The notes under the pieces: generated by a model
Database searches by the model: none
Told to the model about the DNA's origin: nothing
What the model saw: only the letters and a program-made list of their open reading frames with translations
Program-made: the position numbers and the translations under genes
From: a virus
Length of the DNA stretch: 64,000 nucleotides
Strand: one strand, 5' to 3'
IMG/VR virus record: IMGVR_UViG_3300041409_000599
Span: 16,461 to 80,460 of that record
Part shown: piece after piece, positions 1 to 64,000 of the stretch
Numbering within the stretch: the first letter of the stretch is position 1
Layout: each line of letters opens with the position of its first letter

Positions 1-1
1 A

Positions 2-412
2 TTCCGCAACGGCGCCGAAGCCAATAGCGAGCCATACAATCGGCTGCGTGCTCTGGTGTGCGCCGTGAGCGGTATCCCGTTCTATTGCCATCACGGCTTT
101 GACTGGCAGACCACCGATATCAGCCTGATCAATCGGCGGTTTGTGCCGGTCGGCGGCGAGCTCACCTGCAGGATGCACGCTTGCGCCGGCTGGAAGCGAG
201 AGGTTGCGCGATTCAAAGCGAATGGACAGATTCCCAGCGATCCGGCAGTACGAAGCGTGCAGCGCCAGTTCGGAGAGTATGCGCTCTGTCTGATCAAAGC
301 CGCGATCGACGCGCCAGAGGATAGCGCAGAAAAGGAAGCGCACTGGAAAGAACTGCGCGGCGTGATGGAGATGTTGTTTCAGCGGCCAGGGCAAGCGGAG
401 GAAGCAGCTTGA
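2..412 (+). CDS. Phage early protein, 5' end cut by window edge
   Basis: The reading frame is open from base 2 and has no start inside the window, so this is the C-terminal part of a longer protein. About 136 residues remain. They are rich in Cys and His near the middle (a YCHHGFDW segment, then LTCRMHAC) and end in a charged helical tail. I do not recognise a family. The stop codon overlaps the TTG start of the adenine methylase gene, so it belongs to the same rightward early operon. A GGAGGA near its end acts as the ribosome site of the next gene. Confidence 0.7.
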   Translation, partial: FRNGAEANSEPYNRLRALVCAVSGIPFYCHHGFDWQTTDISLINRRFVPVGGELTCRMHACAGWKREVARFKANGQIPSDPAVRSVQRQFGEYALCLIKAAIDAPEDSAEKEAHWKELRGVMEMLFQRPGQAEEAA

Positions 413-1290
413 CCGCGATGAGCACATCTCGAATCACGCGGCCGGTTCTGCGTTATCACGGAGGCAAGTGGAAACTGGCACCGTGGATCATTTCGCACTT
501 TCCGAAACACCAGATTTACGTTGAGTCTTTTGGTGGCGGCGGGAGTGTGTTGATCTCCAAGGAACGCAGTTACGCGGAAATTTACAACGATCTTGATCTT
601 GAAATCGTTAACCTATTCCGCGTTGTCCGCGACCAGGGACCAAAGCTGATCCGAGCAATCGAACTGACCCCTTACGCGAGGGAAGAATTCAACGCGAGCT
701 TTAGGCCGTCATGCCGGCCGCTGGAGCAGGCGCGGCGCACGGTGCTCCGGAGTTATGCAGGCTTCGGTGGAAACCTGACCAGGATTACTCGCGACCTAAC
801 CCCGCAACGGACCGGCTTCCGCGACTATTCCAAAAAGAATCGGCACGCAATTCCTGCCCAGGACTGGCGCAACTGGCCTGGCGCCCTGCCGAACCTCATT
901 GATCGGCTGCGCGGCGTGATCATTGAAAACCGAGACGCTATCAGGATTATCACGAAGCACGATAGCCCTGAAACCCTCCATTACGTCGATCCCCCTTACG
1001 TCCACACAACTCGACGGTTCGACGGAAACGGCCACCGTGGCCATCGCCATGAATTGACCGACGACCAGCATCGCGAACTGGCAACACTGCTGCACTCCGT
1101 CAAAGGCATGGTCATCATCTCCGGCTATCCCTGCGACCTCTACGACAAAGAACTGTACCCAAATTGGAAGCGCATTGAACGCCAACATTTGGCCGACGGA
1201 GCGCGCAAGCGCACGGAAGTGATCTGGCTAAATCAGAACTGCGTAGACGGTCTGCGCCAAATGTCATTCCCCATGGAGGAAACACAGTGA
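409..1290 (+). CDS. dam: DNA adenine methylase, D12 class (Dam-like)
   Basis: This 293-residue protein is expected to transfer a methyl group from S-adenosylmethionine to N6 of adenine in DNA. The N-terminal SAM-binding motif YHGGK lies at about 16-20, FGGGGS at 41-46 and the catalytic DPPY at 194-197, in the order typical of D12-class enzymes. Its length is normal for the family. I chose the TTG start because GGAGGA lies 6 nt upstream and the start overlaps the previous stop; an ATG nine bases later is the alternative. It overlaps the HerA-type ATPase gene by four bases. There is no partner restriction enzyme next to it, so protection of phage DNA from host restriction, or marking for packaging or replication, is the likely role. 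Confidence 0.9.
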   Translation: MTAMSTSRITRPVLRYHGGKWKLAPWIISHFPKHQIYVESFGGGGSVLISKERSYAEIYNDLDLEIVNLFRVVRDQGPKLIRAIELTPYAREEFNASFRPSCRPLEQARRTVLRSYAGFGGNLTRITRDLTPQRTGFRDYSKKNRHAIPAQDWRNWPGALPNLIDRLRGVIIENRDAIRIITKHDSPETLHYVDPPYVHTTRRFDGNGHRGHRHELTDDQHRELATLLHSVKGMVIISGYPCDLYDKELYPNWKRIERQHLADGARKRTEVIWLNQNCVDGLRQMSFPMEETQ

Positions 1291-3056
1291 AACTTTGCTT
1301 CCCCGAAAAAGTCCTCTTGCAGCACTTAATCGCCCTTGGCAAGACTGGCGCCGGCAAATCATCCGCGCTGCGCCACATTGTCGAACACCTGCTGCGCCAC
1401 AAGAAGCGCGTCTGCATTGTCGACATCAAAGGCGACTGGTGGGGATTGAAGTCCTCAGCCGACGGCAAGAGCGCAGGCTTCCCCGTGGTCGCGTTTGGTG
1501 ATTTCCGTGAGCCCAAAGCGCAGGATGTTCCCATCAACGCGCAGTCGGGCAAGCAGGTAGCTGAACTGATTGCCAGCGGCAACCGGCCGTGCATCATCGG
1601 CTTTCGTGGCTGGATGCCCAGCCAGGTCACCGACTTCTGGATTGATTTCGCTTCCACGCTGTTCAACAAGAACGAAGGCGAACTGTTCGTCGTCATCTCC
1701 GAATGCCACAACTATGCGCCCAAGGGCAAGGTGCTGGACCCTAAAGCCGGAAAGGTGCTGCATTGGACGAACCGGCTATTGAGCGAAGGCCGCGGCCTGG
1801 GCATGACGTTCCTGCTCGATTCGCAGCGGCCACAGAAGGTCCACAACGACACGCTGACATCGTGCGAGACGCTGATCGCGATGCGTGTCACCCACGCAGC
1901 CGACCGCAACGCGCTGAAAGACTGGATTGACGGATGCGGCGACAAAGCTACCGGAACCGAAGTACTGAACACTGTCGCCGGGATGGCGCGCGGCGAGGGC
2001 TGGGTATGGTCGCCTGAAATTGGCTTCGGCCCGCAGCGCATCCAGTTCCCGATGTTTGAGACGTTCGATTCCTTCGCGCCGGCACAGCTTCAGAACAAAG
2101 TCAGTGACAGCGGATGGTCGACGGTCGATCTCGAAGTGGTCAAGAGCAAGCTGGCCAAGGTGATTGAGGAAGCGAAGGAGAACGATCCTGCTGCGCTGAA
2201 GGCTGAGGTAGTCCGCTTGAAGCGCGTCGTCATTGAGCAGCAGACCGCGCAAGGTAAGCCGGATCATAGCGAGCAGGCCATTCTGAAGCGGATACAAACG
2301 GCCATCGAAGAACGCGACAAGGATTGGCGCTTTGCCATTGACGTGTTCAAGCGGCAACTCAATAACCGCTATGTTGAAGTGGTCGAGACGATAGGGAAGG
2401 CATTCAAAGACATTTCTTTTCCATGGCCGGCCGATGTCCTGGTCGTATCGCCACCGTCTGCGAAAGTCGGCGGCATAGCAATCCGCACCGATCCCACCAT
2501 GTCGCGTACCCAGGTCGACATCCAAGACCGGAATGGGCGCAGACCGGCGATCACCAACATCGGCTCCAGCAATGGCCACGGCGGTGAATCGCTCAGCGGA
2601 CCGCAGCGCCAGATACTGCAACGTCTGGCCGAGTTTACGGCCTGCGGCCGTTCGTCTGTTCGCCTGTCATGGCTGGCTGCTTCTATGGGGACCACGGTTC
2701 GCGCCCGCGGCTTTGAAGAAAATATGCGCTCGCTAACCAAAGGCGGATTCGTCACAAAGCCTGATGGTGAATCAGTTAGGGCCACAGCAGAGGGGGAAGC
2801 GATAAGTGGTCGCCCCTCGCCACTATCAGGAGAAATCCTGCGCGCCAAGATCACGCAAATGCTCTCCGGTTCACAGGCTGACATCCTCCGCTACCTGATT
2901 GAAAGCCAGAGAGAAGAAGCGATTGAGCACGTAGCGGCTCGTTTCGATACGACCGTGCGCGCCCGCGGATTCGAGGAGAACATCCGTTTCCTGCGCAGCA
3001 ATGACCTGATTGAAACCAACGGCGGCCAGGTCAGAGCGGCAGACTGGATTTTGTAG
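1287..3056 (+). CDS. HerA/FtsK-type P-loop ATPase with two C-terminal winged-helix-like repeats
   Basis: This is a 589-residue protein with Walker A GKTGAGKSS at 18-26 and a Walker B-like strand ending ISE at about 139, as in HerA and VirB4-type DNA-pumping ATPases. The middle (about 270-400) is charged and probably coiled. The C-terminus holds two copies of a roughly 85-residue unit, each with TTVRARGFEEN (from about 469 and 555), which look like tandem winged helices that could contact DNA. The GTG start overlaps the methylase stop (GTGA). In a phage early operon it may act in recombination, DNA processing or defence. The family call is solid; the job is inferred. No NurA-type nuclease partner is adjacent. 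Confidence 0.8.
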   Translation: MKLCFPEKVLLQHLIALGKTGAGKSSALRHIVEHLLRHKKRVCIVDIKGDWWGLKSSADGKSAGFPVVAFGDFREPKAQDVPINAQSGKQVAELIASGNRPCIIGFRGWMPSQVTDFWIDFASTLFNKNEGELFVVISECHNYAPKGKVLDPKAGKVLHWTNRLLSEGRGLGMTFLLDSQRPQKVHNDTLTSCETLIAMRVTHAADRNALKDWIDGCGDKATGTEVLNTVAGMARGEGWVWSPEIGFGPQRIQFPMFETFDSFAPAQLQNKVSDSGWSTVDLEVVKSKLAKVIEEAKENDPAALKAEVVRLKRVVIEQQTAQGKPDHSEQAILKRIQTAIEERDKDWRFAIDVFKRQLNNRYVEVVETIGKAFKDISFPWPADVLVVSPPSAKVGGIAIRTDPTMSRTQVDIQDRNGRRPAITNIGSSNGHGGESLSGPQRQILQRLAEFTACGRSSVRLSWLAASMGTTVRARGFEENMRSLTKGGFVTKPDGESVRATAEGEAISGRPSPLSGEILRAKITQMLSGSQADILRYLIESQREEAIEHVAARFDTTVRARGFEENIRFLRSNDLIETNGGQVRAADWIL

Positions 3057-3202
3057 AACGGCCATCACGGGGAGATGGCAGAAAGGCACGGTGAAAAATG
3101 TAAGACGAACGACAAACAGCGAAGTATTCATCCACTTCAATTTGGAGCCCGTACTTTGGCGAGTTTCGCGGCCCCACTTTAACCAGCCAACGAGGAGACA
3201 CA

Positions 3203-3520
3203 ATGGAAAGCAGCCAGCCGTCCACCAAAGAACAATTAGCGCAGGTCATCGCGCAGAGCTATTCGTGCGGCATTTTATATAGCGAATTTGTACGTGAAGC
3301 CAAGAAGCGCTTCGTCGCGCACGTACTCAGAGAGAACCGCGGCAACCAAAGCAAGGCCGCCCGCGAACTGGGCATGCATCGCAACACCCTCAGCCGCACC
3401 ATTGCCGAACTGAGACTCAGTCCAGCCGAGTGGGATCCAAACCGCCAGCTCGCCGGCCGCTTTCCGTCAACGCGTTCCGCAACCACACCGGCAGGCAGGC
3501 AGAGAGCGCTCGGAGCGTAA
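3203..3520 (+). CDS. Fis-type helix-turn-helix DNA-binding protein
   Basis: This 105-residue protein has a Fis-family HTH at about 35-74: a helix KKRFVAHVLRENRGN followed by QSKAARELGMHRNTLSRTI, the pattern used by Fis and by the C-termini of NtrC-type activators. It is likely a phage transcription factor or nucleoid-type protein. The C-terminal 35 residues are basic and probably disordered. The start has a clear GAGGAGA ribosome site. A 146-base gap separates it from the ATPase gene, so a promoter may sit there, although I could not pick a convincing one. Confidence 0.8.
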   Translation: MESSQPSTKEQLAQVIAQSYSCGILYSEFVREAKKRFVAHVLRENRGNQSKAARELGMHRNTLSRTIAELRLSPAEWDPNRQLAGRFPSTRSATTPAGRQRALGA

Positions 3521-3529
3521 GGGCGAATT

Positions 3530-3778
3530 ATGGCGACGGTCTATTACGGACAGGTCAATCCGGGAAGGTACGCAGCGGGCTCAACGGCGCACTATGCCGT
3601 GCTGCAGGAAGAACTGTCGCGGCTGAAGGCGGGCGACACGTTCACCGCAACGTTCCCGGGCAAGTACTCGGCCACGTGCGCGCGCAACGCTCTGACGCTT
3701 TACTGCCGCAACAAGCTTTTGTACCAGGTGGAATCACATCAGCGCGGCAACGTGCTGGAGATCAAGAGGACGAAGTAA
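3530..3778 (+). CDS. Small early protein of unknown function
   Basis: This 82-residue protein starts nine bases after the Fis-like gene and ends three bases before the LexA-like gene. It has an N-terminal Tyr/Gly-rich segment, a central amphipathic helix (AVLQEELSRLKAGD) and a basic end, and contains two Cys. I do not recognise it. The close packing between two regulators suggests a DNA-linked or regulatory role, which is inference only. Confidence 0.65.
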   Translation: MATVYYGQVNPGRYAAGSTAHYAVLQEELSRLKAGDTFTATFPGKYSATCARNALTLYCRNKLLYQVESHQRGNVLEIKRTK

Positions 3779-3781
3779 ACC

Positions 3782-4201
3782 ATGCAGACATTGACCGCTC
3801 GACAGTACAGCGTGTTCGCCTTCATCGCCGATTTCATGATCGAAAAAGGCTACAGCCCAAGCCATGATGAAATCGGCAAAGCACTAGGGTTAAGTTCGCT
3901 CGCCACGGTTCACAAGCACGTAAAAACTCTGTGCGACAAAGGCCATTTAACGCACGATTACAACCGCTCGCGCTCCCTGAAATTGACAGCGCAGGCGGAG
4001 AGTTGGCACCGAAGGCGGAGCGCTGGAAAATCCCATCGATGCGCAAACTGCATAGAAACCGCCCGCGTTCTGGATGAAATCATCACCCAAGCCAGCCCAG
4101 AGGCAATTCGCAGCGCGATCGCCAACGTGAGCACCGGAATAAAAGCTGCACTCAGGGCGCGTGTTGATCCGCAGTTCGCCAAAGAAGCATTTCAGGACTG
4201 A
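3782..4201 (+). CDS. LexA-type winged-helix regulator without the autocleavage domain
   Basis: Residues 5-65 match the LexA DNA-binding domain closely: RQYSVFAFIADFMIEKGYSP, then the recognition region DEIGKALGLSSLATVHKHVK, then the wing. In full LexA this domain is followed by a Ser-Lys protease domain. Here it is followed by about 70 residues with a CANC motif and a helical tail with no Ser/Lys dyad that I can see. It could bind LexA-like operators without responding to RecA. It is probably a phage regulator of lysogeny or of host SOS genes. Total length is 139 residues. Confidence 0.8.
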   Translation: MQTLTARQYSVFAFIADFMIEKGYSPSHDEIGKALGLSSLATVHKHVKTLCDKGHLTHDYNRSRSLKLTAQAESWHRRRSAGKSHRCANCIETARVLDEIITQASPEAIRSAIANVSTGIKAALRARVDPQFAKEAFQD

Positions 4202-4211
4202 GAGTGAGCGC

Positions 4212-4517
4212 ATGACCCCCACCGCCAAGATGATCGAAGTTATTCGCCGCATCCCCAAAGGCAAGGTGATGACATACGGCGATGTGGCCTACGTCGCCGG
4301 CTTCCCGCTCTGTGCTCGCGTTGTGGGCGCTGCGCTGAATAAGTCGCCTGATCTTCCCTGGGAGCGCGTGGTCGGCGCTGACGGCAAGATCCTGCGGCCG
4401 GGGATTCTCGGGCAGGAACAGAGGCTGCGCCTGGAACAGCAGGGCGTGGAGTTCATCGGCCTGCGCGTCGACATGAAACGTTTCCGCTGCATGTTCAAGG
4501 AGGTTGCCGGTGCCTGA
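4212..4517 (+). CDS. atl: Alkyltransferase-like protein (MGMT fold, Trp in place of the active Cys)
   Basis: This 101-residue protein has the O6-methylguanine-DNA methyltransferase DNA-binding fold: IPKGKVMTYGDVA, then ARVVGAAL with the arginine-finger position. Where the repair enzyme has PCHR, this one has PWER at 49-52. Trp at that site is the mark of ATL proteins, which bind O6-alkylguanine without removing the alkyl group and hand the lesion to nucleotide excision repair. I chose the ATG at 4212 because the family begins there; an upstream in-frame start would add 17 unrelated residues. It overlaps the next gene by eight bases. ATL genes on phages are unusual. Confidence 0.8.
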   Translation: MTPTAKMIEVIRRIPKGKVMTYGDVAYVAGFPLCARVVGAALNKSPDLPWERVVGADGKILRPGILGQEQRLRLEQQGVEFIGLRVDMKRFRCMFKEVAGA

Positions 4518-4854
4518 AACCGACCAACTTAGTCTGATCGATCCGCTCGCGCCAGCCGAAGAAAAACTCACCGCCTGGGCCCTGATTGAACTATTCGGCC
4601 ACCAGCGCGTTGTCGGCAAAATGACGGTTGACCCGCCTGAGTTTCCCGGCATGGTCCGCGTCGACGTTCCCGATCTGCTGAAAGATAAAAAGGTCGTGCG
4701 CAAAGGATTCACTCGTTATCTTGGCCGCGCTTCCATCTATGGCGTTACGCCGATCGACGAAGAGACCGTGCGCGATCTGCTGCCTTCGGTCGACGGCACG
4801 CCAGCCCGTCCGCTTGGACTCAGGAGCTACAGCAGAAACGAGGAAGACTACTGA
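4510..4854 (+). CDS. Conserved-looking phage early protein, function unknown
   Basis: This 114-residue protein starts at a GTG six bases after a perfect AAGGAGG ribosome site; an in-frame TTG two codons earlier has worse spacing. It contains a compact segment (AWALIELFGHQRVVGKMT) followed by a beta-rich region and YLGRASIYGVTPIDEETV. This looks like a single small domain but I cannot name it. The stop overlaps the HNH nuclease start, so the two are probably translated together. Confidence 0.65.
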   Translation: MPETDQLSLIDPLAPAEEKLTAWALIELFGHQRVVGKMTVDPPEFPGMVRVDVPDLLKDKKVVRKGFTRYLGRASIYGVTPIDEETVRDLLPSVDGTPARPLGLRSYSRNEEDY

Positions 4855-5381
4855 TGCTTAACCTCTCGCCCAGATTCGCCAAGCGCCGCGACGACCTCTT
4901 CCGATCCCAGCAAGGCCGTGCCCGCGGCAAAACCAGCAGCAAGACCGGCCGCGTCATTCGCCACGGCTACCTGCTCCCCTTCGACAAAAAGCAGTTCACC
5001 GCATGGCTGCTGGACAAATTCGGCGGCGAGAACAACGCCATCCTCTGCCGCTACTGCCGCCGCCCCATCGACGTTTACAACTGCCAGCTTGACCACGGCG
5101 TCCCCATCTCGCGCGCCGGATCTCCGGGCCTGCCAAACATCGATCCCGTATGCGAGCCATGCAACCACGTGAAAGGGAAGCTGACTCCGGATGAATTTGA
5201 TTTCTTCCTGGTGAAGCTGCGCGAACTGGCTGACCACTTCCACAACGGCATTGCCGCCCAGGACATCAGCCATCGACTGGAAAGCTATTCAGCCATGAAA
5301 GCCACGGTCAACCGCGCGCATGCCGGCAGGAAGACAGCAGCGGCGCCGGTGCCAGCGGTCGAAGACGACCCAGACTTCTAA
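4854..5381 (+). CDS. HNH endonuclease
   Basis: This 175-residue protein has a zinc-bound HNH module: CRYC at 65-68, the catalytic LDH at 79-81, an Asn at 95, and CEPCNHVKG at 100-108. The two Cys pairs hold the zinc and the His and Asn residues form the beta-beta-alpha metal site that cuts DNA. The N-terminus is basic (about 1-40). ATGA overlap with the previous gene shows operon coupling. It could be a homing-type or recombination nuclease. It is far from the terminase genes, so a packaging role is less likely. Confidence 0.85.
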   Translation: MLNLSPRFAKRRDDLFRSQQGRARGKTSSKTGRVIRHGYLLPFDKKQFTAWLLDKFGGENNAILCRYCRRPIDVYNCQLDHGVPISRAGSPGLPNIDPVCEPCNHVKGKLTPDEFDFFLVKLRELADHFHNGIAAQDISHRLESYSAMKATVNRAHAGRKTAAAPVPAVEDDPDF

Positions 5382-5392
5382 AAGGAGAAACA

Positions 5393-5623
5393 ATGTCACA
5401 AACTGAAGCCAGCGATTCCAGCATCACCGACCTATTCACCTATCACAAACCGGACGAGGTCCAGCAGGCACAATACACGCGCGTCAACGCTGCTGCGGCC
5501 GTTCTGTACGAAGCCATCATGAATAGCTGCCCTCCCTGCGCCGACCGCAGCCACGCCCTGCGTTTGGTGCGCGATGCCAAACAGTGGGCCAATACCGCGA
5601 TCGCGCTGAAAGGCAGAATCTGA
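5393..5623 (+). CDS. Small helical-hairpin protein resembling the Acb2/Tad1 family (candidate anti-defence sponge)
   Basis: This 76-residue protein shows the layout I associate with the Acb2/Tad1 hairpin family and related phage proteins: an N-terminal FTYHKPD segment (15-21), a first helix with QYTRVNAAAAVLYEAI, CPPCADR at 46-52, and a second helix ending QWANTAIAL. Characterised members sequester cyclic nucleotides or gcADPR made by CBASS and Thoeris defence. The match is from memory of the sequence pattern, so function is inferred. A GGAG ribosome site precedes the ATG. It sits in the early operon, where anti-defence genes are usual. Confidence 0.6.
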   Translation: MSQTEASDSSITDLFTYHKPDEVQQAQYTRVNAAAAVLYEAIMNSCPPCADRSHALRLVRDAKQWANTAIALKGRI

Positions 5624-5922
5624 ACGAAGCCGCACAACTCGCCCTCGAAGACTTCGAACGCGAATACGAGGGTGTAGTCTGCGCGGCCTGCCAGCAAGAG
5701 AAATGGCCTAGTTCGCCATTTTGTAAGAAGTGCTCCATCAAGCTTCAGCGGGCACACCTGATGCGGGAGCTAGACGGAATATCGCATGGCTACGGCAAGG
5801 ATTTACAGGAATGGACCGAGTATGCGCTTCAGGCCTACTGGCGTCATTACGATACCTGCCGCGATTTCCTGATCGACGTACGCAGACATTTTAATTCGGA
5901 GAAAGAGAGGACAGAAGCATGA
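5584..5922 (+). CDS. Small zinc-ribbon protein, start uncertain
   Basis: This protein of up to 112 residues has a four-Cys zinc site: CAAC (about 33-36) and CKKC (about 47-50). A helical region rich in Tyr, Trp and His follows. The GTG start at 5584 overlaps the previous gene by 40 bases and has no ribosome site. A CTG at 5620, which overlaps the upstream TGA and follows GAAAGG, is a credible alternative and removes the odd N-terminus. The stop overlaps the next ATG. The family is not recognised; a DNA or protein adaptor role is a guess. Confidence 0.6.
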   Translation: MGQYRDRAERQNLNEAAQLALEDFEREYEGVVCAACQQEKWPSSPFCKKCSIKLQRAHLMRELDGISHGYGKDLQEWTEYALQAYWRHYDTCRDFLIDVRRHFNSEKERTEA

Positions 5923-6521
5923 CTAGAGCCAACGGCAAAGCGCCGGCGGATCCACGCAATTCATTTTTCCCCGGCAAAAAGCGCCAGGTCACACTGGAGA
6001 ACTGGTCGCCCAAACGGAACACTGAAGGCGAAAGACGCATCCTGTTCAAATTCAAGATGCCCATCACCGGACAGCCCCTTACCGGCTTCCCTGATTTTCT
6101 CAATGAAGGCTTTCACGCTGTGGAAAAGGAACGCTCCGGCGGCGTCTTCACCTCTGACAGCGAGCTCGAGGCCATGGCCATCGAGTACTTTGATACCGCT
6201 GACAGCCCGGAAAAGATCACCCGGGCCGTCGGCGTCACCCTGCAGGGACTGACCCTTCAGCGCGAGAAGGAAGGCGAGAGCTACGTTACCGTCCTGCGCT
6301 ATCACTACACCGTGCCATGGTTCAAAGGGCTGTGGCGCTTCGTTGACACCTACTGGGGCAAGGAACTGTTTTGCGACTTCACCCCCAGCGCGGACTACGT
6401 GCCGGACCAGGACGGCGATCGCACCAAGCAGATGAAGCTGGGCGACAAGAACGAAGACGAAGAAGGCGACGGCATGCCGCACCAGACCAAAGAGCGTGCC
6501 GCGGCAGTGCAAGAGGCGTAA
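5919..6521 (+). CDS. Phage early protein of unknown function, 200 residues
   Basis: This soluble protein has a basic N-terminus (SFFPGKKRQVTLENW), a beta-rich core and an acidic C-terminus (GDKNEDEEGDG). The arrangement of a compact domain with an acidic tail recalls single-strand DNA-binding or recombination accessory proteins, but I see no signature that proves it. It overlaps the zinc-ribbon gene by four bases (ATGA) and is the last gene of the tightly coupled early set. A 71-base gap with its own ribosome site follows. Confidence 0.6.
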   Translation: MTRANGKAPADPRNSFFPGKKRQVTLENWSPKRNTEGERRILFKFKMPITGQPLTGFPDFLNEGFHAVEKERSGGVFTSDSELEAMAIEYFDTADSPEKITRAVGVTLQGLTLQREKEGESYVTVLRYHYTVPWFKGLWRFVDTYWGKELFCDFTPSADYVPDQDGDRTKQMKLGDKNEDEEGDGMPHQTKERAAAVQEA

Positions 6522-6592
6522 AACCGAAAAGGGCTCGGCAGGGAGCCCTGTACGGGAATGAGCGCGACACGGCGGAGAGAGTGGAGGATGCA

Positions 6593-6913
6593 ATGAACAA
6601 CGATTGGAACGCAGGAGAATCACTCAAAATTCACGATAAACGCGGAGGGAATATGGAAGTGAAAGTGTGGAGCGTTGGCGAGGATTCGGAATTGTACGCA
6701 GCTAAATCTGAGCAGGAACTGCGTGCCTATTTAGACGAAACTCTCGGAAAAGAAGATGCTGCGGAAGCGGTCGCTGCTCATTTCGAGGAGTTGACCGACC
6801 TTGATGATGAACGCGAATTCTACTGTGACGGCGAGGTGAAATGGCTTTCGTATCGGCAACTCATAGCGATGAATGACCCTGCCCCAACACAGATAAGCAC
6901 GAGCTACAACTAG
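6593..6913 (+). CDS. Small acidic phage protein
   Basis: This is a protein of about 106 residues. The ATG at 6593 follows GTGGAGGATGCA, a good ribosome site. A second in-frame ATG at 6654 also follows GGAGGG and gives an 86-residue form that begins MEVKVWSV. The body is acidic with helices (SEQELRAYLDETLG, AAEAVAAHFEEL). The upstream leader closely resembles the leader of the next gene, which favours 6593. No family is recognised. Confidence 0.55.
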   Translation: MNNDWNAGESLKIHDKRGGNMEVKVWSVGEDSELYAAKSEQELRAYLDETLGKEDAAEAVAAHFEELTDLDDEREFYCDGEVKWLSYRQLIAMNDPAPTQISTSYN

Positions 6914-6969
6914 GAAAGCGTGAGCCCATGAGCGCGACACAAGAGCGGAGAGAGCGGAAGGGTAAAACT

Positions 6970-7221
6970 ATGCGACTAACTCAGAAAGAAACCTTAGCCA
7001 TGTTCCGCAACGAATGTTATTCGGGCATGGGGATTGTAAACGGTGAGCCGAAGCCAACTGATAGCGAGTGCATTAAGTGGATGGTGCGAGTGCGGCTTCA
7101 CGCTGAAAAGTTGCAGGTCGGGCCGCAGCTACCTTCGTTGGGAATGCTCCCACCGTGGCGAGAGTGGATCAAGCAGCCATTGCCATTAGCAGTCTACGTG
7201 GACAGGAGCAAGAACAGATGA
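6970..7221 (+). CDS. Small phage protein, unknown
   Basis: This 83-residue protein begins MRLTQKETLAMF. I chose the ATG at 6970 because GGAAGGG lies just upstream and the previous 14 codons are the translated leader repeat seen before the 6593 gene. It is basic, with a WREWIKQP segment near the end. The stop overlaps the next ATG (ATGA). The function is unknown. Confidence 0.55.
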   Translation: MRLTQKETLAMFRNECYSGMGIVNGEPKPTDSECIKWMVRVRLHAEKLQVGPQLPSLGMLPPWREWIKQPLPLAVYVDRSKNR

Positions 7222-7460
7222 GCAGCGATAGCAGCAAGCCGCGCAACGCAATAAGGAATAGAAAGTGGATTCCGTTCAATCTGGCATTTCCGAAAGAAGG
7301 ATTGCTGGTAAGGGTGCGCCTTAATCCAGAAAACGCGCTCAAGGCAACCCGGCTGGAGCACATGGTAGGCAGATGGCGCGGGAAGATGCTCTACCAGTGC
7401 GGGGAAACCTACAGCTATTACACCTATTTCTCACACTGGAGAAACGAGGAGCGGCCATGA
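7218..7460 (+). CDS. Small phage protein, unknown
   Basis: This 80-residue protein starts at the ATG that overlaps the upstream stop; the longer frame from 7155 only reads through the previous gene. It is basic and aromatic (RNRKWIPFNLAF, YSYYTYFSHW). It is ATGA-coupled to the next gene as well. No motif is recognised. Confidence 0.55.
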   Translation: MSSDSSKPRNAIRNRKWIPFNLAFPKEGLLVRVRLNPENALKATRLEHMVGRWRGKMLYQCGETYSYYTYFSHWRNEERP

Positions 7461-8707
7461 CCGAGAAGCCCAACAGCGTTTGTAAGTGGTGCGAAGAGCC
7501 TGAATCTAATCACCACCACGGAGTGTGCTCTATTCCGGTTCATATGATGTTTGAACCCGTGGCCGAACCCGCAGAGCCGAGTACATCGCCGGATTTAGGC
7601 CCTGTAATCAGTCAGGACGAAGCCTCTGCCAAAGGTAACGCCGCCTATTCGACTACGCTGAAAGTGCTGGAGAAAATAAGAAGCGCAGAGCCTACAGCAG
7701 CGGGGCATGACTGCGCGAAGTCAGGATTCAATCCACTAATCAGCACATGTAGACAATGTCCCGCCCCGCAGCCAGTAATCGCCTGCCCGGGGATAGCCGC
7801 CTGCACCCAGAAAGAGGCTTGCCTGAAGGTCAACAGGTGTTTGATTAATCTGCCGCAGCCAGTAGCCGGAGAGGGGCCGGACGGGAATCTACGAAGGCTT
7901 GCACTAGAAGCATGTGACGGTTTTAATGCTCAGCCGAATCATGGTTCACCTGAGGCCAAGAGGATCATGGATGCGCTGAGAGTAGCAGCCACAGCTCCCG
8001 AGGGAACGCCGAAGCTGGAAGAGGTCGCGGCCCGTCAGTTAAATGCTTTGACTGAATTTGCAGGCTGGTATCCGACTGGCGAACGCCGCATCAAGACGCT
8101 TGCAATTTTAGCCGACATTCTCCGCCCCTTCATCACCCCAGCCTGCGCGCCTCCGGCAGATTTATTAGAAGCATGGCATCACTTACGAGGCCAGATAGAA
8201 GCGGTGCTAGCAGGCAATCCGGTGAAGTGTTTCGATGAAACGATGTCGGCAATGAATATCGCGGTTAGGCGAGCGGCGACCCCAGCCAGCACAGGGGAGG
8301 CGGGAAAGTGGGAAGAGCCATCCGAGTTGAAAATGGAAGCGGCAAAGGCGCACGTCCGGGAGTTCTTTCCTGATAGCGATCCCGATGCGATAGAAGCCTT
8401 GGCGAGAAGCCATATTCAATACGTCGCCTCTGTAAAAGACGAAGTTGCGGAGCAGATTGAAAAGGTGAGCACGGGGGAGGCGAACGGGTGGATTAGCGTT
8501 GAAGAGAGGTTGCCAATAAATCATGATCTAGTTCTGGTTCATAGGGAAACGGGTACGGTAGACGTTGGCTGGCATCACATAACTGCCAAACGTTGGTACT
8601 CGGGCCATACTCGCCCAGACGGTAATTTCACAGAGCAATTCGTGACGCATTGGCAACCACTTCCACCCGCCCCCACCAGCGTACCCCAAGCGGAGCCGCC
8701 GAAATGA
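7457..8707 (+). CDS. Patchwork early protein with Cys clusters and a C-terminal DUF551-like domain
   Basis: This is a 416-residue protein. The N-terminus has scattered Cys pairs (CKWCEEPE, CRQCPAPQ) that may bind zinc. The middle is low-complexity with Pro and Ala linkers between short helical blocks. The last 65 residues, beginning GWISVEERLP and ending VTHWQPLP, match the DUF551 pattern common in small phage proteins. It looks assembled from several small phage modules. The ATG overlaps the previous stop. It is the last rightward early gene and meets the leftward terminase nuclease gene after seven bases, with no clear terminator between them. Confidence 0.65.
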   Translation: MTEKPNSVCKWCEEPESNHHHGVCSIPVHMMFEPVAEPAEPSTSPDLGPVISQDEASAKGNAAYSTTLKVLEKIRSAEPTAAGHDCAKSGFNPLISTCRQCPAPQPVIACPGIAACTQKEACLKVNRCLINLPQPVAGEGPDGNLRRLALEACDGFNAQPNHGSPEAKRIMDALRVAATAPEGTPKLEEVAARQLNALTEFAGWYPTGERRIKTLAILADILRPFITPACAPPADLLEAWHHLRGQIEAVLAGNPVKCFDETMSAMNIAVRRAATPASTGEAGKWEEPSELKMEAAKAHVREFFPDSDPDAIEALARSHIQYVASVKDEVAEQIEKVSTGEANGWISVEERLPINHDLVLVHRETGTVDVGWHHITAKRWYSGHTRPDGNFTEQFVTHWQPLPPAPTSVPQAEPPK

Positions 8708-8714
8708 GAGCCCC

Positions 8715-9791
8715 TTAGCGCCGTCTGCCCATCCGCGCCGGCTGGCCCTGCGCCTTCACCCGGTCCACTGTTTGGTTGTAGCGAATTAACGCACTCGTCA
8801 AATCACCCTGCTCGGCCAGGGGCGCAACCGCTTCCTTGGCAATCTGCTGCATCGTTTTGATCGTCGGCTCGGGATGGCTCATTGCCAGATACTTAGCCGC
8901 GTCGCGGGCATGGTTGTCTTTGTCGACGATTGCTTCAGCCACGTTCCGCGTCAACAGCTGCTGGTTCGTCAGCTTAACGCGCCTGGTCCGCATCATCTCC
9001 CACAGCAGGTTGGGGCAATCCCAGTTGTGCAGCCCTGGCTGCGGCTTTTCTGACCAGTTGCGGCAAACGATCTTCAGCGTCGGCTCACGGTGCTCAAGGT
9101 TTGACCAGTGCATCATTACGCGGGCGGCAAAGCTTACGTCCATACGATCGCCAGCAAACGGCGAGAACAACTCTATCCCCTGCTCGCAATACAGTTCGTT
9201 GATTGACTTCGCGCGCTCCTGGACCTTGTTCGGTGTTTGCGATTGCTGCATGGTATCAGGGAAGATCGACGGGTCGGCGTAACAGGCCGAGACTTTCCTT
9301 ATGTCGTCCATCTTCTTCAGGTACGGAACGTGCTGCCAGACTTCGAGTCCCGGCATGTAGTACTCGCCGCAGAAGATGATCACGCCATCGTTGTCGACAT
9401 ATGCGCGCTCGAAGGCCGTTGGATTTGTCTTGCCATGGTCAAACCCGGCTTCGCAGCGCCATGTCGGATGCGGCTTGTAGCGCATATCGGTAATTACGAT
9501 TTTGTCCCAGTGGTCGCGCAGAACGCTGGCGAATACCAGTTCACCGCCGCCGGCATCATCCATAATTTCCTGCTCTCTGTCCCAGTCGGCCTGGGATGTG
9601 TAGAGGGCGCGCTGAGTTTTCTTCCACGCCGGGTTGAGGTTGGGGTCGCGCTCAGGGTCTGCTGAGTAGTGCAGCTTGATTACGGGAATGCCGCCCTTCG
9701 TGCGTCTCACGCTCATACCGCGGACGATTTCAACAGGCGTCTGCGGCGTCACTTCGCGGGATTTCCTGAGTGCTTTCTTTACATCCATCAC
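8715..9791 (-). CDS. terL: Large terminase, nuclease half (separate gene)
   Basis: This 358-residue protein has the RNase H-like nuclease fold of large terminases: GFDHG at 116-120 carrying the first acidic residue, YADPS at 171-175 the second, and DNHARDAAKY near 292 the third. It would cut concatemeric phage DNA at packaging. It has no Walker motifs; those are in the next gene upstream. Its GTG start overlaps the TGA of the ATPase gene, so translation is coupled. Most phages have both domains on one chain, so this is a split terminase. Confidence 0.85.
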   Translation of the reverse strand: MMDVKKALRKSREVTPQTPVEIVRGMSVRRTKGGIPVIKLHYSADPERDPNLNPAWKKTQRALYTSQADWDREQEIMDDAGGGELVFASVLRDHWDKIVITDMRYKPHPTWRCEAGFDHGKTNPTAFERAYVDNDGVIIFCGEYYMPGLEVWQHVPYLKKMDDIRKVSACYADPSIFPDTMQQSQTPNKVQERAKSINELYCEQGIELFSPFAGDRMDVSFAARVMMHWSNLEHREPTLKIVCRNWSEKPQPGLHNWDCPNLLWEMMRTRRVKLTNQQLLTRNVAEAIVDKDNHARDAAKYLAMSHPEPTIKTMQQIAKEAVAPLAEQGDLTSALIRYNQTVDRVKAQGQPARMGRRR

Positions 9792-10558
9792 AGTGAAATG
9801 TCCCTCTTCGCGTCAGCAAACCAGCCAGGGTTGGCCGAACTGTTGAACACGATCTTTCCTTTGACGGCTGAGATTGATTCGTTGTAGCAATCGCCGGCAT
9901 AGGGCTGGAATGCCGACTCGTCGTTGAACAGTCCCCACGGGTGATAGAACCTGATCTTGCCCTTGCCGCTGGGAATACGCAGGATCTCGGAACCGTTGGC
10001 AAAGGCCAGTATCTCTGCCGCCTGGGTGTCCGCCGGCTTTACCAGTGGGTGAGCCTCTTTCAGCCAGTCCGGCTGATTGCCGTAGAGCACCTTGGCGTAA
10101 TCAACCAGTTCTGTCGCTTTCTCGCCTTCCATGGTTTGGAACAGCACGCGACGTTCCGGGAACTTCATCGCCTGCCACAGAAAGAATGCGACGATGCCCC
10201 ATGACACCATCATGTCGCGGCTCTTCTCCCACCAGTAAACCGGCTCGTCCGGATCCATCAACAGATCGAACATTGGCTGGAAGTAGGGCTTATCGGGGAA
10301 AGGCTCGTAAGGGCTGGGGCGATGTTCTTCTACCCAGTGAGGATTGAATGTTTTGGTGAAATGGCGGGCCCAATGGTAGGGATGGCGCGTAGCGTCGGCG
10401 ACCTTCTCCATCAGCGTTTCAAGCTGCTGGGCCTGTTCGGTGGCTGAGCCTTGGGCCTGGGCTTTAAGACGGCGGGATTGATTGAGTTGGACCTGCGCAA
10501 AGACGCGCAAATCCAACGGCGCCGGGTTCTCCGGCGACCACTGATCTAGTATGCTCAT
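9788..10558 (-). CDS. terL: Large terminase, ATPase half (separate gene)
   Basis: This 256-residue protein has a terminase-type P-loop (KSRDMMVSW, 112-120), a Walker B strand ending FNDESA (211-216) and the coupling motif NSSANPG (239-245), after which the chain stops. In a normal large terminase the nuclease domain follows directly. Here it is on the next, overlapping gene. The stop is real in the sequence given (TGA at 9788-9790). It lies between the small terminase and the nuclease half, so order is kept. A sequencing frameshift is possible, but the clean four-base overlap argues for a true split. Confidence 0.85.
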   Translation of the reverse strand: MSILDQWSPENPAPLDLRVFAQVQLNQSRRLKAQAQGSATEQAQQLETLMEKVADATRHPYHWARHFTKTFNPHWVEEHRPSPYEPFPDKPYFQPMFDLLMDPDEPVYWWEKSRDMMVSWGIVAFFLWQAMKFPERRVLFQTMEGEKATELVDYAKVLYGNQPDWLKEAHPLVKPADTQAAEILAFANGSEILRIPSGKGKIRFYHPWGLFNDESAFQPYAGDCYNESISAVKGKIVFNSSANPGWFADAKRDISL

Positions 10559-10610
10559 TCGACAAATCGCTCAGAATTTGTAACGAACGAATCTGCTTTT
10601 AGGGGATACG

Positions 10611-11093
10611 TTAGTTGACGCTGCCCTGGCCGCCGCTCTCAGACTTTGGCCAGTATCCGTGCTCTACAAAGAATTCCTTTTCCGCTTCGCTCTTGCCTTC
10701 CAGTTGTTTCCTGAACTGATCGTGCTCCTGGCCTTTCACCATGAAGCCCTGCATCTCAGCCACTAGGCGCAACGCCGCCACCTGGCCTGTGATATTGCTG
10801 TTCGTTTCTTTGGGCAGCATGTCGGCCAGCTTCAGCGCTCGTTCCGTCACGTCGATCTTGCTGGCCTTGGTGGCAATCTTCCGGGCTGATACCTCAACCA
10901 TCTGCTTCCGCTTTTCCTCGATCGCCTTGGCAATCTCTGGTATCTGCATCAGACGAAACGAGTCGCGTGCCGGATCGGAGAACCCAGCATCGCGCGCCGC
11001 CTGTACGTCATCACCCTTCCACGCCAGCACGTAGGCCATGCGCATTTCCGTCCACTTGAATTTGTTCTTGCCGGTTCTCTTGTGTGACGCCAT
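10611..11093 (-). CDS. terS: Small terminase subunit (DNA recognition)
   Basis: This 160-residue protein has an N-terminal HTH-like region (KWTEMRMAYVLAWKGDDVQA then AARDAGFSD) and a helical middle, the usual plan of small terminase subunits that recognise the packaging site. The C-terminus is charged and ends GGQGSVN. Position directly upstream of the ATPase half supports the call. It abuts the stop of the giant polyvalent gene. A 52-base gap with no obvious signal separates it from the ATPase gene. Confidence 0.75.
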   Translation of the reverse strand: MASHKRTGKNKFKWTEMRMAYVLAWKGDDVQAARDAGFSDPARDSFRLMQIPEIAKAIEEKRKQMVEVSARKIATKASKIDVTERALKLADMLPKETNSNITGQVAALRLVAEMQGFMVKGQEHDQFRKQLEGKSEAEKEFFVEHGYWPKSESGGQGSVN

Positions 11094-14000
11094 TACCGCT
11101 CCTCAAAGGCATGCAGTGCACCTTCGCGTTCGCCTTCAATGGGATTGCCCCGCATGGTGCTGACGGCCTTCTTCAGCATGATTGGCCGGATAATCGCTTT
11201 CTCTTCCGGCGTGGCCGCGTTGAATACCTTCTTTACGTCTGAGTAGCGATCGAGGCGCGGCAGGTAGAAGCTCAACTCGTCCAGCGCCTGCTTCTTCAGT
11301 TGGGCTTTGCGCTCCTTCTGGCTCAAGTCGCCGGACTCGATGCGCGCGCGCTTGTCGTCCAATTGCTTCTGCAGGTCCGGAGTCAGCGCCATGTTCTCGC
11401 GCAGGAGTTCGTGCATCAGCCGCACCGCGGTCGATTGCGTTTCGGAATTGGGGAAGGTAACGCCAGCCTGGTAGGCCAGCAGGTCGCGGGTCGGAGTCTC
11501 TGACCGTTCTGCCTTTTCTACCTGCTGCGTCGGGCCCAGGGCGCCAGTAATCTTTTTGCCCACATCATGCGCGATCGTTGCCGCCGGCGCATGCCGATCG
11601 TAGATCCTGCTGCCGCTGTAGAAGTCACGATTGAACGCCAACTCCGCCGCTGTCTTCGGCAGGACCGCCGGCGTGAATGTTCCCTGAATCAATTCCTCTG
11701 GCGGCTTGTTGCCTTTTACAATCTCATTCACCAGATACGGCACCGCCGAAGCGCCAGAGCGTACCATGCGCGCCTTGGGGTCGCCCGTAATCTTCTTCAG
11801 CAGTTTGTCCCACATCTCATAGGCCACAAACGTCAGCAGCCCCAGCATGAACAGGTGATCAAACCCGCGCGCCCGGTCCTTCCATGTGCTGTCCGGGCTA
11901 GCCGCTTCCTTCAACATCTGCCCGTAGGATTTCCACACGCCATAGTGGTACCGGCTGAATACCGTCAGCATGTGGCTGTTCATGAATTTCGAAAGACCAT
12001 GCGAGTTGAGCACCCGTGAAGGGATCCGGTAATCAGGGATGTGCTTCGCCGTCTCCGCAGCAGCCTCTTCAAAGGGCATGCCGCCCAGGGCTTTCTCATA
12101 GGTCGCCTGCAGAAAAAAGATATCGTTCGACATCCACGTCATCTTCTGCCCCAGCTTGTACAGCCCTTTCATCATGTCCAGATGGTTGGCGTAGCCGGCC
12201 GCTTTCGCCAGCATGCTCGCCACGTCGGTGTGATGGTCAAGGTAGCCGAGGATTGAATCCACCAGGTGCTTATGCAGTTCGCGCAGGTCCTGGCGATGGC
12301 TCATCATCGGCGCGCCGTGGTCCAGCGCCTGCACAAAGTCGTCGTTCTGCGTTACCACGGCTTTGATTGCCCGAATGCCGGCTTTGAACGAACGCGGATA
12401 CCTGAACACGTTGAAATTGCCGGTGACGCCTCGTTCCACCAGCCAGTGATTGCCGATGTTATAGACGTGCCGCGCGGGATTGAGCACCAGGGACGCTGTC
12501 ATCAGGTTGCCGATCTTTTCCATGGCGCCGGCAGGGTCGGCATGCAGTTCGTCGGCAAAGCGGTCCAGCGTTTCCGCCAGATGCTTTTCAAAATAGTAGC
12601 CATTGAATTGCGGCAGGTTCACCGTGCGCCAGCCGTCCGGAGGCATCTCGCCATGCTCCGGCTTGAAACTCAGGCTCTTGAACTCAGGGTCTTCCTTCAT
12701 CGCATCGAGCGCGTCATTGGCTCGTTCCGCGCGCCGAAGTTGCAGATAGTCCACCACGGTGTTGGCCAGCGCGTTCTTGTAGTAGCGAACGCCGGTGTGC
12801 TCCTCAATCTCTTTAGTTGTGGCCTGCTTCAACGTCCAGCGCTGGCCGTCTTTATCGTTGAACTCATCTCCCACCTGCAAGCCGGGCTTGTCTTTGGCGA
12901 ACTCTGAAGCGCTGCCGTTATCGAACGCCGTCATGGTGTCGCCATTGCGATGGACCACCACGCGCTGGCCGTCTTCGTCTTCCGCGGCAAACATCCGGCG
13001 CCCTTTGAGAGAACTGGCCGCTTTCGATAGCACGTTGCCTTTGCCGGTGCCGCCTTTGCCGCGCATGGCGCGTTCCATCTGGTTGTTCTTGCCCTGGACC
13101 TCGCGATGGATATAACCGTCGTCCTCGCCCATGGGAACGCCGGCCTTGTTCAGCTTGGCGCGCATTTCGGAATTGGCGTCCATCAGCGGCTGTACTACGC
13201 CCTCAAGGTTGGCCTGCTGCCGGGCCGTCAGCGCTTCGCCGCTATCTTCTTTATGGTGGTAGATGGCGGCCTGGTCTTCGGGCGAGGTTGTCGGGCCCAC
13301 GGCCTTCAGCAGCTTGATCACGCGCAGCACGTCGGCATCTGACTGCTTGCCCAGCTGGTAGAGCGTGTCGTCAATATTCTTGGCCGCTTTGTTTAATCCC
13401 GGTTCCAGTACTCGGTCCCAGGTCTTTTCTTTCGCGGCCTTCACCAGATCGGCTACGGCCGATGGAACGTTGAGACGGGCAAAGCCGGATTCACCGCTCT
13501 TGTCCTTGAGCGTCTTCAGTCCGACGGTTACAGTCTTGCCGTCGTCGGTCTTGACCCGGGCAATATTCATTTCCGGGTGGACGTACTGCACTTGACCGCT
13601 GCGGCCATCGGCCAGGGTTACGGTTTCGCCTTTGGCTGGTGCGCCCGGCTGATTGAATAACCCGCTCTGCCCGCTCGCTTCCGAATCGCGAAACAGCGGC
13701 GAGTTGCGTTCCATTTCGCCGGTCTTGGTGCTTATCGATTCTTTTGGCGCGGTAATCTCGCGCGAGAGGTCTTCGCCGTGCTTTTCAGCAACGGCTTCCT
13801 TTTCTGCCGCAACATGAGGTTCCATGCCGGGCAGTGTTGGCTCTTCAGATTTGTTTTTTGGTCTGCGTAGCTCTTCCAGGTCGGAAGGTTTTACTGAGGC
13901 TTGCCGGTCGGCGTTTCCTGCATCTTCTTCTGCATGTCCTGGATGCTCTTGAACTCGTTCAGCACCCTGCCCTTCGCTCCCGGTGACAGCTTTTCGTAGC

Positions 14001-17000
14001 TCGGCTCTGACGGCTTGGTAGGCTCTGCTCTTAACGTCTTCCGGTTTGTGGTATCCACTGGCTAACTCCTTGGCGGACTTTTCCAGAATGTCATTGACCG
14101 GGCCGGTGTGCGAACTCAGTTTATTGTACGCCTCCTCGGCCTGCCCGGCGGCATCGGCAATCTTTCTGTTCTGCTCGGCCTTCAGCTTCTGGCCCTTCAC
14201 CTGGCCCAGCGCGGACGCTTTGTCCTCGGTCGCCACTGATCCAAACACCCTGCGCTCTTTTGCTATCTGCGCTTTGATGTGCGCCGATATCTCCGCTTTC
14301 TCCAGAGCCAGAGAATGGATCTGCTGATTGGCGCCGAACAATCCCCCTTGCTCAATGGTCTTGTTGCCGGAGTTGCCCACGAACCGCGCCAGCTCCGCGA
14401 CCGTCGCATCAGTAACGCTCTTGCCTTGCTTCTCGCGCTTGTCGAGCAGTTTTAGAATCGCTTCCTGCTGCGCCGGATCACTCGTCGCCTGTCCGATGGC
14501 CACGCCGCGGCCTTCGCTCATCTTGCCCGTGGCCACACGCTCAAAGATCGATTGATCGAGTTTAGATAGCGCCAGGCCGTCCGCGGCTTTGGACTCGCCC
14601 AGGGAGATGCCGTGCTTGCTCAGGTCGGCGGGTGAGATGCCGCTCTCGCGGAAGAATTTTGCCGCGTCGACGGCTGTCCCTCTGCCTTCAGCAATGTTCT
14701 GCAGGGCGCCCGTTGCGCGCGCTTCGCCTGCGGTGTCAACATTCAAATGGCGCGCAAGAAGATCATGTGCGCCGTTTTCTTTTGCCAGTTGAACGCGATG
14801 GTGTCCATTGACCACGTAAGTCTTGCCATCGGCGGGATTGTGCCAGATGGAGACCACGCCAGCCAGATCGTCATTCCATTTCTGCCCGGAAAGAAGGTTG
14901 GTTACGCCGTGTTCGTTGGTGTTGAGTTTGTACTGAAATTCTTTTGGCGCGATCGTGAGGTCATCCACGCGGACGCGGCCAGCCTGCCCTTTGGCCGGGA
15001 TGCCTTCAGGCAGTTGATGCTCAATCTCTGATTCGTGGAAGGTCTGGGGAGCTACTTCTTCGGTTCCACCTTGAGTGGCGGCTTCATGTCCGACTTCAGT
15101 AATTCCTCTAAGCTCACCACGGGCACGCTCTCCGGCTGCTTCTCTGGCGGTCTTGTGTTTGTGGAGTTCGGCTTCTGCGGATTTGAGGTCGGTTCCTGTG
15201 CCATAGCTAAAGTCTACTCCTTGGAGCGTGACGGTATTTCCATCTGCATCGGTGACGGTAAACTCGCGGTTCCTGAGGATCGCGCGCGCCTTTTCCAGCC
15301 CGGCTTTCAATTGCTCCGGCGATTCACCGCGATAGAGAAATTCATCACCCTTCTGATGGTAAGCGTCCAGTCCGGCTTCTTTCGCCGCTTCGGCTTTGGC
15401 CACCAGAATAGTGTTGCCTGCCTTGTATCCAAACTTGTCATTGAAGGCTTTCAGCGCGTCGGCGTCCGACATGGCCACCGCCGGCGACGAGGGCGCATCG
15501 TGGAAGGCGCGGCCATTCGGAATTGGCATCTCTGTGTGTGTGCCGTCGCCATTGTCCAGCCGCGACGTGTGCAGTTCCCGCGCCATCTCATGCGGCTTCA
15601 TATCCGCCACGCGCTTGCGCTCGGCCACGTTGGTGCGGCGGTCCGGCTTGTTGCCGTATACCGTACCTTTGCCAGAATCGTAATCGGGAAAGAGCACGAC
15701 TACATTGTGTGGGCCGTACTTTTTCCCTGCGGATCGGCCACCTTCGTGGCGCAACCCGTGATATCCCATCTCCACCAGATTCTGGGAGATGTCGCCGAGC
15801 AGGTCCTGAATTTCGTAAGCCGGGATGCGCTGCGCCGCCGATTCATCCCGTAATTCTGAATAGATGTGCGTGCCCTTGGTGCCTTCAGGAAAGGCAGACA
15901 TGCCCAAGGGGGTGTACTGTTCAATTCGTTTATTGAAGAGCTGGAGAACTTTGTCCGGCAGAGGCTTTTCCAGATCCAGAACTTTTGCGCCTGGTAACTC
16001 GGCTGAGAGCACGTGACGCTGTTCTGTCCTACCCTCGTCAGGTTTTCTGGTTCGCTTGTAACCTTCTGCCACTTTCGGATTATCGGTAAGGTAAAGCCCT
16101 GGACCGTAAATGTTCAATTCACCGGAGAACCCTACCGGATCAGCCTCTTTCAGTTCCGTCAAACCATGGGGCGTGCCGTGATAAAACGTCTTGCCGCCGG
16201 GCAATTCCTCGTGTGTCAATGGTTCATATTTGTAGCCGCCTTCAAGGGGTATGCGTTCTTCTGTCCCATCTCTCTTGCTGACGACAACATGGTCCACAGG
16301 GATCTTGCCGCCCTCCAGATGGCTGCCGCCTTCATATTTGGCAACATGTTCCGGCTTCACGTAGCCCAGAGTGACGTGCGGCTTATACTCGCCGTGGTCG
16401 TCCGGCTTAAACTCGCCGGCGCCCTCAACCGCTGAACGCAAGGCGTTAAGTTCGGGAGATTTCTCCACGTGCACAATGACTGGATGGGCACCTTCCTTGG
16501 TGGCCGGGAATGATCCAGTCTTGCCGACCGTGGCCTCAAACGGCGCTATCTTGGCCGCCGCATCCTTTATATGGGCGATGGCTTCAGGGCTGTCGTCTTT
16601 CAGGCCATAACGCACCGTAACGTGCGGAGTCTTTTCCTTGCCGTTCGGCCCCAGATGCTCTTCCGGGATGGCCGCAACCGCTTCGGTATGCCGCTGGCCC
16701 AGCTCGCTCTTGGGCTCGATATTGACTTGCGTGGACGCATATTCATGCGCTGGCTGGATGTCATTCTCGGTGAATACTTTAGGAGCAGCTACTTCCTGTT
16801 TTGCTCCCTCATTTCCGGTCAGATTTTGGGTAGATTGAGACTCCTGGGGCACACCAGGAGCCTGTGTTTCGCCCAAGTCAGTCTGAACCGGCTGCGGAGT
16901 GGGTGCCTGTGGCTCTTGAGCCGGTGTTGCCTTCGGTGGACGCGAACTGGCTAGGAACTGTCTGACCGGTGCTGCCGGCGTACTTGTGGCTTCAGGTGTC

Positions 17001-18550
17001 CTATTGGCAGCTTCCGGTGAGCTTTTGGCCGGTTGCTGTGAGCTTTCGGTCTTTACTTGCACCTTGGCCGCTTCAGCCGTGGCCTTATCGTGCGCTGCCA
17101 CGCCATCATTAATAAGCTTGGCCGCCAGTGCTTCCGCTGCGTCGGGCGTCTTCGCGATGTGGATCTTGCCATCCACCACGACCTTGCCCTTGTTGTCGGC
17201 AATCCACTGCGTCAGGTTCTGGTGCGCCTCGTCGATAACCTGGTTGCGTTTTCCTTCCGGGACTTTTGCGATCGTCTGCGCCAGATGGTCAACCTGCGCG
17301 CCCGAAAGCTTGTTGCCAAACTCCTCGCCCGGAGTGGGTGGCGGCGGCGCCGGAGGCGGTACCGCTGGCCTTCCTGCAACAACGTTCTTGGCCATCGTCG
17401 CGGAGGCGTTGGCCTTCACCATCGACGCAACCTCAGAAGGCATCGGCCTTGGAGGTGCTTCAGGATTGTGCGGCGTACCGGTTATTTCTCCCGGCCCGGG
17501 TCCAAGTTGGCGTGGCTGGCCGGTTCTTCCAGTTGATGTGTCGCCTTCCGGTGCGGCTTTGTCCTCATAAGAAAATCCTCGCGAGAACTTTCGTCCGAAT
17601 CGCGTATCACCGACTTTGGCCCCAATCGTCACGTCTTCCGGGGTCACGCGGACACCGCCAGATACCCTGTCACCAAAAGCGGAGAACTCTCCTATCCGGG
17701 TTGGACGTGGTCCCGGGCCTTTACCGTAGCCGGACTTCAGCCCGGAAACCACGCCCAGGGCTGACGGCGCAAACATCGACACCGTGCGAATCAGGTCTTC
17801 ATCTTCAGGCGATACATGCCCGTGGACGGCTGCGCCTGCGCCCTCGCTGGCGAGCATGCCTGCGCCGAATCCCAGCGCTGTCTTGGCCGGGGCCATCACA
17901 CCAGATGCCGCTACCAGCGGCAAACTGACATCGCCTACGCCCTTGATGGTTTCAGCAATGCCGCTCATTTCCTGCCGCCGGGCTGCTTCGGGCATCCGTG
18001 TAAGCGGTACGCGCTGGCCGGTACGAGGATTGGTAAAGAACGCGCCGTTGTCCGGTACCTGCTGGCTTTCAGCTTTCTTGATGTCGCTGGCACCGCTGGC
18101 AATCTGCTCCGGGCCAGTCGTAAACGGACGCGCCGGATCATAGATCGGCATATCCGCTTCAGGCACGGCAGAGAGTGGAACGCGCTGGCCAGTCCGAGGA
18201 TTCGTGAAATGGCCGTCCGTTGGTTCCTTCGGTGCACCTGCAACCGGAGCCAGCGGCATACCGGCGGATTCACTGGCGGCAGTCTGTGGACTCTTCGCGC
18301 GCGCCACGGACGCCTGTGTGTCTTTGTCCGGCTGGTTCCAGAGCGTTCCAACCACATCAGAAAACTTTGGCGCAGGACGAGACGCGGCCGGTGCTTTGTA
18401 TCCGGGAGAGCCGGGGCCAAGGGGATTGCCGCCGAGCGCAGTTCCGGTGCTGGGTTTGGCTATCTCGTCTTCGCCGAAGGTGATCGGCTTGGACGACTGG
18501 CCGGACTGATCGATGTCCTGATCGCTAAAAACTACCGGGGAATCGGGCAT
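11093..18550 (-). CDS. Giant polyvalent protein with 2H phosphoesterase, ADP-ribosyltransferase-like, GGDEF-like and ParB-like domains
   Basis: This 2,485-residue protein combines several domains. The N-terminal linker has two copies of FTNPRTGQRVPL (about 115 and 172) and a hydrophobic patch near 205-245. A 2H phosphoesterase (LigT-like) follows, with HVT motifs near 643 and 725. Next is an ADP-ribosyltransferase-like domain with YHGT (about 790) and GPGLYLTD (about 816). A degenerate GGDEF-like domain has KGDEFLYRG (about 1067) and a SYGTG...HKHKTARE end. A ParB-like domain has NGHHR (about 1249). Long helical regions follow, with NPARHVYNIGNHW near 2020 and a hydrophobic helix near 2245. 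This is the polyvalent-protein plan of phages and conjugative elements, thought to enter the new host with the DNA. It sits between tail genes and terminase, as internal virion proteins do. Confidence 0.85.
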   Translation of the reverse strand: MPDSPVVFSDQDIDQSGQSSKPITFGEDEIAKPSTGTALGGNPLGPGSPGYKAPAASRPAPKFSDVVGTLWNQPDKDTQASVARAKSPQTAASESAGMPLAPVAGAPKEPTDGHFTNPRTGQRVPLSAVPEADMPIYDPARPFTTGPEQIASGASDIKKAESQQVPDNGAFFTNPRTGQRVPLTRMPEAARRQEMSGIAETIKGVGDVSLPLVAASGVMAPAKTALGFGAGMLASEGAGAAVHGHVSPEDEDLIRTVSMFAPSALGVVSGLKSGYGKGPGPRPTRIGEFSAFGDRVSGGVRVTPEDVTIGAKVGDTRFGRKFSRGFSYEDKAAPEGDTSTGRTGQPRQLGPGPGEITGTPHNPEAPPRPMPSEVASMVKANASATMAKNVVAGRPAVPPPAPPPPTPGEEFGNKLSGAQVDHLAQTIAKVPEGKRNQVIDEAHQNLTQWIADNKGKVVVDGKIHIAKTPDAAEALAAKLINDGVAAHDKATAEAAKVQVKTESSQQPAKSSPEAANRTPEATSTPAAPVRQFLASSRPPKATPAQEPQAPTPQPVQTDLGETQAPGVPQESQSTQNLTGNEGAKQEVAAPKVFTENDIQPAHEYASTQVNIEPKSELGQRHTEAVAAIPEEHLGPNGKEKTPHVTVRYGLKDDSPEAIAHIKDAAAKIAPFEATVGKTGSFPATKEGAHPVIVHVEKSPELNALRSAVEGAGEFKPDDHGEYKPHVTLGYVKPEHVAKYEGGSHLEGGKIPVDHVVVSKRDGTEERIPLEGGYKYEPLTHEELPGGKTFYHGTPHGLTELKEADPVGFSGELNIYGPGLYLTDNPKVAEGYKRTRKPDEGRTEQRHVLSAELPGAKVLDLEKPLPDKVLQLFNKRIEQYTPLGMSAFPEGTKGTHIYSELRDESAAQRIPAYEIQDLLGDISQNLVEMGYHGLRHEGGRSAGKKYGPHNVVVLFPDYDSGKGTVYGNKPDRRTNVAERKRVADMKPHEMARELHTSRLDNGDGTHTEMPIPNGRAFHDAPSSPAVAMSDADALKAFNDKFGYKAGNTILVAKAEAAKEAGLDAYHQKGDEFLYRGESPEQLKAGLEKARAILRNREFTVTDADGNTVTLQGVDFSYGTGTDLKSAEAELHKHKTAREAAGERARGELRGITEVGHEAATQGGTEEVAPQTFHESEIEHQLPEGIPAKGQAGRVRVDDLTIAPKEFQYKLNTNEHGVTNLLSGQKWNDDLAGVVSIWHNPADGKTYVVNGHHRVQLAKENGAHDLLARHLNVDTAGEARATGALQNIAEGRGTAVDAAKFFRESGISPADLSKHGISLGESKAADGLALSKLDQSIFERVATGKMSEGRGVAIGQATSDPAQQEAILKLLDKREKQGKSVTDATVAELARFVGNSGNKTIEQGGLFGANQQIHSLALEKAEISAHIKAQIAKERRVFGSVATEDKASALGQVKGQKLKAEQNRKIADAAGQAEEAYNKLSSHTGPVNDILEKSAKELASGYHKPEDVKSRAYQAVRAELRKAVTGSEGQGAERVQEHPGHAEEDAGNADRQASVKPSDLEELRRPKNKSEEPTLPGMEPHVAAEKEAVAEKHGEDLSREITAPKESISTKTGEMERNSPLFRDSEASGQSGLFNQPGAPAKGETVTLADGRSGQVQYVHPEMNIARVKTDDGKTVTVGLKTLKDKSGESGFARLNVPSAVADLVKAAKEKTWDRVLEPGLNKAAKNIDDTLYQLGKQSDADVLRVIKLLKAVGPTTSPEDQAAIYHHKEDSGEALTARQQANLEGVVQPLMDANSEMRAKLNKAGVPMGEDDGYIHREVQGKNNQMERAMRGKGGTGKGNVLSKAASSLKGRRMFAAEDEDGQRVVVHRNGDTMTAFDNGSASEFAKDKPGLQVGDEFNDKDGQRWTLKQATTKEIEEHTGVRYYKNALANTVVDYLQLRRAERANDALDAMKEDPEFKSLSFKPEHGEMPPDGWRTVNLPQFNGYYFEKHLAETLDRFADELHADPAGAMEKIGNLMTASLVLNPARHVYNIGNHWLVERGVTGNFNVFRYPRSFKAGIRAIKAVVTQNDDFVQALDHGAPMMSHRQDLRELHKHLVDSILGYLDHHTDVASMLAKAAGYANHLDMMKGLYKLGQKMTWMSNDIFFLQATYEKALGGMPFEEAAAETAKHIPDYRIPSRVLNSHGLSKFMNSHMLTVFSRYHYGVWKSYGQMLKEAASPDSTWKDRARGFDHLFMLGLLTFVAYEMWDKLLKKITGDPKARMVRSGASAVPYLVNEIVKGNKPPEELIQGTFTPAVLPKTAAELAFNRDFYSGSRIYDRHAPAATIAHDVGKKITGALGPTQQVEKAERSETPTRDLLAYQAGVTFPNSETQSTAVRLMHELLRENMALTPDLQKQLDDKRARIESGDLSQKERKAQLKKQALDELSFYLPRLDRYSDVKKVFNAATPEEKAIIRPIMLKKAVSTMRGNPIEGEREGALHAFEER

Positions 18551-18569
18551 TTGGATTTATGATTGGGGC

Positions 18570-18770
18570 ATGAGAGGACGCGATAATTCAAAAGAGCGCT
18601 ATTGGCAAGCGTCGGTAATGTGTGCGTTGGGATCGCTAGTCTACGCTGTGTTTTTTGGAATCGCGATTGCTAAGCAATTCCCTACTGCCGTGCCAATAAT
18701 TTACGCTCTGATATGTGCATGGTTTCTGTGGCACGCCAAACGTCTATGGGATGGCGATGTAGCTCAATGA
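18570..18770 (+). CDS. Small two-helix membrane protein
   Basis: This 66-residue protein has two hydrophobic segments (about 12-33 and 38-54) joined by a short turn, and basic ends. It starts 19 bases from the divergent start of the polyvalent gene, so its promoter may lie inside that gene. The stop overlaps the ATG of the Tat-signal gene (ATGA). It could be a holin-like or superinfection-exclusion membrane protein, but nothing proves this. Confidence 0.6.
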   Translation: MRGRDNSKERYWQASVMCALGSLVYAVFFGIAIAKQFPTAVPIIYALICAWFLWHAKRLWDGDVAQ

Positions 18771-19102
18771 ACCGCCGCAACTTTCTTCAACTCGCCGCTC
18801 TCGCCGTCGCCGGACAAGCCGCAGAGCGTGTCTTTCCCTTCAGGGTATACAGCATCCCGAAAAATATTGTGGTGGCATCCAACTGGGATCAATTGATCAT
18901 GCCGCCGTCCTCTCTCTACGGCATGCCTTACTATTTCCCGCCCGGCTGCCTTGGTAGTGTCGGCCCGTGGATGGGAATCAGCCGTGCCGAGTTCATCCCC
19001 TTCACAACATTAAAAAAGGACAGCGAAACCGCTGAAGCCGCCAGGACGCTGGCTAAGGCGCTGGACTGCCCTCATACTTACCGCCGGGCAGAATCTTTGT
19101 GA
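18767..19102 (+). CDS. Small protein with twin-arginine-type signal
   Basis: This 111-residue protein starts at the ATG overlapping the upstream stop. The N-terminus MNRRNFLQLAALAVAGQA has the RRxFL pattern and hydrophobic stretch of a Tat signal, followed by a segment with VFPFRVYSIP. Similar short proteins with RR-signals recur in phage genomes in my experience, but their role is not known to me. Its last 50 bases overlap the opposite-strand gene at 19053. The 18 codons before this start are not counted because they read through the previous gene. Confidence 0.6.
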   Translation: MNRRNFLQLAALAVAGQAAERVFPFRVYSIPKNIVVASNWDQLIMPPSSLYGMPYYFPPGCLGSVGPWMGISRAEFIPFTTLKKDSETAEAARTLAKALDCPHTYRRAESL

Positions 19103-20411
19103 TCTTTATCTTCTGCCCTTTCACCGTCACGATATCGCCCTTCTGCCGGCCAGTCTGCGTATTCGAGGTCTGACGCTGCGCTGCTTCGCCCTGTAGCTTC
19201 CCGCCTTTGCGGTGAGAGAGAATGTCATCACGCACCTGATCGCGTTCGCCTTGAGCATCAGCCAGTTGCTTGTCGATGCCATTCGTATCCTGCTTGAACA
19301 GCACCGCATCGCGCCGCGCTCCCATCAGCGAATCGATCTTCTTGTCATTCAACTTCGTGCGGTTCTTAAAGTCTCGCTGCTCCGCCGGCGAGAGTCCATT
19401 TAGTTCCTGATTGTTCTCGTCCTTCCCGCCGCTCTTGCGATGCATGTAGTTGAACATCGCCCGCGCGTTCGGATCGCCCAGCAGCGCGCCCTCTTCCGCC
19501 GTCTTCGGCGTGTACGGCACCATCTGCCCGCCCTTGGTCTTCACCATCAATTCCACTTTGCCGGTTGCGGGATTCTTCTGCAGTGACGGCCGCGCGTTCT
19601 GTGCCGGAGTGTTCTGGTCCTCCTGCGCTTTCCGTGTCTCTTCCGCGCGATCGTGCTTTGCTTTTTCCTCCGCCAGTGACGACCGGGCGCTTGCGGTTTC
19701 CTGCTGCGCTGCCGCCGTCTCTCCCCGCGCTGCGCCGATCTGCTGGTCGTACGCCTGCTTGTTGGCCGATTCAAACAGCTTGCGGTTTTCCTCGCCCAGG
19801 TCTTTCTGCTGCTTGATCTGGGTATCGAGGTTTTCCACGTTGCCCTGGCGCTGTGCCTCATCCTGTGAGTAGCGTGAGTTCGTCGCTCCGGGTCCGACGT
19901 TGGCCACCACGCCATGTCCCGACAATCCCGAGCCAAAGTTCGCCAGCGTCCCCGCAATCCTCGCGCCGATACCCATTCGATACTTGGGATCCATCTTCCC
20001 GCCGGCATCACGGATCGGTATCGGCGAGCCAATCTGCGCGCGCTTCTGCATCAGCTCGCCATAGGTCTGCTGCGGCGATGGCGGCGCCGGGGGATACTGC
20101 CGGGTAGTCGAACTGAGATCAAGCGGCGTGCCGCCATTGGGATTCGCGCTGCCCGGAACCGTTGGCGCTGGCGCGCCATCTCCGGAACTGGCAATGCGCT
20201 GGCCCAGGCTTGGACGTGGCTGCTGCTCGGGCTGCGCCGGCGCTTGCGGCGCGGCTGCTGGCTCAGGCTGCTGCGGAGGCTGTGGAATTTCCTGTGCGCG
20301 TTCGCCGGTCGATTCCATCTCGTCGGCGCGCCCCGGCACCTTCACCTTGAAGCCGCCTACATCCTGGTATTTATGCTCGTTTTCTTCTTCTGGTTGCTCA
20401 ATATCAAACAC
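19053..20411 (-). CDS. Probable virion protein, Pro/Gln-rich with a long helical section
   Basis: This 452-residue protein has an acidic N-terminus (FDIEQPEEENEHKYQD), a Pro/Gln/Ala-rich stretch (about 45-110), a Gly-rich segment, and then about 130 residues of charged helix (about 175-300) likely to be coiled coil. The C-terminus is basic (KGDIVTVKGQKIKITKILPG). There is no enzyme motif. It lies between the polyvalent protein and the Hint-domain gene, so an internal virion or ejection protein is the best guess. Confidence 0.65.
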   Translation of the reverse strand: MFDIEQPEEENEHKYQDVGGFKVKVPGRADEMESTGERAQEIPQPPQQPEPAAAPQAPAQPEQQPRPSLGQRIASSGDGAPAPTVPGSANPNGGTPLDLSSTTRQYPPAPPSPQQTYGELMQKRAQIGSPIPIRDAGGKMDPKYRMGIGARIAGTLANFGSGLSGHGVVANVGPGATNSRYSQDEAQRQGNVENLDTQIKQQKDLGEENRKLFESANKQAYDQQIGAARGETAAAQQETASARSSLAEEKAKHDRAEETRKAQEDQNTPAQNARPSLQKNPATGKVELMVKTKGGQMVPYTPKTAEEGALLGDPNARAMFNYMHRKSGGKDENNQELNGLSPAEQRDFKNRTKLNDKKIDSLMGARRDAVLFKQDTNGIDKQLADAQGERDQVRDDILSHRKGGKLQGEAAQRQTSNTQTGRQKGDIVTVKGQKIKITKILPGGKYEGSPAP

Positions 20412-20421
20412 AGTTGATCTC

Positions 20422-21375
20422 CTATGCCATTACCCAGATGCCGTCTGCCATGTAGATATGAGAACCGCCAAGCTTCAGCGGGTAAACCACCTGCGCGCCA
20501 ATATCTTCCACCGATGTGACGATGTCGGTATCGCTTTCAGCCAATACAACCTGCCCGGCCAACTCCGGCATGAATCCGTAGCCACCGATGGCCAGCGCCA
20601 CGGTGTGCGTCTCGCTTCCGCGATGCCTGCGCCCACCCTCGGTTGCCATCGCAAACGATCTGGCCACGGTCGACAGCGGAGTCTCAAGCACCGGATTCGG
20701 CGGCGCCGACGTGCTGAGCGCCCACACATAATCGCCTTTGCGGACTTCTTCAATCGGCTTGTCTGAGCCGTCTGCCATGCGGATCATCGAGCCCGCGCAT
20801 GGGCAGAAGCCCGCCGCGGCCGTACCTGCGCCCTGCGCGATCGCCGGAGCCAGCGTGTCCCAGAATCCCGGCGTTCTCGCCGCGCCCGCCGCATTGCCCA
20901 GCGCTCCATTCGCTCCGCTGATCCCAGTGCCATACAAGCTTGCCTGAATCTCTGCCGGTACCTTCGAAGCGTCCACGCCGTACTGCTCCACTGCTGAAAG
21001 ATTTCTCAGGCGTTCGGCATTCGACGTTGCCATCTCATTCACCACGTCACGCTGCCGCGCCCTGCTGTCTTCCCCTGCTGCCGTCGCGTAGCCGGACGTA
21101 TTCTCGCCCGTCCGCATCGACCGCAAGGCCAGATCGCCCTCCAGAGCCGTATGTCCCGCACTTGCTGCTGTATTGGCCAACGTGTTCTGTGTGGTCTGGT
21201 AATCGCCACCCTCGCCGTAGGTCTTGCGGCCAAAGTTCATGAACCGGCCCAGATTGGCCTTGTAATCGCCAATCGACGCATTGGTGTCACTGAGCGATTT
21301 CTGCGCGTTGGCCTGGTCCTGCGATGATTGCTGCGTGCCCTGGTTTACGACCTGCTTTGATTCAGTGCGGCCCAT
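20422..21375 (-). CDS. Virion protein with C-terminal Hint (intein-like) domain
   Basis: This is a 317-residue protein. Residues 1-190 are Ala/Ser/Asn-rich and helical, like short internal or tail virion proteins. From about 191 the chain reads FCPCAGSMIRMADGS, then KPIEEVRKGDYVWAL, the start of a Hint domain, with the nucleophile Cys at 193. The chain ends GSHIYMADGIWVMA, like intein block G but without the terminal Asn and the following Cys or Ser. It could self-cleave at its N-terminal junction but not splice. It starts adjacent to the acetyltransferase stop. Confidence 0.75.
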   Translation of the reverse strand: MGRTESKQVVNQGTQQSSQDQANAQKSLSDTNASIGDYKANLGRFMNFGRKTYGEGGDYQTTQNTLANTAASAGHTALEGDLALRSMRTGENTSGYATAAGEDSRARQRDVVNEMATSNAERLRNLSAVEQYGVDASKVPAEIQASLYGTGISGANGALGNAAGAARTPGFWDTLAPAIAQGAGTAAAGFCPCAGSMIRMADGSDKPIEEVRKGDYVWALSTSAPPNPVLETPLSTVARSFAMATEGGRRHRGSETHTVALAIGGYGFMPELAGQVVLAESDTDIVTSVEDIGAQVVYPLKLGGSHIYMADGIWVMA

Positions 21376-21840
21376 CTAGTCCCCCAACTCGCTGAAATCA
21401 ATTCCCACCGGCGTCAGGCTCTTCCATACCCTGATATGCGGATATCGCTTCAGGAACCGCGTCATGGCCACGGCAAACCGCTGTGGCACCAGTCCCCAGC
21501 CGCTGCGAAATCCGCGCGACTTTGCCCATTGCGCTTCGTGCGTCAACTCCGTGCCCAGCGATTCCATCACCGCTTTCGATCCGGTAATGATCGCCACTTC
21601 GGCCACCACTTCGGTGTACCTGAAGCCGCTGATCACTCCGTCCTCTTCCGCCACGGCCACGCGAATCACCGGCGGACAGTACGGCGCGAACGCCTGGCTG
21701 TCTTCCTCTTCACAGAACAGTTTTGGCCGGTCAACCTTTACGTCAGTGCCAGCAAAGCGCTTTTCCTGCTCATCCCACAATTCCATGATGCGCGGCAAAT
21801 CTTCCGCCACCGCCGGACGCCAGACTATTTCGGTCCGCAT
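21376..21840 (-). CDS. GNAT-like acetyltransferase domain protein
   Basis: This 154-residue protein begins with TEIVWRPAVAEDLPRIMEL, the usual first strand and helix of GNAT enzymes, then a beta strand pair (VIRVAVAEEDGVISGF) and a later helix with HEAQWAKSRGF. The acetyl-CoA loop is not classical, so activity is uncertain. GNAT-like genes near tail genes are common in podoviruses. I chose ATG 21840 because AAGGA lies six bases upstream; a TTG at 21846 is the alternative. It overlaps the next upstream gene by 16 bases. Confidence 0.6.
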   Translation of the reverse strand: MRTEIVWRPAVAEDLPRIMELWDEQEKRFAGTDVKVDRPKLFCEEEDSQAFAPYCPPVIRVAVAEEDGVISGFRYTEVVAEVAIITGSKAVMESLGTELTHEAQWAKSRGFRSGWGLVPQRFAVAMTRFLKRYPHIRVWKSLTPVGIDFSELGD

Positions 21841-22181
21841 CCGCAATCCTTTTCGTCGACGCTCGCCGCCGCTGCCGCCTTGCCCAGATTCTCAGGATGG
21901 TCCGGATGCGCCAGCACCGCCGGATGCTGCGCGTGTCCGCTCTCTAGGCAATGCGCCAGAAACGCCAGTTCGCGCTCACGCATCATGTGGCGTATGTTTT
22001 CAAGCTTCTGGCCGGCATCGTACGGGACAATCCTGACCTTGCCCAAAGGGAAAGGCTTTGCCGGATCCTCCACCGCTGTATGCGTCGGGTGTACGACCGT
22101 TTGCGCGTGCCCGAAATCGTCCCAGAGTTCCACGGTGACGGAATGCGTTTTCGGGTCAAGCGTGTTCTTTTCGTGGATCAT
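21825..22181 (-). CDS. Small phage protein in tail region, unknown
   Basis: This 118-residue protein has a beta-rich N-terminal half (SVTVELWDDFGHAQTVVHPT) and a His-rich helical second half with RERELAFLAHCLESGHAQH, ending DCGCGPK. It is ATGA-coupled to the upstream gene at 22178. I see no known domain. Its place between tail proteins and the acetyltransferase suggests a minor virion or assembly role. Confidence 0.55.
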   Translation of the reverse strand: MIHEKNTLDPKTHSVTVELWDDFGHAQTVVHPTHTAVEDPAKPFPLGKVRIVPYDAGQKLENIRHMMRERELAFLAHCLESGHAQHPAVLAHPDHPENLGKAAAAASVDEKDCGCGPK

Positions 22182-23107
22182 AGCTGTGGCAGCTTCCTTG
22201 ATCCGCTCCCCGGAGCCCCGCCGCCGGCGGTCGTGCCGCCGCCACCAGGTATGCCGCCGGTGCCGTCAGCCTTCACCGTATGCGTGGTCGCGATATAAAA
22301 CAGAGCGTCCGCAATCGTCTTCAGGTATTGCGTTGCCGTGGGGAACGCCTGCATCAGATTCACGGTCGACCACACCACGGCATAGTCGGTGTCCTGCGCC
22401 GCACCCAGGATGATTGCGCCAGCGGTAGAAATCGCGTTGCCCTGGCCGTCAAAGCGGCTGAAGGCGCTGCCGACGCCGCCCGCGCCATAAACGCGAATAT
22501 CATCCGTGCCGCCATCCACTACCGAATCCACCGTCGCATTGTTGGTGCTGTTCAACGGCGACCGCGGCGCGATGGAAGGCGACCGCATAAACCCGCTCTG
22601 CACGCCTACCGGCCCGCAGGTCTGTGCCGACGAAAAAATCTGCCAGTCATTGAAGTTCTGTCCATCGAACGAACTGCGCACCCGGAAAAAGCGGGTCTCG
22701 TTGGGCCGCTGGTCCTGGCCAAAAACATCCGGGGTAATCCCGTAGTCCAGCAGGCTCGAAGAATTATTGAAATTGCTGTCCGTCGCCGATTGCACATTGT
22801 GGAGAATCACCGCGCCGTTGAGGTTCATGCCCTGGGCGAGCTGGGCGCGCATCTGCGCTACCGACTGCGGATTCACGTTCTGCGGGTTGGTGATGATCCA
22901 GCGGAATTTACCGTCAATGCCTATCACGCTCAACGCACACGCCGGCGGCGGCGCTGTCTGCGTCGGCTGCTGGTTCGGATCATCCACGAAGCGCGGAACC
23001 TTGCCGCCACCGTTGACCGCGATGGAGTCCAGATGCTGGTCCAGGGCGATAACAAACTGCTGCTGCTGGCCGGTGAACGCGCCGACATAGCTTCTCAGTC
23101 CGCTCAT
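22178..23107 (-). CDS. Probable tail or virion protein
   Basis: This 309-residue protein starts at the ATG inside the stop of the upstream tail gene (ATGA). An upstream extension of 15 Cys-rich codons is ignored because it reads through that gene. It is Asn/Gln/Gly-rich with beta strands and has a C-terminal GGIPGGGGTTAGGGAPG linker. Such composition is typical of structural proteins. I cannot assign a family. Confidence 0.6.
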   Translation of the reverse strand: MSGLRSYVGAFTGQQQQFVIALDQHLDSIAVNGGGKVPRFVDDPNQQPTQTAPPPACALSVIGIDGKFRWIITNPQNVNPQSVAQMRAQLAQGMNLNGAVILHNVQSATDSNFNNSSSLLDYGITPDVFGQDQRPNETRFFRVRSSFDGQNFNDWQIFSSAQTCGPVGVQSGFMRSPSIAPRSPLNSTNNATVDSVVDGGTDDIRVYGAGGVGSAFSRFDGQGNAISTAGAIILGAAQDTDYAVVWSTVNLMQAFPTATQYLKTIADALFYIATTHTVKADGTGGIPGGGGTTAGGGAPGSGSRKLPQL

Positions 23108-25773
23108 CCGTGCCTCGCCGCGGACGTAACACGCGCATAGATAGCAGCCCACTTCAGATCAAACCACACGTCTTTCTGGTTGCCATTGCTCACGCGCAGA
23201 CGGTACTTCTCATAATTCCCGCGCGCGCCGCAGGCGTAGGGAATTCCGGCAATCAGTGGTTTCTTGAGCGCTATCACCTGCCGCCGGTCAGCGCTTGGGC
23301 CGTCCGATGGGTCCTTCGCGCGCATGGCCAGCACTTCCGCGCGATTCACGCCCTGGCCGTCCACGTTGGCCTGTACGCCACCCAGTTGCGATGGCTTCAG
23401 GAACTCTTCCGGGCAGACCGTCTCAAAGACTGAATTGATGGGCATGCCGTTGTCGTTGAACACAAACGGCACGCTCGCGCTCACTACGCCGTCAGGATTC
23501 GATGAACCAAAAAGAATCTGGCTCTGCGTCGTCGCCAGGTCCATGTCCGGAGGCGGATTCACCAGCTTGCGTTCCGCCCGGATACAGACATTCGCCGCAA
23601 TGTCGTCAATCGACCACTTGTAGCATGTGCCGGCTGCAATCTCTTTGCCGATATAAGGCGAGAAGTGGATGGGCCTGCCGAAGTCCGGCGACTCTTCATA
23701 ATTACACTTCAGCACCAGGCTGGGCTCGGTCACGTTCGGCCCGTAAGGAACGCCGACGCGAATCTCGCGCGTCTCGTCGTCGATCATGATCCAGATGGTG
23801 TGCTTCGCCGCCCAGTTTACTTTTGTCCACGTGATGGGAAGTTCCAGGCTGATGAGCAGCGGGTCGCCGCCTTTGTAGATCCACACTCCGGAGCGATGCA
23901 CGTACGCCATGAACGTGGTACAGACATCCACCGCGCGGAAGCCGCATGGCCCGGAGCCGCTCCACTGCTTCACCGGCAGCCAGTCCGCAGGATTGTCAGC
24001 CGACGGGCTCACCAGCCAGCCCGAATCTTCCTTCATGGCATAAGTGTTGGTCTTGTAATCGCGGATGGCCACGCGGTTGAAGCCATTGTCCTGCGCTACC
24101 TGCATGATGCTGGTGTCGCCGTAGATCGACTCGGGATCGTCCAGCAATGAAACATACCAGCCGCTTTTGAGCGTGTCGGCCGCGTAGAACATGCGCTTCA
24201 GGTTGGCCGAGTAGTACACGTCGGCCGCGCTCGGGACCTGAATCTTGCGGAAGTAGGAAGACACGTCATTCAGCGTGAGCTTCAGATAGTCGTCGGTGAA
24301 ATTGAATGTCGCCGAGGTTGTGGTGTTGTCATTGATCAGCGTCGATGTCATCGCAATGCCGTTCACCACTTCCGCCACGGTCACGCCGGCGGCAATCGTC
24401 GAAAGATCAAAGATGCCGTTGGGGAAGTTGGGCGAGATCCAGAAATACGGTCCTGCGCTCGATATCCCATTGCCCGCCGCGGAACTCAACTGGCCCGCCG
24501 GAGTCAGCGCCACAATGCGCGCCGCGGTGCTGGGACTGGGAAAGGTTGGCAGATGGGCCATGTAGAGTTGCAGGCCATCGCCCGGACTCGAAGCCGGGTT
24601 GTAGCTGACGATCGCGGCCTGCGCCACTCCGGTAATGTAGCCATTGCGATTCACGCCCAGCACCAGGGCATAGCGCAAGCCGGAACAGATGTTGCCCACC
24701 GGTACGATGCGCGAGTTATCCACCTGCGGGACAACCGCTCCGGTGGCGGTCGTCGTGACGGTAAGGTTTGCCCCAATGGCGGTGAGACCGCCAAAGGCCT
24801 TGAACGCCGTAGGCAGTGGCGCCGCGTTGCCGTGGGCCACGTCCGCCTCGTAAACGCTGTAGCCTGTCACCGCATTCGCGCCGGCAAGCTGCTGCACCCA
24901 TGTTGGCAGTACCGGCGAGACAACGGTAAAACCGTCATTCAGCGTTGTGTTCAGGAAGATGAAGATGGTCGATAGAGCAGATTCTCCGTTGCCATTCGTA
25001 AGCGTGACTACGATGTAAACGTCGCGGGCGGCGGCGAATGTCCCCGCAGCTCCAACGCGATTCACCGTCGGCGCAGTTTGCAGCAGAAGCTGAAGCGTCT
25101 GCGCCATTACCGGAGTGGTCTCGGTCCAGGTAATCCCGTTGTCAGCGATCGTGCCGCCTTCGGTCACGGGAAAGACAGGTTGCGCGGCGCCACTGGTTCC
25201 AGCCACGGTGCAGCGGTAGATGTGGCTATTGCCGCCCACCGGAGTCGAAGGCGTGACCGTGTCGCCCACCTGGTACACCGTGTTGGCAGACCACGGAACC
25301 CCGGTCGGCTTGGCTGACAGCGGATCAAGGTTGAGTGTCTGAAGATTCAGAACGGCCGGCGCGGCCTGCGTGCTCAGCAGGTCGGTGAAAGCCAGATACG
25401 CCTTCTTGTACGCCGCTGCTGCCTGCAGGCTGAATTGCGGAAGCGTGACCTGGGCGCTGGTGATTGGCACCAGCACCCCACTGCCCACCGGGGATTCCAC
25501 TTTCAGATTGCCGCCCTGGTCGTAGACGAGCGGTATCTGGGTATCGGGATTCCCGCCCAGCTTCAAGGATGCAAGGCCGGTGATCTGCTTCAGGTTGCCG
25601 GTGGAAAAGCCCCAGTCTGAGCGTATGCCGTCGCGCGTGCGGACAGACGTCAGATGGTACTTTACGTTCCGGGCAACCGCAGCCACACCCAGCGGCAGGG
25701 CAGTAGGATCGTCTTGTTCTACAAGGCTTGAGAAGCGAGTGATCGCTTCTTCTTGCCAGTCAGTAAAGTTCAT
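23104..25773 (-). CDS. Large tail protein, possibly tubular or stabilisation protein
   Basis: This is an 889-residue all-beta-looking protein. The N-terminus (MNFTDWQEEAITRF) is followed by repeated strand pairs, a central region with fibronectin-like text (ATGYSVYEADVAHGN) and a second half with propeller-like turns (SGVWIYKGGDPLLISLE). Short-tailed phages have proteins of this size and order (tail tubular B or P22-type stabilisation protein) next to the adaptor. Homology is not proved here. It lies two genes downstream of the adaptor-like gene. Confidence 0.65.
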   Translation of the reverse strand: MNFTDWQEEAITRFSSLVEQDDPTALPLGVAAVARNVKYHLTSVRTRDGIRSDWGFSTGNLKQITGLASLKLGGNPDTQIPLVYDQGGNLKVESPVGSGVLVPITSAQVTLPQFSLQAAAAYKKAYLAFTDLLSTQAAPAVLNLQTLNLDPLSAKPTGVPWSANTVYQVGDTVTPSTPVGGNSHIYRCTVAGTSGAAQPVFPVTEGGTIADNGITWTETTPVMAQTLQLLLQTAPTVNRVGAAGTFAAARDVYIVVTLTNGNGESALSTIFIFLNTTLNDGFTVVSPVLPTWVQQLAGANAVTGYSVYEADVAHGNAAPLPTAFKAFGGLTAIGANLTVTTTATGAVVPQVDNSRIVPVGNICSGLRYALVLGVNRNGYITGVAQAAIVSYNPASSPGDGLQLYMAHLPTFPSPSTAARIVALTPAGQLSSAAGNGISSAGPYFWISPNFPNGIFDLSTIAAGVTVAEVVNGIAMTSTLINDNTTTSATFNFTDDYLKLTLNDVSSYFRKIQVPSAADVYYSANLKRMFYAADTLKSGWYVSLLDDPESIYGDTSIMQVAQDNGFNRVAIRDYKTNTYAMKEDSGWLVSPSADNPADWLPVKQWSGSGPCGFRAVDVCTTFMAYVHRSGVWIYKGGDPLLISLELPITWTKVNWAAKHTIWIMIDDETREIRVGVPYGPNVTEPSLVLKCNYEESPDFGRPIHFSPYIGKEIAAGTCYKWSIDDIAANVCIRAERKLVNPPPDMDLATTQSQILFGSSNPDGVVSASVPFVFNDNGMPINSVFETVCPEEFLKPSQLGGVQANVDGQGVNRAEVLAMRAKDPSDGPSADRRQVIALKKPLIAGIPYACGARGNYEKYRLRVSNGNQKDVWFDLKWAAIYARVTSAARHG

Positions 25774-25781
25774 CGACTGGG

Positions 25782-26162
25782 TTAGTCTTCTACCCGGCCA
25801 ATAGCCTCAACGTAGGTGTCAATATCGGCGGTAACGCCGCCAGCGTACGCGCCCGCGGCCAACTCGGTGCCGGGTGTCGTGCCGAAGAATTTCAATATCG
25901 GATGCAGGTTGTCGGCGCCCTGGATGATCTCCACGCCGAAACCACCGAAGCCATTGAGCGGATAGACGCGGGTCGGCCCGTCCTTTCCCCACAGCGCCTG
26001 CGCCACGTTCTTGGGGTTGGTGGCGCCATTCAGGTTGAGAACCTCGCCGGTAGCAGAGAGACGCACGGCCTGAACGTAGGCGCCGGAGAGGGTGACCTTG
26101 TAGCGGATAAGCCTCACCCGCCCATCTGTGTAGGAATCATCAATTTGCAATGTATTTGGCAT
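25782..26162 (-). CDS. Small beta-rich virion protein
   Basis: This 126-residue protein is made of strands and turns, with GGFGGFGVEIIQGADN in the middle and an acidic end. There is no signal peptide or enzyme motif. It sits between the adaptor-like gene and the large tail gene, eight bases from the latter. It may be a minor tail or decoration protein. The evidence is position and composition only. Confidence 0.6.
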   Translation of the reverse strand: MPNTLQIDDSYTDGRVRLIRYKVTLSGAYVQAVRLSATGEVLNLNGATNPKNVAQALWGKDGPTRVYPLNGFGGFGVEIIQGADNLHPILKFFGTTPGTELAAGAYAGGVTADIDTYVEAIGRVED

Positions 26163-26209
26163 CTGCTGTGCTCCTTGAAGGATTTTGAAATTGGTTTTAA
26201 GGACTGGTC

Positions 26210-26908
26210 TTACGGACGAGGTAGAGTGAAGCCGCTTCCGGTCTCTCTGCGTGACATTCTGCCCACGCGCCTGTTCTTCGAAAGATTCGCCTTGGTCAGC
26301 GCGATGTTGAGGTCATCGAATGTTTCCTTCTCTTCCTCCTCGTAATCGACGACAAGCTGTCTGCGTCCGCGCGCCTTGGCCACCGCTCGAACCATCAAAT
26401 ATGAGAGAACTGGGTTAGCGGTAATCTCAATCTCGATCGGTGAATTGCCGTCGGTCAGCGGGTCAAAGAGGAAGTCCCCGGTGACTCGCAGATCAAGCGC
26501 GGTCGAAAACCTGCTCACCTGCAGCTTGCGCCGGATCCACGCCCATGCGCTGAGTTGCGGAATTCCGGCAACAATATCCGGCAGCTTGTCCAGCGGCCCG
26601 GAGGCTTCAAGATAATTCGAAGCATCCTGTCCCGGCAGCTTCCACTCCACCATGCGCGGCTGCACCATCAGGGCCAGCACTGCGCCAGGAGCCTGATACA
26701 CGCCAAGATCAGGTATGCCGGCCGCCACCGCAGGCAGCTCAATCGTGACTTGGTCAAAGTTGTGGCCGTTGGCGCGCAGCTTGTTGTAGAGCCGGTCATA
26801 CTGGTTTTGCGCGAAGCCGGTAATGTAGTCCGGATCGCCGTCGCCCGTACCTTCCGGGTCATCCAGCATGAACTGCACGCGGCTGATGATGTCGCTAAGA
26901 AGTGCCAT
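26210..26908 (-). CDS. Head-tail adaptor-like protein (P22 gp4 / tail tubular A type)
   Basis: This 232-residue protein begins MALLSDIISRVQFMLDDPEG, a start that recurs in adaptor or tail tubular A proteins of short-tailed phages, and has the following Tyr-rich helix (DRLYNKLRANGHNF). The C-terminus is helical and basic. I use the ATG at 26908 because GAAG lies at fair distance and the domain starts there; a TTG at 26923 gives five more residues. It overlaps the C39-like gene end by 14 bases. Confidence 0.6.
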   Translation of the reverse strand: MALLSDIISRVQFMLDDPEGTGDGDPDYITGFAQNQYDRLYNKLRANGHNFDQVTIELPAVAAGIPDLGVYQAPGAVLALMVQPRMVEWKLPGQDASNYLEASGPLDKLPDIVAGIPQLSAWAWIRRKLQVSRFSTALDLRVTGDFLFDPLTDGNSPIEIEITANPVLSYLMVRAVAKARGRRQLVVDYEEEEKETFDDLNIALTKANLSKNRRVGRMSRRETGSGFTLPRP

Positions 26909-27308
26909 TGGCGGTAGCTTCAATTCTCTCGAATCGCGAATATCCTTCGATGGTGTGCTTGCGTTGCTCTGTGGGCGGCAGCTTTAAGAATGGAGAGCCG
27001 GGCAGAGGATCATGAATTGGCACTCCGTCGTGCATCACGAGTGCGTGAAGGATGCCCGGGGCAAGTAAAACGTGAGCCACCGAATAGCCCTTTGGCCACG
27101 GCCCCCAGTTTTGCTCATCGTAGGTCGTACATGTCCACTCATATCCAATCGAAGCAAAGAATTTATGCCAGCGTTGCCGCCACTCTTCCTCGTCTGGAAT
27201 AGCTGGGTCAATGTCAGGTATTTCTTCCAGTTCCAGCACGGACGCAACGCAAGCGCCGAAGCAGTTCCCAGTGGGTACACCGAACGTTGTCTGAAATACG
27301 TTTTTCAT
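26895..27308 (-). CDS. C39/papain-like cysteine peptidase-fold protein
   Basis: This 137-residue protein has GNCFGACVAS with Cys16 in a helix start, and later LHALVMHDGVPIHDP with His88 and Asp100, the order Cys-His-Asp of papain-like folds. Short proteins of this pattern occur in phages and bacteria; the substrate is unknown. It is the first gene after a strong terminator. The start follows the terminator T-run directly and lacks a clear ribosome site. It could trim a virion protein, but cleavage is unproven. Confidence 0.7.
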   Translation of the reverse strand: MKNVFQTTFGVPTGNCFGACVASVLELEEIPDIDPAIPDEEEWRQRWHKFFASIGYEWTCTTYDEQNWGPWPKGYSVAHVLLAPGILHALVMHDGVPIHDPLPGSPFLKLPPTEQRKHTIEGYSRFERIEATANGTS

Positions 27309-27310
27309 AA

Positions 27311-27347
27311 GAAAATTAAAAGAGGCGCGGTTTCCGGCCGCGCCTCT
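27311..27347 (-). terminator. Rho-independent terminator between head and tail gene groups
   Basis: A 10-bp perfect stem (27321-27330 with 27338-27347, AGAGGCGCGG arm) with a 7-nt loop is followed on the minus strand by TTTTAATTTTC. It lies 24 bases past the stop of the zinc-ribbon gene. It should end leftward transcripts from the head genes, at least in part. Confidence 0.85.
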
Positions 27348-27371
27348 CTGTCGTTCACCTGCGAAACGAAG

Positions 27372-28514
27372 TTATTTCTTCGTCTCAGTCTTTCCACCAG
27401 CAGGTTTCTTGGCTTTGCCGCGTTCGGCTTTCTGCTTCTCGCGCTCTTCATAAATTGCTTCGGCTTCGGCGTACTCATCTGAAGTCAGCGCGTCGAACTT
27501 GGCATGTCCCCACTCGATCGCGTAATCCTTAAACGCTTCCAGGGCATTCAGGATGCTGTTGCAGCTCAGGCACTTGTATGCGCCCTTGCGCCGCGGCGTT
27601 CCGCAGGCCTTGCAGTTGTCCTGTTCCAGCCCTTCGTCCGAGCGGTCGCCCGGGTTCCAATCCGGAAGCTTTGCAATCAGCCCTTCGGACAGCAGCACTT
27701 CTGAGATCAGCATGTGCTTGGGCGTGACCAGAAACTTTCCTTTGCCGCCGGGCAGGTTGTAATCCCGGTAAGCCCGCCGATACTTGTCCAGATAAATGCG
27801 GTTGCGCACCTGCCGCGCTTCCTCAATCAACTCGGACAGCTTGCGTTTGATCGGCACGGCAATCATCGCCGCTTCTTCCTGGTCTTCCGCGTTAAAGACC
27901 ACGCCCGGAACTTCGCGTGTCTGCACGCGGCCAATCGGATCGTAGACCTCAACTTCGCCCATCTTGTCAGGATGGCCATCCCCTTCGTAGACAATCACGC
28001 CGCCGCCATCGTTGTGCTGATCGGAAAACTCGCGCACAAACTGCGCCGCCAGGGTGATTGGCAGAATCTCCATAAACTTCTGCGTTCCGTCCTCGTTGTA
28101 TTCCCAGTCCATGCGATAGCCACGAATGTGGTGGTACGCGAAGGGCATTCCGGGATGGCAGGCCGGAATCTGGATGCCGCGCAGCAGCCTGATACCGGAG
28201 GGAAACATTAGGTCCCAGGGATGCAGATTGATGACCGTGGCCGCTTTCGCCGGCGTTGACCGCATGCGCGCGCGCAAATCGTTCAGGCTGTTTTGTGACT
28301 TGTCGTCCAGACGGTTGGCGCTCTTGCGCTGCTCGGCTGTCTTCGCGCTGATCAATGCATCCAGCATCGGATTGGCCTTGGCAAACTCTTCCGCCGCCTT
28401 CGATGTCTGCTGCGCCGCGGGTGACAGACGCACCGCGCCACCCTGATAGGGAATCACGCGATCGGTGGAGGGCAGTGGACCGCCCGGCATAGGTAATGAT
28501 GTTTCTTCAGACAT
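27372..28514 (-). CDS. Zinc-ribbon phage protein of the head-gene group
   Basis: This 380-residue soluble protein has a C-terminal zinc ribbon with CKAC at 301-304 and CLSC at 315-318, then a charged Lys/Glu tail (EEREKQKAERGK). The middle is mixed alpha/beta. No enzyme motif is found. A hairpin with loop CTGAGC lies immediately upstream of its AGGAG site. It is the last gene before the 27.3-kb terminator. A role in late regulation or virion assembly is possible, but the evidence does not choose. Confidence 0.65.
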   Translation of the reverse strand: MSEETSLPMPGGPLPSTDRVIPYQGGAVRLSPAAQQTSKAAEEFAKANPMLDALISAKTAEQRKSANRLDDKSQNSLNDLRARMRSTPAKAATVINLHPWDLMFPSGIRLLRGIQIPACHPGMPFAYHHIRGYRMDWEYNEDGTQKFMEILPITLAAQFVREFSDQHNDGGGVIVYEGDGHPDKMGEVEVYDPIGRVQTREVPGVVFNAEDQEEAAMIAVPIKRKLSELIEEARQVRNRIYLDKYRRAYRDYNLPGGKGKFLVTPKHMLISEVLLSEGLIAKLPDWNPGDRSDEGLEQDNCKACGTPRRKGAYKCLSCNSILNALEAFKDYAIEWGHAKFDALTSDEYAEAEAIYEEREKQKAERGKAKKPAGGKTETKK

Positions 28515-28525
28515 AGGTTCTCCTT

Positions 28526-28541
28526 GCCGCGCTCAGGCGGC
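28526..28541 (-). promoter_or_regulatory. Leader hairpin with loop CTGAGC, copy 1
   Basis: A GCCGC/GCGGC stem (minus strand) with the six-base loop CTGAGC stands directly before the AAGGAG site of the gene starting at 28514. Two other late-region sites share the same loop and a similar stem. It may affect translation or RNA processing. Upstream lie two AT-rich blocks (near 28600-28640) with CGTAAAATT and TGTAAAAATT, possibly a promoter or operator. Confidence 0.4.
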
Positions 28542-28651
28542 GTTCGTGGTTATAGGTTTTCCATTGCCCGGCGCTTAGACCGGATTGTGGATTTGGGTGC
28601 TCGAATTTTTACAGGTGGTTAAAAATTTTACGGGGTGTAAATAATTTCGCG

Positions 28652-29425
28652 TCAGTTTCCGTAATTGCCCTTGAGTCCCGCCTGGTCGGCTAATTGCTGC
28701 CTGATTCTTCCGGCGCCCAGACTCAACCGATTACGCAGGTTCCCCAGCGGACCATCCTTCATCAGGTTCTCGATCATGTTCCTGCGATTGGCCTTCTTCT
28801 TCTGTAACGCCAGTTCGCGCCGCTGCAACAGCATCAGCACACGTTGCTTTGCGCTGGCCGGCCGCTCGTCGATCTGCTTCATGTCAAAGCGAATCGCTTC
28901 AGCAATCTGCGCTTCTGTCAGCATGTAAGGCGTAGGCCCGGCGCAGTACTCGTAATCGCCGTGCTGTGGATACGGACCCAGAACGCTCTCGCCTTTGAAC
29001 CTGTAGTTTTCCCATTCGGAAGGTGAGCCATAGGTGTGCGAAGCTTTCCATTTCTCCAGCACGAAACCCTCGTAGCCGTACACAGGGATTTCCTTCAGAC
29101 CCAGCGTCACGCTGCGCGGCCTGACCGCAAGGCGCGATTGCAGGAACTCGGTTATTTCCTCAACGCACTTCTTTTCCTGCACCATCTCGCGCATCTCGCC
29201 GATGCCCAGGCCTGAGATGTCATCGAGCGAGGCGTCTTCTGGCCATTCGTTCCACTCGCCCGACGCGATGGTATAGCGGTCCTGCGCCAGAATCAGCCGG
29301 TACAGCGGTTCGCCGTATTGATTGGTCCCACCCACAATCAGGATCTTCCGCAGCAGCTTGGGCGGGATGGCGATCGAGGGATGCAGGTCGCGGCGTTTCA
29401 GCCTGCCGGTCTTCACCTGCTTCAT
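28652..29425 (-). CDS. Phage protein of the head-gene group, unknown
   Basis: This 257-residue soluble protein has a basic N-terminus (KTGRLKRRDLHPSIAIPPK), a central acidic patch (EWNEWPEDASLDDISG) and a helical C-terminal third rich in Arg and Gln. There is no motif I can name. Its start is next to the stop of the GroES-like gene, so they share a transcript. It may be a minor virion or assembly factor. Confidence 0.55.
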   Translation of the reverse strand: MKQVKTGRLKRRDLHPSIAIPPKLLRKILIVGGTNQYGEPLYRLILAQDRYTIASGEWNEWPEDASLDDISGLGIGEMREMVQEKKCVEEITEFLQSRLAVRPRSVTLGLKEIPVYGYEGFVLEKWKASHTYGSPSEWENYRFKGESVLGPYPQHGDYEYCAGPTPYMLTEAQIAEAIRFDMKQIDERPASAKQRVLMLLQRRELALQKKKANRRNMIENLMKDGPLGNLRNRLSLGAGRIRQQLADQAGLKGNYGN

Positions 29426-29863
29426 TTAGCCGACCACCACGCGAATGTCTTCTTCGCGGATTTGCGCCACCTGATGGCCGCCAATCTCGATCTGCATAGC
29501 CGAGTACTTGGTATAGACCACGTAGTTTCCGACTTTCACTTCCAGCGGCACCCGCAGGCCGTTTTCAATGTAGCCGCTGCCAACGGCAATCACGATGCCG
29601 CATGTCTGTTCCGCCCGCGCCTCTTCCGGAATGATGATGGAGGAATAGTGCTCGCTCGGCGGCAATGGCAACACCAGTATCTTGTCGCCCAGGGGACGCG
29701 CTTTAATTGCCACCAGGTCGTCAGCGACATTGAGCGCTTCTGTGACCAGATGCGCGGCCCGGACCATCACGGGAAGGTTGGCGTCGGTGACCTCGTCCTG
29801 TTTCCTCGCGCTCAGGCGATTGTCGGTGACTTTCAAAATAGAATCGGTTTTGGTCATTGACAT
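29426..29863 (-). CDS. groES: Phage-encoded GroES co-chaperonin with N-terminal extension
   Basis: Residues about 54-145 match the 10-kDa chaperonin: KARPLGDKILVL, then IIIPEEARAEQTCGIVIAVGSG, VGNYVVYTKYSAMQIEIGG and the end EEDIRVVV. GroES caps GroEL; phage versions such as T4 gp31 let GroEL fold the capsid protein. The chain has about 50 extra residues in front of the chaperonin domain. No later start with a ribosome site is clear, so I keep the long form. It lies two genes downstream of the major capsid protein, which fits capsid folding. It overlaps the upstream gene by one base. Confidence 0.85.
   Translation of the reverse strand: MSMTKTDSILKVTDNRLSARKQDEVTDANLPVMVRAAHLVTEALNVADDLVAIKARPLGDKILVLPLPPSEHYSSIIIPEEARAEQTCGIVIAVGSGYIENGLRVPLEVKVGNYVVYTKYSAMQIEIGGHQVAQIREEDIRVVVG
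29806..29819 (-). promoter_or_regulatory. Hairpin with loop CTGAGC, copy 3, inside the GroES-like gene
   Basis: A TCGC/GCGA stem with loop CTGAGC (minus strand) followed by GAGGAA, as in the two leader copies. Here it lies in the codons of the N-terminal extension (about residue 18). Either the extension is a translated leader or the match is chance. Confidence 0.3.
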
Positions 29864-30252
29864 TACTGCTTCCTTCCTTTCACGTCTTCGGTCATGAGCA
29901 TGGTTCCCAACATAAATACTGACGCAAAGACCTTGCCGTCGTATCCCACCAGATTGACCTGGTTGGGCAGCACTTGCAGGTTCTGCATGATTGGCTTTTT
30001 GTTGACGGTGATGGTGGGCATATCAGGATCGGGGCTCACCGGAGTTCCCGGCGCCGCTTCCTCAATCGTGCCCAGTTGTTCATACGCCATGATGGCGATA
30101 GGGTGCATCACCAGGCTGGCGCATTTCTCGTTGCTGGCAATCCACTTCACCGTATCAACGCGCATAAAGCGCTGCGCCATCGCGAATTGCTTTCTCAGTT
30201 CCGCATCGCTTGCGTTCTCAAGGGTAGGGGCATTCTGTTTGCGGTTCGTCAT
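29863..30252 (-). CDS. Small head-region protein, unknown
   Basis: This 129-residue protein has a basic helical N-terminal third (AELRKQFAMAQRFMRV) and a beta-rich end (LVGYDGKVFASVFMLGTML). It lies between GroES and the HAD phosphatase and overlaps both (one and four bases). There is no family match from memory. A capsid accessory role is only suggested by position. Confidence 0.55.
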   Translation of the reverse strand: MTNRKQNAPTLENASDAELRKQFAMAQRFMRVDTVKWIASNEKCASLVMHPIAIMAYEQLGTIEEAAPGTPVSPDPDMPTITVNKKPIMQNLQVLPNQVNLVGYDGKVFASVFMLGTMLMTEDVKGRKQ

Positions 30253-30716
30253 GCGTTCTGCACCGCCTTCAGGTAATCGCTGATCGTGATTCCAGTGTTG
30301 AGAACAACTTGTACGCAGCGATCATCCCAGAGTTCGATCATGCCGAAGTCCTTGGTGCAGGTGATATCGAGAACGGCACCAAAATGCTTATCGCACCAGA
30401 CCTGAATAAAAGACCTGGCGTTCATCGTTTCATTCCAACGCTTGAGCCATTCCTTGTGTTCGCTCTCAATACGTTCCAGTTCTGCGGGTGCACTAACTGC
30501 ACCTTCGGCGAGCTTCTTATAGAGCCATGGCTGCGTTGGCTCCGGAGGGCAATACACTCTTGCCGTGAAAATCTTTACCGTCTTGCCTTCAGCCAGCCAT
30601 CCCTTCACTCGTTCCACCATCGGCATGATTGGTTCGCCGATGTGCTCCGGGCCTTTCCATCCCGCGTAATGCGCCAGCGTGCCGTCTAGGTCTACGCCGA
30701 TCCAACCGTTGTGCAT
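30249..30716 (-). CDS. HAD-superfamily phosphatase
   Basis: This 155-residue protein has the HAD motif I GVDLDGTLA (7-15, nucleophile Asp9), motif II FTAR (50-53) and a late ELWDDR carrying the acidic motif IV. This size and pattern fit small phage phosphatases related to polynucleotide kinase 3'-phosphatase and 5'-nucleotidases. It may dephosphorylate nucleotides or nucleic-acid ends; the substrate is not shown. GGAGGAAAG precedes the ATG. It follows the major capsid gene after 84 bases that hold AGCAATTAG repeats. Confidence 0.8.
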   Translation of the reverse strand: MHNGWIGVDLDGTLAHYAGWKGPEHIGEPIMPMVERVKGWLAEGKTVKIFTARVYCPPEPTQPWLYKKLAEGAVSAPAELERIESEHKEWLKRWNETMNARSFIQVWCDKHFGAVLDITCTKDFGMIELWDDRCVQVVLNTGITISDYLKAVQNA

Positions 30717-30768
30717 CTTTCCTCCAGAATTTCAGGGCCCACCAATGCGGCAGACCCTGACAGGTTTT

Positions 30769-30800
30769 AGCTAATTGCTAATTGCTTCCTTGCTAATTGC
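30769..30800 (-). repeat. AGCAATTAG-type short repeats after the capsid gene
   Basis: On the minus strand the 30 bases after the capsid stop read as three near copies of AGCAATTAG separated by a few bases. A related tract lies at 48,684-48,715 before the tailspike gene. Both are in late intergenic gaps. They could be a processing or regulatory element or a simple replication-slippage product. Confidence 0.45.
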
Positions 30801-32081
30801 TTAATTGTTCGTCGGTACTTTTCCGCCGGTGATCGCAGCCTGCGCCATCGGATTGTTCACGTACCACTGCTCGGCGCAGACCCAGTACATGACTTCCTGC
30901 ACGGTCGGCGTGCCGGTCGTCGGATCCACCAGTTGGAAGATCATCTGATTGCCGCGGTTCTTGAACCAGAATTGGCCCTGTCCCCACTTGATGGTGTTCC
31001 ATGCTTCTTTGAGCAGCAGGTCCCAGCGCGTCTGGTCGGCGTGCTGGTTGATGTAAATCTTCCTGCCATTCAGGGTGAAGTCGGCAAACAGCGGATCGTA
31101 CGTGCCCGCCTTTCCGCCATCCAGGGGCACATAGCTGTCACCGAAGGCCATCTCTTCCACCGCCTGCAACTGTGACGGATGCGTGTGGTAGAACTGGTTT
31201 TTCAGGCCCTTCTTGCCCAGCCGCTGAATGATCTGGTTCTGCAAGATGCGGAACACAGGCTTGGTCACCTGCGCCGTATTCGACAGATTCAGACCGTTCG
31301 CCACCACGTAAGGCAATGCGCGGCTGATGCCGTACAGGTTGCCCGCCGTCGAGGTGCTGACGAAGACCGGGATGCCGTTCACAAACTGCGGTCCGCCCGG
31401 AGTTGCGCCGCCAACGATGATCAAATCGCCGGCCACCGTGCCCGGAGGAATCGCGTCCACTTGGAACTGCTGTGTGCCGCCCAGCGCCTTGAAGACGTTC
31501 TGGATGGTGCAGCTTCCACGCAGCACGTACGCCGGTGACATGACCTGAACGGTCTGCTGTTCCTGTCCCAGATGCGCGCCGCGGCCATCGATTGTGCTCG
31601 TGGTGGTCGAACGCAGGTTGATGAAGTTCGCGCCGGTGGTCGAATCCACCGAGCCGATCGAACCGTCACCAGGCGTCTGCAACCAGATATCGCGGCAGCG
31701 GATTGCCTCTTCCACGATGTCCGAGATGGTGTCGGTCACCGCGTTGTCCGTGGCAACGCCATCGCCTTCGCCCACCAGTTGCGCCAGTTGGCTGTACTGG
31801 ATAGGCAGGGTCCACGCGACGGGAGTGAGCAACATCTGGTCGTACTTGTTGCCAACGCCGTTAGGCAGCGAGCCCTGGTCAAGGCCGATCTGTTGCGGGT
31901 TGGAAGCGATTGCGGTCTTCAGGCGCGCGCGGAACGAGCGCAGAGACACGCGGGTTGCTTTGCCGGCGCCGTTGCCGAGCAGGCGGGCCAGTTCACCATC
32001 GGTATCAACGGTGTTGGCAATGTTGGGGGCAAAGGCTTCCAGTTGCAACGGGAGAGCCTGTACTGCTGTTAGAGGCGGCAT
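30801..32081 (-). CDS. Major capsid protein
   Basis: This 426-residue protein begins MPPLTAVQALPLQLEAF with no signal peptide. It has a long N-terminal helical arm, then the strand-rich body (WTLPIQYSQLAQLVGEGD, EEAIRCRDIWLQTPGDG) and a C-terminal region ending in small residues. Size, composition and position right after a scaffold-like gene and the portal fit an HK97-fold major capsid protein. I cannot show the fold directly. GGAG precedes the ATG. The phage GroES two genes later supports a demanding capsid fold. Confidence 0.75.
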   Translation of the reverse strand: MPPLTAVQALPLQLEAFAPNIANTVDTDGELARLLGNGAGKATRVSLRSFRARLKTAIASNPQQIGLDQGSLPNGVGNKYDQMLLTPVAWTLPIQYSQLAQLVGEGDGVATDNAVTDTISDIVEEAIRCRDIWLQTPGDGSIGSVDSTTGANFINLRSTTTSTIDGRGAHLGQEQQTVQVMSPAYVLRGSCTIQNVFKALGGTQQFQVDAIPPGTVAGDLIIVGGATPGGPQFVNGIPVFVSTSTAGNLYGISRALPYVVANGLNLSNTAQVTKPVFRILQNQIIQRLGKKGLKNQFYHTHPSQLQAVEEMAFGDSYVPLDGGKAGTYDPLFADFTLNGRKIYINQHADQTRWDLLLKEAWNTIKWGQGQFWFKNRGNQMIFQLVDPTTGTPTVQEVMYWVCAEQWYVNNPMAQAAITGGKVPTNN

Positions 32082-32105
32082 GAAACTTGTCTCCTGGGAA
32101 AGCGC

Positions 32106-33665
32106 TTACTTCCGTGCCGCGAACGCTCCGCTCCGCTTCATCTGCTCTTTGATCAAGTGCTCGCGCGGCATCTCTTCGTTCGGGTGCGCCGCGGCCCATT
32201 CGGTGCGTATCTGGGCAATCAGCGCATTCGGATCGGTTACAGGTGCCGGTTGTGCGGGTGTCGTAGAGCGAGTCTTCGGGTCGGTGTTCGAGGCGGCGGT
32301 TTGTGTGGTGCGCGTTTCCTGCCGGGTTTCCTGACGGGTGAGCGTGCCGCCCTTGGCTTCGCGGATAACTTGCGCCGCGATCGGGCCAAGGATCTGGTTC
32401 GTCCACTTCAGCAGATGCGCGAGATGTTCTTTCTCCCGCGTCTCGCCTGGTGCACGACTGAGGATCGAATCAAGAGCAGGTTGGTAATAATCCAGCTCTG
32501 CCAGCTTCTGATCAACAAGCTGGCCGATTTTCACCATTGCGGCGTTTTGCTCGAACTCCGTAAGTCCGGCGGTTTTGAATTTGGGTTGCAACTGGGCAAC
32601 GATGGAGTCTTCAGCTTTCTTCTCCGCGCGCTCAATCGACTGCGTATTTACTTCGGTCCTGCGCTTGATGTCGGCCTGCTGGTCGGATTTTTCTTTCTCC
32701 GACACGGCTTGCTCGCGCTGCTTGAGTGAATCCGCGAATGGCTTCAGTTCTTCCGGGACTTCCCCTAACGCCGGGGAGGACGGCGCGTTTACCTCCTCAA
32801 GGATGTCCAGGGCGGCTAAGAGCCGTTCGTTCTGGGTTGACTCAGCTTTGGCCCTCAGCACAGAGAGCCGGTTATCGAAAATGTGATTGAAGGTGTTCAG
32901 TAACGCGGGATGAAACTTGTATTGGCCCTTCTCGTCGAGGACCGGCTGGCCCTTGTCGTCGGTGTACATGGCCATCTGCGTCCACTTGTCCAGAAACTTT
33001 CCCGCGCCTTCTTTGGTCGTGGCGCCAAGGAACAGGTTGTCGGTGGACTGCCACGTCGCAGCGCCTTGTGCCATCACCTTCGCGGTTTCAACATCGGGAA
33101 CAATCTGCCGGATCTCGCGGTTCTCCGCGTCTCTCCGCAGTGCGCCAAAGACCTGGCCCTTGAGTTCAGGGTTATCGTCAAAGAACTTTTTGGTGGCCGG
33201 GTCAGCCTCGATCGCTTTGGCGAATTCCTGCGGTCCCAGACTTGTGCCATCGTCCAGTTCAGGGACTTCTGCGGCTGCGGCCGCTGCTGCCTGTTGTTCT
33301 TCCGGTGTCGGAGCGTTGGGAGCGGTCGGGTCTTGCTGCTCTGCCGCGGCGGCTGCTTCGGCAATCTGTTCCGCCGTCTGCGTTGCCGGCACTTCTGCCG
33401 GGACCTCAGCAGGCACTTCGGCTGGTGCTGCGCTGCCATTGCCTTCTTCCAGTGGCACGGAAGCCTTAGCTTCGTCCCATCCCGCGCGTAGCTTGTCCTG
33501 GATCGACAGTTCGCCAGAGGGATTACTTGCTGGCGTTGACGCTGGTGTAGAAACTGGCGTAGGCGTAGCTGATGGAGTAGGCGCAGAACTCGCTGGCGCT
33601 GCCGGTGCGGGAGTGCTCGGAGCTGATGGGGCCGCTGGTGCGGACGGTGTGATGACTTCAGACAT
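32106..33665 (-). CDS. Probable scaffolding protein
   Basis: This 519-residue protein opens with a long Pro/Ala/Thr-rich stretch (about 1-55), then acidic, Glu/Ala-rich segments with short repeats (AEVPAEVPAEVPA), then charged helices with heptad-like spacing (about 300-440). The C-terminus is basic (REHLIKEQMKRSGAFAARK). A long acidic-helical protein with a basic tail directly upstream of the capsid gene is the usual scaffold plan. There is no protease motif. Confidence 0.7.
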   Translation of the reverse strand: MSEVITPSAPAAPSAPSTPAPAAPASSAPTPSATPTPVSTPASTPASNPSGELSIQDKLRAGWDEAKASVPLEEGNGSAAPAEVPAEVPAEVPATQTAEQIAEAAAAAEQQDPTAPNAPTPEEQQAAAAAAAEVPELDDGTSLGPQEFAKAIEADPATKKFFDDNPELKGQVFGALRRDAENREIRQIVPDVETAKVMAQGAATWQSTDNLFLGATTKEGAGKFLDKWTQMAMYTDDKGQPVLDEKGQYKFHPALLNTFNHIFDNRLSVLRAKAESTQNERLLAALDILEEVNAPSSPALGEVPEELKPFADSLKQREQAVSEKEKSDQQADIKRRTEVNTQSIERAEKKAEDSIVAQLQPKFKTAGLTEFEQNAAMVKIGQLVDQKLAELDYYQPALDSILSRAPGETREKEHLAHLLKWTNQILGPIAAQVIREAKGGTLTRQETRQETRTTQTAASNTDPKTRSTTPAQPAPVTDPNALIAQIRTEWAAAHPNEEMPREHLIKEQMKRSGAFAARK

Positions 33666-33683
33666 GACGATTCGTTTCCTTCC

Positions 33684-33699
33684 TCGGCGCTCAGGCCGA
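33684..33699 (-). promoter_or_regulatory. Leader hairpin with loop CTGAGC, copy 2
   Basis: The stem TCGGC/GCCGA with loop CTGAGC (minus strand) stands directly before GAGGAAGGAAACG and the scaffold start. The loop is identical to the one before the 28,514 gene. It may tune translation of the scaffold. Confidence 0.4.
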
Positions 33700-33707
33700 T
33701 TTGGCGG

Positions 33708-33743
33708 TGAAATAGAAAGGCCCAGCCGCTTAGGGCTGAGCCT
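33708..33743 (-). terminator. Probable terminator before the scaffold gene
   Basis: On the minus strand a 10-bp stem with one wobble (AGGCTCAGCC with GGCTGGGCCT) and a six-base loop is followed by TTCTATTTC. It lies 28 bases after the stop of the 33,772 gene. The U-run is broken, so it may be a partial terminator that sets the ratio of portal to capsid transcripts. Confidence 0.6.
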
Positions 33744-33771
33744 CGATTACTGAATTCGGTAATTTGGTAAA

Positions 33772-34224
33772 TTAGTCGCCGTCGGTCGCGGGCGGCTTCT
33801 GCTCTTCCACCACTGGCGGATCGCCGGCAGCGTCAAGCTGCTCGGTCACGTCGGGCTCGGCATTGTGCTCTGCCACATGCTTGTCGAACTCCGGCCTTGG
33901 CTTCGCAATCAACCGGCCGCTGTCATCCTGCTTCTTCTGTTCAAAGGGATGGTCATTCGCTGGATGGTCCACTGGCAGCGCCAGGTGCTCTTCGCTCAGC
34001 CGCTTCCAGCAATTCAAGCTGTACTGCGGCAGCGCCGGATTCGTCTCTTTCTTCGAATCGTCGCTCATGTGCGGAACGCCAAACTCGGTTTTGAGCGCAT
34101 CGGTCTTGGGGTCAAAGTAGGCGACGTCCAGAACTTCAGGGTTGAGGTTGTTAACTCCGACCACCAGCGCAGCAAACACGACGCTGGCACGGTCGATATA
34201 AAGCACGACTGATCCTTTATTCAT
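33772..34224 (-). CDS. Phage protein after portal, acidic C-terminus
   Basis: This 150-residue protein starts at an ATG with AGGAGA seven bases upstream; the longer frame to 34,344 only reads through the portal gene. The N-terminal half is a small alpha/beta unit (KGSVVLYIDRASVVFAALVV); the C-terminal half is acidic and Pro-rich and probably disordered (VEEQKPPATDGD). It could be a scaffold or assembly helper. No family is recognised. Confidence 0.65.
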   Translation of the reverse strand: MNKGSVVLYIDRASVVFAALVVGVNNLNPEVLDVAYFDPKTDALKTEFGVPHMSDDSKKETNPALPQYSLNCWKRLSEEHLALPVDHPANDHPFEQKKQDDSGRLIAKPRPEFDKHVAEHNAEPDVTEQLDAAGDPPVVEEQKPPATDGD

Positions 34225-34234
34225 AAATTTCTCC

Positions 34235-36628
34235 TTATGCCATCGCTGGCTGCGGTTGAGGTTGTCCTTGCGGCGGCGGCATTGCTCCCGGAGGCATTCC
34301 ACCCGGTGCGACCATCTGCGCCTCTGCCATCTTTTCTTTTGCAAACTGAACGCACAACTTATAGAACGCCACCAGATTGTCTACGGCTGGCTGGTTGCCT
34401 TCGAGCTTGTCCCAGTGTTCCTGCGCCCACGCCGGAATGATCTTCTGCCAGGCGTCCAGATCGTCGAGATACTTCTGCGGCATGACTGAAGGCAGAAGGA
34501 ACGGCTCTCCCGTCTCTGGATCCGGCATCCCGGTATCGATCGGCCCGGAACTTACAAGCTGCGCTATCACGCGCAGAGACTTGGACCGCATCGCCGCTCC
34601 CGGAGCTATCAGCCCCGGAACGCCCATGTACCGGATAAACGTGTCGATGTTCTTGGGCTCGGCTGAGAACCAGTCCAGCAGCATCGAATCTTTCTGCGTA
34701 ATCAGGTTCTCGAACCAGTCTTTGATTTCCGAGTATGTCATCGGGAAACCCTGGTCGGCTTCCGGCTCGGCGTGTACTGAGCCCTTCATCTGGTCCAGAT
34801 GGACATACTCGTTCCGCGCTTCTTTGGTTTCATCGGTGACCACCTGAAACCAGTCTTCCGTCATGTTCTCTGCGGCGCAGGCAACGCCATTCTCGGCCGC
34901 TTCCGCGTGCTCGGTCTGCAGTCCTTTCCACATCAGGCCCAGCTTGTTCTTGGCGGTCGACAACTGCTGTCCTTGGCCGGTCGCAGTCTGAATGTTCGGA
35001 TCGCCATTGCCGCCGAACAACTGCGGCGGCGTTCCCACCAGCAGCTCCATATCGTGCTTCAGGCTTTCCACGTACTGGAAAATCGCGTGGTCGATCTCCG
35101 TCTTGACCTGGAAGATTGCGTGCTGGATATCCGCCATCTGATGTGCCGCCCTGAGCGCAATGCCATTCAAGACGCCTGGCCGCAGCACCTTGTTGTTCAT
35201 GGCCTGCGTATCGATCATTCCCTCATTGGCCAGCAGGAACCCGGCGCACAGCCGATCAAAGTACTCGTCTATCTTCGAATAGGCATCATTGATGCGTTCC
35301 TGAATCGGGACCGCAGGGTCACCCGCGGGCGCCGGATACAGGCCATAGCCTTTGGTTTCAGTGCCGCACCAGGTAAGTTCCTTGGTCAGTTTGGCTGGCT
35401 TGATGAACAGCGGCATCTCGCCGATCCATGCTAGCATGCAGCCCTTGGGAAAAAGCTCTTGCAGCCGCTCGCAGGTAGGCCGGTCGTCCATCTCCGCAAA
35501 CGCCGTTACCTGAAACCATGTGCGATTGTAGGTAAGCTTCTCGTTTGAAGTAGTCCGCAGCCCGGAACCAGCACCCGCCGGCGAACTCAGCATGTCGCGC
35601 TGCTGACGGTCCATCGTCTCGCCCGACGCGCCCGATGTCATTCCCGCTTCTAGCTTGTCCCAAAGCTTTGGGAAGATTGTCCGCGCCCAGCCCAGGGTTA
35701 CATCGTCGGCAACATTGACCAGCGGAGAATCGTCAATCGTCGCCGCGTCCGGGTCGGCGTCAACGTTCATGGCGCCGTAGACCGTCTGGATCACCATGCC
35801 GTTCGCAACATCGTCTTTCTGTTGCGCAATCGGGATAGTGTCTACATGGTCTTCGTGGTAATTCTCCTGGCCCAGAGGCTGGCCGCACTGCGGGCATGCC
35901 AGCCCTTGCGGGTTCTGTACGATCTCATTCTCCGGCGTGGTGGCGCCGCAGTTGTAGCAGACAAACCGCGCCGGCAGCACGTCAGTGCGCGTAAGCTGCC
36001 AGACCGTTTCTTTGTGCGTTCCCGTGCGATCGGCATCCACCACGTAGCGGTTGAACTTGAAATAGCAGCCGCCGGTGAACAGCTCCATCAGTTCCTGGCC
36101 GACCATCGTGTCGGCCTTGTTCGCCCGCTCGATGATGGTTTCCACCCGGGATCCTGCTTTTGCCGTTTCGCGGTCGGATTCGTCGTCGGCATTGGCCGGC
36201 ATGAACCGCACCTTGGGAACCGAGAGCAGCGCAGAGCGGTAGGCCTTCTCTACCATCTGGTAGAAGTTATGCGGACGCCGGTCCATCGAGCGGTCTTCGC
36301 TGTCTTTGTTCTGGGAGCCGGCGAAGTTGTAATACTCGTCAAAGGCGTCGAACTGGTTCAGCGTTCCCGGCCACACCCCGGTGTAGTGGTTGCCTTTTAG
36401 CATCTCCTTGTTCTTGAGGACCTTGGCGCGGATGGCGCGCAGCTTCGGCTGCCAGCGGTCGCGGATGCGGTTGGAGAGCTCAATCAGTTTGGTCGCATCG
36501 CCCGGCTGCATGCCTTTATAAAGGGCATTGTCCTGGCCGGTGGAATTAGAGGGCGCGTCTTTGCTGGGTTCTTGGCTGGCCGGTGTGGGTGACTGCGGCT
36601 GCCGGAGATTAAAGCTCGAGGTTGCCAT
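34235..36628 (-). CDS. Portal protein with an inserted zinc ribbon
   Basis: This 797-residue protein has the features of large portal proteins of short-tailed phages: an N-terminal helical clip region, RRPHNFYQMVEKAYRSALL, a central WCGTETKGYGLYPAPAG region, a long helix region with GTPPQLFGG, and a Pro/Gln-rich tail. Between about 224 and 248 it carries CYNC and CPQC, a zinc ribbon inside the body. It makes the ring through which DNA enters the capsid. It is the first large gene of the head group. The insertion is unusual and its role is unknown. Confidence 0.75.
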   Translation of the reverse strand: MATSSFNLRQPQSPTPASQEPSKDAPSNSTGQDNALYKGMQPGDATKLIELSNRIRDRWQPKLRAIRAKVLKNKEMLKGNHYTGVWPGTLNQFDAFDEYYNFAGSQNKDSEDRSMDRRPHNFYQMVEKAYRSALLSVPKVRFMPANADDESDRETAKAGSRVETIIERANKADTMVGQELMELFTGGCYFKFNRYVVDADRTGTHKETVWQLTRTDVLPARFVCYNCGATTPENEIVQNPQGLACPQCGQPLGQENYHEDHVDTIPIAQQKDDVANGMVIQTVYGAMNVDADPDAATIDDSPLVNVADDVTLGWARTIFPKLWDKLEAGMTSGASGETMDRQQRDMLSSPAGAGSGLRTTSNEKLTYNRTWFQVTAFAEMDDRPTCERLQELFPKGCMLAWIGEMPLFIKPAKLTKELTWCGTETKGYGLYPAPAGDPAVPIQERINDAYSKIDEYFDRLCAGFLLANEGMIDTQAMNNKVLRPGVLNGIALRAAHQMADIQHAIFQVKTEIDHAIFQYVESLKHDMELLVGTPPQLFGGNGDPNIQTATGQGQQLSTAKNKLGLMWKGLQTEHAEAAENGVACAAENMTEDWFQVVTDETKEARNEYVHLDQMKGSVHAEPEADQGFPMTYSEIKDWFENLITQKDSMLLDWFSAEPKNIDTFIRYMGVPGLIAPGAAMRSKSLRVIAQLVSSGPIDTGMPDPETGEPFLLPSVMPQKYLDDLDAWQKIIPAWAQEHWDKLEGNQPAVDNLVAFYKLCVQFAKEKMAEAQMVAPGGMPPGAMPPPQGQPQPQPAMA

Positions 36629-36631
36629 TAT

Positions 36632-36877
36632 TTATTTGGGCCAGTAGGTTCGAGGAGCGTCAATCAGGTTCTGGACTGAGTCGATCAAGCAATTATCGGC
36701 AGGGCTATTGCCGTCAGCTTTCGCGTAATCCAAGTTCTGTTGCGCGGATTCAAGCAATCCATTGATTTCAGTATTTGCCGATGACCTGTCCGCGTGCCGT
36801 TTCAAAAATCTGCTGTACCGGATGCGCCGCTCGCGCTGCCTGCACCTGCTCTGACTGGCCTTCCTGCGCGAGCACAT
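36632..36877 (-). CDS. Possible small gene between 36,768 gene and portal
   Basis: The last 48 codons (to 36,632) read like real protein (NTEINGLLESAQQNLDYAK then a PRTYWPK end) and stop three bases before the portal ATG. The frame has no good start after the upstream stop. The ATG at 36,877 lies inside the upstream gene with no ribosome site, and its first part is Arg-rich shadow sequence. A TTG near 36,757 or a frameshift from the upstream gene are other options. Confidence 0.35.
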   Translation of the reverse strand: MCSRRKASQSRCRQRERRIRYSRFLKRHADRSSANTEINGLLESAQQNLDYAKADGNSPADNCLIDSVQNLIDAPRTYWPK

Positions 36878-37187
36878 CCGCAAGCTGTGACGGCCGGTGC
36901 CGCTTCGTCCATGCAATCCGATCTTTGCGCCGCTGCTCTTCGTTCCGTATTTCCTGCTCGAATACCTGCTCCGGCGTCAGCGGGACTTCCGGCTCCGGCT
37001 TCACTTCCGGGATGGTGTCGAACACCTGCACTCCGAAGTTGGCCTTGTAAATCAGGTCATGCATGCGCCGGGTTTCGCGCTCGAGATCCGCGATGCGCTT
37101 GTCCCGCTGACCGAGCTGGGTATTCTTCTCGCGCAGCATGTCGTCGAATCGGGCTGCGGAGGTCCAGGGCCAGCGCAATGGCAACAC
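36768..37187 (-). CDS. Small coiled-coil phage protein
   Basis: This 139-residue protein starts at a GTG placed six bases after GAGGA; it overlaps the upstream TAG. The N-terminal half is a charged helix with heptad spacing (REKNTQLGQRDKRIADLE), followed by Pro/Glu-rich linkers and a helical C-terminus. The longer frame to 37,301 is shadow sequence. It is probably a minor head or assembly protein near the portal. Confidence 0.6.
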   Translation of the reverse strand: MLPLRWPWTSAARFDDMLREKNTQLGQRDKRIADLERETRRMHDLIYKANFGVQVFDTIPEVKPEPEVPLTPEQVFEQEIRNEEQRRKDRIAWTKRHRPSQLADVLAQEGQSEQVQAARAAHPVQQIFETARGQVIGKY

Positions 37188-37552
37188 TATTCGTCCTCTG
37201 TCACGTTCACGTTCGTTACGCCGGCCGCCTTGGATCTTGCCTTCAGATAGGTGGTAGCCGCAGAGGGCGCGGTTGCGCCGCCGATATTCTGGGCGGGCCA
37301 TCCCAATATTGGCCCCTGGTTATTCCCCTGCCCCACGGAATTGCCAAGGTCGATCTGCGGGGCTGGAGGACTGCCAGGAACACCCACAACGTATTGCTGG
37401 GTGAAGTTATCGTTGGGCAACAGGTACTGCAAGCCGACCGCTGCGGCAGCTTCGTCTTCACGCACCCGCACCCGCCGCGCCGGGATGGTTGAGACAATCG
37501 CCACCATGGCGCCGCCGCTACCGTTAAGAGCAATCTGTCGCTGTGCCGGCAT
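37187..37552 (-). CDS. Small phage protein, Gly/Ala/Val-rich
   Basis: This 121-residue protein has an N-terminal strand set (QIALNGSGGAMVAIVSTIPA), a middle rich in Gly, Pro and Asn, and a C-terminus ending VNVTEDE. There is no TM helix or enzyme motif. Its ATG overlaps the upstream stop (TAATG). It could be a minor structural protein; position is the only guide. Confidence 0.55.
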   Translation of the reverse strand: MPAQRQIALNGSGGAMVAIVSTIPARRVRVREDEAAAAVGLQYLLPNDNFTQQYVVGVPGSPPAPQIDLGNSVGQGNNQGPILGWPAQNIGGATAPSAATTYLKARSKAAGVTNVNVTEDE

Positions 37553-37839
37553 TAGTTTGCCTCCAGAAACTTTTCCAGGTCATCTGCCCAGATGCAGTGG
37601 ACTTCCGTTCCCGCCAGTCTTTCGTCGGGATGGTCGGCAGGATGCGAGCGATGGTTGCAACACATCACTTCCTTAAGTCCGCCCATCAGTTGGTTGAATT
37701 TCGCCTCGCCCAGCTTCGCCCGGACTTCCTCTGAGTCAAAGGCCAGGTGGAAGGCATCGCTGCCCTTGCTGGCCACGAACTCCAGTCCCAGCGCCAGCGA
37801 ACGCGGAAAGCGGGACTCAAGGTATGGGTGATGAGCCAT
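37552..37839 (-). CDS. Small phage protein, unknown
   Basis: This 95-residue protein has a helical Leu/Phe-rich first half and a second half with CCNHRSHPADH, a cluster of Cys and His that might bind a metal. It is TAATG-coupled on both sides, so it belongs to one translation chain with its neighbours. I do not recognise the family. Confidence 0.55.
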   Translation of the reverse strand: MAHHPYLESRFPRSLALGLEFVASKGSDAFHLAFDSEEVRAKLGEAKFNQLMGGLKEVMCCNHRSHPADHPDERLAGTEVHCIWADDLEKFLEAN

Positions 37840-38021
37840 TATTTCCCTCTGTCCGCCAGGCGCTGGCCGAAGCTGCGCCGCGGCTTCTGTTTGCTTGCGC
37901 GCTCCGGCAGGTCCTTGCCCTTGCTGGCCGCGTTGTATTCGTCCACGTCCACGCCCTGGTCTTCCATCTTGTCGCGATTGGCATTGAAGAATCGGCGCTG
38001 ACTGTCAGATTTGTAAGGCAT
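37839..38021 (-). CDS. Short conserved-type phage protein (MPYKSxxQRRFF family)
   Basis: This 60-residue basic protein begins MPYKSDSQRRFFNANRDKME. The motif, a basic stretch with RRFF and then GVDVDEYNAASKG, recurs in small proteins across phages; I recall the pattern but not a function. The longer frame to 38,222 reads through a neighbour. It lies at the border of the head genes and the exported-protein genes. Confidence 0.7.
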   Translation of the reverse strand: MPYKSDSQRRFFNANRDKMEDQGVDVDEYNAASKGKDLPERASKQKPRRSFGQRLADRGK

Positions 38022-38092
38022 ATCGACCGCTCTCTTTGGCTTTCGGTTGACGCCCTCTTTCTGCAAGGGCTGTGATGATTCAGCCGTCAGGC

Positions 38093-38500
38093 TCACTTCG
38101 TTGTCACCAGAAACTCTACGAACTGCGGATTGTCCTGAATGAAGGCCAGCAGTTCGCCGGATCCCCAGTAAATTCCCGCGTGTCCGTCTTCGCCGTCGTC
38201 TTTGTCGCCTGAGTTGTTCCACTTCTGGTCTTGCTTGAAGCTGCCGTCACAAGCCAGCGCGTGCATGATTTCATGCAGCAAAGCCTTTGCCAGTTCCCGC
38301 CCTTGAATGTCCTTGCGAACATCCACGCGCTTGAAGGCGCAGAAGGTCACCGCGTCGTTCGTCGCATCGGCATCCACTACTCCGACATACCTGATGGTCC
38401 AGGCTTCCCCGTGTTTGGTGAATCCGTGCGGAAGGGTATCCACGGATCGCGCCCAGACACTCAGGAAAGCCAGGACTACCAGGCCGGCGACAACGCGCAT
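38093..38500 (-). CDS. Exported zincin-like protein with HExxH motif
   Basis: This 135-residue protein has an N-terminal signal-like helix (VVAGLVVLAFLSVWA) and HEIMH at 76-80, the zinc-binding motif of metallopeptidases. A third ligand is not certain. It should act outside the cytoplasm. Its place next to a beta-barrel protein and near the lysis genes suggests envelope work, perhaps in lysis or in changing the cell surface. Activity is inferred. Confidence 0.65.
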   Translation of the reverse strand: MRVVAGLVVLAFLSVWARSVDTLPHGFTKHGEAWTIRYVGVVDADATNDAVTFCAFKRVDVRKDIQGRELAKALLHEIMHALACDGSFKQDQKWNNSGDKDDGEDGHAGIYWGSGELLAFIQDNPQFVEFLVTTK

Positions 38501-38503
38501 CTT

Positions 38504-39055
38504 CTAGAACCTCAGCACCAAACCGGCCGCGGCCCGGATGTTGCTCTCCGACCCGTGGAAGGCTTCGGTGTAGATGTAATCGACCTGCGGAAGCCGTATA
38601 GCCACGCGCTTACTCACCCCGATATCCAAGCCACCGCCCAGGGCATAGGCAAAACTGGAATCAGCCAGCGCTGTCAGATGAAAGCCTTTAAGCTTCTGCA
38701 CTTCGTAGGCGCCACCCACCAGCGCGTGTGCAAACACCCGGCTCTGCTTGAACCGCCCGGACAACTCCGGCCCGCCCATAAAGAGGAATTGGTTCTGTGT
38801 GGCGTTGTGGGAGAAGTTCAGGTCGCTGGCCAATCCGAACCAGCGATTAACGTTAACTGACAGTTCAGCCACGCCTCCAGGGATGTTGGCGCCGCTCTCC
38901 AATGCGCCCAGCGCGCCCTTGAAGCTGTGCGGCAGAGCGCCGTTGTGGGTAACGCTTGCGCCCAGGAAAACGTCGGCGCGGTTATCCTGCGCCACGGCGC
39001 TGCCGGCGATCATCAGGATCATGGCGATCATGCATACGAATACGGTCTTCTTCAT
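38504..39055 (-). CDS. Outer-membrane beta-barrel protein with signal peptide
   Basis: This 183-residue protein has a signal peptide (KKTVFVCMIAMILMIAGSAVA then QDN) and then alternating strands typical of a small eight-strand barrel, ending in GLVLRF with the C-terminal Phe that barrel proteins use for assembly. It is far smaller than porins. On a phage it could alter the cell surface and block superinfection. The GGAG site is clear. A hairpin (39,081-39,101) lies just upstream of this gene. Confidence 0.75.
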   Translation of the reverse strand: MKKTVFVCMIAMILMIAGSAVAQDNRADVFLGASVTHNGALPHSFKGALGALESGANIPGGVAELSVNVNRWFGLASDLNFSHNATQNQFLFMGGPELSGRFKQSRVFAHALVGGAYEVQKLKGFHLTALADSSFAYALGGGLDIGVSKRVAIRLPQVDYIYTEAFHGSESNIRAAAGLVLRF

Positions 39056-39133
39056 CGTGTTTTCTCCTTAGAAATAAGTTGGCCCCTCATCACAAGGGGC
39101 CATGGAAATTTCACTTCGGGTTACGAGATGCCG

Positions 39134-39493
39134 TTAGCCGACAGCGTTCGCCGTCGCGTCCGGTTGATCAGCAGCCTGGCCAACAGTATTGGCTGCGGCC
39201 GGCAAGCTGGGCTGGGGCGCTGGCGGGAACAACTGTCCCGCTACTTCGTCGATCGTCGCGCTGACCACCGGACGGAATAGATTGATCATGTCCGAAGTCC
39301 TCTGGTCTCCAACCACGCCAAAACCTGCGGCTGTTCCCAGAGCTGCGGCATTGAACAGTTCCTGCGCCGCGGCTTTCTTGGTCTGGCCGGTCTTCTTACC
39401 AAACAGCGTTTCAAGGCTGCGCATGAAGAACGGCAGAAGCTTCAGTCCAACTCCGACTGAGGTAACGATTGTTTGCTGCGATTGCTGAGACAT
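39134..39493 (-). CDS. Small protein near lysis genes, unknown
   Basis: This 119-residue protein has a moderately hydrophobic N-terminal third (IVTSVGVGLKLLPFFMRSL), a basic turn (FGKKTGQTKK), a second mildly hydrophobic segment (AALGTAAGFGVV) and a Pro/Ala-rich end. It could be a pinholin or spanin partner, but the helices are weak. It follows the two-helix protein, the best holin candidate, in the same operon. Confidence 0.5.
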   Translation of the reverse strand: MSQQSQQTIVTSVGVGLKLLPFFMRSLETLFGKKTGQTKKAAAQELFNAAALGTAAGFGVVGDQRTSDMINLFRPVVSATIDEVAGQLFPPAPQPSLPAAANTVGQAADQPDATANAVG

Positions 39494-39525
39494 ATCCTGT
39501 GAATCTCCTTCTTGAATTGGTGGAA

Positions 39526-39834
39526 CTAAACTTTTGGGCTTTCCGCGACTCCGGCCGCGTGAACCTCATCCTTGGTGGGAGCGCGCAGGACCGCGAACGC
39601 GCCGACAATCAAATTCGATCCCTGCTCTTTCTGTCCGCAGCAGGTCAGCAGGACGCCACCGGCAAGGATAAGCACCATCCATACCGTGATAGAAACGCGG
39701 TTGACGGCATCGACCAACGGAGCGAGAAACGCCTGCTGTCTCAGCCGCAGGCCAAAGAAAAGCAGGAAGATGATCGTCAGGAAAACGCCCCAGATCACGT
39801 TGTGCAGCGCATTGATAGCTTGTACAAAGTTCAT
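39526..39834 (-). CDS. Two-helix membrane protein, holin candidate
   Basis: This 102-residue protein has two strong membrane helices (about 13-32 and 46-66), a short basic loop between them and a hydrophilic C-terminus. A CCGQ sequence at the end of the second helix recalls a lipobox-like context but sits too far from the N-terminus. The size, two helices and nearness to the endolysin suggest a class II holin. It overlaps the phosphatase stop by four bases. Confidence 0.6.
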   Translation of the reverse strand: MNFVQAINALHNVIWGVFLTIIFLLFFGLRLRQQAFLAPLVDAVNRVSITVWMVLILAGGVLLTCCGQKEQGSNLIVGAFAVLRAPTKDEVHAAGVAESPKV

Positions 39835-40355
39835 CCTTCAATCCTCTCTTCCTTCGCGCAACCAAGCCCCAAGATGAAATCCTTCTGACTTTGCAGGGCT
39901 AGGCCAAAATGCTCTGCTTCCATGAGCGCGTTCTCAGGCGTCCATCCGTTCACCAGAACTCGATAAGCCGCCACCATGCAGCCAGTGCGTCCTTGCCCTT
40001 GCTCGCAATGGATGAAGACTGGCTCACGCGCCGCCTGCATGATCGACTGCAATTCCATTACGTCCTTATTGGACGGCGCTGTGTTGTCGATTATCGGAAT
40101 GTTGAACGCCACGCTTCCAACCGCCCGAACAACCGCATCCTGTGAGCGTTCGGCGCATAGATTGACTGCGGTCGTAATTCCCATCGCTCTGAGCCCGCTC
40201 AGGTGCTTAGCGTCTGGCCAGGAGCCACGATAGAGCTTTCCGGGGTCCACTTCCGCGATATACCAATGGATCGGGTAAAGAGGTCTGCCGGCTAGTTTTT
40301 CCAGCCGCCCGAATTCAGCAGCTATTGCGCTCTCAGCCTTACCCAGCAGCGTCAT
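39831..40355 (-). CDS. Dual-specificity (tyrosine) phosphatase
   Basis: This 174-residue protein has the signature HCEQGQGRT at 116-124 (Cys117 nucleophile, Arg123), the conserved YRGSWPDAKHLSGLRAMGI start, and an Asp-containing loop (about 89-95) fit for the general acid. It should remove phosphate from protein Tyr or Ser/Thr, or from phosphoinositide-like substrates. Phage versions are uncommon. It is ATGA-coupled both sides and lies inside the lysis group, so it may act on a host kinase system late in infection. Confidence 0.85.
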   Translation of the reverse strand: MTLLGKAESAIAAEFGRLEKLAGRPLYPIHWYIAEVDPGKLYRGSWPDAKHLSGLRAMGITTAVNLCAERSQDAVVRAVGSVAFNIPIIDNTAPSNKDVMELQSIMQAAREPVFIHCEQGQGRTGCMVAAYRVLVNGWTPENALMEAEHFGLALQSQKDFILGLGCAKEERIEG

Positions 40356-40912
40356 TGCTTGATCTCCAGCGCGGGATGCAGTTCAACTCCGTTGGGTGCA
40401 ACCCCTTTTTGCCCATGAATCTTGTCGAAGAACAGAACCCCGCTGGCCTTCACGCGCACCGGATTTGCCAGAGTCTTAAATGTCGGCGATGCTTTGCCGT
40501 CCAGCGAATCGATGAACGCGCGGAGTTGCGTGAGCGCTTCCTTGTAGTTCCCCGGTGCACATAAGGGGTCAGGAATCTCCATGATCATGGTTTGCTTCGG
40601 CTTGCCGGGTGTGCTCAATACAACGTGGTAATCGCCGTCGCCGGAGTTGGTGCTCTTGTTAAAAGCCTCATGCTTGTAGCCGATGATGTCGGCTACGACC
40701 TCATAGACCTGCTTCTCTGAGTCCTGCCGCGGCAGGGTGTTGCCAATCTTTACCGGCGGCTTCAGCTTCCGCATCTCGCCAACCGTGGCCGATACCGGCT
40801 TCATGTGGATCTCGACCGTCGCCTTGTCGCGCAGGTCTTTCACGTCGGTACGTTCCACTCCACATTGCGCGAAGGCAGCGCCGCTAAGCGCCAGCAGTAG
40901 AAGTATTCTCAT
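40352..40912 (-). CDS. Secreted protein of a bacterial family with IHGQ..VAPNGVELHP motif
   Basis: This 186-residue protein begins with a short signal peptide (RILLLLALSGAAFA then QCG). The C-terminal domain contains GVLFFDKIHGQKGVAPNGV, a motif I know from small exported bacterial proteins of unknown function. The ATG overlaps the endolysin stop (ATGA), which fixes the start and rules out the longer frame. It is likely host-derived cargo caught in the lysis operon. Confidence 0.7.
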   Translation of the reverse strand: MRILLLLALSGAAFAQCGVERTDVKDLRDKATVEIHMKPVSATVGEMRKLKPPVKIGNTLPRQDSEKQVYEVVADIIGYKHEAFNKSTNSGDGDYHVVLSTPGKPKQTMIMEIPDPLCAPGNYKEALTQLRAFIDSLDGKASPTFKTLANPVRVKASGVLFFDKIHGQKGVAPNGVELHPALEIKQ

Positions 40913-41337
40913 TGCGTGTAACTCTCCATCTTGGCCAGCACTTCGTCGGGATACGCCGCATTGCCGCCGCCATTCCATGCCAGCAGCCCCTTGCGCACAT
41001 CGCCGCCGTGGGCATCCAGCTTGGCTTTCAGGTGTCTGCATCCCCAGTCCAGGCCCGTATCTGGATCACAGAGGCTTGCCATCTTCGCGTTGAATCCCAT
41101 CTCTCGCGCTGACTGACCCATGAGCTGCATCAGTCCCCATGAGATTGAGCGCGCAACTGTTTCTGTTTGTCCCAGGGCAAGAGGTTCGACGTACCGCTTT
41201 TGAAACGCAGGCTCATAGCGGATGGCCCATGGCGCCCAGTTCGATTCCTGCTCAACTACCGCACAGACAAGAGCGCCATTAAGATCATGAAGGCGCGCAA
41301 AGTATCGGGCTTTGTCTTTCAGATCGTCTATGGTCAT
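40909..41337 (-). CDS. Endolysin, lytic transglycosylase (SLT) fold
   Basis: This 142-residue protein has the SLT catalytic motif EQESNW (Glu31) and SWGLMQLM at 66-73, followed by a helical fold of usual length. It cleaves peptidoglycan between MurNAc and GlcNAc. There is no signal peptide, so release would need the holin. I use the ATG at 41,337, which overlaps the stop of a 27-codon mini-gene; a TTG at 41,394 gives a longer N-terminus. It may also be an entry lysin, but its lysis-group position favours lysis. Confidence 0.85.
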   Translation of the reverse strand: MTIDDLKDKARYFARLHDLNGALVCAVVEQESNWAPWAIRYEPAFQKRYVEPLALGQTETVARSISWGLMQLMGQSAREMGFNAKMASLCDPDTGLDWGCRHLKAKLDAHGGDVRKGLLAWNGGGNAAYPDEVLAKMESYTQ

Positions 41338-41417
41338 TCTGGAATCACCGCAGGGACAAGCTTTGTCAGTTTCATCGCCAGCCAGGTCGCCCAATCAAGC
41401 GACTGCTGAAACGTCAT
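41334..41417 (-). CDS. Mini-gene of 27 codons before the endolysin
   Basis: The frame begins with ATG and reads MTFQQSLDWATWLAMKL and on to VIPE; its TGA overlaps the endolysin ATG. It encodes an amphipathic helix with Trp and Leu. No strong ribosome site is visible. It may be translated by coupling or be a leader that sets endolysin levels. Confidence 0.4.
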   Translation of the reverse strand: MTFQQSLDWATWLAMKLTKLVPAVIPE

Positions 41418-41420
41418 GAT

Positions 41421-41960
41421 TTAAATGGAGCTCCCGGATGGATTTTCACCACCGACCTCTTGCTTCAATGGCAAGTGCTCTGCCGGAGCTGCGGGAGCGT
41501 TAAACGGCCACATTCCTGTGGCCTCTGCCGTACACATCGTCCGCGCCGATTGCGATGTACTTACGAAACTGGCTCCCCGCTGACCATTCAAGGCCACTTC
41601 AGCGCTAGCAACCGAAGGCGGGGAATAACGCCACAGCTTGTAATTAGCTAGTGGCAAACTGTTTTCTTGCGTCAATGGCTCGGTCGCAACCGCCGACGTG
41701 CCAAACTGCGGATTGTCCGGATCGATGAACTGAAGGTTGGGAATACCAGCGTCCCGCAGCTTCCCAATCGCCTTGTTGAGGGACTTCTCACTTAATGCCT
41801 GCAGCACGATCACCCGCGGGATGCCGATGGCGCTGCATCCGAAATTCCTGAAGTAGACGCCGGCCATATGGAACACGGCATGGTTCGCCTGGACAATCTG
41901 CTGCTCGACCGGCAATTCATTGCGTACGAAAATGTAGATTGTGCGCTCGTCAATGTTCAT
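41421..41960 (-). CDS. Peptidyl-tRNA hydrolase type 2-like protein
   Basis: This 179-residue protein has TIYIFVRNELPVEQQIVQAN then HAVFHMAG, with the QANHA signature like PTH2 enzymes, and LSEKSLNKAIGKLRDAGIP further on. PTH2 frees tRNA from dropped peptides. Active-site residues are only partly matched, so the name is for the fold. The C-terminal 60 residues are low-complexity (APAAPAEHLPL). The stop lies four bases from the mini-gene start; the start is ATGA-coupled to the next gene. Confidence 0.65.
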   Translation of the reverse strand: MNIDERTIYIFVRNELPVEQQIVQANHAVFHMAGVYFRNFGCSAIGIPRVIVLQALSEKSLNKAIGKLRDAGIPNLQFIDPDNPQFGTSAVATEPLTQENSLPLANYKLWRYSPPSVASAEVALNGQRGASFVSTSQSARTMCTAEATGMWPFNAPAAPAEHLPLKQEVGGENPSGSSI

Positions 41961-42124
41961 GCCGTGCCCACCTTCGCTCCAAAACTTACCCAGGCGTTGA
42001 TGATCGTGTGCACCACTTCAATCCCGCAGTACGCCTCGTCCAGTTCGTCGTCAAAGATGTCCATCCCGGTCATGAAGTACGCTCTTCCTTCGGAGTTCTG
42101 ACACAACTCGTCGCGCCACTTCAT
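41957..42124 (-). CDS. Small acidic phage protein
   Basis: This 55-residue protein begins MKWRDELCQNSEGRAYF. It is acidic with a helical middle (IFDDELDEAYCGIEVVH). The ATG overlaps the stop of the 16-codon mini-gene, which sets the start; the longer frame to 42,148 reads through it. The function is unknown. Confidence 0.55.
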   Translation of the reverse strand: MKWRDELCQNSEGRAYFMTGMDIFDDELDEAYCGIEVVHTIINAWVSFGAKVGTA

Positions 42125-42171
42125 AGAAGGAACACCCCGCGAAACCACAGCATGAACACCAGGCCAGTCAT
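42121..42171 (-). CDS. 16-codon hydrophobic mini-gene in an ATGA chain
   Basis: The frame is ATG ACT ... TGA and encodes MTGLVFMLWFRGVFLL. Its ATG overlaps the TGA of the 42,168 gene and its TGA overlaps the ATG of the 41,957 gene, both as ATGA, with 17 codons exactly in frame. Such a chain is hard to get by chance. The peptide would be a membrane helix with one Arg. It resembles tiny phage membrane peptides, but its role is unknown. Confidence 0.55.
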   Translation of the reverse strand: MTGLVFMLWFRGVFLL

Positions 42172-42440
42172 GTAAGCGAATCCAGCCGGTCGCTATATTG
42201 CTTTACCAGTGGCTGTAGCCCCCATTTGGAAATGTTCCGCTTTGCGCCCATGAAGTACTTGCGCTTACATTCCGACCACAACCTGTAAACTGCGTCGAAG
42301 TCTTTATTTCCGTTGAACATTGCTTCCATAAATGGAGCATCAATCGGATGGCTGTAGATCACGGGCTCTCGCTCCGGGCGGAAAGTCGTAAGCCGGTCAA
42401 TCATGGTCTGGATGTGTTCCCGTTTGAGCGTTGTGGTCAT
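42168..42440 (-). CDS. Small phage protein, unknown
   Basis: This 90-residue basic protein begins MTTTLKREHIQTMIDRL, has a Pro/His middle (YSHPIDAPFMEAMFNG) and a helical basic end. There is no known motif. AAAGGG precedes the start at fair distance. It belongs to the same leftward chain as the mini-gene. Confidence 0.55.
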   Translation of the reverse strand: MTTTLKREHIQTMIDRLTTFRPEREPVIYSHPIDAPFMEAMFNGNKDFDAVYRLWSECKRKYFMGAKRNISKWGLQPLVKQYSDRLDSLT

Positions 42441-42446
42441 AACCCT

Positions 42447-42692
42447 TTAAAGTCGCGGGATCTCCAGAAAATGTTGACGATCAAACTCTCTGCACTCCGG
42501 CAGTGGCTTGATCCTGATGTGTACTTTTTCGCAGTTGTAGCCGCCGTATTTAGCGGCACGGCAGGGCTTGCCAAAACCGTCCACCTCAATACAGTGAGGC
42601 GGCACAAAGTGAACTTGCGATTGCTGTTTCACAGCCGCGCTGCCATCCATCGCCAGCAATGACAGCGCAGCCATGACTCTCAGGAGCTTCAT
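42447..42692 (-). CDS. Small secreted Cys-rich protein
   Basis: This 81-residue protein has an N-terminal signal (MKLLRVMAALSLLAMDGSAA) and four later Cys (HCIEVDG, PCRAAK, NCEKV, ECREF) that could form two disulfides outside the cytoplasm. It is not a known toxin or inhibitor to me. It lies between the exported tail-like gene at 42,706 and the small 42,168 gene. Confidence 0.6.
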   Translation of the reverse strand: MKLLRVMAALSLLAMDGSAAVKQQSQVHFVPPHCIEVDGFGKPCRAAKYGGYNCEKVHIRIKPLPECREFDRQHFLEIPRL

Positions 42693-42705
42693 CACAGTGA
42701 GTCGC

Positions 42706-44460
42706 TTAGTTGACGATTCTTAAGGTCGCTCCCTGCAACGTACTGCCGGCGCCATCGGTGCCCGTGGTATGGACCAGTTCGATTGTCAGGTGGGCCGGCA
42801 GGGCCAGATTAAGCGAGCCAACGCCAGCCACTAAGCTGCTCGATCCAGTAGATGGGTTAGCGCCCGCCGCCACTTGACTGACGGCCGCCCATCCAGTTCC
42901 CGGCGTGATGGTTCCGCCAGTGGCCGAAGTAGAGGCTACGGTTGTGGTTAACTGCTGGCAGAAGTGGAAGTTTGCCGCGGCCGCTAACGCTGTGGCTTCG
43001 GTAATTCTGATGGAACTGAGCTGCACCGGAGTTCCCGCTGTAACGTTCGATCCTTCCGCATCCCACCATACCTGTATTTGATCAACCGTATCGGCGGTGG
43101 TCGAGGTCTTAACGATCAACCCGCAGACCTCAATCGTTCGCCCGAGATAGTTCATGAAGTTGGATGGGAGCGGAATACTCCCTTCGACTTCGCCGATGGT
43201 CGTCTGTGCCGCCGCTGTAACTGGAAACACGATGTGCATCGCCTGTACTCCCGGGATGCCAATGCGATTTCCTGGCACATACGCATAGGTGGCGTGTGCC
43301 TCTTCGTTGGGATTGTGCTGCAGCGCCGATACCGACCCGATCTCAGGGGCCAGAGTGCTGGTAACTACCGGGAAGCCGGTAAACTGCGCTCCGCCTTTAG
43401 AGAACAGTCCAGCCGCACCGGTAGTCGATGCCGCCTGCCCGTAAAGGGTATTAGCGATCGCGCAAGCCGGAGTTGTGGTTTCCAGAGTGGTTAGAGTGCA
43501 GACACCAGCCGAAACTGGAGCCGCCAGCAATACCGTGGGTTGAGTCAGCAACGGCAGCGAGAACGCTTGCGCATAGGATCCGGCGCTTACTGAAAGATAC
43601 GGCTTCCACCCCACTACGTTGTCAGCGCGTGATGCGGGAGCGCCGATGTCAATCGCCTTGCTGGCTACTGAGGTAAAACTGGCGTCAGCCGAGCACGGAG
43701 ATTCGTTGCCGTTGATGTCTACCAGGGTAATGCAGCCATGGACCGTGCCACCCCATGAGGCCGAGCCCACCACCGTTGCATCGGAGCAGAACGTGTGCGT
43801 GGTATCGCAAGCTGCTTGTGCAGTCAGTGTAGTAGGAGCTGCAAGCAGGGTGGTGGTCGAAGGCATAGTGTTCCAGTCCTGTTCCGCTCCCCGGCGCGTG
43901 TCTTTGATGGTCACGCTGGAAAATGGCAGCGCAGCGCTGATCATGGCGTCAGTGCCAGACCAGAACGGGTCCACCATCACCGATCCGCCTCCCATAGCGA
44001 GTGCATCTTGGATGGCTTCCTGCAGTCCGAAAGTTCCGGAACCTACCAGCGCTCCGGCGCCATGGGCATTCGCCAGCGTAGCAGTAAAGCTGCACCCTGC
44101 GGCCGAGTTGACTACCGCGGTCGGTGTCACTGTCTCCGAGGTAGCATCGCTGATAGTCAACGGCACACCGACCGCAATTGGGCTGAATGTCCGCCCGTTG
44201 ACTGCGGTAAATGTGCAGGGGGTCTGGGTAAAGTTGCTGGCCGTGCTACCCGGATAGCCGACCTGGACTGTTTGGGCGCCCGACGCCACACTGCCGTAGA
44301 CCACCAGTTGCCACTTGCTGTAATCGCTGGCATCGAAGAACGCCTTAGGCGTGTTCGGAAAGTTCTGGGCCGCTGCCGGCGGCGCTGTGCTGATCACCAT
44401 CAAACAGATCATCAGCATCGCCACCAGCGAACGGACGAATGCGAATCCATGCTTTGTCAT
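42706..44460 (-). CDS. Large tail-fibre-like protein with N-terminal signal peptide
   Basis: This 584-residue protein has a clear signal-like start (VRSLVAMLMICLMVISTAPPAAA) and then beta-rich, Thr/Ser/Ala/Gly-rich repeats ending TLQGATLRIVN. The body looks like phage fibre or host-binding domains; DASDYSKWQLVVYGSVASG and GNRIGIPGVQAMHIV are examples. Tail fibres are normally assembled in the cytoplasm, so a signal peptide is odd. It may be a surface protein displayed by the lysogen, or the hydrophobic start may have another role. GGAG-type spacing is weak. Confidence 0.6.
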   Translation of the reverse strand: MTKHGFAFVRSLVAMLMICLMVISTAPPAAAQNFPNTPKAFFDASDYSKWQLVVYGSVASGAQTVQVGYPGSTASNFTQTPCTFTAVNGRTFSPIAVGVPLTISDATSETVTPTAVVNSAAGCSFTATLANAHGAGALVGSGTFGLQEAIQDALAMGGGSVMVDPFWSGTDAMISAALPFSSVTIKDTRRGAEQDWNTMPSTTTLLAAPTTLTAQAACDTTHTFCSDATVVGSASWGGTVHGCITLVDINGNESPCSADASFTSVASKAIDIGAPASRADNVVGWKPYLSVSAGSYAQAFSLPLLTQPTVLLAAPVSAGVCTLTTLETTTPACAIANTLYGQAASTTGAAGLFSKGGAQFTGFPVVTSTLAPEIGSVSALQHNPNEEAHATYAYVPGNRIGIPGVQAMHIVFPVTAAAQTTIGEVEGSIPLPSNFMNYLGRTIEVCGLIVKTSTTADTVDQIQVWWDAEGSNVTAGTPVQLSSIRITEATALAAAANFHFCQQLTTTVASTSATGGTITPGTGWAAVSQVAAGANPSTGSSSLVAGVGSLNLALPAHLTIELVHTTGTDGAGSTLQGATLRIVN

Positions 44461-44518
44461 GTCGTTTAAGCTCCTGAGTTTTAAAGTTGGTTCTGAGAGA
44501 TTGGTCTGGGTCTACGGA

Positions 44519-44722
44519 TTACGACCCGTTCTTGCTCATCACGGCGTCATAATGCCGCTGGATCTCGGGTTTGCGTTCCACCAGGTCGTCAAAGCAGAGA
44601 TTGGCTTTCACTCTGGTATGTTCCGCCCGGTCAAGCCGCTGCGTGGCGCGATGCAGAAACCACGTGCCTATGGCAATGGCGATGGTCAAAAGTGCCTGGA
44701 TAAACATCCCGAGCAGGTTCAA
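44519..44722 (-). CDS. Small single-helix membrane protein
   Basis: This 67-residue protein has an N-terminal hydrophobic helix (LLGMFIQALLTIAIAIGTWF) followed by a charged helix (RATQRLDRAEHTRVKAN). The layout, N-terminal anchor plus cytoplasmic coiled helix, resembles an inner-membrane spanin or antiholin. It lies after two plus-strand cargo genes and before the fibre-like gene. The function is unproven. Confidence 0.6.
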   Translation of the reverse strand: MNLLGMFIQALLTIAIAIGTWFLHRATQRLDRAEHTRVKANLCFDDLVERKPEIQRHYDAVMSKNGS

Positions 44723-44778
44723 GGTTGTGGGCTCCTGGTGTGCTGAGTCTGCGGCAAAAGCTTCGTCCGGGAAACTAC

Positions 44779-44806
44779 TTGGCTTCTACCTCGAAACTGG
44801 TAGAAT
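44779..44806 (+). promoter_or_regulatory. Promoter of the plus-strand cargo genes
   Basis: TTGGCT (44779-44784) and TAGAAT (44801-44806) are 16 bases apart and match the sigma-70 boxes at four and five of six bases. The next ATG is at 44816, so the transcript would start at or just before the start codon and could be leaderless. Confidence 0.6.
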
Positions 44807-44815
44807 TCGGGCGCT

Positions 44816-45232
44816 ATGAAAAGAACGTCTTTAGCGCAATTGCTGATTTTGCTGCAAGCCGTCACCCTCATCGGTTTAGGTATTTCGCTTGTAGGTCCAC
44901 TCACGTCGGCAGCCAGCCAGTTCTTAAGTCCGCTCTTTATCATTGAAAGCAAAGGAAGCGGTGTAGCCTCTGCCGTCTTCTTTAGCTCTTTGCCGCAAGC
45001 CATACTGCGCTGCCTGATTGCAGTTGCCGCGCTCTGGTGGCTCTCAGAACAGAAGCGCATCGTCGCCGCAGGGGAAGGCGAAACTCTGCCGCGATTGAGC
45101 CTGAGAGCCAAACTCATTGTCTGCGCTGTCTTCGCGGTTGCTGTGTCGATTGGCATATTCCTTATTCCGAGGACCGTGGCGGCCCCGCCCGTCGTCTTTG
45201 AAGAGAGGGACATTCAGAGTTCTCCCAAATGA
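44816..45232 (+). CDS. Small multi-helix membrane protein, probable lysogen cargo
   Basis: This 138-residue protein has three hydrophobic segments (about 8-36, 52-76 and 99-118) and a soluble C-terminus. It runs against the late genes and has its own promoter, the mark of a gene expressed from the prophage (moron). It might exclude other phages or change the envelope. No family is recognised. The stop lies 31 bases before the extended -10 of the next gene. Confidence 0.65.
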   Translation: MKRTSLAQLLILLQAVTLIGLGISLVGPLTSAASQFLSPLFIIESKGSGVASAVFFSSLPQAILRCLIAVAALWWLSEQKRIVAAGEGETLPRLSLRAKLIVCAVFAVAVSIGIFLIPRTVAAPPVVFEERDIQSSPK

Positions 45233-45262
45233 ACGGCTCTCCCGCACTCTGGCCTTGCAGGG

Positions 45263-45271
45263 TGCTATAAT
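45263..45271 (+). promoter_or_regulatory. Extended -10 promoter of the methyltransferase gene
   Basis: TGCTATAAT is a perfect TATAAT with a TG extension and lacks a good -35 box. It would start transcription near 45,278, about 28 bases ahead of the methyltransferase ATG. Confidence 0.6.
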
Positions 45272-45305
45272 TTCGCCTTCTGTGCATTACCGGCCCGATG
45301 CGGAA

Positions 45306-46256
45306 ATGAGTAGCCGTGTCGGGCCCCTACCCAAAGGAAAAGCCGCGTTGATCTGTGCATTCTGCAATTCATCCGCCCATGAGTCTCATTCCGTCCGCGA
45401 AATGATGTTTGGACTCCGTGAGCGGTTCACCTATATTGAATGCTCTGGCTGCGGGGCGCTGACTCTAGCCAACCCACCGCACGATCTCTCTCCCTATTAC
45501 CCGAAGGACTATTACAGCTTTACCCTGCAAGGCGGCTTTTCCGCTAAAGCAAAATCCGTGATTCGCCACGCGATAGTCCGCGCCGGGCTGCGCTCCACTA
45601 TGGGATTCCTGTTTCCCGAAGTGACCCGTAACCTCATCAACACCCTCAAGCTGAGTCCAGAGATGCGGATTCTTGATGTGGGCGGCGGCAATGGCCAGCA
45701 GGTTAAAGACTTGATTACCGCTGGTTTCGCCGGCGCTCTTTGTATTGATCCGTTTACGTCTCAGGAAAGCGCCTACTGCCAGAAGAAATCCCTTGCCGAA
45801 GTGACCGGCCAATGGGATCGCATCATGTTTCACCATTCCCTTGAGCACATCGAAGATCAGATTGGCACCCTGGCCGAAGTGAAAAGAAAACTCGCTCCCG
45901 GTGGCCTCTGTCTGATTCGTATTCCCGTGGCTCGCTGGGCATGGCGACATTACGGCGTCAACTGGGTCCAACTAGATGCGCCGAGGCACATGGTCATTCA
46001 CACGCCCGATAGCATGATAAAAGCCGCCGAAATAGCAGGCTTGGAAGTTGCCACGATTAAAAATGATTCGTGGGCTTTCCAATTTTGGGGAAGCGAACTA
46101 TACCGCAAGGACATCCCATTAGCTGAAGGACGCCCACATCTCTCAAGGTATTTTGACGCTGCCGATATGAAGCGATTCGATGCAAAGGCCAAATCTCTCA
46201 ATGATTCAGGACAAGGCGATCAGGCTGCTTTCATTCTCACCGCGCAAGGCATTTAA
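45306..46256 (+). CDS. SAM-dependent methyltransferase with N-terminal zinc site
   Basis: This 316-residue protein has Cys at 17, 20, 46 and 49 forming a zinc-ribbon-like N-terminus, a SAM motif ILDVGGGNG at 122-130, and a later FHHSLEHIEDQ core helix seen in sugar and small-molecule methyltransferases of cell-surface clusters. It may modify O-antigen or another surface glycan, so the lysogen changes its phage receptor. It is on the opposite strand to late genes with its own promoter. An upstream frame to 45,117 is not used. Its last 20 bases overlap the tailspike gene end. Confidence 0.8.
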   Translation: MSSRVGPLPKGKAALICAFCNSSAHESHSVREMMFGLRERFTYIECSGCGALTLANPPHDLSPYYPKDYYSFTLQGGFSAKAKSVIRHAIVRAGLRSTMGFLFPEVTRNLINTLKLSPEMRILDVGGGNGQQVKDLITAGFAGALCIDPFTSQESAYCQKKSLAEVTGQWDRIMFHHSLEHIEDQIGTLAEVKRKLAPGGLCLIRIPVARWAWRHYGVNWVQLDAPRHMVIHTPDSMIKAAEIAGLEVATIKNDSWAFQFWGSELYRKDIPLAEGRPHLSRYFDAADMKRFDAKAKSLNDSGQGDQAAFILTAQGI

Positions 46257-48669
46257 CTACCACTATATCGCTGGCCACCCAAGCTGCCGCAGCGGGTGTA
46301 GTGTTGAAATTACCAATGACTGCTGTTGATACGCTTCCGCCAGTTTGTTTACAGCGATTGACGGTAACCGACGTGGTTGTCTGATCTTCGCAGTCACAAT
46401 TCCACCCATTAAACGATGTCGGCAGTCCAATTGTTCCACTGTTCGCTGTGCCGCCGGTTCCTACGTTGATGGCAAAAGACGCTGAGCCATTACTGCCGAC
46501 GATCGACGCTCCCGTGCCGAAGCCAGCAGAGATGGTTGGGGCCGTATCTGAAATTAAAAGATGACCAGTTGCCCGAGGGCGATAGGTGGTTGCGTCCACA
46601 AAGAAAGTGAACACATCTGACCACGCAAGCCCCGCACTCCCAAGAGGAACAGTGCCGTTAGTTGCGGGCAGGAAACCCGACGCTGCCGCAATTGTAAGAG
46701 CTCCTCCGTTGTTAGAATCCAGCTTAACGCAATTGTTGCTTGCATCAGAGTATGAGTAATTGTTTTGGGCCTGCGGGAAGATAACGCAATTTTTAGTATT
46801 GGCCCCTATTGTTACATCTTGAACCGTGTGTCCGTTGATGTTATTGCCAATCAGAATGAATTGAGTTAACTGAGTGGCCGCGCCCACTGGGAAGGCTGTA
46901 CAAAGCCCCCTTGCTCCAACGCTAGTTCCAAGCAGTGTATTTCCCGTAAGCAGATGTCCGAAGCCATCGTTTAGATTCACATCGCAGGTTGTATTGGTTT
47001 CAAAATCGGAATTGGTTACATGAAGTTGGGTGTTAACGGCCCCCGCTGCAACATTGATGCCGTTGTTGGAGTCCGCAGCCGTTGATGCGACCATGTCTAT
47101 TCCGCGAGACGTTGCTCCAGAAATATTCCAGCCGTCTGCCGTGCCGGGATTAAATGAAGCATTATTGCCACCGCACAGGTCAGCGGTTGATTGCAGGAAG
47201 TGAATCTGGCTGTTTACCCCAGAACTTACTCCGTCTTTTAGAACGTAGCAGTGGCTTCCTGATTGATCAACATGCACATTCAGGAAGTTAATCATGAAGG
47301 CATTATCTTTGATGACAAAGCCTGAGCCTTTGGGCTGATTACATTGAATATTCTCAAAACTGAGAGCGCGAACCTGCGTTGATCCGCTTCCGCCGTTAAT
47401 ATCTACGCAGTCGCCCGCCGTAGCCCCGCCCACGGTCTTGTTGCCAATCATGGCAAAGTCGCGGAACGTTACGCCTTCAACGGATGTACCACCGCCAAGC
47501 GAAATGACAAAGAAACTGTTGCCAGTTGAGGTATTCGTTAACGAAGAGCCAGCAACTATGGTCGCGTTTGTTCCGGGATCGGAAGGGCCGCCCATTCCCT
47601 GACCTTCAATGACTACAGGCTTTTGAATCGTGACTGGCCATCCTGCCGCACTGCAATTGCCCGATTGAATAACAATCACGCCGCCGAATGCGGGCAAATC
47701 GTTATAGGCTTCCTGCACGCCGCACGTGGTAGAACCAATTACGTAATTGCAGGCATATCGAATGCCGCCGATATTCTTGGGGCAAGCCGCCGTGAATGCT
47801 CCTGTTACCGTCACAACTCCGCTGAATGTTCCGCTGCCCGCCGTAAACCCAAAACTCCCCAGACTCAGCGGCCCGGCAATACTCTGTGCCGCGTTCCCCG
47901 GAGGCGTTGCCATCAGTGGACTCGGCCAGATTACCCCACCAAAACTTACCGGCCAGCCCGTCGACACGTTTACGCTTCCATTCGTCCCGCCAAAGAATCG
48001 CGCCTGGCTGATCGGGTACCCGGCAATCTTTGATCCGCCGGCGTTCACCATGTTGATGGTGTAGTACGTGGTCGAAGGGATCATCTCATCCGTGAATCGG
48101 ATGGAGCATGTGCTGGTGTTGGTAACAGGAAGTGCCGCGCCCACGGCGAGCGCCGCGGTTTGCTGATAATTTGCGCCAAAGCCGGTGAGCGACGATTGCC
48201 GCGTCTCCGTCCCGGTCGTTGCCGATATGTAAACCCGCCAGCCCGTAGCGTTCGGAGGCTGAATCGCCGGAGGCGTAGCGATCAACGTTCCTGGACTGGC
48301 CAGCGTGATCGACGCTTCTGGCGACGGCAGTGATTCGCCCGTACCGTCAAAGATCGTGTACTTCACAAAGTACGTGCCAGCCGCCAGCGTTCCGGAACCA
48401 AGATTCACGCTGAGTACCGGCGCCACCAGCGGATCGGGTTCGCCCGTAATCGCGCCCGCGCTCGAGGTGTAGCAGTTCACGCCCGAGGCCACGACCTGCG
48501 CCGAGCCAGAAACGTACGCCACCTGGTTCAGCGTGAACGTCAGCGTGCCATTGACGACGCCGCCCGACGAGGCAGTTTGAATGTTTCCGGTGATAGATCC
48601 CGCGTGGGCCTGGATCGCGCACACCAGTGCAATGACTGCGGTAAGCAGCTTTCGAAGAGAGGTTTTCAT
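46237..48669 (-). CDS. Tailspike-like right-handed beta-helix protein with signal peptide
   Basis: This 810-residue protein starts with a signal-like helix (RKLLTAVIALVCAIQAHAG), then ITGNIQTASSGGVVNGTLTF, a head-binding-like domain, then rungs of a parallel beta helix (for example GVTFRDFAMIGN, then HVTNSDFETNT) typical of tailspikes and pectate-lyase folds. A C-terminal Cys-rich end (CDCEDQTTT, VVKCLAR) is present. Tailspikes bind or cut surface glycans. A signal peptide is unexpected for a virion part made in the cytoplasm. It overlaps the methyltransferase by 20 bases tail to tail. Confidence 0.75.
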   Translation of the reverse strand: MKTSLRKLLTAVIALVCAIQAHAGSITGNIQTASSGGVVNGTLTFTLNQVAYVSGSAQVVASGVNCYTSSAGAITGEPDPLVAPVLSVNLGSGTLAAGTYFVKYTIFDGTGESLPSPEASITLASPGTLIATPPAIQPPNATGWRVYISATTGTETRQSSLTGFGANYQQTAALAVGAALPVTNTSTCSIRFTDEMIPSTTYYTINMVNAGGSKIAGYPISQARFFGGTNGSVNVSTGWPVSFGGVIWPSPLMATPPGNAAQSIAGPLSLGSFGFTAGSGTFSGVVTVTGAFTAACPKNIGGIRYACNYVIGSTTCGVQEAYNDLPAFGGVIVIQSGNCSAAGWPVTIQKPVVIEGQGMGGPSDPGTNATIVAGSSLTNTSTGNSFFVISLGGGTSVEGVTFRDFAMIGNKTVGGATAGDCVDINGGSGSTQVRALSFENIQCNQPKGSGFVIKDNAFMINFLNVHVDQSGSHCYVLKDGVSSGVNSQIHFLQSTADLCGGNNASFNPGTADGWNISGATSRGIDMVASTAADSNNGINVAAGAVNTQLHVTNSDFETNTTCDVNLNDGFGHLLTGNTLLGTSVGARGLCTAFPVGAATQLTQFILIGNNINGHTVQDVTIGANTKNCVIFPQAQNNYSYSDASNNCVKLDSNNGGALTIAAASGFLPATNGTVPLGSAGLAWSDVFTFFVDATTYRPRATGHLLISDTAPTISAGFGTGASIVGSNGSASFAINVGTGGTANSGTIGLPTSFNGWNCDCEDQTTTSVTVNRCKQTGGSVSTAVIGNFNTTPAAAAWVASDIVVVKCLAR

Positions 48670-48683
48670 TTAGATGTTTTTGG

Positions 48684-48715
48684 CTGATTGCCAAGTGCTA
48701 ACTGCTAATTGCTTC
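48684..48715 (-). repeat. AGCAATTAG-type repeats before the tailspike gene
   Basis: On the minus strand GAAGCAATTAGCAGTTAGCA and a weaker third unit sit between the stop of the 59-residue gene and the tailspike ATG. The tract resembles that after the capsid gene. Confidence 0.4.
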
Positions 48716-48895
48716 CTATGGCGCGGTGTTGAAATTCGTGACCACGTAGCGAATCTGCTCTCGCGGGATGAGTCCCACGCTGTTGCCCTGGCCGTCAAGG
48801 ATCTCCAGCCAAAATTGCGCATCGCTAAGCGTTAATACTGCCGCAGCGAAGTCCTTGTTGCTGCCATCGATAAAGACCACCGTGACTGAGTTCAC
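48716..48895 (-). CDS. Small protein of 59 residues upstream of the tailspike
   Basis: The frame starts at a GTG that overlaps the TGA of the upstream gene (GTGA) and ends at TAG. It reads MNSVTVVFIDGSNKDFAAAV and on to FNTAP. It is a compact beta-alpha unit with no known motif. The coupling to the upstream gene supports a real gene, possibly a tail-fibre chaperone or baseplate-type small protein; that role is inferred. Confidence 0.6.
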   Translation of the reverse strand: MNSVTVVFIDGSNKDFAAAVLTLSDAQFWLEILDGQGNSVGLIPREQIRYVVTNFNTAP

Positions 48896-49182
48896 GCCGA
48901 CGCCGTCGCAGCCTCAAGCTGTTGAAGTTGCTCTGCCATGTGATACGCCGGGTCCCACACAAACTTAAATACCGGACAGCCGTTCTTCATCAGTTCCGCT
49001 ATGCGGTACTTGTGGCCGGGGTTCTTCTGGTCGAAGTCTTCGACAAACGTTTCCAGAATGTTGTCGACGCCAGCGGGACTGAAGCGCATGCCGCGATCCG
49101 GCACCACGCGCCGGCGCGCAATCACACGCCTGTTATCGCGGTCCATCACTTCGATTTCCACGCGCTTGGCTAGTTTCTTCAT
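48892..49182 (-). CDS. Small phage protein, unknown
   Basis: This 96-residue protein starts MKKLAKRVEIEVMDRDNRRV. It is basic in the first half and has a helix at the end (YHMAEQLQQLEAATASA). No known domain. It is the last phage gene left of the transposon; a terminator-like hairpin stands directly upstream, so its transcript must start close by or read through. Confidence 0.55.
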   Translation of the reverse strand: MKKLAKRVEIEVMDRDNRRVIARRRVVPDRGMRFSPAGVDNILETFVEDFDQKNPGHKYRIAELMKNGCPVFKFVWDPAYHMAEQLQQLEAATASA

Positions 49183-49218
49183 AGGCAAAACAAAAAGCCC
49201 GGCTCATGCTCCGGGCTT
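49183..49218 (-). terminator. Rho-independent terminator facing left
   Basis: The 8-bp stem AAGCCCGG/CCGGGCTT (49195-49202 with 49211-49218) is followed on the minus strand by TTTTGTTTTG. It lies just upstream of the 48,892 gene and would stop leftward transcripts coming from the transposon or the right-end genes. Confidence 0.75.
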
Positions 49219-49239
49219 CCTGGCTCCAGCACTCCTACA

Positions 49240-49247
49240 GACCTCAC
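49240..49247. repeat. Target-site duplication, left copy
   Basis: GACCTCAC directly before the left inverted repeat; the same eight bases follow the right repeat at 51,773-51,780. Eight bases is the usual IS1595 value. Confidence 0.9.
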
Positions 49248-49273
49248 GGCAATAATTAACTTGACTAACCAAA
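49248..49273 (+). repeat. Left terminal inverted repeat of the IS1595-family element
   Basis: 26 bases beginning GGCAATAATTAAC, matched without mismatch by the reverse complement of 51,747-51,772. It includes TTGACT (49261-49266), which with TATTCT (49284-49289) forms a likely inward promoter for the transposase. Confidence 0.9.
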
Positions 49274-49295
49274 CTATTTGGGCTATTCTGCTTAC

Positions 49296-50300
49296 ATGAA
49301 ACGCAAGTTACAGCAACCAAAGACCTTGCAGGACGCTATCAAATACTTCAGCGATGAAAGAATCTGCATTGATGCCGTCGCTAATATGCGCTGGCCTGAT
49401 GGTAAACCAGCCTGTCCAGCTTGCGGACATACTGAGCACTACTGGCTTGACACTCAGAAGCGCTGGAAGTGCCGTGAGTGCTCAAAGCAGTTCTCGGTTA
49501 AGGTTGGCACCATCTTTGAGGATTCGCCGCTCTCTCTAACCAAGTGGCTCCCTGCACTCTGGATGCTAGTTAACTGCAAAAATGGAATCAGCAGCTACGA
49601 ACTCGGTAAAGACCTTGGGGTGTCTCAGAAGTCCTCTTGGTTCATGTTGCACCGCCTGAGACTAGCCCTGAAAAACGGCTTCACTTCTAAACTCGGAAGC
49701 GAAGGTGGCCCTGTTGAAGCTGATGAAACTTTTGTCGGCCCTGATCCGCGCCGTATGCACAAATCCCGCAGAGCAAGAATTCTCGCCATCGCTGGCAATG
49801 ACCGCAGCAAGAATAACCGCGCTCCCGGAAAAACTATCGTCATGGGAATGCTTGACCGCAACATGCGTCAGGTTCGAGCTATGGTCATCCCCGATGTGAA
49901 GCGCGTCACTCTGCAAGAGAAGATTCTCGACAACGTGCAAGGTGGCGCACACATGATTACCGACGATTTTCCGAGCTACAAATATGCGCTTGCTGAGAAC
50001 TTCACCCATGACGTTATCGATCACGTTAAGGGCTACGTCGATGGGCAAGTGCATACCAACGGAATTGAAAATTTCTGGTCGCTCCTGAAACGTGGACTAC
50101 GTGGAACCTATGTTGCGGTTGAGCCGTTTCACCTTGACCGCTACGTCGATGAGCAAGTATTCCGCTTCAACAATCGCGCAACCAAAGACCGCAACATGAC
50201 AGATGCCGACCGCTTTCAACAGGCACTATCTCAGGTTGCCGGGAAGCGTCTCACGTTCGCTGAATTAACCGGCAAGACCGGCGATGCGACGTGTTTCTAA
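49296..50300 (+). CDS. IS1595-family transposase
   Basis: This 334-residue protein has an N-terminal zinc ribbon (Cys at 40, 43, 59 and 62), then a helix-turn-helix region (ISSYELGKDLGVSQKSSW), then the DDE domain: VEADETFVG with Asp143, MITDDFPSY with Asp222 or Asp223, and HTNGIENFWS with the N/E near 254-257. It cuts and joins the element ends. I use the ATG at 49,296; an upstream in-frame TTG lacks family match. There is no ribosome site, and the promoter position suggests a leaderless message. Confidence 0.92.
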   Translation: MKRKLQQPKTLQDAIKYFSDERICIDAVANMRWPDGKPACPACGHTEHYWLDTQKRWKCRECSKQFSVKVGTIFEDSPLSLTKWLPALWMLVNCKNGISSYELGKDLGVSQKSSWFMLHRLRLALKNGFTSKLGSEGGPVEADETFVGPDPRRMHKSRRARILAIAGNDRSKNNRAPGKTIVMGMLDRNMRQVRAMVIPDVKRVTLQEKILDNVQGGAHMITDDFPSYKYALAENFTHDVIDHVKGYVDGQVHTNGIENFWSLLKRGLRGTYVAVEPFHLDRYVDEQVFRFNNRATKDRNMTDADRFQQALSQVAGKRLTFAELTGKTGDATCF

Positions 50301-50470
50301 TCCTTATCGTTTGAAGCGCGGGAAGCGCCCGAAGTCTTAGGGCGCTTTTTCTTTTCTGCTTTTTCTGCGTCCAGCTTGGCCTTGATCTCGGAATGCGGAA
50401 CCTGGACAACGTGCCGCAGAGCATTCTCAAAGTTCTGGTATTCAGCGGTCGTTTTTGGGTTGGACTTCAT
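50297..50470 (-). CDS. Small basic protein of the transposon (57 residues)
   Basis: The frame reads MKSNPKTTAEYQNFENALRH, then VPHSEIKAKLDAEKAEKKKR, ending ASNDKD. The ATG overlaps the stop of the upstream passenger (ATGA) and its TAG overlaps the antisense transposase TAA. I recall very similar short proteins next to IS1595 transposases in several bacteria, so it is probably a conserved accessory of these elements. The family link is from memory. Confidence 0.7.
   Translation of the reverse strand: MKSNPKTTAEYQNFENALRHVVQVPHSEIKAKLDAEKAEKKKRPKTSGASRASNDKD
50323..50350 (+). terminator. Rho-independent terminator of the transposase gene
   Basis: The stem AAGCGCCC/GGGCGCTT (50323-50330 with 50340-50347), loop of nine, followed by TTTTTCTTTTC on the plus strand. 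It lies 22 bases past the transposase stop and inside the antisense small passenger gene. Confidence 0.85.
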
Positions 50471-50814
50471 TTCTCCGGGTCCTCGCCTTCCAATTCTTTC
50501 ACTCGCTGCCTGAGTGCATCCCGCGTCTTAGTGACCCGCCTAATGTCCTCAGAAAGCTTCTTTACATTGTCGGCGCTGAGTCTTTGAAATAGCCCTTCGG
50601 CGAGAATCTTCCATCCACTACCGACGATTGGTGTGCCGGTAAAAAACTGAATCTTTGAAGGACTCAGTAGAGCCTCATGTAGTGTTTCGGCAAGTCCAGC
50701 AAGCTCGGCAGCGGTCGCTTCCAGCGCGGCGAGTTCCTTTTTCGTGTTAGTGTAGTCAGCTCGCGCCTTGCCTGCGATTGCGTGCATGTCTTGATCGGTC
50801 ATAGTAATCCACAT
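50467..50814 (-). CDS. Transposon passenger, helical protein
   Basis: This 115-residue protein is mostly helix with charged heptads (NTKKELAALEATAAELAGL, then SEDIRRVTKTRDALRQRV) and a short loop with FFTGTPIVGSG between them. The start is at TAATG with the DUF3800 stop; an ATG at 50,802 after GTGGAT is an alternative. It is ATGA-coupled to the 57-residue gene. It may form a complex with the DUF3800 protein; no function is known. Confidence 0.65.
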   Translation of the reverse strand: MWITMTDQDMHAIAGKARADYTNTKKELAALEATAAELAGLAETLHEALLSPSKIQFFTGTPIVGSGWKILAEGLFQRLSADNVKKLSEDIRRVTKTRDALRQRVKELEGEDPEK

Positions 50815-51623
50815 TATAGACCGCGAAGATCGCTTGGGCGGAATGGCGTGAAATGCTTCTTGAATTTCTCTTCGTCCCAGACCACGCTCCAGGCAGGAAT
50901 TACTTGGCGCATGATGTGAGCTAAGTAACTGGCTTTTTTGCCGTGCTTCACAATGTTCTCTCGATTCACGGCCCATGCAACGATGTCAGCGGCCTGAATG
51001 CCGGGGACATCCCTCATATCGACGGCGGCAACTTCTTTCACTCTCTGCCAGATGTTCCACTCGCCCGTTCTATCGGCGCGATCCTTTTCGGCATTCCACT
51101 TGTCCTCAAATGGCTGCTTAAAGTATTCGTTCCGATCAAAGAAGTAGCTGATCGTGTCAGCCATCGGGTCAACTACATCTGGATAACAACCCTTTACCTT
51201 TTTGGGATAGTCACCTAGCCACCACATCAAGACAGCTTCCGAGCAAAACTGATTGCACAACTCAATCGGCTCCGGTATTAGGTAGCTCTGTGCCTTCAGC
51301 TTGTGGTACGCCCTCATGTCAATGGCGCAATAGAACATCTTGAAACGCAATTTGTCCAAGCGTGACATATGGATAAGGCATTTGTTCGACAGGCCAAATG
51401 CGCTGTTATCATCCCACCCAAGTTTTCTGTCGAAGCCCTTTGTCTGGTGAGCTATTTCCCGCATGTGCACATACTTTGCCTTCGGCGTGTGGCCGTCTAA
51501 AATCTTGGCCCACTCCGTTTCAAAGTCCTGCCACGTCTGCTCTGTGGCCGCAACAGCAGCGAGAGTCAGGTAGTCGTTTTCCAGTTTGCCGCTACTGTCC
51601 AAATATGCACGAAGGGCGATCAA
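50814..51623 (-). CDS. DUF3800-family protein carried by the transposon
   Basis: The protein begins near LIALRAYLDSSGK, the DUF3800 N-terminal strand with an acidic residue, followed by LAAVAATEQTWQDFETEW and, late in the chain, GIQAADIVAWAVNR, where DUF3800 has its second acidic region. The fold is thought to be RNase H-like. I chose the TTG at 51,623 because AAGGGG lies six bases upstream; the longer frame from 51,746 begins next to the inverted repeat and before the likely transcription start. It may be a nuclease in transposition or in defence. Confidence 0.8.
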   Translation of the reverse strand: MIALRAYLDSSGKLENDYLTLAAVAATEQTWQDFETEWAKILDGHTPKAKYVHMREIAHQTKGFDRKLGWDDNSAFGLSNKCLIHMSRLDKLRFKMFYCAIDMRAYHKLKAQSYLIPEPIELCNQFCSEAVLMWWLGDYPKKVKGCYPDVVDPMADTISYFFDRNEYFKQPFEDKWNAEKDRADRTGEWNIWQRVKEVAAVDMRDVPGIQAADIVAWAVNRENIVKHGKKASYLAHIMRQVIPAWSVVWDEEKFKKHFTPFRPSDLRGL

Positions 51624-51728
51624 GATTTCCCCTTGACCAAGATTGACACGGCTGCTGCAACGGCCAATGATGGACTTAGCGGGTGCTCTCCCTGATGCGA
51701 TGTGTTGTCTGGGTTCCCGCTCAAGCGG

Positions 51729-51763
51729 GATTGTAAGGGCTGTCATTTTGGTTAGTCAAGTTA
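51729..51763 (-). promoter_or_regulatory. Inward promoter at the right inverted repeat for the passenger operon
   Basis: On the minus strand TTGACT inside the inverted repeat is followed after 18 bases by TACAAT. It faces into the element and would drive the three passenger genes. The left repeat supplies the same -35 to the transposase. Confidence 0.65.
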
Positions 51764-51772
51764 ATTATTGCC
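51747..51772 (-). repeat. Right terminal inverted repeat of the IS1595-family element
   Basis: 26 bases that are the exact reverse complement of 49,248-49,273. The first base inside differs between the two ends. Confidence 0.9.
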
Positions 51773-51780
51773 GACCTCAC
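51773..51780. repeat. Target-site duplication, right copy
   Basis: GACCTCAC directly after the right inverted repeat, identical to 49,240-49,247. Confidence 0.9.
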
Positions 51781-51830
51781 TTCCTGTAGGGATATTTTTC
51801 TGATCCGCGTTGATCCGCGGCAAGAAGTTT

Positions 51831-52040
51831 CTACAAACCCTTTTTCAGCGCCTGCAGCCGCTTCGCCCGCAATTCCTGTTGCTCCGGCGAATGCAGCGTT
51901 TCCTGCTCGCTGCGCTCAATCACCTTGGCCAGCAGTTCCGCCGGCATGGTCATCAACACCGTGAGCACGCGGCCAAAGCCAATACCGATCTCGCGTTTGT
52001 CCAGCTTCTTACCCACAATCGCCATACCCGGAGAGCTCAT
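51831..52040 (-). CDS. Small right-end phage protein
   Basis: This 69-residue protein begins MSSPGMAIVGKKLDKREIG and has a helical Met/Leu/Glu-rich body (LTVLMTMPAELLAKVIERSE). The ATG overlaps the stop of the zinc-ribbon gene (ATGA). It is the first gene right of the transposon. The function is unknown. Confidence 0.55.
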   Translation of the reverse strand: MSSPGMAIVGKKLDKREIGIGFGRVLTVLMTMPAELLAKVIERSEQETLHSPEQQELRAKRLQALKKGL

Positions 52041-52201
52041 CTCTGCGGCCCCATCTGCGGCGCCAGTGTGACCTCGCGTTGCGCAGGCCGCTGCCGTTCA
52101 GGTTTGTACCCTGGGCGCCGGCGCTCTTCTTCCCTGGCCGGACAGTAGCCGCGGTCGTGCACGTGGCCGCATTTCGGGCACGGCCGGAAGTTACGCGCCA
52201 C
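52037..52201 (-). CDS. Small zinc-ribbon protein (54 residues)
   Basis: The frame starts at a GTG within the end of the upstream gene and reads MARNFRPCPKCGHVHDRGYC followed by an Arg/Pro-rich tail. CPKC plus later His and Cys could hold one zinc. The stop overlaps the next ATG (ATGA). It is too short for usual gene calls, but the coupling and motif support it. It may bind nucleic acid. Confidence 0.6.
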   Translation of the reverse strand: MARNFRPCPKCGHVHDRGYCPAREEERRRPGYKPERQRPAQREVTLAPQMGPQR

Positions 52202-52583
52202 CTGTCCGCTCCATGGCCCGTTTCATCTCCGGTGGAACGTAATTCGTGATCGCCGCGCAAGCGTTCTCTACACCGCGGATGCAGCGTGTCTTGGTGCGCT
52301 TCGGGCTGGTGATGGTGACGCCGTTCCAGAGCTTCTTGTGATTCAATCCAATCGCCTGATCCGGCCCGATGCCGCCACCCGTAACGATGTCCCGAGGATC
52401 AGGCGTGAACTTCAGCCGGACGTCGCGGGCGTGATTCATAAAATCTGCCATGTTCATGTTGCGGAGCTCGCGCGCGTACTCTCTGGGCAGGCGCCAGCTT
52501 TCTTTGAATTGTTTATTGGGCAGGTAGACGCCAACTGTATCGCGTCCGCTGTATTGGGTTGGAGTAGAGACAGGTATGTTCAT
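52191..52583 (-). CDS. Right-end phage protein, unknown
   Basis: This 130-residue protein begins MNIPVSTPTQYSGRDTVGVY. It has a central basic helical section (FKESWRLPREYARELRNMN) and a C-terminus with three Cys-free strands. The start has no strong ribosome site. It leads a three-gene chain (with the zinc-ribbon gene and the 51,831 gene). The 148 bases to the right hold no gene that I accept. Confidence 0.55.
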   Translation of the reverse strand: MNIPVSTPTQYSGRDTVGVYLPNKQFKESWRLPREYARELRNMNMADFMNHARDVRLKFTPDPRDIVTGGGIGPDQAIGLNHKKLWNGVTITSPKRTKTRCIRGVENACAAITNYVPPEMKRAMERTGGA

Positions 52584-52731
52584 TGAGTGGGGCAGGTGCG
52601 CCGTTTGGCCCCGGCACTGTAGGCTTTCTTGCTGCGTACGAACCCGCCTCGCGACGGGTCACATACGTTACTTCCCAGAGAAGGAGAGATAGATTGTCAG
52701 CTTTGTGCTGCTGTGACTGTACGCAGATGAG

Positions 52732-52926
52732 TCACGGAGTTGCAAAATGTTGTTGGGCTTTGGTTGGCCTTCGGTTGCGCTTTCTGTCCCGCTGGACGAT
52801 CTGCTCCACGGCGTGGCCCAGGCCAAATTCGCCGGCCAGGTTGATGAGGTAAAGCTTGGTTTCGGCGTCAACTTTGCAGTTCAGGTTGACGCGCTCGCTT
52901 TCGCCTTTGCGATAGCGGTCAGCCAT
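52732..52926 (-). CDS. Possible ribbon-helix-helix type small protein
   Basis: This 64-residue protein reads MADRYRKGESERVNLNCKVD then AETKLYLINLAGEFGLGHAV. A basic start, a strand (RVNLNCKVD) and two helices is the plan of ribbon-helix-helix DNA-binding proteins. It overlaps the upstream gene stop by eight bases. It may regulate right-end genes. The fold call is tentative. Confidence 0.55.
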   Translation of the reverse strand: MADRYRKGESERVNLNCKVDAETKLYLINLAGEFGLGHAVEQIVQRDRKRNRRPTKAQQHFATP

Positions 52927-53149
52927 GCGACCCCAGCCCGGTAACTATTCCGCAGCGGCGCAAGAAGTCATCATCGATCGCATCCACCAGCGTTTGCATC
53001 TTGTCGACCTGTATCCACGGATGCCGCGTATTCCTGTCGATCAGGGCAATCGTGCCGGCGGCAAGTTGAGAATTAACGATGATCGGGATGCCGTGAATAT
53101 CAGTGCTTCTTCCCCGCGGCCAGCCCGGAATGATCTCGCGTGCCTTCAC
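52919..53149 (-). CDS. Small right-end phage protein
   Basis: This 76-residue protein starts with GTG directly after the stop of the upstream gene. It reads MKAREIIPGWPRGRSTDIHG, then a strand-rich middle and an acidic helix (VDAIDDDFLRRCG). No known domain is seen. It is in a tightly packed leftward run. Confidence 0.55.
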   Translation of the reverse strand: MKAREIIPGWPRGRSTDIHGIPIIVNSQLAAGTIALIDRNTRHPWIQVDKMQTLVDAIDDDFLRRCGIVTGLGSHG

Positions 53150-53329
53150 TCAGAATTCTTTCTTGGCCGTCAAAATGATGGTGGCTGGCTCGTCAGCTAC
53201 AGTCGTTGCTGTGTGTATGAAGCGATCACCCGTCGTTAAGCACACCTGCACATCCGTGTAGCCATCAGCGATAAGCTTCCGAGCTTCGCCAGTTGCTGCA
53301 ACAAATCGTTTCAAGGTCTCGTTTTCCAT
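53150..53329 (-). CDS. Small right-end phage protein
   Basis: This 59-residue protein starts MENETLKRFVAATGEARKL after a strong GGGGAGGAAG site, which sets the start against the longer frame. It has one helix and then strands with GDRFIHTATTV. It overlaps the AAA+ fragment by 65 bases. No family is recognised. Confidence 0.6.
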   Translation of the reverse strand: MENETLKRFVAATGEARKLIADGYTDVQVCLTTGDRFIHTATTVADEPATIILTAKKEF

Positions 53330-53729
53330 TAACTTCCTCCCCTTTACCTTCATCGTCTTTGTGCTGAATCAGCCATTGCTGCGCTTCTGCCATGGTCCGC
53401 AGATCGTCACGGCCGGCAAAGTTATAAGCCAGCGCATCGGTCGCGCCGGGAAAGAACCGCTTGAACAGCCGCGCTTTCTGCTCTGCCGTCGCTTCCTTGA
53501 ATTCCAACTCAAAGTCCACGCGTCCCGGCCGCACCAGCGCTGGATCCAGTAACTCAGGGTGGTTCGTCGTCATGAACACAATCGAGCCATCTTTCGCCAT
53601 GAAGCCATCCAGGGAATTGAGCAGGCCGGTCAGCGTCAGCCCTTTGTGTCCGTCTTTTTCGGGATGGCGTTTATGCGCAGCCAGCGCCGCGTCAGATGCG
53701 CCAGCAGTTGCGGCATCATACGCACCCAT
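53265..53729 (-). CDS. AAA+ ATPase C-terminal fragment (BCS1-like), no P-loop
   Basis: This 154-residue protein has LTLTGLLNSLDGF, FMTTNHPELLDPALVRPGRVD and a lid-like helix, the half of a BCS1-type AAA+ domain after Walker B: sensor 1 (TTN) and the arginine-finger region (RPGRVD). Walker A and B are absent. The start at 53,729 overlaps the upstream gene by 14 bases. It may be a remnant of a larger host or phage ATPase, or a small partner that completes another ATPase. A large deletion is a simple explanation. Confidence 0.65.
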   Translation of the reverse strand: MGAYDAATAGASDAALAAHKRHPEKDGHKGLTLTGLLNSLDGFMAKDGSIVFMTTNHPELLDPALVRPGRVDFELEFKEATAEQKARLFKRFFPGATDALAYNFAGRDDLRTMAEAQQWLIQHKDDEGKGEEVNGKRDLETICCSNWRSSEAYR

Positions 53730-54078
53730 CCGCTTGGTTTCTCGGATCAATGTCGCGCGGATCGGCTTCGAGCTTCCGCAGCTTTTCACAGGCTTCTGTA
53801 AAAGCTCTGTTGTAGCCGATGCGCCAGTCTTTAACCGCAGCCCATAGTGCTTCCAGGGCATCACACCGTTCAATCGACATCGTGGCGCAGTGCCAGCGAT
53901 CTTTGATTACTTGAGCTATTTCGGGTGGGACGCTGGCTTCGCCGGGCAGGTTAAGATCACCCAGACCGAGAAAATGAACCGATTCAGGCGGGATCTCGAT
54001 GTCGCCCATGCGATCAACGATTTGCTGCTGGGCTTTGCGGAAAGTTTCAGGCGTGAGTTTCGCGGTGGACGGGTCCAT
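53716..54078 (-). CDS. Right-end phage protein, unknown
   Basis: This 120-residue protein has a strong GGGAGGGAG ribosome site before ATG. It begins MDPSTAKLTPETFRKAQQQI and has a helix-rich body with Trp/Tyr near the end (WRIGYNRAFTEACEKLRKLE). It is not the missing half of the AAA+ domain. It is the first gene after the 54.2-kb promoter. The function is unknown. Confidence 0.6.
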   Translation of the reverse strand: MDPSTAKLTPETFRKAQQQIVDRMGDIEIPPESVHFLGLGDLNLPGEASVPPEIAQVIKDRWHCATMSIERCDALEALWAAVKDWRIGYNRAFTEACEKLRKLEADPRDIDPRNQADGCV

Positions 54079-54179
54079 GATCTCCCTCCCTGAGAGTCCT
54101 GGGTATGCACCTGCGCCGTCCGGTTACATCGTCGGGGAAACTACCCGATTTCTGCCTTGAGTTGTGGGGTTCTGTGCCG

Positions 54180-54210
54180 AATATACCAGCTACTCTGGAA
54201 GGGAAGTCAA
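54180..54210 (-). promoter_or_regulatory. Leftward promoter for the right-end small genes
   Basis: On the minus strand TTGACT (54210-54205) and TGGTATATT, an extended -10 (TATATT at 54185-54180), are 19 bases apart. The spacing is long but the TG extension can offset that. It would drive the genes from 54,078 leftwards. The 172-base gap around it holds no gene. Confidence 0.55.
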
Positions 54211-54250
54211 GAAATAAATAAGCAGGGAATCAATCTCTAAGGCCTGCGGC

Positions 54251-54682
54251 TCAGATTTTAAACTTTTCGTTGGGCCAGCTCGCCAGGCCAACCAGGTTGG
54301 AAGGGCTCTGCTCTTTCACCGCGGGATCGAAAGTTGGCTCTTTGAATTTTGGCTTCTTGATGCTCTGCCCGTTCGCGGTAATTGACTGGTTAATGCTCTT
54401 TTCTTTATCGACACCCAGTTTGGCTTCGCCTTCGATCACAGCCCGGATGATCACAGATCGCGGCTGCGGGCTGCCTTGCATCTTCAGGAATTCCTCTATC
54501 GCCTGCCAGGGTTTAAGGTTCCTGAATCTCCCCTTAAGCCCCATCGACGACTCGCCCGCCTTCACCGCCAGCAGCCCCTGCTCCGTCGCCCGCCAAATAG
54601 CCAACTCCTGCTCCAGCCGTTCAATCTGCTGGCGCACGAATGCCAAATCCGGCGGTGACTTTGCTTCTGCCATTGCACTCAT
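54251..54682 (-). CDS. Coiled-coil plus winged-helix-like protein
   Basis: This 143-residue protein has an N-terminal coiled coil (FVRQQIERLEQELAIWRATE) and then KPWQAIEEFLKMQGSPQ, an HTH-like region ending GQSIKKPKF, the pattern of small winged-helix repressor or replication-control domains. The DNA-binding role is inferred. It is ATGA-coupled to the upstream 54,679 gene. It may be a regulator at the right phage end. Confidence 0.6.
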   Translation of the reverse strand: MSAMAEAKSPPDLAFVRQQIERLEQELAIWRATEQGLLAVKAGESSMGLKGRFRNLKPWQAIEEFLKMQGSPQPRSVIIRAVIEGEAKLGVDKEKSINQSITANGQSIKKPKFKEPTFDPAVKEQSPSNLVGLASWPNEKFKI

Positions 54683-55062
54683 AGAACCGCGTCCACCGCC
54701 TCCAGAAGCTCCGGCACGCGCAGGATATAGATGTTCTCAATGCGGGCCCGGCAGTCAACAAACGCCTCGATGATCGTGGTGGCGGCGGTTGACAGCGCTG
54801 ATTCTTCTAATGCGTTGGAACGCAAAAGATTATCACAGTCGGCGCGAAGCGTAAACGCCGCTTCATGCAGGGCAATGATGTGCGCGTCAGCCTCATCCAG
54901 ATTGTCCCGGTCAATGAACTCTATTTCCGATTCGGCAAAGGGAAGAAAAGCCTTGTCGCACTTCTCCCGGATGGCCCGAACCTCTGCCTGAGGGTCCCCG
55001 TTTACCTTGATGGTTTCCAGTCTTTGAATAAGAACAACCAGCGAATTGTCTCGATCTTGCAT
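54679..55062 (-). CDS. Helical phage protein, unknown
   Basis: This 127-residue all-helical protein begins MQDRDNSLVVLIQRLETIK. It is acidic with regular Leu/Ala spacing and two conserved-looking Cys. There is no motif for an enzyme or DNA binding. It precedes the coiled-coil gene and overlaps it by four bases. Confidence 0.55.
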   Translation of the reverse strand: MQDRDNSLVVLIQRLETIKVNGDPQAEVRAIREKCDKAFLPFAESEIEFIDRDNLDEADAHIIALHEAAFTLRADCDNLLRSNALEESALSTAATTIIEAFVDCRARIENIYILRVPELLEAVDAVL

Positions 55063-55106
55063 TTGCTTTCATCCTGTGGCGCGCGAATTAGCTCTTCACC
55101 CTTTTT

Positions 55107-55865
55107 CTACCTGGACGCAATCGCGACTCTGCCGGCCGCTTGCTGCGTTTGCTCAAACTCATCCAATACCTGCTCCTTCTGTTCCGCTGTGGCCTTCTCA
55201 AAGACCGGCGCAGGCATCAACAGAACCCCGGTCCACCACAACAGCATTATTAGATACGCAATCATCCCCGCGTGTTTTGCGGCTTCCGTAAGTTCCGCCG
55301 GTACCTTATGGCCACGGACAAAGACCGCGAATATAGACACCGTGAAGTACAGAACGAAACCTAGGCAGATCGATGCGGCCCGTGTTTGCCGGCGGAATAC
55401 CTTCAGCGTTCTCCAGAAAATCAGGATTACCGAAAACGCCACCCACAAAGCCCCGGACATCCACTGCTCCGCTGTCATCAGTGCGCGGGTGATGTTGCCG
55501 CCGCGGGAAGCGTAGAACACCCCGGCCGCCGTTAAGGCCGCGGCCATGCCGGTCCCCATGAAAATAAGCAGCCTGGCCGTCACCCATGCCGGCAGGGCGC
55601 CACGTGGGCCCAGAAGCTTGCCGCTCAACTCGCCGGCAGTCATCGCCGCGCAGATCCCACCAAAGAAAATCAGCATGTAGTACGTGATGACGTAAGTAAC
55701 GCTGAAGTGGGTCACGTAGACGATTAAAGACGCTGCCGCCGCGAACGCCTGAAAGAAAACATACCCATACAGACGTGGATATGATTCATAGATGCGGCGA
55801 AGGTTGAGGACGGAGCAGAGAGCGAGATTCGCCGCGATAATAGCTAATTCGAAAAGTATGGTCAC
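55107..55865 (-). CDS. Seven-helix membrane protein
   Basis: This 252-residue protein shows about seven hydrophobic helices spread along the first 220 residues (for example LFELAIIAANLALCSVLNL, then YVITYYMLIFFGGICAAM) and a charged cytoplasmic tail (EKATAEQKEQVLDEFEQT). I know similar proteins of unknown role from Acidobacteriota genomes. On the phage right arm it is probably lysogen cargo. No transporter motif is visible. Confidence 0.7.
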   Translation of the reverse strand: MTILFELAIIAANLALCSVLNLRRIYESYPRLYGYVFFQAFAAAASLIVYVTHFSVTYVITYYMLIFFGGICAAMTAGELSGKLLGPRGALPAWVTARLLIFMGTGMAAALTAAGVFYASRGGNITRALMTAEQWMSGALWVAFSVILIFWRTLKVFRRQTRAASICLGFVLYFTVSIFAVFVRGHKVPAELTEAAKHAGMIAYLIMLLWWTGVLLMPAPVFEKATAEQKEQVLDEFEQTQQAAGRVAIASR

Positions 55866-55944
55866 AGGGCTGTACCTCTATTTCTGAGGAAATTGCGAGG
55901 TGGCAGCCCGGATTCTATAGTCTGGTGCGATACACAGAGAAAAC

Positions 55945-56127
55945 TTATTTTTGCAGTGCGGTTGGCGGATTTCCAGGACAGAGCGGCGGACACGGCGGAA
56001 TGCAGCAGTCCAGCGCCGGCGGTGCGATCACGGCCTGCTCGATTGGCTGGTCCCCTGAAGCGCTTACCGTCGCGCAGAATCCCATGGTTAAGACCATGAT
56101 CGAGATCATACGAATAATGGTTTTCAT
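55945..56127 (-). CDS. Small secreted Cys/Pro-rich protein
   Basis: This 60-residue protein has a signal peptide (MISIMVLTMGFCATVSA then SGDQPI) and a mature part with LDCCIPPCPPLCPG, four Cys among Pro. GGAG precedes the ATG. It could be an exported disulfide-bonded peptide made by the lysogen. The longer frame to 56,236 is not used. The function is unknown. Confidence 0.6.
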   Translation of the reverse strand: MKTIIRMISIMVLTMGFCATVSASGDQPIEQAVIAPPALDCCIPPCPPLCPGNPPTALQK

Positions 56128-56207
56128 TTGATTCTCCAGAGCCGATACGGCGGCTATGGGTTGAATTTATCATGGTGAAGTTCATTTCGTTCGCCTTTAT
56201 TTTGGGA

Positions 56208-56236
56208 GTTGTATTTTTCAAAACTACAAACTTCAA
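56208..56236 (-). promoter_or_regulatory. Possible promoter for the Cys/Pro-rich gene
   Basis: On the minus strand TTGAAG and TACAAC are 17 bases apart in an AT-rich gap. The boxes match at four or five bases each. No other signal is seen in the 206-base gap. Confidence 0.35.
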
Positions 56237-56333
56237 CTAGCAAATGCTGGGTTCCCACTTCGGGCCTACTTGCACTTCACTTTCTAAGTCGTCTCGCTTT
56301 CTCTTGACCGTTTCTAGCTTAACTTTATGCTGC

Positions 56334-57104
56334 TTAGCCTATTACCTGCTGGCGCCAAAGCTTTTCTAGCTGCTCCATGTCCCATCCCGATACGTGCTTG
56401 ATGCCGTGATACTTCAAAGCCTCTTCTACAGAAGAGTGCGGGATTCTGCCGGACATAGAATGACCGTTTACCACCGCCATGACCGCCCTTATTGCTGTGG
56501 CAACCCTTGTGCGCGATACGTCTTCATTCCGGTTTGCTACCATCTCTCTGCGGAATCTGCGTTCGCTCTCGTAGCGGGTGAGATGGTCGCGGCGCACCGC
56601 AATATTGTGGATGACACTAAGCTGCGCCTCTGTGGTGGTCTCAACAATTATTGGAACGCGATAGCACTTAACACAATCCGAGTCTTCGCTGTATTCCAGC
56701 ATGCCCCAGCCCCGCGGTACTTCATCAATGCCGATGGATAGTCCCCTAGGAAAAGCAAGATACGCCAGATTGGTAGGGATTGGCCGCGCCCATTTCTTGT
56801 CGCCGCGAAAGTCTGACCGGGACGTTTTCACTTCCACCAGCACCGTCATCAGCTTCTGCATTCCGGCGGCAAGCCGGTACCACGCCTGATACTCGGTGTG
56901 CCTGTAGTTCGGCCTGCGCTTGAGTAATTTCAGGGCAATCAATTCCGTTTGAGTCGGTACGACCACGCCCGCGACATCAGCCACCCACGCATCGCCGATT
57001 GTAACCTCGGTTTCAATCGGCTTGCAGCCTCGTTCGTCAAGGTATCTGACGGCAGCCGCGGTGACTGCTTTAGTGATTCCCGTCTTGTTGCGGTCGTCAA
57101 TCAT
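56334..57104 (-). CDS. MmcB-like PD-(D/E)XK nuclease-fold protein
   Basis: This 256-residue protein has an N-terminal WVADVAGVV with Asp43 and LVEVKTSRSDF with Glu91 and Lys93, the D...ExK pattern of the restriction-enzyme fold, and DKKW and NLAYLAFP as in MmcB DNA-repair proteins. The C-terminal half is Arg-rich and helical and not part of MmcB, so it may bind DNA or another protein. It is the last phage gene before the attachment site. It might act in DNA repair or in defence. GGAGGG precedes the ATG. Confidence 0.7.
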   Translation of the reverse strand: MIDDRNKTGITKAVTAAAVRYLDERGCKPIETEVTIGDAWVADVAGVVVPTQTELIALKLLKRRPNYRHTEYQAWYRLAAGMQKLMTVLVEVKTSRSDFRGDKKWARPIPTNLAYLAFPRGLSIGIDEVPRGWGMLEYSEDSDCVKCYRVPIIVETTTEAQLSVIHNIAVRRDHLTRYESERRFRREMVANRNEDVSRTRVATAIRAVMAVVNGHSMSGRIPHSSVEEALKYHGIKHVSGWDMEQLEKLWRQQVIG

Positions 57105-57122
57105 GGTGCGGTAGGGTTCCCT

Positions 57123-57142
57123 CCAGCCAAATGAATGGCTGG
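57123..57142. promoter_or_regulatory. Leader hairpin CCAGCC/GGCTGG before the MmcB-like gene
   Basis: A six-base perfect stem with an eight-base loop stands next to the GGAGGG site of the MmcB-like gene (minus strand) and is followed by TTTT on the plus strand. The same CCAGCC/GGCTGG arms form the anticodon stem of the tRNA fragment 190 bases away. Confidence 0.4.
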
Positions 57143-57220
57143 TTTTGTCGTGTGAAGTCGTAGCAGATGATCACTATTGCGCGAAGCAGATACTTTTGAC
57201 GAAGCCCTGCGAGCGTCCTG

Positions 57221-57244
57221 TTTTGGTTCCGAATGGTTCCAAAA
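57221..57244. repeat. Inverted repeat near the attachment site
   Basis: TTTTGG and CCAAAA flank GGTTCCGAATGGTTCC-type direct repeats. It lies about 70 bases from the tRNA fragment and could be an arm site for the integrase or excisionase, or a regulator site. Confidence 0.4.
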
Positions 57245-57313
57245 GGAAGCACCTGACACGGTGCACCTAGGCGAGTAAGTTATTCTGTTTCAATATGACG
57301 TGGTTCAAGGAAG

Positions 57314-57364
57314 CCAGCCCTGAAAAGGCTGGCGTCGGCGGTTCGATTCCGTCCCTGGCCACCA
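57314..57364 (+). tRNA. 3' fragment of tRNA-Phe (GAA): phage attachment site
   Basis: The plus strand shows an anticodon arm with loop CTGAAAA (anticodon GAA at 57322-57324), a variable loop, a T-arm with TTCGATT, the acceptor strand CCTGGCC and an encoded ACCA. The 5' acceptor strand GGCCAGG and the D-arm are missing upstream, so this is not a working gene. A tRNA 3' end without its 5' part at a phage-host border is the usual result of integration into a tRNA gene. The complete copy should lie at the left phage end, outside the window. Confidence 0.8.
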
Positions 57365-57585
57365 TATTTCAACATCTTACACGTCATCAAAAACCGGCTT
57401 GGGTACATGTTGGGCACAAACTTTTCTAGCTCTCTAAAGGTCGCCCGGCATATACCGCGATGAATTCCCACAGTTCGAATCCTGGCCTACCTCCGACTTC
57501 ATCTTTGATCTGCCGGAACTCTGGTCCGTTGGCGACGTAACGAGGATGAGGAAGAAAATTAGCAGCGAGAGAAAAAAAGGGGAGT

Positions 57586-58203
57586 TTAGAACACGGAATT
57601 CTGTTTTTCTTTCTTCTGTTTGACGTATGCGCTGAAGCCTTCAAGCTCGTACCCTAGCGATATCTGGCCGGTCTCGCTATTTAAAGCCTGTACTTCCAGA
57701 GCAATAATTTTGATGTGATCAGGAAGGATGGCCGACTCTCCTGACTCCCATGCTGACATAATCGTGCGGTCGCTTTTGACCAGTGACATGGTGAAGTCCT
57801 GAGGGTCTGTCCAGATGCTTCCCTCCACAAGATTGTTAAAGGATTGCGGTTTGCCGTATTTTGCCGTTACAGCAGCCTTTACCGCTTGATATTTTTCCAT
57901 CAACTGATCGCCGTTCTTATTAGTCTTAATGTGATCCGTATACGCCACGAGTTTAACGAGACCATTCTGCGGCGAGAACATTAGGAGATATTCGGAAAAA
58001 TCTGGGTGTGGCGTGGGAGCGATTGAAAGAAACATGACGTCGCCATCAACGTGTCTAATCGCTTTTTGTCCGACTTTGGCAATGACCTGTTCCTTTGTCA
58101 TCCCGGCTTCAAATCCGAATGGGCCGGCTGCGCACGGAAGGGCGAAAGCAATTAAAACTGTAAACAGAAACACTCCGCGTGTTACTGGTGTCTGTCGTTT
58201 CAT
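57586..58203 (-). CDS. Host protein with signal peptide
   Basis: This 205-residue protein has a signal peptide (GVFLFTVLIAFALPCAAG) and then FGFEAGMTKEQVIAKVG, a start like the small BamE/SmpA-type fold that appears in many exported bacterial proteins. The rest is alpha/beta with a basic C-terminus. It is the first host gene right of the attachment site. The 221 bases between hold nothing that I can support. The function is unknown. Confidence 0.65.
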   Translation of the reverse strand: MKRQTPVTRGVFLFTVLIAFALPCAAGPFGFEAGMTKEQVIAKVGQKAIRHVDGDVMFLSIAPTPHPDFSEYLLMFSPQNGLVKLVAYTDHIKTNKNGDQLMEKYQAVKAAVTAKYGKPQSFNNLVEGSIWTDPQDFTMSLVKSDRTIMSAWESGESAILPDHIKIIALEVQALNSETGQISLGYELEGFSAYVKQKKEKQNSVF

Positions 58204-58462
58204 GGTTCCTTACCTTCCTTACTGGCGTCTGTAGCCACAAACATTTCGTCCGGCCATTCTGCCCGGCCTATTATACTAACTAACAAAGAGCAATTTTTTA
58301 GGAGCGGCAACTCTGAATCCCGGCAAGCGTAAACCAGCCCCCAAAGCTGCCGACCCAGGATGCTACGCTTCTAGATTCCGGAACTTCCACACAATGCCCT
58401 ACCGTAGGGCTAGAAGAAGCAAATGGTCCTGCAGAACCTTGGTTTGTCGATGCACTCGTTAT

Positions 58463-58651
58463 CTAAGTTCTCCTTCGGAACACACCTTTTCGTCTCCACC
58501 AGTTGTAAAACGCAACCAACAAAATAGCAGCAATAACGATCGATATGGTTTCAGCAAGTCCCCGCACGTATTCAATGGCAATAACAGCTGTGATTAGAAT
58601 CACCCACTCGACAATTTTCCAACGGTCTAACACGTTCCAAAACTGAGCCAT
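58463..58651 (-). CDS. Small host membrane protein
   Basis: This 62-residue protein has one or two hydrophobic helices (VEWVILITAVIAIEYV and SIVIAAILLVAFYNW) and a basic end (RRKGVFRRRT). It has no known family. It lies 259 bases from the signal-peptide gene; no RNA gene is seen in that gap. Confidence 0.5.
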   Translation of the reverse strand: MAQFWNVLDRWKIVEWVILITAVIAIEYVRGLAETISIVIAAILLVAFYNWWRRKGVFRRRT

Positions 58652-58801
58652 TTAGAAGCCTCACCATTCGCGGATCATGAAATCCTAGCCTGCTTGCATC
58701 CCTTGAACAGCATTCGCTAACGCTCGGATCTCACGCCCGGCGTTTGCTGCTACTTCAAACGGCGCACATCATCCAAAGGGCCGTCAAAAAAGAGCACCGA
58801 C

Positions 58802-60010
58802 TTACTTAGGTGAAGGAGGCGTTTGTGCCGGCGTTGCCGTGCCGGGATTTGGAGATGCCGCGCCTGGCGCAGCCGGGCTCATAGGAGCGCCCGGCCTAAG
58901 TCCCCTGGGAGATAAGGGATCCGACGCTTGAGGGTTCCGCAGCGCTGGCCCGCCTTTGCCGCTCGTCGGTCCAAAAAACTGCTCATTCAAGTCAGGATGG
59001 ATGCCCCCGGTCACGGACTTAATGGCAGCCTCCATATTCTTCTGATGGAGATCGCGGACAATCTCGTCTTTGACATATTCAATTGGGATGCTATCGCGGC
59101 TGCGAAGTTTATAGATATTCAATCCGGACAGCTCGGCCTCAAGTTTGGTTACCTCACCGGGTCTTAGCGCGAGTAGATCTTTTTCAATGCCAGCAGGAAG
59201 GCTGCCTCTGCGCTTCATGCCAAGATCGGTCTTTGGAGGAGTGGGGAGAGACAGGGTTTTATAGACTTCGTCCTGAAGCTTTTGCGTTTCTTCACCCCGG
59301 GCGGCCCGCTCGCGAATGTCATTGGCCAACTGGCGAAACTTTTTTTCATACTCAGCGCGCGCCGCTGGCGTACGGCTGGGATTGATTGAAGGCATGATGA
59401 TGCGTTCGACTTTGAAGGAATCATATTTAGAGAGGTTTTCCTTATAGTAAGCCTCAATCTCATCCTGCGATGGGTTACTGTATTTTTCTTCAAGGAAATG
59501 GCGATATGAGTCCGCCAGCGCGCGGGTGCGCGCGATCCTAAGCAACTCCTGGAAGCGCGGATCGTTCTCGGCACCGGCTTTTTCGCCCGCGGCGGCCAGG
59601 GCCAGCAACTGCGAGTAACTCTCCGCAAAATTCCGCATGGCAGCAGGATTATTTATCTGGGAGGTTAAGCTCATCCCGGAAAGCATGGCATTGAATTGTT
59701 CCTTGGTGATTACGGTCTGGCAGGCATCGTCTTTCGGCAGAGCGTCTTTAGCAGAGGTGTCCTTGGCAGAGGTTTCCTTAGCAGGACCAGTTTTCGCAAC
59801 GGCAGCGTTCTTTGGGCAAACGCCATGGACTACAACCACAGGCTCATTTGGAGCAACCTTATCGGGATCAAATGACTGTTGTTGCGCCAGCGGAGGCGCG
59901 GAAGGCTGGACGGCAGGCGATTGAGAAGGCGCTTGTACCGGAGGAGCGCCCGACGTCTGGGCAAAGGCACATGCTCCGGCCAGCAGAGAAGTTATAAAAA
60001 TTCGGACCAT
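58802..60010 (-). CDS. Exported peptidyl-prolyl isomerase, SurA/PpiC type
   Basis: This 402-residue protein has a signal peptide (FITSLLAGACAFAQ), a Pro/Ala linker, a SurA-like N-terminal helical domain (ITKEQFNAMLSGM and on to FLEEKYSNPSQDEIEAYYKE) and a region (about 200-330) like the PpiC parvulin domain, ending with a long Pro-rich tail. It should help fold outer-membrane proteins. The classical parvulin active-site residues are weak, so chaperone rather than isomerase work is possible. The ATG at 60,010 starts the signal peptide. Confidence 0.75.
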   Translation of the reverse strand: MVRIFITSLLAGACAFAQTSGAPPVQAPSQSPAVQPSAPPLAQQQSFDPDKVAPNEPVVVVHGVCPKNAAVAKTGPAKETSAKDTSAKDALPKDDACQTVITKEQFNAMLSGMSLTSQINNPAAMRNFAESYSQLLALAAAGEKAGAENDPRFQELLRIARTRALADSYRHFLEEKYSNPSQDEIEAYYKENLSKYDSFKVERIIMPSINPSRTPAARAEYEKKFRQLANDIRERAARGEETQKLQDEVYKTLSLPTPPKTDLGMKRRGSLPAGIEKDLLALRPGEVTKLEAELSGLNIYKLRSRDSIPIEYVKDEIVRDLHQKNMEAAIKSVTGGIHPDLNEQFFGPTSGKGGPALRNPQASDPLSPRGLRPGAPMSPAAPGAASPNPGTATPAQTPPSPK

Positions 60011-60256
60011 GGATGACGAGACCTTCCTCAACGATCGTGAAAAGAAATTTGGGGGAGATGCGCTATCCTAACACACGTTCTTTCTTGGGAGAGGCCTGCC
60101 TTCGCATGGGCCGAGTTTTAAGGCGATCACCTGATACGCCAGCACCACGATGAAGGCGCGGCAGCATCGGAGCTGACGTAAACGCGGAATTTCCATTGAA
60201 CCGACCGGCAAAAATGGTACAAACATCATGACAACCTGGAGGCCAATGATTCCGCC

Positions 60257-60832
60257 ATGAAACCTTTATTCTTACGTGCTATTTTACCCGCTCTATTGCT
60301 TTGCCAACTGGCAGCCGCCCAGCAGAACGTGCGCACGATATTCCTGGTTCGACACGCGGAGAAGGTTTCCGCCGCTCCGGACGCGCAGCTGAGCCCTGAA
60401 GGACTGAAGCGAGCGGAGTGCCTGGCGACGACGCTGAAAGATGCCGGCATTAAACAGATATACGTCACAGATGCCGCGCGTACGCAGCAAACAGCGGCCC
60501 CCCTGGCCAAAGCGTTAAAAATCAAGCCCACAATTCTTCCCATGAAGGATTCCAACGGCCTGATCAAGAACCTGGTGTATACGGGCGGCGGAAACATCCT
60601 GGTGGTGGGGCACAGTGAAACGGTGCCTTTTGTGATCGCGCGCATACAGGGCGGGACAGTGGCGCCGATCGGCGAAAATGAGTATGACCGAATGTTTGTA
60701 GTGACAATTGCGGAAGCCGCCGGGATGCCGGCAACCACGCTGCACTATTGCAGCGCCGGTACTTCTGCGAAGGCCACGCCAACACCTGCGCACACGCCGG
60801 TCAAGGGTGTTACGCCGAAGAAGAAACCTTGA
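60257..60832 (+). CDS. Exported histidine phosphatase (phosphoglycerate-mutase superfamily)
   Basis: This 191-residue protein has a signal peptide (MKPLFLRAILPALLLCQL then AAAQQ), the catalytic VRHAE at 31-35 and VGHSE at about 114-118, the two key His regions of the SixA/PGM superfamily. The tail is Thr/Pro/Lys-rich. It should remove phosphate from an unknown substrate in the periplasm. The start is fixed by the signal peptide. The gene is divergent from the SurA-like gene with 246 bases between. Confidence 0.8.
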   Translation: MKPLFLRAILPALLLCQLAAAQQNVRTIFLVRHAEKVSAAPDAQLSPEGLKRAECLATTLKDAGIKQIYVTDAARTQQTAAPLAKALKIKPTILPMKDSNGLIKNLVYTGGGNILVVGHSETVPFVIARIQGGTVAPIGENEYDRMFVVTIAEAAGMPATTLHYCSAGTSAKATPTPAHTPVKGVTPKKKP

Positions 60833-61321
60833 TCCTGATGGATGCAACGTCAAAGTGTTGCTTCGCTGTTTAAGAATACAGCGGTTGATTGAATTTGCGG
60901 TAAACAAACGGCGGGCCAGTTTTTGCTGACCGGCCATTCTTCTTTCCGCATCCCCTGGACTGAGGGATGCGGACTTTCTGGTTAAAGAAGACCGCCGAGT
61001 ATTTGCGCTCGACAACCTCTCTTACCTTACTTGACTCGGATCACCACCCCGCTGCATTTCCGCGAAAACCAGGCTTACTCTGCGCCAATGATGCAGCAGT
61101 GTTTGAGGGTGTCACTTTGCCTTCCTTGTCCCGGCAGCCCTGGCTTCCGAGATCTTTCATCTGACGTTCAAGAAGGCATCATCCATTCGTTGTTGCACTG
61201 CCGCAGCATGGAGCAAATCCGGAAGTGCCGCACAGTCAATCAATCGAGTGCGTTGGCTCTTTGTAAATATATCTTTCTACGATTCAATGTCTTTGGAAAT
61301 TTCCTTCGTGGGGCGCATAAA

Positions 61322-61355
61322 AGCGGGCCACTGATGCGTGGCCCGCTGATTTTGC
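61322..61355. terminator. Strong hairpin, probably a bidirectional terminator
   Basis: A 10-bp perfect stem (AGCGGGCCAC with GTGGCCCGCT, 61322-61331 and 61338-61347) with a six-base loop, followed by GATTTT on the plus strand and by TTTTATG on the minus strand. It lies between the phosphatase gene and the surface-protein gene end. Confidence 0.75.
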
Positions 61356-61401
61356 AAGACAACAATCGCCACTCGACGGCGACTGCCAATTTTTAGGAAC
61401 A

Positions 61402-61434
61402 AACTGCCGAGGCGCGGTTTGCACTTCGGCAGTT
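61402..61434 (-). terminator. Terminator-like hairpin after the surface-protein gene
   Basis: The stem AACTGCCGA/TCGGCAGTT (nine bases) with a 15-base loop lies six bases from the stop of the 61,440 gene and is followed on the minus strand by TTGTTCC, a weak U-run. Confidence 0.6.
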
Positions 61435-61439
61435 CGCTG

Positions 61440-64000
61440 TTATTTAGCGGTCAGGTTCACGGTTACTCGGTTATTGAGCGTATCAGTGCCACCCGGCCCG
61501 AATGTAACCGTGCCGGTGCTGCTGAAGGCGCCTGCAGTCGGTGCATTCGTGGTTTCCACAATCGTCATAGTCTGTGGCGGCTTGGCGCCTTTCGCCGTTG
61601 AGCCACCCAGGCTAGGAGTCGTGAAGGTGAGCGTAGCCCCCGCCGGAATAGCCCCAGGAGCGGCACAACTTACCTGCACGTTATTTACGAAACAGGTGGG
61701 AACACCGCCATTGTTTATTGCCACCGTGAAGTTACTGATGTTTAGAGTGGCGGAGTTAGTGACAGTAAAGACCACATTTTGGGCAGTCGTAGTTGAGACA
61801 TTGCTGACCACCCATGTGATGTTATTCGGAGCCCCGTGATTCGGAGTCGGGCTTTGTGGAGTTCCGGTAACCGAAATAGGCGCTGAAGCCGACTGCGTGA
61901 TCGGTGCAGGCGGCGTTGTCGTCACGCTCGCGCTGTTATTCGCGAAGGCAGTGCCAGCGGCATCCGTACCGCTAACGACCACGGTGTTCAGGATGGCCTG
62001 GCTCTGCATCTGGACGATGACGTTGGCGGTAACCACGGCTCCTGGAGCCATGCTGCCGATATTGCAGGCTATGCTGATAACGCCCGCTCCACCGGCCGTG
62101 CAGACTCCCTGGCCGGGCTGACCAAGCACGATGTTCGCTTGCGGCAGCCCCGTGACCGTACCCGAAGTGCTGGTTGCTGTGGGACCAGCCTGGGTATATG
62201 TCAAGGTAGTTGGCGAAGGGACATCAAGGATTGAGAATGTGCCATTGAATGAAGCATCGGTAACGCCGGCGATGGTCATCGACTGCCCGATTTTCAATCC
62301 ATGAGCGCTGGCCGTGGTAATCGTAACCACACCCTTCGCGCCATTTCGCGACGCGCCATTTGCGGCGATGCTTGCCGGTATCGTCGTTAACGTGTGCGAG
62401 AAGGACACGCTCTGGACCGGGAACTGCGAGGTGTTGGTGATCTTGAGTCCGTAATTGATTTGCACCGGTGTGGAGGTCACTGAAGTGGGACCGGTAATCC
62501 CAATGGTTACTACGGGCAGATTTGCTGCTGACGGCGTGACAGGGTTAGATGGCGCCGACTCTGGACCCGCACCCGCGCTGTCGGTTGCATGCACCGTAAA
62601 GGTGTACGAAGTGCCGTTGGTGAGGCCTCCAAATACCAGATTACCTGTGTTCGATGTAGCCGGAGGAGGAGGAACCGTGATCGTGATTCCCGAGGGAGTA
62701 GCGGTCACCGTATAGCTGGTAATCGGTGCTCCGAGAGGGGCTGGCGACACTGTCCAAGTGACGGATGCTTGCGTGTCTCCAGCGACGGCCGTCACGTTTG
62801 TGGGTGCGGCGGGAACAGCGACGCCTGGAGGCGTTACGGAATTGCTTGGCGCCGAAGCTAAGCTGGGCCCGCTGGCATTATTGGCCGTGACAGTGAAAGT
62901 GTAAGCCGTGCCGTTGGTCAACCCGGCTATAAGGGTTGATGTCGCAGGGAAGTTCGATGGGGCAACCGGATTAACGGTCACGGGTGGTACGCCCGGGCCG
63001 GGTCCGGCGGAGATGGTAGTAACGGTGTATTGGTTCACCGGCTGCCCGGATTGCGCCGGGCTCCAGCTCACCGTGGCCTGTGCATTTCCCGCAACAGCTA
63101 CTACGTTTAGGGGGGCGCCAGGGACTGCCGCCGCCGGTGCGCCCGCTGAAGAACATGCGCCGACTGCTGTCGAAGGCTGACAACTTTGCCAAATGCGGCC
63201 TTGGCCAACGCCGACGCCGGCCGTTAAATCGTCACCGGTGTACACCGTAAAATTGGCAGGATCTGTACCATCCACCACGGCCGTCGCGACGTTCGCAAGC
63301 GGCGTAGGCAGCTGAGCCGGGTTGATGTACGTCAGGGTATAAGTCTGACCGGCCGGGCCGGCATTCACGTTCGCCGCCCAGGCTACGTTCGACGTCTGGG
63401 CAAAGAAGAGATTATTGCCGTTGGTAGCCGGATAAAATTGATCGCCATAAACGCTGGTTACGGCGCCTATAGGAGCCAGAGCGGGCGTGACCGTGCCGTT
63501 CGCGGTGGTGCACGCTGGATTTGGCGGAACTAAACAGGTTGTGTCCGCCTTGGCGATAACAAATGGCTGGGTGCCATCGGCGCCCCAGAGGTCATGTCCG
63601 AGGAATGCCAAACCCAGGGTAGTTGCATTGTCCGGGGTTGTTGCCACCTGCTGAATGAATTGAGAGCAGGTACCGAAGCCAGTTGTGGTGGCTGTGGCCG
63701 GGCTGTTGAAGCGCAGGATCGAGCCATGCGTGGCGAAGCCCACATAGATGTTTCCGTCCGGACCAAGCGTGAGTGCCGAAGGCTTGGCTTTACCACCAGG
63801 CAGGGGGCAGCCGGTTTGGCCGCCACCGAATCTGGCGCCAGTCGGGGATCCTCCCATGGCGAATACGCTATTGAAATCAAGCAGACCCTGTCCACCGTCC
63901 TGGGTGGGATCAAAGCCTATGCGGAATATTCCCTCAGACGCTGTTTGCTCATCGGCGAAATACAGGAAGGTCCTATTGGGATTGCTAGGATCATGGGGAA
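61440..64000 (-). CDS. Large host surface protein with fibronectin-III domains, 5' end cut by window edge
   Basis: The frame is open to the right edge; about 853 residues are seen. The N-terminal part (about 1-260) has beta-propeller-like text (FLYFADEQTASEGIFRIGF, then LTLGPDGNIYVGF). Two or three fibronectin-III repeats follow (APLNVVAVAGNAQATVSW and APTNVTAVAGDTQASVTW), then DUF11-like repeats (SVTSTPVQINYGLKITNTS, then ITQSASAPISVTGTPQ). The end has no sorting signal that I recognise. It is a typical large exported Acidobacteriota-style protein for adhesion or carbohydrate contact; that role is inferred. Confidence 0.8.
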   Translation of the reverse strand, partial: PHDPSNPNRTFLYFADEQTASEGIFRIGFDPTQDGGQGLLDFNSVFAMGGSPTGARFGGGQTGCPLPGGKAKPSALTLGPDGNIYVGFATHGSILRFNSPATATTTGFGTCSQFIQQVATTPDNATTLGLAFLGHDLWGADGTQPFVIAKADTTCLVPPNPACTTANGTVTPALAPIGAVTSVYGDQFYPATNGNNLFFAQTSNVAWAANVNAGPAGQTYTLTYINPAQLPTPLANVATAVVDGTDPANFTVYTGDDLTAGVGVGQGRIWQSCQPSTAVGACSSAGAPAAAVPGAPLNVVAVAGNAQATVSWSPAQSGQPVNQYTVTTISAGPGPGVPPVTVNPVAPSNFPATSTLIAGLTNGTAYTFTVTANNASGPSLASAPSNSVTPPGVAVPAAPTNVTAVAGDTQASVTWTVSPAPLGAPITSYTVTATPSGITITVPPPPATSNTGNLVFGGLTNGTSYTFTVHATDSAGAGPESAPSNPVTPSAANLPVVTIGITGPTSVTSTPVQINYGLKITNTSQFPVQSVSFSHTLTTIPASIAANGASRNGAKGVVTITTASAHGLKIGQSMTIAGVTDASFNGTFSILDVPSPTTLTYTQAGPTATSTSGTVTGLPQANIVLGQPGQGVCTAGGAGVISIACNIGSMAPGAVVTANVIVQMQSQAILNTVVVSGTDAAGTAFANNSASVTTTPPAPITQSASAPISVTGTPQSPTPNHGAPNNITWVVSNVSTTTAQNVVFTVTNSATLNISNFTVAINNGGVPTCFVNNVQVSCAAPGAIPAGATLTFTTPSLGGSTAKGAKPPQTMTIVETTNAPTAGAFSSTGTVTFGPGGTDTLNNRVTVNLTAK

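What the first reader, a model, noticed from the sequence alone, without database searches (positions are those of the whole stretch)
11093..18550. A 2,485-residue polyvalent protein with four different catalytic-type folds
Seen: two HxT motifs of a 2H phosphoesterase, a YHGT...GLYLT ADP-ribosyltransferase-like region, a KGDEF plus HKHKTARE GGDEF-like region and an NGHHR ParB-like region on one chain. Known: polyvalent proteins of phages and conjugative elements carry such mixes and are thought to protect incoming DNA. Inference: this protein is packed in the virion and ejected. The combination of GGDEF-like and 2H phosphoesterase domains, which could make or break cyclic nucleotides, next to an ART is unusual.
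Basis: partly seen in the sequence, partly recalled or inferred. Interest (0 to 1): 0.8.

Follow-up and report, generated by a model that had tools for sequence, protein, structure and literature searches.

The report
Modular phage protein with swappable enzymes
A phage carries one giant protein, probably packed in the virus particle and injected into the bacterium, that strings together a cyclic-nucleotide-cutting enzyme, an ADP-ribosyltransferase, a cyclic-nucleotide-making enzyme and a ParB-like DNA-binding module as exchangeable cassettes; this kind of protein was already known, but here the cassette swapping and the closest relatives of each part can be seen.

Summary
The 2H phosphoesterase is firm (Pfam 7e-18, both HxT, confident model). 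So is the GGDEF palm domain (profile vs PDB 6e-6, confident model; orthologues pass the Pfam cut-off). The ART is good (three motifs; profile hits PARP-type mono-ARTs, E=0.003) but could not be modelled. The 'ParB-like' region folds like ParB/Noc N-domain plus helix-turn-helix; this module is elsewhere fused to portal and MuF proteins.

Best reading: a polyvalent, virion-delivered ejection protein (Iyer et al. 2017), a known kind. New detail: 37 proteins share its constant C-terminus and about 30 its constant N-terminal segment. Between these ends enzyme cassettes are swapped: the 2H cassette is 83% identical to an orthologue whose upstream flanks are 41-45% identical, and the ART sits in another slot there. 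Among solved structures the 2H domain is nearest Acb1 (anti-CBASS) by sequence profile. The GGDEF keeps metal and catalytic residues but has K in the first motif position and Asn at the base-reading position, so activity is open. Virion packaging is inferred, not shown.

The parts
11093..18550 (-). single ORF, 2,485-aa polyvalent protein (P0001)
   Evidence: intact, ATG start; coding-type composition (GC3 0.66, GC2 0.44)
17579..17962 (-). constant N-terminal segment, residues ~197-324, Gly/Ala-rich hydrophobic stretch, shared by about 30 phage giant proteins
   Evidence: HMM from residues 180-330: 31 proteins; 45-51% identity to orthologues L126/L128/L095
16235..16759 (-). 2H phosphoesterase domain, residues 598-772, HVTV and HVTL active-site motifs
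   Evidence: PF13563 6.6e-18; invariant H and T in 32 relatives; nearest solved structure Acb1 1.9e-5; AlphaFold pLDDT ~95; Foldseek CPDase/Usb1/AKAP18
15671..16195 (-). ADP-ribosyltransferase domain, residues ~786-960, motifs YHGT / GLYLT / PHNVVVLF; inserted cassette absent from this slot in all relatives found
   Evidence: PF18760 16.5 bits, below cut-off; profile A12 vs PDB: PARP14/10/15 E=0.003; L060 ART 28.8 bits; unaligned in every row of A7; model unreliable here
15104..15646 (-). GGDEF (diguanylate-cyclase palm) domain, residues ~969-1149, D1029/D1031, N1037-D1038, K1067-GDEF, K1133...R1136; GN instead of GD; no RxxD inhibitory site
   Evidence: pLDDT ~95; Foldseek DosC/TpbB/PleD/SiaD; phage CN1 solo GGDEF TMt 0.80
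13931..15001 (-). ParB-like module, residues 1184-1540: ParB/Noc-type N-domain (NGHHR 1248-1252, NIAEG 1285-1289) plus helix-turn-helix and helical tail
   Evidence: phrog_21 portal-family profile 2.6e-72; at least 510 related viral stretches; Foldseek Noc 7nfu 2e-5, KorB, ParB-CTP structures; invariant G-H-x-R, N, D in 33 relatives
11450..13384 (-). constant C-terminal region, residues 1723-2367, ~640 aa, helical with hydrophobic stretches, no named family
   Evidence: 56-59% identity over 640 aa in L126/L128/L095; 37 proteins; not LPD38 by profile comparison; model poor, pLDDT 54
10611..11093 (-). downstream neighbour: terminase small subunit, start overlapping the giant gene's stop
   Evidence: phrog_51 1.4e-4; same position after the giant gene in L095, L126, L127, L128, L174
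8715..10558 (-). downstream neighbours: terminase large subunit in two genes (9788-10558 ATPase, 8715-9791 second part)
   Evidence: phrog_2 and phrog_5653; same two-gene arrangement in L128 and L157
19053..25773 (-). upstream conserved block (889, 324, 156, 317 and 452 aa genes) that precedes the giant gene in relatives; tail/ejection-type position
   Evidence: synteny table

Best explanation
This is a polyvalent ejection protein of a tailed phage, probably infecting Acidobacteriota. Its constant N- and C-terminal regions most likely serve assembly into the virion and passage into the cell. The middle carries exchangeable effector cassettes that act at once after DNA entry. The 2H domain probably destroys cyclic or 2',3'-cyclic nucleotides made by host defence (Acb1-like). 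The ART domain modifies a host macromolecule with ADP-ribose. The GGDEF-related domain makes, binds or competes for a cyclic dinucleotide. The ParB N-domain plus HTH binds DNA or nucleotide and may hold the protein on the entering genome. Shown by computation: the ORF, the domain homologies, conservation of catalytic residues, the conserved gene slot and the cassette exchange. Inferred: packaging, ejection, enzymatic activity, substrates and DNA binding.
For: Domains. Conserved slot between the tail-type block and TerS/TerL in L095, L126, L128, L174 and others. The ParB module is fused to Mu-type portal (L020), MuF plus zeta toxin (L077), RelA/SpoT (L018), LPD22 plus zeta toxin (L017) and LPD38 plus 2H (L026). 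In Prochlorococcus phage P-SCSP1a the same module lies on a 2,571-aa protein in the block following gp11/gp12, the position where T7-like phages carry their ejected core proteins: (T7 comparison from general knowledge). Cassette exchange: 2H 83% identical to L126 while its upstream flanks are 41-45%; L128 has 2H 80% but GGDEF 31%; ART absent from this slot in all relatives while L126 carries an ART elsewhere. 2H of 32 relatives: nearest solved structure by sequence profile is Acb1 (1.9e-5), and 31 of 32 match the Pfam Acb1 model at E<=0.1. Published framework: PMC5512222.
Against: No virion protein has been measured. No metallopeptidase and no LPD domain was recognised in this chain. This 2H domain scores 23.7 bits against the Acb1 model (cut-off 27) and also resembles RNA cyclic phosphodiesterases; by fold alone CPDase, Usb1 and AKAP18 rank highest. 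The GGDEF has Lys in signature position 1 and Asn at the base-reading position; PMC6456294 counts only G/A/S in position 1 as active. The ART model is unreliable. No parS-like site or recurrent palindrome was found. The portal gene of this phage was not identified.
Confidence: 0.66

Rival explanations
1. The protein is virion-delivered, but the 2H domain is an RNA enzyme (end repair of 2',3'-cyclic phosphates, or a Usb1-like RNase) rather than an eraser of defence signals, working with the ART on the host translation machinery.
For: Best Pfam family is 2'-5' RNA ligase/cPDE (6.6e-18); TIGR02258 RNA 2',3'-cyclic phosphodiesterase 7e-7; Foldseek lists CPDase, Usb1 and 2'-5' RNA ligase-like proteins; Iyer et al. 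also proposed an RNase role.
Against: By sequence profile Acb1 is the best solved relative and 31 of 32 family members match the Acb1 model; no RNA ligase was seen among the neighbours scanned.
Confidence: 0.3
2. The GGDEF and ParB cassettes (perhaps also ART) are no longer enzymes. They are binding modules, for example a cyclic-dinucleotide sponge and a DNA tether, on an otherwise structural ejection protein.
For: K at signature position 1 and Asn at the base-reading position; no inhibitory site; a single GGDEF per chain; ParB HTH-type fold.
Against: Metal Asp, Asn-Asp, G-D-E-F and the K...R pair are conserved across the polyvalent GGDEF clade, and several members keep GD; conservation of the catalytic set argues for retained chemistry.
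Confidence: 0.35
3. The protein is not packaged but made during infection and acts in the cytoplasm; its place next to the terminase is operon convenience.
For: Solo GGDEF relatives in Yuavirus-type phages lie in non-structural blocks near antirestriction genes, and solo copies occur in Acidobacteria MAGs, so the enzyme does not need packaging.
Against: The whole giant gene keeps its slot between tail-type genes and terminase across divergent phages; its ParB module is fused to portal and MuF; constant hydrophobic ends.
Confidence: 0.13

Closest known systems
Polyvalent proteins of phages and conjugative elements (Iyer et al. 2017, PMC5512222)
   Same: Several unrelated enzymatic domains on one very large chain, phage late/structural gene context; 2H, ART, GGDEF and ParB all listed there; the Acetonema example joins GGDEF and ART.
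   Different: No LPD or metallopeptidase domain recognised here; the ParB module folds like ParB/Noc with an HTH and does not match the DdrB-type Pfam model; constant ends and cassette exchange were measured here.
ParB-module giant proteins of Prochlorococcus phage P-SCSP1a (2,571 aa) and uncultured phage MedDCM-OCT-S31-C1 (1,484 aa)
   Same: Homologous ParB module (32-37% identity) on a giant protein lying downstream of gp11/gp12-type tail genes.
   Different: No detectable similarity outside the ParB module.
L126/L127, L128, L095, L163 (IMG/VR contigs)
   Same: Orthologues with constant N and C regions, same gene slot where it could be seen, overlapping cassette sets.
   Different: ART absent or elsewhere; 2H missing in L095; ParB missing and GGDEF replaced in L128.
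Acb1 (T4-type anti-CBASS 2H phosphodiesterase, PMC9117128)
   Same: 2H fold, two HxT motifs, nearest solved structure by sequence profile.
   Different: Pfam Acb1 score below cut-off; no evidence of substrate; Acb1 is a small solo protein.
Yuavirus-type solo GGDEF proteins (phrog_5594, Pseudomonas and Bordetella phages)
   Same: Related GGDEF domain, 32-40% identity, TMt 0.80 to the phage CN1 protein.
   Different: Solo proteins of about 150 aa with canonical GH..GD and S/AGDEF.

Membership tests
Polyvalent proteins (Iyer 2017) | two or more biochemically unrelated domains in one long chain | tested here: met
   2H, ART, GGDEF, ParB
Polyvalent proteins (Iyer 2017) | phage-type members encoded with virion/packaging genes | tested here: met
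   between tail-type block and TerS/TerL, conserved in relatives
Polyvalent proteins (Iyer 2017) | LPD or metallopeptidase domains (frequent, not obligatory) | tested here: not met
   none in the Pfam scan; LPDs present in relatives L017 and L026
Polyvalent proteins (Iyer 2017) | carried in the virion and injected | not testable with these tools
   needs virion proteomics
2H phosphoesterase | two HxT motifs on the bilobed 2H fold | tested here: met
   HVT 643-645 and 725-727; H and T invariant in 32 relatives; fold
Acb1 (anti-CBASS) | match to PF23474 above cut-off | tested here: not met
   23.7 bits vs 27 for this domain
Acb1 (anti-CBASS) | cleaves CBASS cyclic oligonucleotides | not testable with these tools
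   biochemical assay needed
GGDEF domain | palm fold and homology to diguanylate cyclases | tested here: met
   profile vs PDB 6e-6; model and Foldseek; this sequence alone is below the Pfam cut-off
Active diguanylate cyclase | [G/A/S]G[D/E]EF signature and Asp at the base-reading position | tested here: not met
   KGDEF and GN; criterion from PMC6456294
ADP-ribosyltransferase (ART-PolyVal) | H / Y / third-strand motifs in order | tested here: met
   YHGT, GLYLT, PHNVVVLF; profile vs PDB PARP-type E=0.003
ADP-ribosyltransferase (ART-PolyVal) | Pfam cut-off or confident fold | tested here: inconclusive
   16.5 bits vs 31.2; model pLDDT mostly below 60
ParB/Noc | N-domain with GxxR-type motif followed by HTH | tested here: met
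   Foldseek Noc/KorB/ParB 2e-5 to 1e-4, prob 1.00; G-H-x-R invariant
ParB/Noc | cognate parS-like site | tested here: not met
   no match to the parS consensus and no recurrent palindrome in the window

The most novel reading that the evidence does not exclude
Eraser and writer of cyclic nucleotides on one injected chain. The Acb1-like 2H domain removes host defence signals from the first moment of infection. The GGDEF domain, with altered base-reading residue, makes a replacement cyclic dinucleotide that occupies host receptors or keeps guard systems that sense signal loss (Panoptes-like) silent. The ParB module loads the protein onto the entering genome.
Probability: 0.08. Interest if true: 0.85.

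Novelty: new member of a known kind. Interest (0 to 1): 0.42.

Why it matters
It gives a natural series (same ends, same slot, different enzymes) with which the long-standing proposal that phages inject multi-enzyme proteins to disarm host defences could be tested cassette by cassette. The link of the polyvalent 2H domain to Acb1 makes one specific prediction testable: that anti-CBASS-type activity can arrive with the virion instead of being synthesised after infection.

Tried and rejected
Whole-protein search of viral contigs with a single sequence gave nothing, so domain alignments were used. C-terminal region as LPD38: rejected by profile comparison (probability 0.1%). C-terminal region in the phage collection: no match; in bacterial genomes: no relative. 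A 106-row alignment for folding misplaced ParB-only rows onto the 2H domain and was replaced by A7. ParB profile against PDB sequences: no match, although the fold matched. PADLOC defence models: no match. Canonical parS or recurrent palindromes: none. ART as a family-wide domain in this slot: rejected, found in this slot only in this phage.

Full report
Observation. The ORF 11093-18550 on the minus strand is intact, 2,485 aa, starting at ATG, in a virus record of 80,460 bases of which the window is 16461-80460.

Domains. (a) 2H, residues 598-772: PF13563 E=6.6e-18, both HxT motifs invariant in 32 relatives, pLDDT about 95. A profile of 32 phage relatives finds, among all solved structures, anti-CBASS Acb1 first (1.9e-5), then B. 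subtilis BSU11850 (1e-4) and plant cyclic phosphodiesterase (2e-3); 31 of 32 members match the Pfam Acb1 model at E<=0.1, although this one is below the cut-off (23.7 vs 27 bits). By fold alone plant CPDase, Usb1 and AKAP18 rank higher, so the substrate is undecided. (b) ART, 786-960: weak Pfam hit, three motifs in order, L060 homologue, profile to PARP14/10/15 at E=0.003. The model is unreliable because no relative aligns there. (c) GGDEF, 969-1149: sub-threshold alone, but orthologues pass the Pfam cut-off, the profile finds diguanylate cyclases at 6e-6, and the model is confident and matches DosC, TpbB and PleD. Residue table: the metal Asp, Asn-Asp, G-D-E-F and the K...R pair are kept; the first signature position is Lys in most of the polyvalent clade; the base-reading position is Asn here and in several relatives, Asp in others. 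In the Hypr enzyme GacA a Ser at the base-reading position goes with acceptance of other purine NTPs (PMC6456294; equating the two positions rests on the GGDEF alignment and general knowledge). That paper treats only G/A/S in the first signature position as active, so activity is open. (d) ParB-like, 1184-1540: one conserved module in at least 510 viral stretches. Its model matches Noc, KorB and CTP-bound ParB structures over about 220 residues at 2e-5 to 1e-4, i.e. N-domain plus helix-turn-helix. HTH_ParB appears below threshold in relatives L017 and L163.

Context. In relatives the ParB module is fused to a Mu-type portal (L020), MuF plus zeta toxin (L077), RelA/SpoT (L018), LPD22 plus zeta toxin (L017), and LPD38 plus 2H (L026). 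PHROG's own portal family 21 contains it at its C-terminal end. In Prochlorococcus phage P-SCSP1a it lies on a 2,571-aa protein in the gene block after gp11 and gp12. In this window the giant gene is followed by terminase small subunit and a two-gene large terminase, and preceded by five genes; this order recurs in L095, L126, L128, L174 and others. These points support packaging and ejection; they do not show it.

Cassette exchange. The C-terminal region (37 proteins) and an N-terminal segment (31 proteins) are shared; only some proteins were recovered with both ends, partly because many contigs are truncated. Against L126: N 45%, linker 41%, 2H 83%, GGDEF 69%, ParB 66%, C 59% identity. Against L128: 2H 80%, GGDEF 31%, C 57%, no ParB. 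The ART lies between 2H and GGDEF only here; L126 has an ART-PolyVal domain after the ParB module; L095 lacks 2H and ART. The steep identity jumps at domain borders are what recombination of cassettes would leave. Gain of ART in this lineage is the simpler reading, since six relatives with 2H directly before GGDEF lack it there. Eleven distinct proteins combine GGDEF and 2H; two carry all four domains.

Host. The closest genome matches to this GGDEF clade are in Terriglobales and other Acidobacteria MAGs (61% and 46% identity), and the 2H domain matches Tunturiibacter phage Tunturi_5. An Acidobacteriota host is likely but not shown.

Known versus new. Iyer et al. 2017 (PMC5512222) defined the class, listed 2H, ART, GGDEF and ParB in it, described GGDEF and ART on one chain, and proposed that 2H domains degrade defence nucleotides. 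This protein is therefore a new member of a known kind. Added here: the Acb1 affinity of the polyvalent 2H family, the ParB/Noc plus HTH nature of the portal-associated ParB module, and measured cassette exchange between constant ends. The writer-plus-eraser idea is speculative; Panoptes (PMC12657218) shows that hosts can guard against loss of cyclic dinucleotides, which is the only ground for it.

Noticed in passing
8715-10558 (-): The large terminase is encoded by two adjacent genes (ATPase part 9788-10558, second part 8715-9791, overlapping by 4 bases). Relatives L128 and L157 have the same two-gene arrangement, so it is not a sequencing frameshift of one contig.
   Followed up: partly
30249-30716 (-): 155-aa HAD-type phosphatase-like protein (VDLDGTLAHY); homologous segments occur inside the giant proteins of other phages (L134, L154, L162, L173 and others), another candidate cassette that is a solo gene here.
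   Followed up: partly
29426-29863 (-): GroES-like co-chaperonin (phrog_3188, 6.8e-14).
   Followed up: no
49278-50300 (+): IS1595/ISXO2-type transposase gene on the opposite strand (PF12762 2.8e-34), an insertion element in a virus record.
   Followed up: no
1287-3056 (+): 589-aa HerA/TrwB-like ATPase (PF01935 5.1e-7), also matched by a terminase-large PHROG.
   Followed up: no
L232:9875-10498 and L233:9902-10393: Solo proteins of the KGDEF clade in Acidobacteria MAGs, 61% and 46% identical to the polyvalent GGDEF domain; whether they lie in mobile elements was not settled.
   Followed up: partly
L002, L007, L009, L010 (Yuavirus and Vojvodinavirus phages): Solo GGDEF proteins are encoded next to or near genes annotated as antirestriction proteins in several Pseudomonas and Bordetella phages.
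   Followed up: no
61440-63857 (-): 805-aa protein with fibronectin type III repeats (PF00041 1.5e-22).
   Followed up: no
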